In this document: positions 1-37,654 of the stretch, piece by piece | Layout: each line of letters starts with the position of its first letter | Numbering within the stretch: the first letter of the stretch is position 1 | Source of the DNA: Candidatus Bathyarchaeota archaeon RBG_16_48_13 | GTDB lineage: Archaea > Thermoproteota > Bathyarchaeia > RBG-16-48-13 | Reading direction: 5' to 3' | NCBI GenBank assembly: GCA_001775995.1 | Contig: MEZH01000013.1 | Location: 1-37,654, forward strand | DNA: 37,654 nucleotides | Made by a program: the position numbers and the translations under genes | The notes under the pieces: model-generated | The model's input: only the letters and a program-made list of their open reading frames with translations | Databases searched by the model: none | Told to the model about the DNA's origin: nothing

Positions 1-322
1 TTATCATGGAGATTCAGAACATCGGCGATGAATGAGGGACACGCGATTACGACCCTGCTTCTCAAAGTAGTATCGAGTCTAGCTATCGAATGTTGAAAGC
101 TTTCTGATCTGAAAACCTTTGAGAAGAGGCGCAGGCATGGTTCAAGGCATGCGCGGCGTAGGAGATTGATTCCCCGGGCCGGAAATTGACACGGCGATCT
201 GCCCCCTTATTCGGGAGCATAGTTGGAAAGCACCTGTGATTGTCATTTGACACCCACGCAACAATAAAAGCCCCAAACACAGATTGTAAGTCGTATATCA
301 GAATTCCAGGAGGAACGAAGGA

Positions 323-628
323 ATGGGATATGTAAGGGCACTATCCGTCAGAGACTTGACGCCCGGCACAATGACGAGGGTTGATGTGAACGGCAAGAAG
401 ATTCTGGTAGCAAATCTCAAAGGGGCGTATTACGCAATGGGCGACATCTGCATGCACAGGGGCTGCTCACTCTCTAACGGAACAATTTCTGGGGAGAATA
501 TTGAATGCCCATGCCACGGCTCGACCTACAGTATTGTGACGGGCAACATAGTGAGAGGCCCGACCACAAAGCCGGAACCAACATTCAAGGTTAAGATAGA
601 AGGGGATCTGATCATGGTTAGCGTCTGA
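323..628 (+). CDS. Rieske [2Fe-2S] ferredoxin-like protein
   Basis: 101 aa ORF with the Rieske pattern CMHRGCSL...CPCHGSTY (CxH...CxxH); 'aggagg' SD upstream of the ATG. Confidence 0.9.
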   Translation: MGYVRALSVRDLTPGTMTRVDVNGKKILVANLKGAYYAMGDICMHRGCSLSNGTISGENIECPCHGSTYSIVTGNIVRGPTTKPEPTFKVKIEGDLIMVSV

Positions 629-833
629 CGACGCTGGTAACGTGCGGAACCTCCTTGGGGACTGACAGGGGTCGCCCCCGGTTCAAATGCGTTCAATGCC
701 AGCGCTGCCAACGCCAACATCAAAGACCACGCAACTCTCTGACTTAGTAGGGAGCAATCATTCCGCACATTCCTTGTGATCAGAAGCGAAATCTTTTACT
801 CAAGATTCAGACACCAACGGTTAGTGATGGCTT

Positions 834-3800
834 ATGGGCATCCCGATGCGAGAGCACGGTGAAGAGAGGCGCAAGTTCGGAATAGTCCTTGTGGGGGATA
901 TTCCTTGGGGCACTCATCTCTGCCAATTCTACGAGACAAAGCAAGACCTAATCGAGATTTTAGTACCTTACTTTGCGGAAGGGTTGAAGAATAACGAGTT
1001 CTGCATGTGGATTACCTCTCCGCCCCTTGAGGTGGAAGAAGCGAGACAGGCTCTTCTAAGAGCTGTTCCTGACCTTGATGAATACTCCAAGAAGGGACAG
1101 ATCGAATTACTCTCCTACAGGGATTGGCACCTGCTAGACGGCGAGTTTGACTCGAAAAGCGTGTTGCAGAGCTGGGTCGAAAAGGAAGAAGCCGCGTTGA
1201 AACGCGGATTCGAGGGATTACGGCTAACAGGCAACACTTTTTGGGTAGAACGAAAACTCTGGAAGAGTTTTGTCGATTATGAGGAAGCCATCAACTCGGT
1301 CATAGGGGAACACCGCATGATGGCATTATGTACTTATTGCCTCCAGAATTGCACCGGCACGGATGTACTCGACGTCGTGCGCAATCATATTGGAACACTG
1401 GTCAGGCAGGGTGACGAGTGGTATTTGGTCGAAGACGCGGCCAGGCGAAAGGCAGTGAGTGGGGCACTCAAGCTGAGCGATCAAAAATACCGCACGCTTC
1501 TTGAGAATATGGAGGATGGCTTCGCTTATCACAGGGTCTTGTTTGATGAAGCTCGGAAACCCGTGGACTACGTTTTCCTCGAAGTCAACGATGCCTTCGA
1601 ACGATTGACGGGTCTGCAGCGTGAAAACGTCGTGGGTAGAAGGGTGACCGAGATTCTTCCCGGCATGGAAAGAGATACTGCTGACTGGATAAATGTCTAC
1701 GGCAGAACTGCTTCGCCCGGCGAGCCAATGAGGTTTGACAGCTTTTCCGCGTCCCTTGGCAGATGGTACATGGTGTCCGCATTCTGCACGGAGAATGATC
1801 ACTTTGTTGCAACATTCGAAGATATCACTGAGCGCAAAAAAACGGAACAGTTGGTCCGCGAGAGCGAGGGGAGATATCGCGTTCTTGTGGATTCGGCGCC
1901 AGATGCCATACTCGTGCATCGTGAAGGCAATCTGCTCTACGCTAATCCAGCCGCTTTAGAGTTGTACGGCGCCAAGAGCTTCGACGAACTTGCGTCCCAC
2001 AACTTGTTGGAGCTAGTTCCCTCCGAAGATGTCGAAAAGTCAGCTGATCGTGCGAAGAAAGTCATGAACGGGCACAAACTGCCTTTGAGAGAAGCCAGGA
2101 TCATCAGGCTGGACGGAAAGATCATCCCAGTGGAGGTTATCTCAAACCTGGTCGAATACGGAGGGGATCGGGCCATCCAGGCGATCATTCGCGACGTTAG
2201 TGAGCGGATGAAGTCTGAAGAAGAGATTCGCCAACGGGATCAGCAATTGCAGGATATCATCGACAATTCACCAGGGTTGGTTTTCATCAAGGATCTGGAA
2301 GGTCGCTTCATCAAGGTCAACGCGAGGATGGCACAATTGTATGGCGTTTCGCAGACAGCATTCGTGGGCAAAACAGATTACGATCTTGGGTCGAAGGAGA
2401 AGTCCAATTACTACCGCGCCATAGACCGCCAAGTCATTGAATCGGGTGAATCCAAGCTGGTCGAGGAGGAGGACGTCTACCGGGACGGGCTTCGGCGGGT
2501 GTGGCTCACCTACAAATTTCCTCTTCATGATGCTGGAGGAAGACAATATGCGGTTTGTGGAATATCCACGGAGATAACTGAACGCAAGAAAACCGAAGAA
2601 GCATTGATTCAAAGCCTTGAAAGAGAACAATTGCTCGGGGACCTTGTTAGACATGCCTCCGTTGCTGTAGTCGTGGGCGACCTGATTGACAGAATTCTCA
2701 TGGTAAATCGCGCTTTTGAAGATCTCACGGGATACAGCGAAGAAGAACTGCTAAGAAATGGCTGGAAAACACCCCTTAACCCACCCGAATTCATAAAACT
2801 AACGGAAGCAAAGTTGGCAGAAGTTCGACGCACAGGGAAATCCGTGCATTATGAAAAAGAGTACGTTCGCAAAGACAGCTCCAGAGTACCAATAGAGCTA
2901 GTAGTAAATCCCTTTTTCGACAAAGACGGAAATGTGTCGCGATATTTCTCGTTCATAACGGATATCACCGAACGCAAGAAGGCTGGTGAAGAAATTGACC
3001 GACTTGCATCTTTTCCTGCGCTTAATCCCAACCCGGTTGTTGAGGTGGACTTCGGTGGTAACGTTTGGTTCGTCAATCCCGCAACCGAAGCTGTTTTCCC
3101 GGACCTTAAGAAGTCGGGCTTAAGCCACCCTTTCTTTTCCAACTGGGAGGGGGTTGTCAAGGCATTCATGGATGAAAAGAAAACAAATTTTGGCAAAGAA
3201 GAGAGGATCGGTGATCACTGGTACCATCAGCAGTTCTACCTCGCTCAAAAGGGTCAGCGTGTGCGAATCTATGCTGTAAACATCGACGAAAAGAAGCAGG
3301 CTGAAAATCAACTTCGAACACAGCTCGAGGAGTACTCCAAGAATTTAGAAAGAACGGTCGAGGAGAAGACAAAGCAGCTCAGTGACGCGGAACGCCTCGC
3401 AACCATTGGCCAGACAGCGGGGATGGTTGGTCACGACCTTCGGAACCCGTTACAAACGATTGAAGGGGCAATTTACCTCACCAAGGAAGAATTGAAGTCA
3501 CTACCGCCGGAAGATAAAGTGCGGCAGAACGCGCTGGAAACGTTGAGCTTCGTCGAGGAGCAGACCAACTACATGAACAAGATCGTTCAGGATTTGCAGG
3601 ACTTTGTGAGACCGATAACGCCTCAAGCTGAGATGATTGAGGTCAGAAGGATGGTAAAGAACGCGTTGCGTATGCTTGAGATCCCCAATAACGTCAAGGT
3701 CTCGTCAACGCTGAAGGACGTGGCGAGGATAGTGGCCGACCCACAGTTGATGACGCGGGTTCTCTACAACCTAATCGCAAACGCGCTTCAAGCCATGCCA

Positions 3801-4064
3801 ATGGGAGGAAAACTAATGCTGAGCGCGCGTACAGATGATGGCGCAGTCCTTCTAAGCGTCTCCGATACGGGTGTCGGGATCCCTGACAACGTGAAGGCTA
3901 AGATCTTCACGCCACTCTTCACGACCAAGGCAAAGGGGCAAGGATTTGGGCTCGCGGTCGCGAAACGCCTCGTGGAAGCTCACGATGGCACCATTACTTT
4001 CGAGAGTGAAGCGGGAAAAGGAACGACCTTCAAGATTAGAATTCCGCGGGGAAAGGTGCGCTAG
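834..4064 (+). CDS. Soluble sensor histidine kinase: MEDS-like N-terminal domain, about five PAS domains, HisKA (GHDLRNPLQ) and HATPase_c
   Basis: N-terminus GDIPWGTHLCQFYETKQDLIEILVPYFAEGL resembles MEDS/DcmR-type sensory domains; repeated PAS blocks ending in 'DITERKK'; H-box VGHDLRNPLQTIEGAIY; ATPase motifs NALQAM, DTGVGI, GFGLAVAKRLVEAHDGTI. No obvious TM segment. Confidence 0.92.
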   Translation: MGIPMREHGEERRKFGIVLVGDIPWGTHLCQFYETKQDLIEILVPYFAEGLKNNEFCMWITSPPLEVEEARQALLRAVPDLDEYSKKGQIELLSYRDWHLLDGEFDSKSVLQSWVEKEEAALKRGFEGLRLTGNTFWVERKLWKSFVDYEEAINSVIGEHRMMALCTYCLQNCTGTDVLDVVRNHIGTLVRQGDEWYLVEDAARRKAVSGALKLSDQKYRTLLENMEDGFAYHRVLFDEARKPVDYVFLEVNDAFERLTGLQRENVVGRRVTEILPGMERDTADWINVYGRTASPGEPMRFDSFSASLGRWYMVSAFCTENDHFVATFEDITERKKTEQLVRESEGRYRVLVDSAPDAILVHREGNLLYANPAALELYGAKSFDELASHNLLELVPSEDVEKSADRAKKVMNGHKLPLREARIIRLDGKIIPVEVISNLVEYGGDRAIQAIIRDVSERMKSEEEIRQRDQQLQDIIDNSPGLVFIKDLEGRFIKVNARMAQLYGVSQTAFVGKTDYDLGSKEKSNYYRAIDRQVIESGESKLVEEEDVYRDGLRRVWLTYKFPLHDAGGRQYAVCGISTEITERKKTEEALIQSLEREQLLGDLVRHASVAVVVGDLIDRILMVNRAFEDLTGYSEEELLRNGWKTPLNPPEFIKLTEAKLAEVRRTGKSVHYEKEYVRKDSSRVPIELVVNPFFDKDGNVSRYFSFITDITERKKAGEEIDRLASFPALNPNPVVEVDFGGNVWFVNPATEAVFPDLKKSGLSHPFFSNWEGVVKAFMDEKKTNFGKEERIGDHWYHQQFYLAQKGQRVRIYAVNIDEKKQAENQLRTQLEEYSKNLERTVEEKTKQLSDAERLATIGQTAGMVGHDLRNPLQTIEGAIYLTKEELKSLPPEDKVRQNALETLSFVEEQTNYMNKIVQDLQDFVRPITPQAEMIEVRRMVKNALRMLEIPNNVKVSSTLKDVARIVADPQLMTRVLYNLIANALQAMPMGGKLMLSARTDDGAVLLSVSDTGVGIPDNVKAKIFTPLFTTKAKGQGFGLAVAKRLVEAHDGTITFESEAGKGTTFKIRIPRGKVR

Positions 4065-4224
4065 CGAAGGTGCGTTAGATCCTAGTCCAAGGAGGATTTT
4101 GGAGTTGCCCTACGGGCGTCACATCTCCGGAGCTCAGCCCCCTTTGCCATGTCTTCCTGAATCGTTAAATAATCATGACGATCCCGGGGGGAGCAAATTG
4201 CCCTCTTGAAGGATTGATGGTGAG

Positions 4225-4231
4225 AAAAAAA
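4225..4231 (-). terminator. U-tract terminator of the 4247-4948 gene
   Basis: T7 on the minus strand, 16-22 nt past the stop codon, within CTTCTTTTTTTCTC. Confidence 0.5.
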
Positions 4232-4246
4232 GAAGAAGGGAGTCCG

Positions 4247-4948
4247 CTACTTCTTGGCCGCCTTCTGCAGATATGCCCGCATCTGTTTTGCCTCCTTTTT
4301 GAAGGGCTCCCAGTCGCAGTCTTGTGCGTGTATCATGGTGCTCCATCTTGAGGTAAGACTCGCGAGGTAGTAGGTCTCTGCCAACTCTTCATAGGTGGCA
4401 CCGTGGTACTCCCATCGCGGTGTGCATGAGTTGACATTAGACGCGCCGACTCTCCCATGCGCCCAAAGGATCATCAGGGCTGCGTAGTAAATCATCCCGA
4501 GTACACCCATCCACACGCACATGTTGTATATCGCCGGCGAGAGTAGGGGGTTGTACATCGGATTCGCTGTCAGCGGATAAAATGGGTGTATATCGTCATA
4601 AAGTGGGGAGTCAAACAGTACGTGGAGCATCGCACCCGCGGCGCCCGCGACAACGAAGAAGACCAATTTCGACCCGTTGCCCTCCTCCAATCGAAGCGCG
4701 GCGTAGAAGGAGTGTAGGTATCCCCGGACCATGAACATTGCGCAGCCGAGGGCGACGCCCATGATTGAGGAAAGGAGCAACGTATGCAAGATTCCATGCA
4801 GCGGATATGACAGATTAAGATAAAGCACAAGGAAGGGCTTGACGTCAACCGCGACGCTTGCCAAGATGAAGGTGGGTGCGTGAATGTGCTTTCTCAGGGG
4901 GAGCCCGAAGGCCAGCGCCGGGCCGAAGTGGAAGGGAGTGAATGGCAC
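4247..4948 (-). CDS. Membrane protein of the YdjM/DUF4184-like putative metal-dependent hydrolase type
   Basis: Starts MPFTPFHFGPALAFGLPLRKHIHAPTFILASVAVDVKP, later HGILHTLLLSS and MLHVLFDSPLYDDIHPFYP; several hydrophobic segments. Confidence 0.65.
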   Translation of the reverse strand: MPFTPFHFGPALAFGLPLRKHIHAPTFILASVAVDVKPFLVLYLNLSYPLHGILHTLLLSSIMGVALGCAMFMVRGYLHSFYAALRLEEGNGSKLVFFVVAGAAGAMLHVLFDSPLYDDIHPFYPLTANPMYNPLLSPAIYNMCVWMGVLGMIYYAALMILWAHGRVGASNVNSCTPRWEYHGATYEELAETYYLASLTSRWSTMIHAQDCDWEPFKKEAKQMRAYLQKAAKK

Positions 4949-5140
4949 GGTTCATCGCCTACTCATTGATATGACCCGGAAGGAGATGAATTTTGGGTAC
5001 AGGCGTCCGCTTCCAGCAGGAATTCCCCCATTGCTCAGATTCTTCATCAGAGTCCTTGGAACTGAATTCTCACGAGGAAAGAATTCAAGAAACTCGGTCC
5101 AAATCCTTTTGAAATAACACAATCGACTGCCATCAACATG

Positions 5141-5148
5141 TTTATATG
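5141..5148 (+). promoter_or_regulatory. Archaeal TATA-like box for the 5176 gene
   Basis: TTTATATG 28-35 nt upstream of the ATG at 5176; spacing would give a near-leaderless mRNA. Confidence 0.4.
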
Positions 5149-5175
5149 TATTCTTCTTAGAACATCTCAGTCAAG

Positions 5176-5670
5176 ATGAGATTTATGGCCCTACCCTCAG
5201 AGTTCTTGACTGCTTTACTTCTGTGGTTTGTTCGCGCCTTCATATCGAGCTTGATCTGCTTGATTATCGGGATCATTGGAATAAAGATCATCACAATAAT
5301 GACAACCAAGATCTCCGAGTTCAAGACGATCAAGGGAGACCCAATTGGAACAGGGCTCTTTGTCAGCGGCTTTCTTGTCTTCGCCGGACTCGTCGTTTAT
5401 GGATCGATGGTCAATCCCTTCTTCCTATCTCAGTCGGTGGTTTTCAGCTCCTATTTCAACATCCAGCGCCTCCTCGTTGTGTCCCTGAGCTTCTTCGTTA
5501 GCCTCTTCTTCGGCTGGCTCTTCTACACCGTCTTTGCGAGGCTGACGCCGTTCGGGATGGATCTGGACGACGTGAACAAGTCTCCGATCGCTGTAGGAAT
5601 TTTCCTTTTCGGCTACGAAGTTTTTCTTGGGTTGATCATCTACGGAAGCCTCATGATACCGCTTGGTTAG
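5176..5670 (+). CDS. DUF350-like membrane protein with internal duplication
   Basis: 164 aa, four predicted TM segments; halves share DPIGTGLFVSGFLVFAGLVVYGS / SPIAVGIFLFGYEVFLGLIIYGS. Confidence 0.65.
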   Translation: MRFMALPSEFLTALLLWFVRAFISSLICLIIGIIGIKIITIMTTKISEFKTIKGDPIGTGLFVSGFLVFAGLVVYGSMVNPFFLSQSVVFSSYFNIQRLLVVSLSFFVSLFFGWLFYTVFARLTPFGMDLDDVNKSPIAVGIFLFGYEVFLGLIIYGSLMIPLG

Positions 5671-5683
5671 AAGAGGAAAAGGC

Positions 5684-6757
5684 ATGAACTGGCAGAGATC
5701 ACTCACAGTGGGAGTTATTGCAGCTCTAGCTTTTTCCTCACTGATTTCGGTCTACGCGATTCCGAGTGGAGGCATGTTCCCCCCTCGCTTCACCTTCCAC
5801 AACGAAGGATGGTACGATACCTGGGGGTACAGAAGAGATTACTACTTGGCCAGCGACAACGGGTTCCTCCCTAATGTCGCGTACGAATCGCTTGGGCCGG
5901 ACAGAGAAAAGGCGTACGGCATAGGAGAATGGTTCAAGGCGAATTACCCACAGAAGACGCAGAGGGCCGAAGCCATCCTTGCCTATGTTCAGAGATGGAC
6001 CGACTACGGATACGACTCAGACAACGTCTATATGAACGGAGAATCTCAGCCTGAGTGGGCTTGGAACGCAGATGAGTCAGCTCACATGTTCAATGAAAAC
6101 ACAGGCGAGGTCGCCATCGGGGACTGCGAGGACATGGCTTTCCTGTGCTCCACGATCTACTTGGCGGCTGGTTTTGACGTGACTCTGGTTTCGCCTGAAT
6201 CGCATGTTGCACTGATGATTTGGCTTCCAGAATACGACGACGCAAACCAATACTGGGACCTTGACGACGGCCGAGGGAAGGGCTGGATCTGGGTCGAGGC
6301 GACCGGGGAGGATAATCCCCTGGGTTGGACCCCTCCTGATTTCACTGACGGCAACTTCGAGGTTTATCCCCTGGGATTTTCAAGGTTCAACGTTGAATTG
6401 TCCCCTCAATACCCTCAAGCTGAGGATGACGTCGAGGTAGTTGCCAGCATCGTCAGCGCCCGAGGAACGGTGAGCAAAGCATACTTGAGCTACTCCATCG
6501 GGGGCACCAACAAAGCGGTTCAGATGACGCCCAGCGGATCGAATTTCGAGGCGGTGATCCCGGCGCAATCCGACGGGACCACTATTGCCGGCGCCGTTAA
6601 CGCGACTGATACCTATGGCTTTACGTCGGAATACTCCTTTGAATACGTGGTTGGACAGCAGGGAGGTTTCGATCTCTCTTCACCTCTTATCGAGACGGTT
6701 CTCGGATTCCTTGTCATACTCGTAGTCGTGTTCTTGTTGAGAGGGAAGAAGACCTGA
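5684..6757 (+). CDS. Secreted, membrane-anchored transglutaminase-like protein
   Basis: N-terminal signal-like segment after MNWQRSL; transglutaminase-type core GDCEDMAFLCSTIYLAAGFDV...SHVALMIW...WIWVEAT; C-terminal TM VLGFLVILVVVFLLRGKK. ORF opens at 5663, but 5684 is the more likely start. Confidence 0.8.
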   Translation: MNWQRSLTVGVIAALAFSSLISVYAIPSGGMFPPRFTFHNEGWYDTWGYRRDYYLASDNGFLPNVAYESLGPDREKAYGIGEWFKANYPQKTQRAEAILAYVQRWTDYGYDSDNVYMNGESQPEWAWNADESAHMFNENTGEVAIGDCEDMAFLCSTIYLAAGFDVTLVSPESHVALMIWLPEYDDANQYWDLDDGRGKGWIWVEATGEDNPLGWTPPDFTDGNFEVYPLGFSRFNVELSPQYPQAEDDVEVVASIVSARGTVSKAYLSYSIGGTNKAVQMTPSGSNFEAVIPAQSDGTTIAGAVNATDTYGFTSEYSFEYVVGQQGGFDLSSPLIETVLGFLVILVVVFLLRGKKT

Positions 6758-6794
6758 AACGCCGACGCTGCACAGGACCGGAAAGCAAGCGTTC

Positions 6795-7643
6795 GTGAGG
6801 GATGAGACTAGGATGTCCAAGAAGGATAGATACGGGGACGTATTGTCACATCTGATCGACGGATTTCTGAAGACGGGCAACGAAGAAGAGTTGGCGGAAT
6901 ATCTCTCATCAAATAGCAATCTTCCAGGTCCCAGAGGCAATCTGGAGCTCGCCTATTCGTTCGCCGAAGCAATTGAGGATCGCACAGTCCGAGATTCCCG
7001 CAAAATATGGGAGCTCGCGACAAGACTGAGCCGCATTTCAGCAAGCGAGGCTCCGGTTAACGACCCAAAGGAATTCCTTTCGTTTTGCGGAGCCATCTCG
7101 ATAGGAGCCATCGGCTCGGTTCACAAGGCATTTAGCAAAAGCGCGTTCGGCCTATTGAAGAAGATGGCAGATGACTCGCGCTGGAGGATGCGGGAAGGCG
7201 TTGCCATGGGTATTCAGAAATTGGTCGCGAAACAAGGCCAGTCCGCTTTGAAGGAGTTGGATGGCTGGATTGGCGAGAATGAGTGGCTCTCAATGAGGGC
7301 CGTTGCGGCTGGAGTAGCTGAACCGGCTCTGCTTAAGGACGGGAAAACCGCCAGAATCGCCCTGGAGTTGCACAAGAAGATATTCGACCGGGTACTTGCA
7401 GCCAAGGCCCGGAAAAGCGATGAGTTCAAGACGCTGAGACAGGCATTGGGGTATTCTTTGAGCGTGGTGGCATGCGCCACCCCAGAGGCGGGTTTCGAGT
7501 TTATGCGGCGAATCATAGACACGAAAGACGCAGATATTCTGTGGGTGGTGAAGGAAAACCTGAAGAAAAACAGGTTGACCAGGAGCTTCCCAAGCGAAGT
7601 GACGGAAATGGAGAGGCGGCTAATTCAGGAACCCCGTCACTGA
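6795..7643 (+). CDS. HEAT-like/alpha-helical repeat protein
   Basis: Helical-repeat sequence (ALKELDGWIGENEWLSMRAVAAGVAEPALL); alternative ATG start at 6813. Confidence 0.55.
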   Translation: MRDETRMSKKDRYGDVLSHLIDGFLKTGNEEELAEYLSSNSNLPGPRGNLELAYSFAEAIEDRTVRDSRKIWELATRLSRISASEAPVNDPKEFLSFCGAISIGAIGSVHKAFSKSAFGLLKKMADDSRWRMREGVAMGIQKLVAKQGQSALKELDGWIGENEWLSMRAVAAGVAEPALLKDGKTARIALELHKKIFDRVLAAKARKSDEFKTLRQALGYSLSVVACATPEAGFEFMRRIIDTKDADILWVVKENLKKNRLTRSFPSEVTEMERRLIQEPRH

Positions 7644-7732
7644 CTTGATTCTTCTTTGTCCAATTCACGAGGCTTTCCTTTTTCTTTGACTATATGGAGA
7701 TCTGCTTTCTGGAAGTTGGCGCGAGCCAGACA

Positions 7733-7740
7733 TTAAATAT
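7733..7740 (+). promoter_or_regulatory. TATA-like box for the 7781 gene
   Basis: TTAAATAT 41-48 nt upstream of the ATG at 7781. Confidence 0.35.
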
Positions 7741-7780
7741 AATTGAAACGCCAACATTGTTCTATAGCAGACCTGAGACT

Positions 7781-9247
7781 ATGAAGACAAAGAAATTTAC
7801 AATCCTCCACTCAAACGACATGCACGGCGACTTCTTAGCGGAAATCCAAGGACAGGGAGGCAAACTCATCGGCGGCCTATCCCTCCTGTCGGGTTACATC
7901 AACAAGGTGAGACAAGAAGAAGAAAACGTGCTCTACGTCATATCGGGAGACATGGTTCAAGGCTCCCTCATAGACACCGAATACAAGGGAATCTCAACCA
8001 TGGAAATCATGAATTATCTAGCCCCCGACGTCGTCGCCTTAGGCAACCACGAATTCGATTACGGCTTGCCCCATCTGCTATTCCTTGAGAAGATGGCCAA
8101 TTTCCCAATAGTCAACGCCAACCTGTACATCAAACAGTACAACAAAAGACTCATGCAATCTCACTTGATCCTCAAAAAAGCAGGCTTTGACATTCTCTTC
8201 ACTGGAATAATCACCGAAAAAGTCATGGACTCTCTAAGGCAAGACGAACTCATCAGCAGCTTTGTGACCTTGGAAGAAGCCAGCCAGGAAATCGGAAAAA
8301 TATGCAACGCGTACAAGAACGACGACATAGACCTGACGGTCATTCTAACCCACATAGGCTTCGAATCGGACTTGGAGCTGGCAAAGCTGATCAGCACTGA
8401 GGCGGGCGTTGACATCATCATCGGCGGCCACTCCCACACGATCCTCAAGGAACCAGCCGTAGTAAACAACATAGTAATCGTTCAAGCAGGGGTCGGAACT
8501 GACCAGATCGGGCGCCTGGACATCGTAGTTGACGACGACACCAACAAAATAGTTGACTACTCCTGGCGCTTGATTCCAATTGACAGCAACTTAGCCGAGC
8601 CGGACCCCAAGCTGGAAAAGTTCATCAGCCAATTCCAGGAGGCGGTGGATAACAAGTACAATGCAATAATAGGCAAACTCGCAGTTCCCCTGACTCATCC
8701 AATCCGCGAAGTGGAGACTTCGCTGGGCAACCTGGTTGCTGACGCTTTTGCAGAGAGAGCCGAATGTGATGTTGCTCTTGTCGGAAGCGGGTCAATACGG
8801 ACTAAAGAGATTGGACCCGTAATCACCCTCAAAGACCTGCATAGTTGTTTCCCGTTCGATGATTCTATTTCAAAATACTCAATAAACGGACTCCGTTTGA
8901 GGACTGTTTTCAGCCACATTATGCGTGCCGAAAACCGAAACGGAGAAGGGGAATGCTACCAAGTAAACAGCAGCGTCAGAGCAATATACGACGAGACTCG
9001 CCGGCAACTTGTATCGCTAAGAATAGATGAGAACGAGGTTCCCAACGACAGGCTCTACACGGTCTGCTTGCAGGGATACCACTTCAAGAACTCAATAGCC
9101 AACCTGAGCCTTTCACAAGGGCAGCTGGCAGAAGCCCGCAGTCCCAAGCTGGTGTCCACCTCAGCCCAAGACGTTCTTGTGGAGTACATTCGAAATAACC
9201 AGAACATCAAGAAACAAGTCGAAGGAAGACTCACCTTCTTTCGCTGA
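7781..9247 (+). CDS. Metallophosphatase / 5'-nucleotidase (UshA-type), apparently without a signal peptide
   Basis: ILHSNDMHGDF, GDMVQGS, LGNHEFDYG, IIGGHSHT metallophosphatase motifs, then a 5'-nucleotidase C-terminal domain. Start placed at MKTKKFTILHSND (7781). Confidence 0.9.
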   Translation: MKTKKFTILHSNDMHGDFLAEIQGQGGKLIGGLSLLSGYINKVRQEEENVLYVISGDMVQGSLIDTEYKGISTMEIMNYLAPDVVALGNHEFDYGLPHLLFLEKMANFPIVNANLYIKQYNKRLMQSHLILKKAGFDILFTGIITEKVMDSLRQDELISSFVTLEEASQEIGKICNAYKNDDIDLTVILTHIGFESDLELAKLISTEAGVDIIIGGHSHTILKEPAVVNNIVIVQAGVGTDQIGRLDIVVDDDTNKIVDYSWRLIPIDSNLAEPDPKLEKFISQFQEAVDNKYNAIIGKLAVPLTHPIREVETSLGNLVADAFAERAECDVALVGSGSIRTKEIGPVITLKDLHSCFPFDDSISKYSINGLRLRTVFSHIMRAENRNGEGECYQVNSSVRAIYDETRRQLVSLRIDENEVPNDRLYTVCLQGYHFKNSIANLSLSQGQLAEARSPKLVSTSAQDVLVEYIRNNQNIKKQVEGRLTFFR

Positions 9248-9362
9248 GGATGCCGCGCGCGTGCGCCAAGAAATGTATATCTACTGACTGCAAAGAGATT
9301 AGTGATTTAGGCAAACGAGTTAGCATTGTTTGTACCTTTTAGGTTAGGAGGAAAATGAAAGG

Positions 9363-9734
9363 ATGACGATCGTGAAGTTGGAGCTCCGAAAAGAAATAGT
9401 AATTCATGAATATACTGCCTACAAGGACGCAAATGAACTAATCAATACCGAAATAGGCGAACATCAGTCAGGAGCGACTTTTACTGGACTCAAATGGGTT
9501 GATGGGATTCTTCTAAAATTCACTCCCCTTCCTTTGAACGAAATCACCACCAAAGAACTCATAGAAGGAAGAGTTCATTGGGATCATATGTCATTCGCAC
9601 TATCGGCCAATTATCAAGAGCGTATCAGTACGGGAAGAGGCCCTACTGTGACCGTCAGTAACGTGAGTAAGAACCCAGACTACATAGAAGTTGCCAAGTT
9701 CATAAAGGAAAAACTTTTCGCCGAGAAAGAATAG
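9363..9734 (+). CDS. Hypothetical protein
   Basis: 123 aa ORF with SD GGAGGAAAATGAAAGG before the ATG; no family recognised. Confidence 0.6.
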   Translation: MTIVKLELRKEIVIHEYTAYKDANELINTEIGEHQSGATFTGLKWVDGILLKFTPLPLNEITTKELIEGRVHWDHMSFALSANYQERISTGRGPTVTVSNVSKNPDYIEVAKFIKEKLFAEKE

Positions 9735-9754
9735 CATTTGGGAGCGCGCGCGAT

Positions 9755-10852
9755 ATGGCAAGAATGCCAACTGATGGAATGGACTTCAACAAGATCCTGA
9801 ACGATTCGTTGCGAATCTTCTTCAAGGATGCGCTGCTGACGGCGGTCACCAACCCATCACAAGGGGTCTTCTTCCTCAGAACCTTGAGGTGGCAGAGACG
9901 GGCAGCTCAAATCAGAGATAACTGGGAGAAACTCGGGATACACGTACCTCCGATACTCGTCTTCAGCGTCACAAGCAGGTGCAACCTGCACTGCAAGGGC
10001 TGCTACGACCAGACTCTGCGCGGATCGCGCGAGAAGGATATCAGCGATGAATTACTAAGGAGGGTCATGGCAGAGGCGAAGGAGCTGGGCATATCGTTCA
10101 TCGTGTTGGGCGGGGGAGAACCTCTGATGCGCCCCCTCGTGCTGGACATTCCTGCGGAGTACCCCGAGATAATGTTCCTCACGTTCACCAACAGCTTACT
10201 GATCGACGACGGCGTCCTCAGGAAAATGAACGATAGAAGGAACATCATACCCCTGCTGAGCCTCGAAGGTTACCAGACGGATACGGATGAGCGGCGGGGA
10301 AAAGGTGTTTACGAAATGCTTCAGAGGTCAATTGACATGCTAAGGCAGGAAGGCATCTTCTGGGGAACATCGCTGACGATCACGAGACAAAACTTCGATG
10401 AGGTAACTGACAGCGTATTCGTGGAGAAACTTTTCAATGCCGGTTGCAGGCTTTTCATGCTCGTCGAATACACGCCTGTCAAAGAAGGGCCCGAAGACTG
10501 GGTATTGAATGAGACTCAGAGATCTGAGCTGATCAAGAGGAGAGACTTATTCCGCGCCAAGTATCGAGCAGCATTCGTTGCCCTTCCATGGGACGAAGAA
10601 GAGATTGGAGGTTGTCTATCGGCGGGACGCGGATTCGTTCACATAAGTTCTGAAGGCAACGTTGAACCGTGCCCCTTCGTTCCCTACTCCGACGTGAACC
10701 TGAAGAACACAGCGCTCAAGGAAGCTCTGCAGTCGAAAATGTTGAGGACGATCAGGGAAAACCACAAACAGCTTCGAGAGATAGGCGGGTGCGCCCTGTG
10801 GGAGAGAAGGAAGTGGGTTAAGTCCCTGGCCGCGAATCCTTCTGAGACCTAA
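9755..10852 (+). CDS. Radical SAM protein with C-terminal Cys-containing SPASM-like region
   Basis: CNLHCKGCYDQ (CxxxCxxC), GGGEPL, and C-terminal GGCLSAGRGFVHISSEGNVEPCPFVPY...GGCALW. Confidence 0.88.
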   Translation: MARMPTDGMDFNKILNDSLRIFFKDALLTAVTNPSQGVFFLRTLRWQRRAAQIRDNWEKLGIHVPPILVFSVTSRCNLHCKGCYDQTLRGSREKDISDELLRRVMAEAKELGISFIVLGGGEPLMRPLVLDIPAEYPEIMFLTFTNSLLIDDGVLRKMNDRRNIIPLLSLEGYQTDTDERRGKGVYEMLQRSIDMLRQEGIFWGTSLTITRQNFDEVTDSVFVEKLFNAGCRLFMLVEYTPVKEGPEDWVLNETQRSELIKRRDLFRAKYRAAFVALPWDEEEIGGCLSAGRGFVHISSEGNVEPCPFVPYSDVNLKNTALKEALQSKMLRTIRENHKQLREIGGCALWERRKWVKSLAANPSET

Positions 10853-11220
10853 GCGCTCCCAGCCAAGTCGCCATTCCTTCATTGCGCGCCACCGCTTCCC
10901 CTTCTATTGCTGCGATCGGCTGAACCGCAAGAGCCTGCGGTCGCCAGGCCTGTATGTGGACCCCTTGGGCTAGCCTGGGTTCTTCACGAGTAACAGCGTA
11001 AGAAGGAGCCCCCACAAACGGAAGTGCCCTGCGGCTTGTGTGGGGCGAAGGGCGAATAGGACCGGTGTTTTTCATCGATTCTCCCTGATTTCGGGCTCTT
11101 GGCGTCTCGGTTCTTCTGCTGGACCTATGATCAGCGCAAAAGATGAAGCCCGCGTTCAAAAGGTTTGAACGCCCGTTCTAATGCTTAGGATTATGTGCTT
11201 GACCCGTGCTATACCCTTTG

Positions 11221-12351
11221 ATGATTGATATGAACAGCACTGGTTATCAAATTCTCGGGATTGCAGCGCTCATGGGCCTTATCCTGCTGAGCTCTAGCTC
11301 GTTGTCTTTCGCCAACGCAGCTTCGTTTAACAACGTGCAGGTCTTCATCCAGACCGCAAGTGACCTTCCGGATCATTTCACGATCTCGGCCTTCAACATG
11401 AGCGGCTACATGTTTGCCTCGACTCAAAGTAGGTACCCGGCGGCTTCCTTTGAGCTTCCAGACGGCCAATACATCTTCACCGCCACAGCGGAGAGGCAAG
11501 ACTATCAGGTCTACGGTTCGCCAACGCCTATGATGAGCGATTCCACTGGGGTTCAGGAACCGAGCATCGCTAAGGGCGATATGCCGATGCCGTATTATAA
11601 GGAACCAGTGGTTGAGTACGGCTATTCGGTGAGGCAGGTCCTTAGGTCGACGTCCTTCACGATCTCGACTCTGAACGTCACGTCCTTTCCCACATCTAAA
11701 CTCACCATCAAGGTCACCTACGCGAACGGAACGGCTGCCAGCGGCGCCTCCGTCTCCGCGTCGGTCGTGGGATCTCAGTATTACTGGGGTTATGGAAGCG
11801 ACTTGGTGACGTGGAACTCCACGGATGCCGACGGCGTGGCGACCCTTACCGCGCCTCAAGCGCCTGTCCAGATAAATGTCTGGAGCTGGATACCCGTTGA
11901 CCTGCCGAAGGAACAGAGAACGGTTCAGGTAGTCGTCGGCGGCGAGAAAGTGGACGTGACAGTGTACTGGGAGCCGATGCACGTGGGATTGGCGGGTTCA
12001 ATCCTGATAATTCCGCCCCAGACAAGCGCCTCCGTGACGCTGTACGTTCAACAGCCCAGCTACTGGGTGATGCCTTACGCACTCAGGGGATCGCCGACGG
12101 GCGAAGGCCAGACGACCGTCTCCCCTGGCCCCGACTCGATCCCAGCTCCCGTGTACATGCAGCAACAGGGAAACCCCAAACTTCAGGACTATCAGGCTCC
12201 GGAGGTCCAATCTCCCACGGGTTCAACTTCCACACCCGCTAGTCTAGGCCTATTCACCGAGAGCACGTTGCTGGTTGCCATTGCCGTCGCGGCACTTGTG
12301 ACGGCGGCCGTGAGCTTGCTGGTAGCGGTGAGAGCAAGTAGACGGCCTTAG
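11221..12351 (+). CDS. Secreted/cell-surface protein with signal peptide and C-terminal TM anchor
   Basis: Signal-like ILGIAALMGLILLSSSSLSFANA; carboxypeptidase-regulatory/Ig-like repeats (TYANGTAASGASVSASV); C-terminal TM LLVAIAVAALVTAAVSLLVAVRASRR. ORF opens at 11206; ATG choices at 11221 and 11230. Confidence 0.7.
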   Translation: MIDMNSTGYQILGIAALMGLILLSSSSLSFANAASFNNVQVFIQTASDLPDHFTISAFNMSGYMFASTQSRYPAASFELPDGQYIFTATAERQDYQVYGSPTPMMSDSTGVQEPSIAKGDMPMPYYKEPVVEYGYSVRQVLRSTSFTISTLNVTSFPTSKLTIKVTYANGTAASGASVSASVVGSQYYWGYGSDLVTWNSTDADGVATLTAPQAPVQINVWSWIPVDLPKEQRTVQVVVGGEKVDVTVYWEPMHVGLAGSILIIPPQTSASVTLYVQQPSYWVMPYALRGSPTGEGQTTVSPGPDSIPAPVYMQQQGNPKLQDYQAPEVQSPTGSTSTPASLGLFTESTLLVAIAVAALVTAAVSLLVAVRASRRP

Positions 12352-12355
12352 ATGT

Positions 12356-12430
12356 CCAGCGGTTCCACCCGCTGGAAGCAGATTGCCAGCCCAGCGCAGA
12401 GGAATGCGGTGGGCTGAGCGTTGCTTTTTT
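12356..12430 (+). terminator. Two consecutive hairpins followed by a T6 tract
   Basis: CCAGCGG-TTCCAC-CCGCTGG (12356-12375, perfect 7 bp stem); AGCCCAGCGCA-GAGGAA-TGCGGTGGGCT (12388-12415, 11-position stem with one G/G mismatch); TTTTTT at 12425-12430. Confidence 0.5.
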
Positions 12431-12574
12431 CGGAGGCTACAGCGGGGCGGTTAAAGGCTCAAGCGCGCCGTGGGCCGAGCCTAATGAACTAAGAATCTGG
12501 TGGAACCGCTTCACTCTCGGGGACAGTTCGCTGCTCTTGCAGAGCCTGAGGTAGCTCGACTCGAGCAAGCAGGG

Positions 12575-13432
12575 TCACATCTTCAACGCCTTGAATAGGG
12601 TAATGTGAACGACCTGTCTTTCCTCAACCTTCCGGAAGAGGTCTCGAAGCATCGCTTGGATGGTCTTTCTATCAGCGTATTCCTCCGCTTCTTGCTGTTC
12701 GCGCTCGTACCTCTCCACAAAGTCACCTATCGTCATAGGGTCCGAAGGCTTCGTTACGAGAGACGTCGGCACCAAGATCGCCAGTGTTCCTCCCTCTTTT
12801 AGCACCCTTCGCCACTCCCCCATCGCCGCCCGAATGGAATCCTTTTTGGGTATGTAAATGATCACCTCTAGATCGGCATGCCCCTCCTTTAGTGGAATGT
12901 TTCCGAGGTCGCCGTCTAGAACCGACAGATTGTCAAGATGGATGTCCGCCTCCACTGACTTTGGCTTCACCAGGTACACATTGCCCAAGGTCGTCCGGCG
13001 GCAAATGGACTGTAACACCTTTTCGATGATCGCCGAGTAAACAGGGGTGACGAGGACGACGTTGCCTCGTTCCTTCCATCCCCGGGTGACATACTTGGCG
13101 ATGCGATCGAAGACGCTGGTCTCCGAAGGGAGCCCCAACAGATACTCTCCGTAGGAGACGTGAACAATTTCAATAGCTTCCGCTAGGATCTTCTCGAGCT
13201 CTTCTTTTCCCTTCCCGCCGAGCTGGTACACCCTCTTTTTGGGACCAAGTTGGCTTTTGTGCCAATGACTCTCAAGCAGCCCCTCTCTTAGCATCTCGTT
13301 GAGGACCTTGTAGAGTCGGCCCAACTCAACCTCGACGCCTTGGCGTTTGAGCCTCTTGTCGACCTCGTATCCATGAAACTCATCGCCTTTGAACATCTTT
13401 AGGATGAGTTTCTTGAGATCCGCAGTTTCCAA
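12575..13432 (-). CDS. PadR-type winged-helix domain fused to a SAM-dependent methyltransferase-like domain
   Basis: N-terminus MFKGDEFHGYEVDKRLKRQGVEVELGRLYKVLNEMLREGLLES is PadR-like; C-terminus SVLDGDLGNIPLKEGHADLEVIIY...EWRRVLKEGGTLAILVPT is a Rossmann methyltransferase pattern. Confidence 0.75.
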   Translation of the reverse strand: METADLKKLILKMFKGDEFHGYEVDKRLKRQGVEVELGRLYKVLNEMLREGLLESHWHKSQLGPKKRVYQLGGKGKEELEKILAEAIEIVHVSYGEYLLGLPSETSVFDRIAKYVTRGWKERGNVVLVTPVYSAIIEKVLQSICRRTTLGNVYLVKPKSVEADIHLDNLSVLDGDLGNIPLKEGHADLEVIIYIPKKDSIRAAMGEWRRVLKEGGTLAILVPTSLVTKPSDPMTIGDFVERYEREQQEAEEYADRKTIQAMLRDLFRKVEERQVVHITLFKALKM

Positions 13433-13569
13433 CGCACGATGTCCTCGCTACATGTATTCCTAAGCTATAGTCGAAATCACTTATATGCTTACTGACTTGA
13501 TCGGGAATGCATGGCTTTTTCTCGGATTCCCTTCCGGTCTAGAATGCCGTTTCTTGATTCTCCTGCACT

Positions 13570-13589
13570 TTCCGGAATAATATCCGGAA
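13570..13589. promoter_or_regulatory. Perfect inverted repeat TTCCGGA-N6-TCCGGAA between divergent genes (candidate operator)
   Basis: Seen directly: TTCCGGA ATAATA TCCGGAA. Confidence 0.4.
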
Positions 13590-13852
13590 CGTATGGCTGA
13601 GGATGGAGCGATGAAATTCATTTTCTCTAGCGCCAAGATCCTAGGTCTTATTGAAGAGGTCAGTCAAAGACAACCCCGGCGGCTTCAGGCGGGTTCGATA
13701 TCTTTGACTCTTATTTACCATGAACTGACCTGATTTCGGAGAGTCCCGAAAAAGTCTATACAGCGGGTCGAAACCAAGAACCAAAGATCCTTTGACACTA
13801 TATGTGCGATTGTACTATAGCCAATACTCCTTAGTACTTTATATTTTTCTCC

Positions 13853-14521
13853 ATGTTAAATCAGTCTATGTCTCGTTCTAGCGCGTTCGATGTTGCTGAC
13901 TCTCTATTATTGCGTGGTGGCAAGGAAGATGAAGATGCTCGTTTTTGGCGTACGTTGTACGAAGTCTCTCTGTCTCTGAATTCTTCTCTGGCGCTTTCCG
14001 AGGTCCTGCAGCAGACCGTGAAGTTGACCGCCGAAGCCATGGGCGTCAAGGCGTGTTCGCTGAGGCTACTTGACGAGAGGGAAAAAAGCCTTGAGATGGT
14101 CGCGGCCTACGGTTTGAGCAACGCCTACATGAATAAAGGGCCCGTTGAGCTTGGGAGAAGCTTGATCGACACAGAAGTGATGCAGGGACGGGTTCTAGCC
14201 ATAGTCAACGCTTCTAGGGATCCGCGCTGGCAATACCCGGAGGAAGCTAGGAAGGAGGGTATAAAGTCGGTCCTCTGCGCACCGCTAACGGTAAAGGGCA
14301 GGGTGATTGGCACCATTCGGGTGTACACCTCCCGGAGACATATTTTCACTAGCAAGGAAATCCAGTTTCTCTCTGCGCTGGCGAGCCAAGCCGGCTTATC
14401 CATCGATAACGCCAAGCTCCACATGGTATGCCTCAGAAGCTACCAAGACGCCGTCGATGAAGTCTGGAAGAAGACTGATGTGTGGGGCTCAGGGGAACAG
14501 AGGATCTTAGCCCAAACATAG
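13853..14521 (+). CDS. GAF-domain protein
   Basis: GAF signature: FWRTLYEVSLSLNSSLALSEVLQQTVKLTAEAMGVKACSLRLLDE...SVLCAPLTVKGRVIGTIRVYTSRRHIFTSKEIQFLSALASQAGLSIDNA. Second ATG at 13868 may be the true start. Confidence 0.85.
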   Translation: MLNQSMSRSSAFDVADSLLLRGGKEDEDARFWRTLYEVSLSLNSSLALSEVLQQTVKLTAEAMGVKACSLRLLDEREKSLEMVAAYGLSNAYMNKGPVELGRSLIDTEVMQGRVLAIVNASRDPRWQYPEEARKEGIKSVLCAPLTVKGRVIGTIRVYTSRRHIFTSKEIQFLSALASQAGLSIDNAKLHMVCLRSYQDAVDEVWKKTDVWGSGEQRILAQT

Positions 14522-14575
14522 GCAGTTCTGATCAGAATACGATCTAGCGAACTGCGTAAAGTTCCAAGTTCATGA

Positions 14576-15145
14576 ATGGATAATTCTCGGAGGGCTGCCA
14601 CGTCTAGGAACTATAGAGCTATAGTCTATTTCGATAGGCCCGGTCAGGAAAACACCAACGAAGTCGTAGATCTCGTTCAAACGCGTTTTGATGAGGGTGA
14701 TATTTCCAAGATCATCGTGGCAACCACGAAGGGCGTCACCGGCCTGAAGTTCGCCAAGGCCTTCAAAGGAAAGGTCAGCACAGTTGCCATATCTCATGAG
14801 AAGATGGAAGTCGACTACAGAAAAGAGATGGAGGAACTCGGGGCGAAAGCTGCTGAAAGGTCACACCTGCCTTTCCATGCAGAGGGAATGGACGTGGTTA
14901 GGGACACCCTGTACACATTGGGACAGGGTTTCAAGGTGGCACTGGAAATAGTTCTCATCGCTACCGACATGGGTCTGGTTCCGCCGTACAACCGCGTAAT
15001 AGCCGTGGGGGGCACTGACAGGGGCTCCGATACAGCCATAGTGGCTCGTTCCACGACGACAGCCGAGGCATTCACAAGGGATGAGACAAAGCGACTCGAA
15101 GTTCGCGAGATACTGTGCATGCCGCTGAAGAAGACTTGGCTCTAA
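14576..15145 (+). CDS. Stand-alone pyruvate kinase C-terminal (alpha/beta) domain-like protein
   Basis: FDRPGQENTNEVVDLVQTRFDEGDISKIIVATTKGVTGLKFAKAF...VIAVGGTDRGSDTAIVARST; no catalytic TIM barrel present. Confidence 0.75.
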   Translation: MDNSRRAATSRNYRAIVYFDRPGQENTNEVVDLVQTRFDEGDISKIIVATTKGVTGLKFAKAFKGKVSTVAISHEKMEVDYRKEMEELGAKAAERSHLPFHAEGMDVVRDTLYTLGQGFKVALEIVLIATDMGLVPPYNRVIAVGGTDRGSDTAIVARSTTTAEAFTRDETKRLEVREILCMPLKKTWL

Positions 15146-15233
15146 GATCTTTGGGTACTGCGCGCTTGCAACGATTCGATCGATCCATAAGAGTATTTCG
15201 ATCATCAGGACGTGGAAGAGTAGACTCTTATTG

Positions 15234-16322
15234 TTACTTTCGCTGAGTCATTCCTTCCATGCCGGCTAGCTGGTTTGGCCTAGACAATTTGGTGCGCTTT
15301 ATCTCCTCTATTAGTGCTGGCACAATATCTCGATAATCACCTACGACACCATAGTCGGCGTACTTGAAAATGGGAGCCTCAGAATCCGTGTTGATGGCCA
15401 TGACGCTTTTTGCTTCCCTGATTCCGAAGACATGTTGAGCTGAACCGCTAATTCCAACCGCAATGTACAGTATTGGTTTCACCGTTTTTCCTGTTTGTCC
15501 TATTTGGCGGTCTGCCGGCAGCCAGCCAGCGTCTACTGCTTTTCGTGACCCTGCCACAACCCCCCCAAGTTGGGAGGCAAGCTCCTCCAAAAGTCCAATG
15601 CCCTCTGGGCCTCCGATCCCCTTACCAGCGCTTACAATGCAGTCTGCTTTCTCCAGAAGCACTCTACCTAGTCCCAGACTTTGACTATTGACCAAACGGC
15701 CTCTGGGTTTTGGAACGTCAACCTCGGCCCTGATTATTTTTCCCATTTTCCCCTCATCGCGCTTGGGAAGAGGAAAGACGTTTGGTCGAGCGGTGGCTAT
15801 TTGGGGTCTCCTAAAGGGTGTTCTGATGGACGCTAACATGATAGCTCCAAACGGAGGCCTTATCTGAAGGACGTCTCTGCTTTCGGAATCCACGTCAAAT
15901 CCGGTGCAGTCAGCAGTTATCCCCACCCTCAAGATGTTCGCAATGCACGGCGCCATCTCTCGGCATCTCATGGTTCCAGCTATCAGTATGAGTTCAGGCT
16001 TGAAGCGCTTGGCGAGTTGGGCCATCACTGACGCATATATTTCTGGAAAGTAGGTGCCCAACGATGGTTCATCCACAAGTATTGAACGATCAGCACCATG
16101 GTAGAACATTTCCCTAGCGACTTTAGAAATTTTGGACCCTAAGATCACTCCCGTCACATCAACATCGAGCTTAGTCGCTAATTCCTTCGCTGGTGTGAGC
16201 ATCTGTAGGGACGCCTCAGAAATTCGTCCCCCGTGGATGTCGCCTAATACCCATATTCCCCGGTAATCTTTCTTTTCGACGTCCTCCCACTCAGGGCAAG
16301 ACGATTCCTTTTCAGACATCAC
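15234..16322 (-). CDS. fixB: Electron transfer flavoprotein alpha subunit (FixB-like)
   Basis: ETF-alpha C-terminal FAD domain: DCIVSAGKGIGGPEGIGLLEELASQLGGVVAGSRKAVDAGWLPADRQIGQTGKTVKPILYIAVGISGSAQHVFGI...INTDSEAPIFKYADYGVVGDY. Confidence 0.95.
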   Translation of the reverse strand: MMSEKESSCPEWEDVEKKDYRGIWVLGDIHGGRISEASLQMLTPAKELATKLDVDVTGVILGSKISKVAREMFYHGADRSILVDEPSLGTYFPEIYASVMAQLAKRFKPELILIAGTMRCREMAPCIANILRVGITADCTGFDVDSESRDVLQIRPPFGAIMLASIRTPFRRPQIATARPNVFPLPKRDEGKMGKIIRAEVDVPKPRGRLVNSQSLGLGRVLLEKADCIVSAGKGIGGPEGIGLLEELASQLGGVVAGSRKAVDAGWLPADRQIGQTGKTVKPILYIAVGISGSAQHVFGIREAKSVMAINTDSEAPIFKYADYGVVGDYRDIVPALIEEIKRTKLSRPNQLAGMEGMTQRK

Positions 16323-17161
16323 CTATGGGCCCCTCCGATAAGGTTGATGTCTTCATCCGCGTACTTCTGCATCAGCCACTTTGCTGCCTTTCCGGCATCA
16401 GGGTCCATGAAGACCTCGCGTTTGCGCTTGACCTCAGGAGTGTAATCGATCTTGGAAACCCATGTGGGTGATCCCTTCAGCCCTACACAGTTTGGGTTGA
16501 GCTTCAAGATTTCGTTGGTAACAATCTCAATAGGCTTCTCTGCTTTAGCTCTGATTTTGTAGATCAGTCTCACAGGCCTCGGTTCCCTGCTCTTCATCGC
16601 CACTCCTAGAACAGCTGGCAGAGGGAGATCGTAAATGGTCTTCTCATCCTCAAGCCACCTTTCGACAGCTATGAATCCGTTTTCTTTGATCTCGACGCTT
16701 CTCACGTAATAGAGGTATGGGAGGTCTAGCCATGAAGCAGTCTGCGCGGCTATGTGCGCGGTGGAGCTGTCAATCGTCTCCTGGCCGAAGATCACAAGAT
16801 CTAACTTGCCGCGCTGATTGGAGATCCTCTTTACGGCGTGAGCAAGGACGTAGCTCGTTGCCAGTGTATCAGCACCACCGTATATTCTGTCAGACACTAG
16901 AATTGCGCTATCTACCCCCATACCCAAGACCTGCTCCAGTCCCTCAATCGCTGAAGGAGGAGCCATGCTTAACGCATTCACTTCACCGCCATATCGATCC
17001 CTCAGATCTAGGGCAAACTCCACGGCGTCTAGGTCGTGAGGATTAACGATGCTGGGGACGCCCTCCCTTATCAATGCCCCCGTCTTGGGGTCAAATCTGA
17101 CATTCGAAGTATTGGGAACCCACTTGATGCCCACGAGGATCTGCAAACCCAACCTCTTCAT
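16319..17161 (-). CDS. fixA: Electron transfer flavoprotein beta subunit (FixA-like)
   Basis: ILVGIKWVPNTSNVRFDPKTGALIREGVPSIVNPHDLDAVEFALDLRD...GQETIDSSTAHIAAQTASWLDLPYL. ATG at 17161 preceded by AAGGGGCAT; ORF extends to 17176. Confidence 0.95.
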   Translation of the reverse strand: MKRLGLQILVGIKWVPNTSNVRFDPKTGALIREGVPSIVNPHDLDAVEFALDLRDRYGGEVNALSMAPPSAIEGLEQVLGMGVDSAILVSDRIYGGADTLATSYVLAHAVKRISNQRGKLDLVIFGQETIDSSTAHIAAQTASWLDLPYLYYVRSVEIKENGFIAVERWLEDEKTIYDLPLPAVLGVAMKSREPRPVRLIYKIRAKAEKPIEIVTNEILKLNPNCVGLKGSPTWVSKIDYTPEVKRKREVFMDPDAGKAAKWLMQKYADEDINLIGGAHR

Positions 17162-17172
17162 ATGCCCCTTTC

Positions 17173-17475
17173 TCAAGTGAATCTGTATTGAATACCCTTA
17201 CCGCTTCTTGGATAGTTCCAGCTGATTGCATTTTGTGGGCAGACAATCCTGCATGTCCCGCACTCCAGACAACCTGAATAGCTGAACAGGACTTTTCCAC
17301 CTAGTAGATCGTAGCATTTGGCTGGACAGAGATCTATGCAAGGTTTGGTTTCGCAACCGATGCAACGATCAAAATTCACCGATATGTGCGGTGTCTCCTC
17401 CACGTCATAAAGGTCGACCTTCAGAATGTCGTCCACGTTGACGGGCTTTTTCGTGAGGTCATCCTTTTGGGTCAT
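17173..17475 (-). CDS. fixX: FixX-type ferredoxin partner of ETF-QO
   Basis: CIGCETKPCIDLCPAKCYDLLGGKVLFSYSGCLECGTCRIVCPQNAISWNYPRSGKGI; two Cys motifs. Start ATG at 17475 (MTQKDDLTKK) overlaps the fixC end. Confidence 0.92.
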   Translation of the reverse strand: MTQKDDLTKKPVNVDDILKVDLYDVEETPHISVNFDRCIGCETKPCIDLCPAKCYDLLGGKVLFSYSGCLECGTCRIVCPQNAISWNYPRSGKGIQYRFT

Positions 17476-18785
17476 AATGTTCTCCCGATCTTGTACATGT
17501 CTTTGATCGCCGTCCAAGCGTCTGGGCCTACATCCTTCTGGGCGCCTCTGAGCGCTTTCCAAATGGTTGGACTTTCGAGTCCGATGTTGAATATTCTCCC
17601 CAAACCACTGTTAACCAGCCTTGGATATTGATCAAAGAAGTGAGGGTTGCGTCTGATGTATTCCAGTCCATTGTGTTTCCTTAACTCTCTGCCGATGAAT
17701 GATTCTTCCACCCGCCGACCGTATGCTGAGAGCATTTCGGACGTGAAGTCACCTTCTGCATGTGCCTTTGTGAAGGTTTCAGCCGCAAGGTAGCCCGAGT
17801 AGGCCGCCAAGTCCACACCCCGAATGGTCATGCCATTATTGAGAAGGACCCCAGCAGCATCGCCGACTACCAACAGCCCAGCGCCGCTCAATCTTCTGGG
17901 CATGAATCCACGCCAATATTCGGGTACCAGTTTTGCAGAGTATTCCAGCAGTTCCCCATCCCTCCACAGATGCTTGAGTTTAGGGTGAAGTCTAAAGTCC
18001 TCAAGAAGTCTGGAAATATGCCCGTTAGTTCTCTTGACGGCGTGAGAAAGAAACAGAACAAGACCAATGCTGACGCTGTCCCTGTTGGTGTAGACGAATG
18101 CACCTCCAGGTATATATCTGGTAACGCTACCAAGAAGAATCCATGCCATGCCCTCATCTTCCAGGCCAAACCTCTGGTTGACTCGCTCCGCGTCGAGCTT
18201 GATCGTCTCCTTCAATCCTATCGCGAGATCCTCTTGGCGTGGGACGTTCATTTGCCAAGCGCCTTCAAGAAGAAGCCTGTTAACGCCCTCGGCGTCGATG
18301 ACAGTGTCGGCGTAAACGGTGTCAGGTCCGGCCTGAACGCCTATCACCTTTTCTTTTTCGACTACCAGCCTGTCCACCCTCACCTCAGTCGCCACCAAAG
18401 CGCCGGCTTCTTCCGCTTTAGCCCTCATCCAGTTGACAAGTTCAGGCAGATACGTCGTGAAACTCTTGGATTCTCCGCCCCTGTATTCGATCGAGGTGAG
18501 TCCTTCATCAGAGACGAAGCTGAGTCTTTCAGCCTTTACCCATCGATGCACGGGGGCATCCTTCCTCAGCGATGGAAAGATTGCCTCCAGCGGTTCTGAA
18601 TAAACGCGGCCACCATACATGTTCTTGGTGCCAGCTCTTCGGCCCCGATCTATCATCAGCACCTTGAAACCCTTGCGAGCCAAGGTGAATGACGCCGAGG
18701 ATCCGGCAGGCCCAGCCCCAACGACGATTGCGTCGAACCTGTTGGTTGAAGGACTCGCGTTGGGGGTTGAGTGTTCGGTTGACAT
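17472..18785 (-). CDS. fixC: FixC / ETF-quinone oxidoreductase-like flavoprotein
   Basis: FDAIVVGAGPAGSSASFTLARKGFKVLMIDRG; GLLVVGDAAGVLLNNGMTIRGVDLAAYSGYLAAE; FixC-type organisation with fixX directly downstream. Confidence 0.94.
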   Translation of the reverse strand: MSTEHSTPNASPSTNRFDAIVVGAGPAGSSASFTLARKGFKVLMIDRGRRAGTKNMYGGRVYSEPLEAIFPSLRKDAPVHRWVKAERLSFVSDEGLTSIEYRGGESKSFTTYLPELVNWMRAKAEEAGALVATEVRVDRLVVEKEKVIGVQAGPDTVYADTVIDAEGVNRLLLEGAWQMNVPRQEDLAIGLKETIKLDAERVNQRFGLEDEGMAWILLGSVTRYIPGGAFVYTNRDSVSIGLVLFLSHAVKRTNGHISRLLEDFRLHPKLKHLWRDGELLEYSAKLVPEYWRGFMPRRLSGAGLLVVGDAAGVLLNNGMTIRGVDLAAYSGYLAAETFTKAHAEGDFTSEMLSAYGRRVEESFIGRELRKHNGLEYIRRNPHFFDQYPRLVNSGLGRIFNIGLESPTIWKALRGAQKDVGPDAWTAIKDMYKIGRTL

Positions 18786-18801
18786 TACACGGTTACCTGG
18801 G

Positions 18802-18808
18802 AAAAAAA
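18802..18808 (-). terminator. T7 tract between the six-TM gene and fixC
   Basis: CCCCCTTTTTTTCCC on the minus strand, in the 33 nt gap between the 18819 stop and the fixC start at 18785. Confidence 0.3.
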
Positions 18809-18818
18809 GGGGGAGAAG

Positions 18819-19421
18819 TTATGTGGCTGGAGCTGGTGGTTTGAGATGTCCAAATGTGGTATTTGCCCCTAAGTATAGCCAAGCCGCGGCATAGGCTATG
18901 GCGCCAATCGAGAAGAGCAACCTGAGCCATTTATTGTCACTGTGGGTAGCGGGAACCGAGAGAAACGTTGCTGCGGCCACCGACAAGTAGGCCAGAGCAC
19001 TCTTCAATGGGTCTGAGGTCATTCCATAGGCAAGAATTGAATATGCATCGACAACTAGGTAGGCGCCCAGCACGGCAGCGGAGTAAGAGACTGCTTTCAA
19101 CCCTCTATTCCAGAACAGCGCTGCTGAAAATCCCATGAGATTCAGGCCACCAAGGGCAGCGACCCCGCCAAAGAGTATGTTGGGACCTCCGCCTGGCGAA
19201 GTAAAGATCCAATTGAAGAGAATATGTGTGCCACTAAGGAAAAGAAATAGTCCGTTCAATCCAATAGCTATCGCTAGCCCCCTGCTCATGTTGTGTCCAG
19301 ATTCTTCGATGGCGTCGGTGGACGCCCTGTAAGGCAGTTTCCACAGGGCTATCCCTGACAGAATTCCGCTCGCTGCGATGCTGTACATCATAGTGTCAAG
19401 TAGGTCAAAAGGTGGTGCCAA
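18819..19421 (-). CDS. Six-TM membrane protein, DUF981/COG3374-like
   Basis: 200 aa, about six hydrophobic segments; FDLLDTMMYSIAASGILSGIALWKL...GLFLFLSGTHILFNWIF; TTG start with GGAGG SD at 19431-19435. Confidence 0.65.
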   Translation of the reverse strand: MAPPFDLLDTMMYSIAASGILSGIALWKLPYRASTDAIEESGHNMSRGLAIAIGLNGLFLFLSGTHILFNWIFTSPGGGPNILFGGVAALGGLNLMGFSAALFWNRGLKAVSYSAAVLGAYLVVDAYSILAYGMTSDPLKSALAYLSVAAATFLSVPATHSDNKWLRLLFSIGAIAYAAAWLYLGANTTFGHLKPPAPAT

Positions 19422-19461
19422 ATTTTTTATCCTCCAAGTATTCCGCTTACTTAATTGAAGC

Positions 19462-19472
19462 CACTATATATG
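19462..19472 (-). promoter_or_regulatory. TATA-like box for the six-TM/fixCXAB unit
   Basis: Minus strand ACATATATAGTG about 41-51 nt upstream of the TTG start at 19421, in a 232 nt gap downstream of nuoN. Confidence 0.4.
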
Positions 19473-19653
19473 TATTTTCAATAAATTGTCGCGGATAAAC
19501 GAAAATGATTTTACACATTGTAAATGAGAATGCCTTAAGATCACGAACCCACTGGGGAAATCGTCCATCCATTTGTGGGCAGCGGACCGTATTGAATCAT
19601 GTCATGCGAATTCTTCAAGAGCTTCCAAGCTCAAATTGACGAGTAGTCACTGA

Positions 19654-21090
19654 CTAAAGGATAAGCAATGACGCCAACACTGGGGCTAGTCCTAGGCCCA
19701 GGGCTACAGTTAGCACAGTGGTCAAAACAACAGCTATCACTGCGGGATCTCGGGGGTTCTCCCTCACCTCGTTGCGGTCATCTGTTCCTCGAGTTGATAG
19801 GACGTATCGTATTATCTGCGCGTAGTAACCGACAGACACACCGGTATTGATTACTGCGATCAGGGCAAGCCAGGGGGCTATCTCTATGACTGAAAAGAAG
19901 AGGTACATGAATTTGCTCCAGAAGCCTATTAGAGGGGGCATGCCAATGAGGCTGAACACCAATATGACGATGCAGGATGATAAGATCGGCATTTTTCTCC
20001 ATAAGCCAGCAATGCCATCTAGATCCGTCCCCAGACCTTTCTCGGCCAAATAGGATAAGGCGACAAAAATGCCTGTTGTAGCCAGGGCGTATGTTGCCAG
20101 ATGTAGGGCAATTCCCTGAGCCCCGATGGTCGCGCTGACTCCGCTGCCGCCAGCTGCGAAACCGACCAACATGTATCCTACATGCGCAAGGCTGCTGTAT
20201 CCCATCATTTTTTGAAAGTTTCTCTGAATCAAAGCCGCTACGTTGCCGAATGTCATCGTCACGATTGCGAATGCAGCGAATAGGAAAAGCCAACTGACGC
20301 CCAATTTCGGAGCGAAGGGATAGACTATCCGCAGAAGTGCGGCGATGCCTGACACCTTCACTATGCCCGCAATATAGGAAACCAAGATTGGATTTACGCC
20401 TCCGTATACATCAGGTAGCCAACCGTGGAAAGGGACAATTCCGACTTTGAAGCCGAAAGCTGCAACGATCATTATGATGGCTGTCAATATCGCTTGCATG
20501 TTGGCGGGGGAGGCGGCTTGCACTATCGTGCGTATGTCGGTGGAACCGGTCACGCCGTATAGGATTGCAATCCCAAAAAGCAGGAAGGCAGAGGCGACAA
20601 TGCCCATCAAGGCGTATTTGGCAGCACCTTCGAGAGAAGCCTCATCTTTCTTTATTCCAACGAATGCGTAGGAAGCCACGGAAACCAACGCCCAAGCCGC
20701 CAGAAGAAGAACCAAATCGTTAACTGCTATTATATAGTAAACCCCTACTGTGATAATAAGGATCAGAGAGAAATAGCTGGGAGCGGTCGTCCATTTTGAG
20801 GTATGGGTGAAAGAGGCAAGCGTTACAAAAAGGGCTCCAAGACTGGTAATAGTGAATAGAAAGGCGCCGTAGGCGTCTATCTTCAAGGCCCCATCGTAGA
20901 CGTACGTCGGGGGGTTGCCCAATGTCAGAGACAGCAATCCAATTGAAAGAGCCAGAGCGAGAAGAATCGCGGCTAGACACAACCAACGGCTTATTCTCTT
21001 CTTCAGATAGTATTCAATCGTCGGCGTGGCTAGTCCGATACCTCCGAGCAACAACCCAAGTATATCCAATAGGATTTCAACGGTCAACAA
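19654..21090 (-). CDS. nuoN: NADH-quinone oxidoreductase subunit N-like
   Basis: Proton-pumping antiporter-like subunit: VGIVPFHGWLPDVYGGVNPILVSYIAGIVKVSG, MMGYSSLAHVGYMLVG, GMPPLIGFWSKF. TTG start, AGGA SD. Confidence 0.95.
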   Translation of the reverse strand: MLTVEILLDILGLLLGGIGLATPTIEYYLKKRISRWLCLAAILLALALSIGLLSLTLGNPPTYVYDGALKIDAYGAFLFTITSLGALFVTLASFTHTSKWTTAPSYFSLILIITVGVYYIIAVNDLVLLLAAWALVSVASYAFVGIKKDEASLEGAAKYALMGIVASAFLLFGIAILYGVTGSTDIRTIVQAASPANMQAILTAIIMIVAAFGFKVGIVPFHGWLPDVYGGVNPILVSYIAGIVKVSGIAALLRIVYPFAPKLGVSWLFLFAAFAIVTMTFGNVAALIQRNFQKMMGYSSLAHVGYMLVGFAAGGSGVSATIGAQGIALHLATYALATTGIFVALSYLAEKGLGTDLDGIAGLWRKMPILSSCIVILVFSLIGMPPLIGFWSKFMYLFFSVIEIAPWLALIAVINTGVSVGYYAQIIRYVLSTRGTDDRNEVRENPRDPAVIAVVLTTVLTVALGLGLAPVLASLLIL

Positions 21091-21096
21091 GTCTTC

Positions 21097-23313
21097 CTAA
21101 ATCACCCCCAACAAGAGCAACAGAAGGAGTGCGTTGAACCCTAGCAAGAGGAGCAGAAGGTAGTCGTTGACCCTGCCTGTCTGAATCCTTCTGAAAGCGT
21201 TTGAAAGAAGGAGCGACGCCTTGGCGACCACAAGGTTATAGCCTTTATCTATGACTGCGGTTTCAAAGGCCTTGAATATGGAATCAGAAGCAAGCACGAA
21301 CGCTCTTGGCATCGCGCGATGATAGCCTCTGTCTATTACGCCTGTTTCAAAATATTTGGAGCCCACCGAAGAAGCCTTGGCTGCAAACCAGGGTATGATT
21401 CTATGATAAACGCGATCCACAACCCCTACATCCACGTATTTGAAAAGTCCATTCGCCAAATTGCTGGCTCCTTGGACAAAGATCTTGTAGTAGATCGAAT
21501 TCAAGTACCACCTATTGTACAGAAAACTCTGAATTCCCCTGGAGACCTTGTTCTTAGCCAATCTTTCGCCTATTTTCAAGTTTGATCCTCGTTTTCCATA
21601 TGTCAGGTAGGCCGTGCCCACGCCCACGGAAACCATGGCCAAGGACGTCCCCGTGAGAAGAGGGTCAAGCTCAACGCCAATGCTGAGGGGTTTCTCGGTC
21701 ATCGCCAACGCGTTCTTTATCAGTGCAGAGGAGATATCGCCTCCAACGAAAATCCAGACTACGCCAATCGCAACGGTCACAATTGCTAGCAATGCGTAGG
21801 GGGCGAGCAGCATTGGGTTTGCCTCATGCAATTCATTTTCCCCGGCCATGTGCTTTACTCTTTCAGAGGGCTGTGTCAGGAAGGTCTTCATTATGAGTCT
21901 GATCGAGTAGAAGGCTGTAAGAGCGATGGTTATCACCATCAACATCAACGGGACGAACAAATTGGTCTGATACACTATCTCTAGAAGATGATCCTTCGTC
22001 CAGAAACCCAGTAGAGGAGGTACTCCTGAGAGGCTTAGCGCCGCGATGAGCATGGTTATGAAGGTGACCTTCATGAACTTCGACAGGCCCCCCATATCGT
22101 CCATGTACCTAGATTCCACCGAGTGGATTACGGCTCCAGCCGCGAGAAACAGCGACGCCTTGAAGATTGCGTGGCTCATCAGGTAATTGAAGGCTGCAAT
22201 GAAGCCGCTGCTGAAATCAGCGATTAGCCCCGAAGCGCCACATGCCATGAAGATCAAGCCCAATTGAGAGGCTGTTGAAAACGCCAAGACCAATTTGAGC
22301 TCTTTCGCCACGATTGCCTGCGTCGCCATCAGGAAAGCTGTGAACGCTCCCAAGTAGACGATGACCGTAAAATAGAGTCTCACGTCGGCGGCAGCGCTGG
22401 GCACGATAAGGTTCAGTTCCCTCGATGCAAGATAGATTATGGGCGTGAATCGAAGCATGAAGAAAATGCCTGCTTTCACCATTGTTGCAGCGTGTATTAA
22501 CGCGCTGACGGACGTTGGGCCGGTCATAGCTGTGACGAGCCATTCGTGAAAAGGAAATTGGGCGCTCTTGGCCATGGCGCCTAGCGTAAAAGCGAACATG
22601 AACGGAAGCAGCATCCCTCTTACCGCCAGTTCCTGACCCCACAGTGCAACATTGCTAGCCATCGCGGGAATGCTTAGCGAATTCGTAAGCATGTAGATCA
22701 CCCCAATGCCGGCAATTAATCCGACATCCCCCAATCTCGTGAAGACGAGGGCTCGAACACCACTGTGGCTCGGTGAGAAGTCCATGGGGATACCCAAGAC
22801 CTTTCTGCCTTCGTCCCCCACCCACTTGTCCTTCTGATCGGTGAACCAATGCCCTATGAGGGCGTAGGAGGCTAAGCCTGTGCCTTCCCATCCAATAAAC
22901 ATCAGAAGTAGATTTCCTGCCATGACTATGAGTAGCATGCTTGCGGTGAAGAAACTGAAAAAAAACCAGTACCGAGTGAGGCCCGCGTCACCTTCCATGT
23001 ATTTGAGGCTGTAGAAGCCTATGAGAAAACACAGCCACGTGACGATAAAGGCCATGAATGCGCCCAAGGAATCGACAAATATCTCAACCTGAACCTGAAG
23101 CGATGGCACCCAAGGAACGGAAAAATGAACTACCCCACTTTCAAGGACCGTCTTCAGCAACAGCGTTGAGGAAAACGCGCTGAGGAATAGCATGCCGACA
23201 GCAACATATCCTCGCCATTTATCCAACTTCAAAACTGACAGAAGAAGTACGATGGCCGCTCCAACATAAGGGGCCGCCCATGTTGCGTTGGCTATTATTC
23301 CGTCTAGTATCAA
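21097..23313 (-). CDS. nuoL: NADH-quinone oxidoreductase subunit L-like, with extended C-terminus
   Basis: WEGTGLASYALIGHWFTDQKD, AQFPFHEWLVTAMTGPTSVSALIHAATMVKAG, GVPPLLGFWTKD; C-terminal RRIQTGRVNDYLLLLLLG. TTG start. Confidence 0.96.
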   Translation of the reverse strand: MILDGIIANATWAAPYVGAAIVLLLSVLKLDKWRGYVAVGMLFLSAFSSTLLLKTVLESGVVHFSVPWVPSLQVQVEIFVDSLGAFMAFIVTWLCFLIGFYSLKYMEGDAGLTRYWFFFSFFTASMLLIVMAGNLLLMFIGWEGTGLASYALIGHWFTDQKDKWVGDEGRKVLGIPMDFSPSHSGVRALVFTRLGDVGLIAGIGVIYMLTNSLSIPAMASNVALWGQELAVRGMLLPFMFAFTLGAMAKSAQFPFHEWLVTAMTGPTSVSALIHAATMVKAGIFFMLRFTPIIYLASRELNLIVPSAAADVRLYFTVIVYLGAFTAFLMATQAIVAKELKLVLAFSTASQLGLIFMACGASGLIADFSSGFIAAFNYLMSHAIFKASLFLAAGAVIHSVESRYMDDMGGLSKFMKVTFITMLIAALSLSGVPPLLGFWTKDHLLEIVYQTNLFVPLMLMVITIALTAFYSIRLIMKTFLTQPSERVKHMAGENELHEANPMLLAPYALLAIVTVAIGVVWIFVGGDISSALIKNALAMTEKPLSIGVELDPLLTGTSLAMVSVGVGTAYLTYGKRGSNLKIGERLAKNKVSRGIQSFLYNRWYLNSIYYKIFVQGASNLANGLFKYVDVGVVDRVYHRIIPWFAAKASSVGSKYFETGVIDRGYHRAMPRAFVLASDSIFKAFETAVIDKGYNLVVAKASLLLSNAFRRIQTGRVNDYLLLLLLGFNALLLLLLLGVI
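21190..21447 (-). repeat. Three diverged tandem copies (27-31 aa) in the NuoL C-terminal extension
   Basis: LFKYVDVGVVDRVYHR... / YFETGVIDRGYHR... / AFETAVIDKGYNL..., read from the protein. Confidence 0.7.
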
Positions 23314-23322
23314 GGAGATCTT

Positions 23323-24876
23323 CTACCTTAGCAAGCTCCTGACAAGATTGGAAAGTGGGTCTATGAAAATCGCCGGCCAAAAGAAGAGCAGTATTCCAAT
23401 TATCGCTATCACTATGATAGGAAACAGGAGGTCTCGTCTTTCCTTCGTGGGTTCATTGGAAATCTCTGGAGAGGGAGGCCCGAAGAAGATGCGTTTGATT
23501 GTGATGAAAGAATATGCCGTTGAGAGCCCTATGGCGACCAGCAGACCTATCACGAGGAGCACGAATGCAGTCGCGCCAATTTCGCTGGCCCGAGCTACTG
23601 CTCCAAAGACTATGAGCACTTCGCTCCAGAGGCCGAGCGAGGGCGGCACGCCAGTTATCTGCATGAACCCAATGAGGGCCAAGGCGGCAGTTACCGGCAA
23701 TCGAACAGCTAGTCCACCCATCTTCCGTATGCTTCTTAACCCGTGAAGCTGAACGATTAGAACACCCGCAACAGAGAAGAGCACAGCCTTTCCGACAGCA
23801 TGTGTTGCGTATTGAAGCATGGCTCCTGAGACACCGAGGGTGTTGAGACTTGAGATTCCCAGGAGCAAGTAGCCCATCTGGGAAATGCTGGAATATGCCA
23901 GCATCCTCTTGAAATCATCTTGAGCAAGCGTCATCAAACCTCCATAGATCATTGTTATCAGCGACAGCACAATCAGATACACCGAGATCGAAGCAAAAAC
24001 GGTCGGAAACAATAGGTAAGCGATCCTCACTAGAGCATAGCCACCAATTCCAATTAGGTTAGGCGAGAGAAGGGCCGAAACAGGGGTTGGAGCCTCAGCG
24101 TGAGCGTAGGGCAACCAAATATGAACGCCGAAGACTGCCATTTTCACCAATAGGCCAACAATCAGAATCAAGGCAACATAGAAAATAATGTTCTGCGGGA
24201 GAAGTTCGCCTATTCCGATGTTGAAGGTCAAGGTTTGCATATTCAGTATGTCAAAAGTCTTTGCGTTAAATCCTACAGTTATCGCTCCAATTAAGAAAAG
24301 CAGAGCACCCACGTGAGTCCAGATCAGATACATCAGCGCAATCCTCTCTCGAGCTCCGTATCCATAAAATGCAATTAGGAGAAAACTGGGGACCAGAGTC
24401 AATTCAAGGAATATGTAGAACTCCGCGAGGTTAGTGGATAGGGCAGTCCCAAGCATGGCTGACGCGAACATGATGTAGAGCATGTAATAGATTCCCCAGG
24501 ACGGTTCGTGTGTGCCCTCTTTCTGCATGTCCTCAAAGCGGTGCTCCATGTAGGGAAAAGAGAAGACAGCCACCATGGTTGTGACTAGGACTATGGAAAA
24601 AGCAATGGGCCCGCTCAGTCCATCCAGCAACATAGAAAAGGAACCCAAAAAGGGCTGACCAAAATATGGGGGGTCTACGACACCTTCGTTGAGTCCTGGG
24701 AAGAACGTGAACCCAACGATAACAATCAGCGGATAGAGCAAGAGCAACGTGCTCAAAGTCGCCACCGTCTTGGCTCGAATTCTCCTTCCGATTACGGGTA
24801 GGAGCACTGAAGCCAAAAAGGGTACCACAACTGAGGTTAGTAGTATAGGTTGGTCCAGTTTCAACATTTTTTTCAC
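23323..24876 (-). CDS. nuoM: NADH-quinone oxidoreductase subunit M-like
   Basis: FGVHIWLPYAHAEAPTPVSALLSPNLIGIGGYALVRI, MLAYSSISQMGYLLLGI, GVPPSLGLWSE. Confidence 0.96.
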   Translation of the reverse strand: MKKMLKLDQPILLTSVVVPFLASVLLPVIGRRIRAKTVATLSTLLLLYPLIVIVGFTFFPGLNEGVVDPPYFGQPFLGSFSMLLDGLSGPIAFSIVLVTTMVAVFSFPYMEHRFEDMQKEGTHEPSWGIYYMLYIMFASAMLGTALSTNLAEFYIFLELTLVPSFLLIAFYGYGARERIALMYLIWTHVGALLFLIGAITVGFNAKTFDILNMQTLTFNIGIGELLPQNIIFYVALILIVGLLVKMAVFGVHIWLPYAHAEAPTPVSALLSPNLIGIGGYALVRIAYLLFPTVFASISVYLIVLSLITMIYGGLMTLAQDDFKRMLAYSSISQMGYLLLGISSLNTLGVSGAMLQYATHAVGKAVLFSVAGVLIVQLHGLRSIRKMGGLAVRLPVTAALALIGFMQITGVPPSLGLWSEVLIVFGAVARASEIGATAFVLLVIGLLVAIGLSTAYSFITIKRIFFGPPSPEISNEPTKERRDLLFPIIVIAIIGILLFFWPAIFIDPLSNLVRSLLR

Positions 24877-25181
24877 CCTTTGAACTTTCTCAGCTCATAG
24901 ACATCCAAACGCTTCTTGTGTTGGAACATCAGTATTGCGATCGAAACCATTATTCCCACATCGGCAACCGCGATGCCAATGGCCAGCAGTGCTATAACCC
25001 CTCCGGCTGCAGGGGAAGTTGACGATGAGGCGAGGGTAAGAAGCATGAGCACAGCAGCATTGAAATTGATCTCCGCGGACAAGAGCATCCGAAGCATATT
25101 CCTCTTTGTGATTATCCCGTATAGACCGATCCCAAACATGGCAGCTGATAGTCCCAACAATATGTATATTTCTTCCATCAA
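24873..25181 (-). CDS. nuoK: NADH-quinone oxidoreductase subunit K-like
   Basis: YILLGLSAAMFGIGLYGIITKRNMLRMLLSAEINFNAAVLMLL...GIAVADVGIMVSIAILMFQ. Confidence 0.94.
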   Translation of the reverse strand: MMEEIYILLGLSAAMFGIGLYGIITKRNMLRMLLSAEINFNAAVLMLLTLASSSTSPAAGGVIALLAIGIAVADVGIMVSIAILMFQHKKRLDVYELRKFKG

Positions 25182-25675
25182 ATCTCTTCCCGTCTAGCCA
25201 GTGTTATGGCTTCAATTAGTGTCGTGACCAAGGTCAACGCTGCGACAACTAACGCGAACCAGTATTTCTGAGTCAATAAACTCGCGAGCTCACGATAGCT
25301 AATGTTGATTGGTGCCAAGGTCTTCCCGAAATATTCACCGAATATTACTAGAAGTAGAAGAAACGTCAACAACACAGAGACGGCAGCGATGATCCTGAGC
25401 GGGCGTTCAATCAAAGGGGTCTCCTCGAACATAGTTATGGAGAAGAGAATGAATACAACGGCTGCGCCTATATACACTGCCACGTGAAAGATTGCCACAA
25501 ATGTGAATCCTAATAGTGCGAAAATGGACGCGATAGATATGCCCATAATCCCCAGAAAGAATGCTGAGTAGACCAAAGATTTGTGCTCAACTACGATGAG
25601 CGAAGACAACAAAGTCACTGCAGCCAGCACGACAAGGATCATAAGGCTGGGATCGAAAAGTTCAACAGGACTCAT
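25178..25675 (-). CDS. nuoJ: NADH-quinone oxidoreductase subunit J-like
   Basis: LVVLAAVTLLSSLIVVEHKSLVYSAFFLGIMGISIASIFALLGFTFVAIFHVAVYIGAAVVFILFSITMFEE; ATG at 25675 (MSPVELFDP). Confidence 0.92.
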   Translation of the reverse strand: MSPVELFDPSLMILVVLAAVTLLSSLIVVEHKSLVYSAFFLGIMGISIASIFALLGFTFVAIFHVAVYIGAAVVFILFSITMFEETPLIERPLRIIAAVSVLLTFLLLLVIFGEYFGKTLAPINISYRELASLLTQKYWFALVVAALTLVTTLIEAITLARREEI

Positions 25676-26135
25676 ATCTGAGACCTCTTTTCTCGTCAAA
25701 TAGGGGTTTAACCCTCGGCTTATCCTCAATGACTGGATCTTTACTGAAATCTTCTGGTTTCAATACCTGCTCACCAAGAGTGTAGCATGCTGCATCGTGA
25801 GAACCAGACATTTCGAGAGCGTCAACAGGGCAAATATCAACGCAGAACCCGCAGAATATACATCTTTGGTATGTTATTCCGGGATATTTTCTGACATCAA
25901 CTTTGACCATTTTTAATGCGTTTGACGGACAAATGCGGGCGCATAATGTGCAGCTTATGCATATGTCGATGCGAAGCTTTAACATTCCTCTGTAATTCGG
26001 TCCAAGGTCTTGAAGAACCTCAGGGTATAGTACGGTCATTCGAGGTTTGAAGATGTGCTCTATTCCAGACCTGATTGCTTGCATGTGTCCTGTCAGGCCA
26101 AGCAGCTTCCCCGCTCTACGATCTTTGGGTTTCAT
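25662..26135 (-). CDS. nuoI: NADH-quinone oxidoreductase subunit I-like (2x[4Fe-4S])
   Basis: CISCTLCARICPSNALKM...CIFCGFCVDICPVDALEMS; ATG at 26135 (MKPKDRRAGK). Confidence 0.94.
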   Translation of the reverse strand: MKPKDRRAGKLLGLTGHMQAIRSGIEHIFKPRMTVLYPEVLQDLGPNYRGMLKLRIDICISCTLCARICPSNALKMVKVDVRKYPGITYQRCIFCGFCVDICPVDALEMSGSHDAACYTLGEQVLKPEDFSKDPVIEDKPRVKPLFDEKRGLRYESC

Positions 26136-26137
26136 AA

Positions 26138-27154
26138 CTAGAACCCCAGCACCCACACAATGCCGAGTGAGAGAGCCACAGACGCCACAGACAATACGAA
26201 GAGGGTGTGCCATCCCAGTTTCAGCACTTGGTCTATACGGAATCTTGGGTATATGCTCCTCATGAATACGCATAAGCCCATCACAAGGAGACCTTTGACA
26301 AAAACGGCCACTCCCGGAAGAATTGGATTCAAGGTCAAGGGCCAAATAAGAGGATTCCAGCCCCCCAAAAAGACCTCGGCGAAGAACAAGCTTAGGACGC
26401 TCAGTTTTGCGTACGATGCCCCAAGACAGAGCACGAAAATTATGCCGCTGTACTCGGTGTACGGTCCAATCACTAGTTCGCTCTCGGCCTCGGCAACGTC
26501 GAAGGGAAAACGCGCCGTCGTCATGAGCATCGCAACAAAAAACGTTATGGCCGCCAATGGGTTGAGCGCGATCCCCCAGAGACCAGATGATTGTCTTCCC
26601 ACGACTTGTACCAGATCTAGGGTGTCGTATGCTACGGCCATAGCCAAAATGGAAACAAACATCGGAATCTCATAAGCCATCATTAGGTAACCGTCTCGCA
26701 GGCTTCCGATGAAGGAGAACTTGTTGTTGCTTGACCAGCCCAGGAGAAGCATGAATATTGGAGTTATCGTCAGCAGCGCCAGGACCAGGAGAAGACTCAA
26801 ATCGCTGAAAAAAGCGGCGTAGCTGTTGCTTAGTGGAATGGCTACCACCGGCAACATAGATAGCGTGAACAAGAAAATTGGAGAAAGGATGAATGCTTTT
26901 TTATCAGATCCCTTCGGAATAATGATCTCGGTGAAGAGAAACTTCAGCAGATCCGCTACTAATTGAGGTAGGCCTCCCAATGATTTCAAAACGTATAGGG
27001 GCCCATACCTCAACTGAACTTTAGCTGTGAGCTTTCTCTCGAACCATGCAATGAATATGATGACAAGGAATGTTGTCAGAAGCCCAGGAAAAATAAGGGG
27101 GATGATGATCGTGGGGGACAGTAATATCTGCAGCAACTGCTCAACAACATTCAT
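26138..27154 (-). CDS. nuoH: NADH-quinone oxidoreductase subunit H-like
   Basis: ERKLTAKVQLRYGPLYV, PFDVAEAESELVIGPYTEYSG, RSIYPRFRIDQVLKLGW. Confidence 0.96.
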   Translation of the reverse strand: MNVVEQLLQILLSPTIIIPLIFPGLLTTFLVIIFIAWFERKLTAKVQLRYGPLYVLKSLGGLPQLVADLLKFLFTEIIIPKGSDKKAFILSPIFLFTLSMLPVVAIPLSNSYAAFFSDLSLLLVLALLTITPIFMLLLGWSSNNKFSFIGSLRDGYLMMAYEIPMFVSILAMAVAYDTLDLVQVVGRQSSGLWGIALNPLAAITFFVAMLMTTARFPFDVAEAESELVIGPYTEYSGIIFVLCLGASYAKLSVLSLFFAEVFLGGWNPLIWPLTLNPILPGVAVFVKGLLVMGLCVFMRSIYPRFRIDQVLKLGWHTLFVLSVASVALSLGIVWVLGF

Positions 27155-27157
27155 GAT

Positions 27158-28318
27158 TTATCTGTCAGCCTCCGGTGGAAAGTAGTCTAGACTACCGTAA
27201 ACGGCTGGGATATCAGCCAATTTCTGGCCCAGCAGTGCGTGTTTGAAGGCTATCAAGTTCTTGAACGAGGGCGTCACGATCCTGAATCTATAAGGGTGAG
27301 TCGAACCATCGCTCACTAAATAGTGGAAGAGTTCGCCTCGGCTCGCTTCGACGCGTGAAACTGCCTCACCTTTTGAGGGCTTTAGCCCAGAAAACAGAGC
27401 AGGAAATTTCACTGAACTCCTCTTTTCAAACCGTGTTCTTGAAGGTACAAGATCCAAATATCTGTCTGCAAGGATCGAGCCGTCAGGTATTTTGCCCAGG
27501 ATTTGCCTTATCATGCTGATGCTTTGTTCGATTTCGCCTATTCTTACCAGAAGTCGAGCATGGGCGTCGCCTTCATCTCTGACTACTACCTCAAAGTCCA
27601 AGTCAGGGTAGATGCAGTAGGGCTCAATTTTCCTTACATCGTAAGCAATGCCGGAAGCTCTGAGGTTCGGACCGACTACCCCGATTCTAGCCGCATCAAT
27701 CCTATTGATGACTCCAACTCCTTTCAGGCGAGCCAATGTCACTGGATTGTGGACGAAGATGCGGTCATAGTCTTTGAGCCTTCTCTCCATGTAACTGAGG
27801 GCCTTCAGGGCGTCATTCCTGAAGTCTTGAGGCAGGTCTCTTCTGACGCCACCAGGTATGATATATGAATAGCTGAGTCTGGCCCCAGTAAGGCGTTGAG
27901 CTAGCTCTATGAATGGCTCCCTGTCCCCAAATGCCCACATCAGCATGGTGGTGGAGCCGATCATATTCCCGTGAATGCCCATTCCGTAGAGGTGACTATG
28001 AATTCTGTTGATCTCGGCCAACAATATCCTCAAGTATTGTGCACGAAGTGGCGCATCTATTCCGAGCAGTCTTTCTAATGCTAGGACGTAACCTAGATTG
28101 TGATTGGCTGTATCAGGCAACGAAGTCCTTTCCACTAATGGTATGATTTGCACGTAAGTCTTAGTTTCGGCTATCTTCTCTACAGCTCGATGCACGTAGC
28201 CGATATTTGGCTCGAAATTGAGGATAACGTCTCCATCCATCTCGGCGACAAGCCTCATATGCCCAGAGCCGGGGTGTTGAGGCCCAATTAGGAGTTCTAA
28301 GGTTTGCTCTTCACTCAT
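27158..28318 (-). CDS. nuoD: NADH-quinone oxidoreductase subunit D-like
   Basis: GPQHPGSGHMRLVAEMDGDVILNFEPNIGYVHRAVEKIAE...EINRIHSHLYGMGIHG; PEADR C-terminus (no [NiFe]-ligand CxxC pairs visible). Confidence 0.96.
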   Translation of the reverse strand: MSEEQTLELLIGPQHPGSGHMRLVAEMDGDVILNFEPNIGYVHRAVEKIAETKTYVQIIPLVERTSLPDTANHNLGYVLALERLLGIDAPLRAQYLRILLAEINRIHSHLYGMGIHGNMIGSTTMLMWAFGDREPFIELAQRLTGARLSYSYIIPGGVRRDLPQDFRNDALKALSYMERRLKDYDRIFVHNPVTLARLKGVGVINRIDAARIGVVGPNLRASGIAYDVRKIEPYCIYPDLDFEVVVRDEGDAHARLLVRIGEIEQSISMIRQILGKIPDGSILADRYLDLVPSRTRFEKRSSVKFPALFSGLKPSKGEAVSRVEASRGELFHYLVSDGSTHPYRFRIVTPSFKNLIAFKHALLGQKLADIPAVYGSLDYFPPEADR

Positions 28319-28752
28319 GCGTCTATTCCTTCGGTCCTTATCGTGTAGCTCTTCCTGAGTGGTGGCTCGCCTTCGAAGTCCTCCGGAAGCAGGAGTCTTG
28401 CCATCGCTTCACGTCCTCCGAAGTTTATTCCCATGAGGTCCGTGGTCTCTCTTTCGAGAAACTCAATACTTGGCCAAACGGCGACCAGCGTGTGGATATT
28501 GGGCTCCTGACGACTGACCGTAGTTCTGATTTCAAGGATGGTCTTCGCCAACTCCAAGTCTTCAAATGACGAAACATGATAGATGACATCTATTCTGTTC
28601 TCTTCTGGGTAATCTGTGGCGGTAACCGATATCACATGATCAAATTTCAAGTTTTTCAGCAGGTGGGCTGTTTCCAATATCTTTGAGGCGTCAACCGTGA
28701 TCGATAACCCATTCTGTTTCGTTAAGAGGACCCTTGTCACAATGCCCTTCAA
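28315..28752 (-). CDS. nuoC: NADH-quinone oxidoreductase subunit C-like
   Basis: VISVTATDYPEENRIDVIYHVSS...VAVWPSIEFLERETTDLMGINFGGREAMARLLLPEDFEGEPPLRKSY; TTG start, true N-terminus uncertain. Confidence 0.92.
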   Translation of the reverse strand: MKGIVTRVLLTKQNGLSITVDASKILETAHLLKNLKFDHVISVTATDYPEENRIDVIYHVSSFEDLELAKTILEIRTTVSRQEPNIHTLVAVWPSIEFLERETTDLMGINFGGREAMARLLLPEDFEGEPPLRKSYTIRTEGIDA

Positions 28753-28780
28753 CTTGTCAGAGATCAGGCCAGAAAGTTCT

Positions 28781-29269
28781 TCAGTTTTCAGGGTGAGGTG
28801 TCACCTTTTTTCTAATTTTTTCTTGCTCCATCGTCAATGATTTCAGAATTGCCTCAGGCCTTGGAGGGCATCCAGGTATGTAAACATCAACGGGGAGTAT
28901 TTCATGAGGTCTGACTATGTTGTAGCTGTTCCAGAAAATCCCGCCATCGATGGCACATGCACCCATAGCAAAAACGAACTTGGGCTCAGGCATCTGTTCG
29001 TAAACAATCTTTGCCGCTTCAGCCATTTTCTTGGTTACAGTTCCTTCTATGAAAAGAACATTGCATTGGCGCGTCCCCACGAAGGGCAGGAAGCCGTATC
29101 TTTCGGCATCGTATCTTGGGCAGAAACTTGCCGCAAATTCTGACCCACAGCAAGCCGTAGTGAAGTGCACTGGCCAAAGAGAGAATGATGTCCCCCAATC
29201 TTTGAGGGAACTCAAAATCTTTTGTCGGGCTAACGCCCTCGACAATCTTCTTATGACCGCATCGAACAT
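28781..29269 (-). CDS. nuoB: NADH-quinone oxidoreductase subunit B-like
   Basis: SLWPVHFTTACCGSEFAASFCPRYDAERYGF...VFAMGACAIDGGIFWNSYN...VDVYIPGCPPRPEAIL. ATG at 29269 (MFDAVIRR); ORF extends to 29302. Confidence 0.95.
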   Translation of the reverse strand: MFDAVIRRLSRALARQKILSSLKDWGTSFSLWPVHFTTACCGSEFAASFCPRYDAERYGFLPFVGTRQCNVLFIEGTVTKKMAEAAKIVYEQMPEPKFVFAMGACAIDGGIFWNSYNIVRPHEILPVDVYIPGCPPRPEAILKSLTMEQEKIRKKVTPHPEN

Positions 29270-29271
29270 GT

Positions 29272-29673
29272 TCAGCGTTCCTTTCTTTCCTTGATTTTCC
29301 ACAGCTCAATCCTATTCGCCGCATCCAAACCAAAAACTAGGGGGGGAGCGAGCATGAGCATGATCAATACGAAGAGTTGGACGACGCTATAGTACATCTC
29401 GTGCGTTTCCATCAAGAGAAGAAACAAATAGAAGAAAATGGGCTCAACGGTGAGAAAAACCACCAAGTAGGCATAGTATTGCATGGTGAACCAACCTCTC
29501 CCTCTTTTGGAGGGGGGGTTACCCGCTTCAAACCTCGCCTCCTTTATGGTCGAGTGTTTTGGAGGGGCAACGAGTCGGCTTATGGCGTAGCTCAGCAAGC
29601 CGGCACCCAAGCCACCGGACAGAGCCAAGAGAAAGGTGACCAAAGCATTATAGTCCAACGCGAGTTGACTCAC
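29272..29673 (-). CDS. nuoA: NADH-quinone oxidoreductase subunit A-like
   Basis: FEAGNPPSKRGRGWFTMQYYAYLVVFLTVEPIFFYLFLLL; GTG at 29673 preceded by GGGGGC is a likely start (ORF extends to 29748). Confidence 0.9.
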   Translation of the reverse strand: MSQLALDYNALVTFLLALSGGLGAGLLSYAISRLVAPPKHSTIKEARFEAGNPPSKRGRGWFTMQYYAYLVVFLTVEPIFFYLFLLLMETHEMYYSVVQLFVLIMLMLAPPLVFGLDAANRIELWKIKERKER

Positions 29674-29702
29674 AAATTGCCCCCATAAATATCTCGAATA
29701 GG

Positions 29703-30611
29703 TCAGAGAACTCCCTTGTATACCCGCACCGCCGGGCAACCCATGCATTGACCCTCAATGAATTGGACGCATTCAGCACATTTTCTACCACATGGTGCTA
29801 TATCTTCCTTCGCAGGGAAGACCCTTATATGGAATGCATCAGTCACGAGCGGCGGCTCAGAGCTGTGAACCGAGACGAGTTCTGTATCTTTGATGCCCTT
29901 AAAACTCTCAACGGTCGAGTTCAGGGTGCTCTGATCTTCGCCCCAGAGGAGAGTGAGTATGTTTGCTTTGTCAGTAGGCTTCAAGATCATCAGCACACGC
30001 GGGCAACTGAGCAGCATTTTCTCCAGTTTTTGGCGCGCATCAGAGTTCTTGCTCTCGAACGCTGCCAAAGTTGTCTTCATGCCCAGTTCGCTAAGGTTGA
30101 TCCCTGGCTTCAAGGAAAGGATCTTTCCGCTTACTAGACGATTCAATTTTGCTATTACGGTTGGTCGAGAGGACCCGATTTCCCTTGAAATTTGGAGGAC
30201 GGGCTTCCTGGAATCTCTTCGAAGTGCTTCAATGATCTTGAGGTCGATGGCATCTAGTTTCGTGGCACGACCCGGGACACTTGCATGAATTGTTCCATGC
30301 AATTTAGCATATTGAAGGGCTTCGTTCAACGAATAATCCGTTCTTTCGAGCTTGAGTCCTACCTTGGAGAAAAGCAAGGCTGCTATTAGATTTTCAATTT
30401 TAGTCGAGCCGACTCCGAAAATCGTTCTCAGTTCGTCGCTGATAGCTCTCTGGTTATTTTCGATTTCGTCACGGCGCAGAAGATTCTTTCCTTCGATGTG
30501 AACCAGGAAACTTTCTGCCGTCTTCTCATCGAGCATGATGTTCAAAGCCTCTCGAATGGAATCCAACACAAGTCCATCGAAGGTTTTGACCAGTTTTGAA
30601 GTGGTCTTCAT
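29703..30611 (-). CDS. Transcriptional regulator: NitrOD5-like N-terminus, Lrp/AsnC HTH, Cys-rich C-terminal tail
   Basis: N-terminal LRTIFGVGSTKIENLIAALLFSKVGL; HTH LDAIDLKIIEALRRDSRKPVLQISREIGSSRPTVIAKLNRLVSGKIL; C-terminus CGRKCAECVQFIEGQCMGC. Confidence 0.85.
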   Translation of the reverse strand: MKTTSKLVKTFDGLVLDSIREALNIMLDEKTAESFLVHIEGKNLLRRDEIENNQRAISDELRTIFGVGSTKIENLIAALLFSKVGLKLERTDYSLNEALQYAKLHGTIHASVPGRATKLDAIDLKIIEALRRDSRKPVLQISREIGSSRPTVIAKLNRLVSGKILSLKPGINLSELGMKTTLAAFESKNSDARQKLEKMLLSCPRVLMILKPTDKANILTLLWGEDQSTLNSTVESFKGIKDTELVSVHSSEPPLVTDAFHIRVFPAKEDIAPCGRKCAECVQFIEGQCMGCPAVRVYKGVL

Positions 30612-31096
30612 TTCGAATCCCTTGAGATTCTCTTGAGGGCGCTGATTCTTTTCTTGTATTCTTCAGCCGAGATCAGGTCCATTTGGGTAACGGTCCCGTC
30701 GGACTCGTAGACTGATGGATAGACGTAGATCTTCATGTCGGGGCTCTTCCGATAGAGTGCTGCGCCGATGGCTAGGGCAATCGGACACGGTAGATCGATT
30801 CCTTTTATCTTGGAATGCACTCCGTGTTCTCCGCCAGCGAAGAGACACTTTCTGATTATGAAACTGTACTTGTTGCCATTCTTTTTGAGCTCTAGCCCCT
30901 TGTAGAGACCTGTTCTCTCAAGCTCAATCAGCAAATCCCTCACATCTTTTTGACCGAAATGCTCGAAATAGCTTTCAACTGTGTTATTGATGCCCTTGAT
31001 GGCCATCTCGTGAACATCGAAGAAGTTTCTCTCCTTCTTCAACGCTTGAAAAGTTCCGAAATAGACGCCGTGCAGAGCGCACGCCAAGGTACGCAT
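30608..31096 (-). CDS. Small conserved-looking Cys-containing protein, possible sensor partner of the downstream regulator
   Basis: Start at MRTLACALHGVYFG (ATG 31096); RKCLFAGGEHGVHSKIKGIDLPCPIALAIGAALYRKS; 4 nt stop/start overlap with the downstream regulator. Confidence 0.6.
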   Translation of the reverse strand: MRTLACALHGVYFGTFQALKKERNFFDVHEMAIKGINNTVESYFEHFGQKDVRDLLIELERTGLYKGLELKKNGNKYSFIIRKCLFAGGEHGVHSKIKGIDLPCPIALAIGAALYRKSPDMKIYVYPSVYESDGTVTQMDLISAEEYKKRISALKRISRDSK

Positions 31097-31318
31097 ATTC
31101 TCTAATTCTTCCTTTCCGGTCGTGCTGTCCTGTCCCCCAAGGGAATATGCGCATCGAGGACCCTTATTAGCATTTTGTAAAGGGAAAGGGATGAAAGGAC
31201 ATTGTGGCGCGGTCCAAAGCGTCTCCACCCTTCCATGCTGACGAGTGAATGCATGCGAACCCATGCAAAGTGTAAACCACCTATCGATAAGTTTAATTAT
31301 TGAAGGAATTCATCTTAC

Positions 31319-32311
31319 TTGGGCGACGAAATGTTAGAGAAGCCTGCAAATGCGTTGCCAACGGCGGATATTTTGGGGCTACGAAGCCTAGTCAACCGCC
31401 ACATGAAAGGTCTCCTATCTTCCATCGGACACCTGAGTCTTAGTCCTCAACTTGATTATTGTCTCCTCTCACCTGGAAAGAGACTCAGACCCTTAATAGT
31501 CCTCCTTTCGACCTATGCCGTTGGAGGCGATTTGGAAAAATCTCTACCGCTTGCGCTTTCCATCGAGGCGCTGCACACGGCCACGTTGGTCCATGATGAC
31601 GCCATAGATCGTGATCAAGATCGGAGAGGCGTTCCCACGGTTCACACTAGGTGGGGTGTTGGCGATGCCATACTTGTTGGTGATTCTCTGATCTCTCTTT
31701 CCATAAGTTTGGCCGCGGACTACGGCCGAGAGATAGTGAAAATCATCGCTAACACAGGTTTGGAACTCTCCGATGGAGAACATGCCGAGGCATCATCACA
31801 GTTGAAAATATCCACTGAAAATCAATACTACGCAAGAATCCGAGGTAAATCTGCAGCCCTTTTCAGGGCCGCGGCCAGAGTCGGGGCGTTGGCGGGGGGC
31901 GGTAACGGGCGTGAAGTCGACGCCTTGGGAGAATTCGGCGAGAGATTCGGCTTAGCCTATCAGATCAGGGACGACATTCAAGACCTGATGGAGAAGGGAA
32001 GTGAGATGCCCCGAGACCTGCGGAATAAAGTCCCCACGTTGCCGATCCTTCATTTGTATCGTAATGGAGACGCCGGGGTCAGGAGGCTTCTGGACAGGGG
32101 CTTCACTGAGGGCTTTTCGATTGCAGAAGCTCGCCAAATAGTGGTCGAACTCGAATCGAGTGGTTCGATTCTCTATTGCGAGCAAAAAATCGAGGAAAAT
32201 CTCGGAGCGGCCCTGAGAGCGTTGGCCGAGATCAGGTTCGCCAAGGCAAAGAATCTCCTAACTGAGTTGTTTGAGGTCGCTATTCCACATGTGGGGATGC
32301 AACCGCCATGA
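31319..32311 (+). CDS. Trans-isoprenyl (polyprenyl/geranylgeranyl) diphosphate synthase
   Basis: GKRLRPLIVLLSTYAVGG, LVHDDAIDRDQDRRGVPTVHTRWGVGDAILVGDSL, LAYQIRDDIQDL. TTG at 31319 or ATG at 31331. Confidence 0.93.
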   Translation: MGDEMLEKPANALPTADILGLRSLVNRHMKGLLSSIGHLSLSPQLDYCLLSPGKRLRPLIVLLSTYAVGGDLEKSLPLALSIEALHTATLVHDDAIDRDQDRRGVPTVHTRWGVGDAILVGDSLISLSISLAADYGREIVKIIANTGLELSDGEHAEASSQLKISTENQYYARIRGKSAALFRAAARVGALAGGGNGREVDALGEFGERFGLAYQIRDDIQDLMEKGSEMPRDLRNKVPTLPILHLYRNGDAGVRRLLDRGFTEGFSIAEARQIVVELESSGSILYCEQKIEENLGAALRALAEIRFAKAKNLLTELFEVAIPHVGMQPP

Positions 32312-33255
32312 AGCCGATTCACGGATTTGCGCCGTCCAGTCTGAAGGTCAAGATCCCCTTGTTGCTGGCTGAGTTGCGGGCACCATTTCTAACCGCAAGC
32401 CTGGCTTCCGTGTTCTTAGGAACGGCGATGGCTTGGGTGTCCTGGAAGAATATTGATCCAATATTCTTGCTGCTGACCCTGGCCGGAACGTTTTGTCTTC
32501 ACTCGAGTGCGAATGTGATCAACGATTATTTCGACTACAAGAGTGGCTGTGACGGGCTCAACAGAGATTCTATTCCCCCATTTACCGGAGGAAGTGGCCT
32601 CCTTGTCAGCGGCGCCCTGCGCCCGAATGAGGTGCTTGCGCTCGCTTCGAGCCTATTCCTGACAGCAGGGGCAATTGGCCTTTACCTCGCAATGATCAGA
32701 GGGTGGATCATCCTAGTCCTAGTCGCCGTCGCCGTTCTTTCCGGATATTTCTACACGACTCACCTCGCAACCAGAGGTGTTGGAGAGCTCGTCGTAGGTC
32801 TTTGCTTCGGTCCGCTTCTTGCATTCGGAACATATTATGTCCAGACCAACTCCTTCGCGCTGGGACCTCTGTTAGCGGGTTTGCCGCTGGGCCTACTTGT
32901 GGCAGCCATACTTTGGATAAACGAAATACCTGATTACAGAGCTGACAGCCTAGTAGGGAAGAACACGGCCGTCGTCAGGCTCGGGAAAAGAAGAGCTGCT
33001 CAAGTTTACGTATGCATTGTCGGCCTCGCGTACGCGATCATCGGGTTCGGCATCCTAGCCCGTGTCCTCCCGGTAACATCAGCTCTAACCTTCTTGTCAC
33101 TCCCCTTGGCACTCAAAGCCGCGAGAATAGCGAACACTAGTTATGATTCGAAGGAGTTGAGACCCGCAAATGGACTCACCATTTCGACGCACCTCGTCGT
33201 TGGAATCCTCTTGACAACTGGATACATCCTGCTGCCTCTTCTCCCTGCCATCTAG
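32308..33255 (+). CDS. menA: UbiA-family prenyltransferase, MenA-like
   Basis: VINDYFDYKSGCDGLNRDSIPPFTGGSGLLVSGAL, INEIPDYRADSLVGKNTAVVRLGKRRA; overlaps the upstream synthase (ATGA-type). Confidence 0.85.
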   Translation: MKPIHGFAPSSLKVKIPLLLAELRAPFLTASLASVFLGTAMAWVSWKNIDPIFLLLTLAGTFCLHSSANVINDYFDYKSGCDGLNRDSIPPFTGGSGLLVSGALRPNEVLALASSLFLTAGAIGLYLAMIRGWIILVLVAVAVLSGYFYTTHLATRGVGELVVGLCFGPLLAFGTYYVQTNSFALGPLLAGLPLGLLVAAILWINEIPDYRADSLVGKNTAVVRLGKRRAAQVYVCIVGLAYAIIGFGILARVLPVTSALTFLSLPLALKAARIANTSYDSKELRPANGLTISTHLVVGILLTTGYILLPLLPAI

Positions 33256-33917
33256 CACTTGAAACCACTACGTCCTTGGCACTCGTCCACGTCGAGAGAT
33301 CGGGTGGCGGACCGTCAACGCACCAATCCCCCGGCTTTTTCCTTGTGCGATCCCTCCAGCATTCCTGCTTTCCCGTTTGCGATTTCGTTTCCCTGTTCCT
33401 TCTCGTTGATGTCGAGGCATCAAGACAACGAATCTGCCCAGCGGGCTTGAACATTGTGGATTTCGTACTTGAGCCTTTGATTTACGCACACTATATGTAG
33501 TTCACTACTGTAGCCACTCATCCATATGGTCTTATCTAATGCGGGCGCATACTGATTCTTGTGCAGAGAGGAGAGGATTCGACGGGGACCTTCTGCCAAG
33601 GGTAGTCGCCCTCAACAACCGCCGTGAAACCTGGCGGTACATCCTCTCTGCCTATGATACTCTAGCTGTCCCCCCGAGACTGACCCGTTGAAGAGAGGCG
33701 GAGTGATCAGGGCGTTGACGTTCTCCGTCATAGGCTTGATCACATCGTGGTTCGGCTTCGTCTTCGACATAACTGGCATCCAGGACCACCCCATTTACCG
33801 CCTCAAGTTCAGAAGAAAGACCCAAACTTCTTCCTAGTCAAACCGAGAGCACAAATCCCTCAAGACGCGCTTCACAATATTATCTCACAACGTATTGAGA
33901 AGTGAGGCAAGAGTGGG

Positions 33918-34148
33918 TTGAACTCAAGGACGACAGTAGTCGGCTTGGCACTCATTCTCATAGCATTGACTCTCGGAGGGGTGCAAGACCTCCACGTATA
34001 CAACATCTACGGAGACATTTAAGACAAGTGGTATTTCTACGGCGCGATCGGGATCGTCCTGCTCGCAGGAATCATCCTAGCGGTGTGGAGTTTGCTGAAG
34101 AAGAGTGGCACCGGGACAAGCCGATCCATTGATCGCTTTGGGAGTTGA
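33918..34148 (+). pseudogene. Two-TM small membrane protein interrupted by an in-frame TAA at 34020-34022
   Basis: Frame reads LNSRTTVVGLALILIALTLGGVQDLHVYNIYGDI*DKWYFYGAIGIVLLAGIILAVWSLLKKSGTGTSRSIDRFGS*. Confidence 0.5.
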
Positions 34149-35330
34149 CGATAATAACCCCAGAATGGCTGGAGCACTCAGTGAATAGATTTTTCCATCA
34201 AAAGCGCAGCCGTATAGTTCCTTGTTCTCGCCTATTCCGAACGAGGAAATGGTGAGATTCGAGTTGACGAGCAGCGTGTTTGTGCCGTTTGCCGCCAGCG
34301 CCCAGATTCTGCCGGAGCCGTAGTCGCCGTAAACGTAAGCACCTCTCAGTTGAGGAAGCGCTGAACCGCGGTACACGTAGCCGCCGATTATGGCGTATCC
34401 CAGGGAGTGGTTGTATTCATAAACGGGCAATTCGAGTCCTGTTTGGTTTCCGCCTTTATAGTGGAGGGTGCCTTCCATTATGTTCCAGCCGTAGTTCTTG
34501 CCTTTCTCGACGACGTCAATCTCTTCTATTTGGTCCTGTCCCACATCACCCACCCAAAGCTTTCCTGTGGCAGAATCGAAGCTGAAACGCCAAGGATTCC
34601 TAAATCCGTAAGCAAAAATCTCTTCCCTGTAACCCAACGCGTTGCCCACAAAAGGGTTGTCGGCTGGAATACCGTAGTTTCGTCCTGAGGAAGGCGAGTT
34701 CACGTCTACGCGGAGAATCTTGCCCAGGAGGGTCAAGCGGTTCTGCCCATTGCCCAAGGGGTCGCCTCCGCTTCCACCATCGCCTAAGCCAATGTAGAGG
34801 TAACCATCGGGTCCGAAGGCGAGTTGTCCGCCCTTATGGTTGGGGAAGGGCTGAGCGATCTCCAAGATAACGAATTCGCTGGCCTTATCCGCCCCATTAG
34901 GGTTACCTGCCAGGGTCTTGTACCTTGCGATAACGGTCCGTGTTGGATTTGGCTCTACGTAGTCAACATAGAAGTAGCCGTTGCTTGAGAAGTTGGGGTG
35001 AAAAGCCAGTCCGAGCAAGCCCTGTTCCCCGCTGAAAAGCACGCGGTCAGTAATGTCTAGAAAAACCGTTGAGGCAGCAGCGTCCGCTGCGTTCTGAAAA
35101 ACTCTGATGGTGCCCGCTTGCTCCACAACGAAAAGACTATTGCTGCCATCTCCTGCACTGCAGATTCCAACAGGATTACTGAAAGTCAGCTGCGAAAAGG
35201 CAATCTGAATACCGTACTTGCCTTGCACCTGGCCTGGAGGAACCGCAACGTATAGAAAATAGAAGATGAGTGTGACTGCCAATACGGAAGCAGCTATCAT
35301 CGTGAAAAGAATCTTGCCTTTCAAGCCCAC
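34077..35330 (-). CDS. PQQ-dependent aldose/glucose-sorbosone dehydrogenase family protein, N-terminally membrane-anchored or secreted
   Basis: N-terminal TM; GEQGLLGLAFHPNFSSNGYFYVDYV, PFPNHKGGQLAFGPDGYLYIGLGDGGSGGDPLGNGQN, FAYGFRNPWRFSFD, GDVGQDQIEEIDVVEKGKNYGWNIMEG. Confidence 0.93.
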   Translation of the reverse strand: MGLKGKILFTMIAASVLAVTLIFYFLYVAVPPGQVQGKYGIQIAFSQLTFSNPVGICSAGDGSNSLFVVEQAGTIRVFQNAADAAASTVFLDITDRVLFSGEQGLLGLAFHPNFSSNGYFYVDYVEPNPTRTVIARYKTLAGNPNGADKASEFVILEIAQPFPNHKGGQLAFGPDGYLYIGLGDGGSGGDPLGNGQNRLTLLGKILRVDVNSPSSGRNYGIPADNPFVGNALGYREEIFAYGFRNPWRFSFDSATGKLWVGDVGQDQIEEIDVVEKGKNYGWNIMEGTLHYKGGNQTGLELPVYEYNHSLGYAIIGGYVYRGSALPQLRGAYVYGDYGSGRIWALAANGTNTLLVNSNLTISSFGIGENKELYGCAFDGKIYSLSAPAILGLLSSTPKAINGSACPGATLLQQTPHR

Positions 35331-35563
35331 CGCTTAACCCGTTGACAATATGTTCTGTCAGCCTTAATATGTGTAGGACTGCGGTTCTGATCGATGCATT
35401 ATCATGATTTCTGTGATTAATTCTGGGGCGAGTGGATGTCTCCGAAGGGAGAAAGTCTCGACCCAAGATCACTTTGATGGCAGTCAGGTCGGAGAGATGA
35501 GAGAGCGTCTGCGAGGTCTCTGGTCCAGGGGATCCTGTTCTGTCTCTTGTATGGCGCGCGCTA

Positions 35564-35917
35564 TCATCTTTTCTTTTGTTTTGGGGGCAGCGAAGACACA
35601 TACTCTATCGATCGACCCAACCATTCAGCGAATGCTTTGTCATTCATGTGGACCGTTTTTGGGATGACGACGTATCCGCTCATCGCTCTTCCAGGCATTG
35701 GTTCGAATGGAGTCACTTGCGAGTGAGTTTTCATGATTTTCTGGATATCCGATGTGGATAACCTGAGGAATATGTCTTCGGCGTGAACCCCGGTAAACAT
35801 GTTGCCGTTGATGAAGTATGCGGGGTATCCGAACATTTCGCGGAATTGGCAGTCGACCTTCTTCATCCTCTGAGCGAGTAACTCGACCAATTCGGCGAGA
35901 GCTTTCTTCCATTCCAC
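35564..35917 (-). CDS. TfoX N-terminal domain-like protein
   Basis: LAQRMKKVDCQFREMFGYPAYFINGNMFTGVHAEDIFLRLS...FEPMPGRAMSGYVVIP. Confidence 0.85.
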   Translation of the reverse strand: MEWKKALAELVELLAQRMKKVDCQFREMFGYPAYFINGNMFTGVHAEDIFLRLSTSDIQKIMKTHSQVTPFEPMPGRAMSGYVVIPKTVHMNDKAFAEWLGRSIEYVSSLPPKQKKR

Positions 35918-36043
35918 GACGACAAACTCTCTTTATTCCATGTGCATGGGTTCGTTAATTAGGCTTTTATCCGCGCAACCAAAGCGCGCGAGGTCGCTGA
36001 TGAAGTGGAAGCCGGAAAAAAGGCTGCGTTGATACGGCGAATC

Positions 36044-36733
36044 CTAAGCCTCGGGATTGAGGGGTACCAAATCGCAGTAGTAGAACTTATTCTCTCTTAG
36101 GACGATTTCTCCTACGTCGTATCGTATCCTTTTCTTGAATATCGGGCCGTCATACGCGAATGAGTGAAATTCTCCGTTTTCGCCACATGGATCAACAGTG
36201 GGCGGAAGGTCGTCTAGGAACTGTCTGTCGAACTCTCTACCCACGAATCCCTTGTCTAGTACCTTTGAGTCAACAGAGACTACGATTGCCCTGAATCCCT
36301 GGTCCATGAATCTCTTGGCCAACTCTTTGGTGTTCTTCTTCCAGTTCGGGAATATTCCTCGCATTCCCATCTTCGAGAGGATGTCCTCGCGATACTTCCT
36401 CACGTTCTCCAGGAAGATGTCCCCGAAAACCATTGATGAGGCTCCAGCCGCATTATACTTCGAAAGGACCGCTCTCATCTTGGACTCGTATTCCTCATCG
36501 GAGATATCTTTTGAGATGAGCACCACGTCAAGTGGAACTCCCAGGGATTCTGCCTGCACTTCCAGCAGGCTCCGTCGCACACCGTGCGTGCTGACCCGGT
36601 CGTACTCTTCTGTCACGTTCGTCATCAAACCGATAACGTCGTACTTGCTTGTTCTTATGATTTCGTTGAAGGCCAGAGCGCAGTCTTTGCCTCCGCTCCA
36701 CGAAAACCCAACTTTTTCCAACATCATCGTCAC
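36044..36733 (-). CDS. DUF71 / diphthine-ammonia ligase-like ATP-binding protein (PP-loop superfamily)
   Basis: VGFSWSGGKDCALAFNEI (PP-loop SGGKD), FGDIFLENVRKYREDIL, DPCGENGEFHSFAYDGPIF. ATG at 36724 is an alternative start. Confidence 0.9.
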   Translation of the reverse strand: MTMMLEKVGFSWSGGKDCALAFNEIIRTSKYDVIGLMTNVTEEYDRVSTHGVRRSLLEVQAESLGVPLDVVLISKDISDEEYESKMRAVLSKYNAAGASSMVFGDIFLENVRKYREDILSKMGMRGIFPNWKKNTKELAKRFMDQGFRAIVVSVDSKVLDKGFVGREFDRQFLDDLPPTVDPCGENGEFHSFAYDGPIFKKRIRYDVGEIVLRENKFYYCDLVPLNPEA

Positions 36734-36981
36734 CAGCCTCTACTATCGTGATAATTCTTCTGACAATAAAGGATTGGCGCGCGCTTTGCCCCCGATCATT
36801 GAGATCATGAACGTCCGAAGTCGATTATGGGCGTTAAGGCAAGATTCATCCACGGTTTACCCATTTCTCCAAAGATCTTTAGCAACATGTCCAAAAAAAT
36901 TGTGCAAATCAGATATATACTCTTCACCGCCCAGTGGCATCTTCACGCTCAAAGTCTTCCTCTTCATGGAAGGTGTCCGCG

Positions 36982-37353
36982 ATGACTCAGGATATAAGAA
37001 AAGAAGACGCAAAGAAAATCGTGAAATCCCTAAATGAAAGAGCTGAAAACCTCGAGCAGTTCGGAAGAGCCCAAGCAGATCTCTCAAAGATCAACACCTC
37101 CATCGGGAAACTGGGAGTAACACCCGAATCCTCGAGTCAGAAATCAAAGCTTGTGAGCCTGGGAACTGCGCTCATTATATTCCCTGAACCCTTCGGAGTC
37201 TCTGACGTGACAGGGGCGGCCATGATAGCCGCGGGACTCCTCGCAATGAAGCTCAAGAAAAAGCCCCTAACCATTCATGAAGTAAAGAGAGATTTCACCG
37301 AGTCCATAAAGGAGCTACAAAAGCTCAGACAAACCGTTCTTCAACAAAGCTAA
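36982..37353 (+). CDS. Small hypothetical membrane-associated protein
   Basis: MTQDIRKEDAKK...; hydrophobic SLGTALIIFPEPFGVSDVTGAAMIAAGLLAMKLKKKP; TATA-like AGATATATAC at 36911-36920. ORF opens at 36934. Confidence 0.6.
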   Translation: MTQDIRKEDAKKIVKSLNERAENLEQFGRAQADLSKINTSIGKLGVTPESSSQKSKLVSLGTALIIFPEPFGVSDVTGAAMIAAGLLAMKLKKKPLTIHEVKRDFTESIKELQKLRQTVLQQS

Positions 37354-37553
37354 TCATCATAGCCTCGACAACATTTAGAACTGAAGCTCTCATTCCATTC
37401 TTCTCTAATGCAAGTCCACACGAATTTCTGGATTCAAGAGCAAGCGCTTCCGAGCATTTTGAGTCTGAACACATAGCTAAAGAGATATTGGAACCAATAA
37501 CATAGGCTTAACTATGAGCATGCCGAGCCATCAATAAAAGCAACGGTGATGGA

Positions 37554-37654
37554 ATGGAGTTTCATGAACACTTCAAAAATGCCGTAACTGAAATCAATAA
37601 TAGGCGTCTCTCAGATCCCAAAGCTCAAGAAGCTCTTAGCCGCTATCATGGCAG
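37554..37654 (+). CDS. Start of a gene truncated by the window edge
   Basis: ATGGAGTTTCATGAACACTTC... reads MEFHEHFKNAVTEINNRRLSDPKAQEALSRYHG without a stop to the end. Confidence 0.4.
   Translation, partial: MEFHEHFKNAVTEINNRRLSDPKAQEALSRYHG

Follow-up and report, generated by a model that had tools for sequence, protein, structure and literature searches.

The window analysed here, a 37,654-nucleotide contig (MEZH01000013.1) of Candidatus Bathyarchaeota archaeon RBG_16_48_13, carries genes for a FixABCX complex beside those for a complex I. We consider it probable that these are two complete modules of known kinds, a bifurcating FixABCX and a ferredoxin-type complex I, which are linked only through shared carrier pools and whose adjacency is specific to this lineage.

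Results

The array runs along the minus strand as nuoABCDHIJKMLN, followed by a gene for a six-helix membrane protein of the DUF981 family and then by fixC-X-A-B, all with clear Pfam matches. Coordinates and Pfam matches confirm the initial annotation, which had described nuoA-B-C-D-H-I-J-K-M-L-N, a six-TM gene and fixC-X-A-B on this strand. All 11 core complex I subunits are present: nuoA (29272..29748; PF00507, E 2.9e-9; this is the longest ORF, and the true start is probably further in), nuoB (28781..29302; PF01058, E 1.7e-28), nuoC (28315..28752; PF00329, E 4.3e-31), nuoD (27158..28318; PF00346, E 2.3e-90; NF004739 above cut-off), nuoH (26138..27154; PF00146, E 2.5e-85), nuoI (25662..26345; Fer4_7, E 1.7e-13; the ORF overlaps nuoH, and the true start is further in), nuoJ (25178..25729; PF00499), nuoK (24873..25181; PF00420), nuoM (23323..24876; PF00361, E 6.1e-61), nuoL (21097..23313; PF00361 and PF00662; TIGR01974 above cut-off) and nuoN (19654..21090; PF00361, E 5.4e-57). 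A gene for an AsnC/Lrp-type regulator (29703..30611, minus strand; PF13404) overlaps nuoA, and its product has a cysteine-rich tail at the C-terminal end.

NuoB contains the four cysteines of cluster N2 (C51, C52, C116 and C145) and NuoI two CxxCxxCxxxCP motifs (residues 129 and 162), while motif alignment found no CxxC nickel ligands in the NuoD of the window. Since NuoD lacks the [NiFe] ligands, the operon encodes complex I and not a hydrogenase, and we rejected its reading as a group 4 [NiFe] hydrogenase, whose two CxxC motifs NuoD does not have. The canonical quinone-site His/Tyr pair is also missing from NuoD, with GS-GHMR and ERTSLPD replacing AAHGVLR and DRLDYVS in the alignment, and it is missing likewise in all Thermoproteota NuoD relatives aligned. 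The headless complex I of other Thermoproteota (Korarchaeota-like, Acidilobaceae and Desulfurococcales) has the identical 11 subunits, the same order A-B-C-D-H-I-J-K-M-L-N and the same motifs, with NuoD identities of 52-69% within the clade.

Searches of the organism's own genome (848,615 bases, 75% complete) gave no match to PF01512 (NuoF), PF01257 (NuoE) or PF04432 (FrhB/FpoF), although control profiles matched, and of those window proteins that were scanned, none was recognised as an NADH-binding or F420 subunit. The earlier claim that NADH and F420 modules are absent was thus borne out for NuoE, NuoF and FrhB/FpoF in a 75%-complete genome. Identity as an F420H2 dehydrogenase (Fpo/Fqo) was rejected on the same grounds, the FpoF/FrhB subunit not having been found in that genome. 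Because no other input module was found, we infer that ferredoxin is the electron donor; the operon encodes a Thermoproteota-type, proton-pumping complex I with 11 subunits and no NADH arm, which most likely oxidises reduced ferredoxin and reduces a quinone.

Upstream of nuoA, a divergent gene pair on the plus strand encodes a polyprenyl diphosphate synthase (31319..32311; PF00348, E 5.4e-50) and a MenA-like 1,4-dihydroxy-2-naphthoate prenyltransferase (32308..33255; TIGR00751, 105.5 bits versus a cut-off of 102.15). Because this pair adjoins nuo, it points to a menaquinone-type quinone as the electron acceptor. In genome G044, the related nuo operon is likewise preceded, immediately ahead of nuoA, by genes for a MenA-type UbiA protein and a polyprenyl synthase. 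A search of the window's 75%-complete genome for the futalosine pathway profile PF02621 gave no match, so the MenA-like gene is the sole basis for postulating menaquinone synthesis.

The fix genes encode an ETF:quinone oxidoreductase-like FixC (17472..18785; 7koe_C, E 2.1e-54; ETFQO_UQ-bd), a FixX with the Cys motifs of two [4Fe-4S] clusters (17173..17475; 7koe_D, E 3.4e-20), an EtfB-type FixA (16319..17176; CarD, E 6.1e-49; 7koe_A, E 2.2e-44) and an EtfA-type FixB (15234..16322; 7koe_B, E 1.6e-79). Each of the four matches PDB 7koe, the EtfABCX of Thermotoga maritima, which is the best or near-best match for every subunit; for FixA, the bifurcating CarD scores just above it. Non-bifurcating ETFs are weaker by at least 26 orders of magnitude for FixA and by about 15 for FixB. 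The residues associated with bifurcation are RxGV, GSPTxV and an essential Arg in RPxFGG (PMC10734219), and their counterparts here are REGV and GLKGSPTWV in FixA, the expected site of the bifurcating FAD, and the Arg of RPPFGA in FixB. Compared with RPxFGG, the form found in Thermotoga maritima and Pyrobaculum aerophilum, RPPFGA retains the Arg and exchanges the last Gly for Ala, as do most archaeal members.

The tree placement of FixA and FixB proposed in the initial annotation put FixAB inside an archaeal FixABCX clade of 38 rows (support 100), in a short tree search whose reference ETFs were all bifurcating. A non-bifurcating ETF serving acyl-CoA dehydrogenases was rejected: the partner enzyme (PF02770) had no match in the 75%-complete genome, in which control profiles were matched. 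Structural matches, group-2 residues, tree position and the failure to find an acyl-CoA dehydrogenase agree with the claim that FixABCX is of bifurcating type, and they support its assignment as a membrane-associated bifurcating EtfABCX complex of the group 2 ETFs with a predicted NADH-oxidising activity. It has in common with the complexes of Thermotoga maritima (7koe) and Pyrobaculum aerophilum, the latter an archaeal complex for which a catalytic cycle has been proposed (PMC10734219), the four subunits, the bifurcating-FAD residues, a FixX with a double [4Fe-4S] motif and a FixC quinone reductase. Unlike in those two organisms, fix here adjoins complex I genes, with DUF981 between.

One explanation of this adjacency is that the linkage was selected, that nuo and fix are co-regulated, and that FixABCX replaces the NuoEFG arm in an NADH:quinone pump. 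The modules are consecutive on one strand and no other NADH entry module was found, but we regard this explanation as unlikely, in part from the layout of the array itself. An intergenic gap of 232 bp (19422..19653, minus strand) separates nuoN from DUF981 and contains a TATA-like CATATATA box at 19472-19465, with GGAGG ahead of the DUF981 start, making it a probable second promoter. No other gap in the array exceeds 33 bp, and this one ranks with the window's most AT-rich 30-mers; gaps within nuo and within DUF981-fix are at most 33 bp or are overlaps, including 4-bp overlaps within fixCXAB, such as that of the fixX ATG with the fixC stop. Because this gap and its TATA-like box split nuoN from DUF981, nuo and DUF981-fix are probably two transcription units with promoters of their own. 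A sigma-70 promoter scan is uninformative for archaea.

The gene in between, for the DUF981 protein (18819..19421, minus strand; PF06168, E 1.8e-22), has homologues in 49 of 398 genomes of the phylum, far from fix in every case with both placed on one contig. In the loci searched it was found next to no fix or nuo gene, and it was discarded as part of a conserved locus of either kind. An AlphaFold model reached pLDDT 86 (an earlier single-sequence model was poor), and its best PDB matches, the SatP and UreI channels (E 0.02, TM ~0.6), are too weak for naming a function by fold; a literature search found no mention of DUF981.

Our survey covered 86 distinct archaeal fix loci besides the window, 56 of them flanked on either side by 3 kb or more, and fix adjoined nuo at none of the 86, so linkage as an archaeal pattern was rejected. 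The closest nuo operons come from five genomes, in which fix lies elsewhere or there is no close FixA. Two genomes, G097 and G044, have a nuo of matching type with no close FixA, and the genomes behind loci L013, L033 and L035 have the two modules on different contigs. Within the window, nuo and fix also differ in their nearest relatives, FixAB being sister to Acidilobaceae/Desulfurococcales (support 98) and NuoBD to G097 (support 99). The neighbours of nuo differ as well: fix and DUF981 here, HdrACB-FrhB in G097 (as HdrA2-HdrC-HdrB-FrhB, nearby on the same strand) and an ABC transporter in a Methanodesulfokora genome. By a rough estimate, two given operons would be adjacent by chance in ~0.3-0.5% of genomes, and one case among dozens is therefore unremarkable. 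The initial annotation had described the linked modules as a candidate energy hub, and had itself named linkage unique to one assembly as evidence to the contrary; given the 86 loci, the G097 and G044 genomes and the differing relatives, physical linkage as the mark of a dedicated hub is not supported, and the linkage claim fails so far. The adjacency, of modest interest, appears to have arisen in one lineage, by an event that brought separately inherited modules together, and by itself it says little about dedicated coupling.

It is very improbable that the nuo-fix junction is an artefact of assembly or binning. The junction is known from a single MAG contig in the one assembly of the species, but the tetranucleotide profile of the window correlates with that of another contig of the genome at 0.845, above all 25 foreign loci compared, and its halves do so separately at 0.80 (fix) and 0.83 (nuo). 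This match in composition disfavours mis-binning.

Discussion

In the circuit that we propose, FixABCX would split the electron pairs of NADH between ferredoxin, at low potential, and a menaquinone-type quinone, reached at high potential via FixX and FixC, so that 2 NADH would yield one reduced-ferredoxin pair and one quinol. Complex I would pump protons as it uses the ferredoxin pair to make a second quinol, and the two complexes would be coupled only through the shared ferredoxin and quinone pools. With the potentials of PMC10734219, pumping 4 H+ for every 2 electrons passed to menaquinone is possible against a proton-motive force of up to 188 mV from ferredoxin and up to 123 mV from NADH, and bifurcation still releases ~232 meV per turnover. 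Bifurcation would supply complex I with a stronger reductant, and a 4 H+ pump would therefore stay feasible at a higher proton-motive force.

The indirect NADH-to-quinone pumping route suggested in the initial annotation, from NADH through FixABCX, ferredoxin and headless complex I to menaquinone, is plausible given the type of the Fix module, the energetics and the failure to find an NADH arm. It is not new. The same path, from EtfABCX through ferredoxin and a headless complex I to menaquinone, has been drawn for the bacterium Moorella thermoacetica (PMC13040438, 2026), in which NADH likewise reduces ferredoxin and menaquinone, and ferredoxin reduces menaquinone with pumping; the nqo cluster is flanked there by genes for RNase HII and a protein of unknown function. 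Genomes of Ca. Angelarchaeales (PMC9038741) likewise encode an archaeal complex I without E, F and G together with FixABCX, and ferredoxin was suggested as the donor. Unlike here, FixABCX lies beside a branched-chain keto-acid dehydrogenase in those genomes, and NuoM is duplicated.

FixABCX could also serve mainly another purpose, either confurcating electrons from quinol and ferredoxin to NAD+ or providing ferredoxin for biosynthesis or a group-4 hydrogenase, while complex I is fed with ferredoxin reduced through 2-oxoacid oxidation. The bifurcation reaction is described as reversible (PMC6085437), EtfABCX confurcation has been drawn for CO-grown Moorella (PMC13040438), and the organism's own genome encodes a second, [NiFe] group-4-like complex with CxxC motifs (G000:C4) that could act as a ferredoxin sink instead of complex I. 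However, nothing in the sequence favours operation in reverse, and among the alternatives searched no other NADH entry to the quinone pool was found; we consider such a role distinctly improbable, and the forward circuit remains our preferred reading.

The sister nuo operon of G097, near a possibly ferredoxin-coupled HdrA2-HdrC-HdrB-FrhB set, could hint at interchangeable feeders and to that extent lends something to a selected linkage. More speculatively, and in our view rather doubtfully, this Thermoproteota type of complex I may serve as a general pump driven by ferredoxin, with interchangeable bifurcating feeders alongside, FixABCX here and HdrA2-HdrC-HdrB-FrhB in G097. If so, FixABCX (NADH, quinone) and Hdr-FrhB (F420H2-type) would be modular stand-ins for whichever arm, NADH or F420, is missing.

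The two complexes and their circuit had been described or proposed before, and what is new here is one incomplete genome with the two modules side by side. The locus is also a caution that fix-nuo linkage is not general in archaea. If the coupling holds, an archaeon without an NADH arm on its complex I would make proton-motive force from NADH with a low-potential quinone.

Discussion

Family matches along the array bear out the gene list, order and strand given by the initial annotation: on the minus strand of the window, nuoA-B-C-D-H-I-J-K-M-L-N is followed by a gene for a DUF981 membrane protein and then by fixC-X-A-B, with clear matches throughout. Within nuo and within DUF981-fixCXAB, genes are spaced by no more than 33 bp or overlap, with 4-bp overlaps at the C/X, X/A and A/B junctions, and the one larger gap is the 232-bp nuoN-DUF981 spacer. 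Since this spacer holds the window's sole CATATATA and a 30-base stretch that ranks among its most AT-rich, with a GGAGG 3′ of these and ahead of the DUF981 start, nuo and DUF981-fixCXAB are likely to be two transcription units. The gene overlapping nuoA (29703-30611, minus) encodes an AsnC/Lrp-type regulator whose C-terminal tail is rich in cysteines (CGRKCAECVQFIEGQCMGCPA); it may control nuo by sensing redox state or Fe-S. The window also encodes a large histidine kinase (834-4064, plus) that has a MEDS (DcmR sensory) domain at its N terminus as well as several PAS domains.

DUF981 is found in 49 of 398 genomes of the phylum, and it lies beside neither fix nor nuo in the comparison loci read. 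Its AlphaFold model, built on an alignment of 24 relatives, has six helices and is confident (pLDDT 86); the top fold matches are to two channels, SatP and UreI, but with E 0.02 they are too weak to assign a function. In several phylum genomes (loci L278, L287, L288 and L295; family code f42) DUF981 convergently adjoins a gene that appears, by eye, to be UbiE/COQ5-type methyltransferase-like.

The best PDB match of FixB, FixC and FixX is 7koe, the Thermotoga maritima EtfABCX complex, and FixA matches bifurcating CarD first and 7koe second; non-bifurcating ETFs are weaker by at least 26 orders of magnitude for FixA and by about 15 for FixB. Of the residues surrounding the bifurcating FAD, including an essential arginine (PMC10734219), FixA has REGV and GLKGSPTWV, and FixB has the arginine within RPPFGA, likewise the commonest form among other archaeal members. 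Placed on an ETF tree, as the initial annotation had proposed, FixA+FixB fall within an archaeal FixABCX clade of 38 rows (support 100) as sister to Acidilobaceae/Desulfurococcales (support 98); the ETFs found in the host's own class form a separate clade with CarDE, Bcd-Etf and LctBC. Because of these matches, residues and tree positions, and because the window's genome (75% complete) has neither a second FixA homologue nor an acyl-CoA dehydrogenase, an ordinary-ETF reading of FixAB is disfavored.

That genome, a member of the Thermoproteota, comprises 848,615 bases in 16 contigs. In line with the initial annotation, the NuoE, NuoF and FrhB/FpoF families have no match genome-wide, with controls that worked; as the genome is rated 75% complete, any one of these absences could be mistaken, with a chance of roughly one in four. 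NuoB retains the cysteines of cluster N2, both CxxCxxCxxxCP motifs are present in NuoI, and the lack of a CxxC pair in NuoD rules out a hydrogenase. In NuoD, GS-GHMR and ERTSLPD stand in for the canonical His/Tyr pair of the quinone site. As every aligned Thermoproteota relative has the same replacement, it is a feature of the clade and no peculiarity of the window. Throughout the aligned Thermoproteota 11-subunit complexes (L100-L111 and L130-L132), NuoD lacks the pair and has GS-GHMR, and ER for DRLDY, which leads one to ask how these complexes bind quinone.

Our best guess for the electron acceptor is a menaquinone-type quinone. Divergent from and upstream of nuoA lies a gene for a MenA-like prenyltransferase, which scores above the TIGR00751 cut-off, together with one for a polyprenyl synthase. 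The related operon of comparison genome G044 has genes of both kinds just upstream of nuoA too, the prenyltransferase there being a MenA-type UbiA; PF02621 (futalosine pathway), however, had no match in the 75%-complete genome of the window. In G044 the genes immediately preceding nuoA form an uninterrupted series (L169, 8122-13852, plus) encoding a UbiA/MenA-type prenyltransferase, an ArsA-type ATPase, a B12-radical SAM protein, a geranylgeranyl reductase and the polyprenyl synthase.

From the gene content, families and motifs of nuo and fix, we infer a route that would couple the two complexes. FixABCX, running in the bifurcating direction, would oxidize 2 NADH, passing one electron pair to ferredoxin and the other to menaquinone; complex I would then oxidize the ferredoxin, reduce a second quinone and pump protons. 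If the potentials are taken as -320, -450 and -74 mV (PMC10734219), 4 H+ per 2 electrons is computed to be feasible up to 188 mV from ferredoxin to menaquinone and only up to 123 mV from NADH to menaquinone, and the bifurcation step still yields about 232 meV. A second complex-I-like locus lies on contig 4 of the same genome (L183, G000:C4:66000-85999, about 1881-11640), with nuoB-C-D-H-I on the plus strand and NuoM/L/N/K-like genes divergent. Its NuoD-like subunit carries both CxxC motifs, as in a [NiFe] group-4-like hydrogenase, so that this complex is another possible sink for ferredoxin.

The same route, an EtfABCX-ferredoxin-headless complex I-menaquinone circuit, has been spelled out for Moorella thermoacetica, including confurcating use on CO (PMC13040438). 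As in the window's genome, both complexes are described in Ca. Angelarchaeales, where ferredoxin was suggested as donor (PMC9038741), and archaeal EtfABCX from Pyrobaculum has been expressed and studied, according to its citation in PMC10734219. What is specific to the window is thus the physical adjacency of nuo and fix in one genome. Tetranucleotide composition argues against mis-binning: the window's profile correlates at 0.845 with another contig of its genome and less with every one of 25 foreign loci.

The nuo-fix linkage proved not to be a general archaeal one. Our survey of named loci around close FixB relatives and 49 further same-phylum regions gave, once duplicates were removed, 86 distinct fix loci from archaea. 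Both flanks reach at least 3 kb in 56 of them, and one flank does so in 79. The genes are usually arranged fixCXAB, and none of the 86 loci adjoins nuo. Other comparison genomes sharing the host's rank number 0 at family, 12 at order and 257 at class. The five closest nuo operons are those of G097 (NuoD 69%), G044 (61%) and the genomes of L033, L035 and L013 (63-64%); the first two genomes have no close FixA, and the other three carry fix and nuo on different contigs. Since NuoB+D are sister to G097 (support 99) and FixAB to Acidilobaceae, the two modules have different nearest relatives and were joined in the window's lineage. By a rough estimate, chance adjacency would occur in a few tenths of a percent of genomes, so its turning up once in a survey as large as this one is unsurprising.

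About 2 kb downstream of the sister nuo operon of G097, on the same strand, are HdrA2-HdrC-HdrB and an FrhB/FpoF-like gene (L167, G097:C113:15000-34000, 3115-8081, minus), and between the operon and HdrA2-HdrC-HdrB lie two PNPOx-type genes that run the other way. If the sister complex I operons of the window and G097, each a single case, have each gained a different bifurcating neighbor, then bifurcating feeder modules might be interchangeable.
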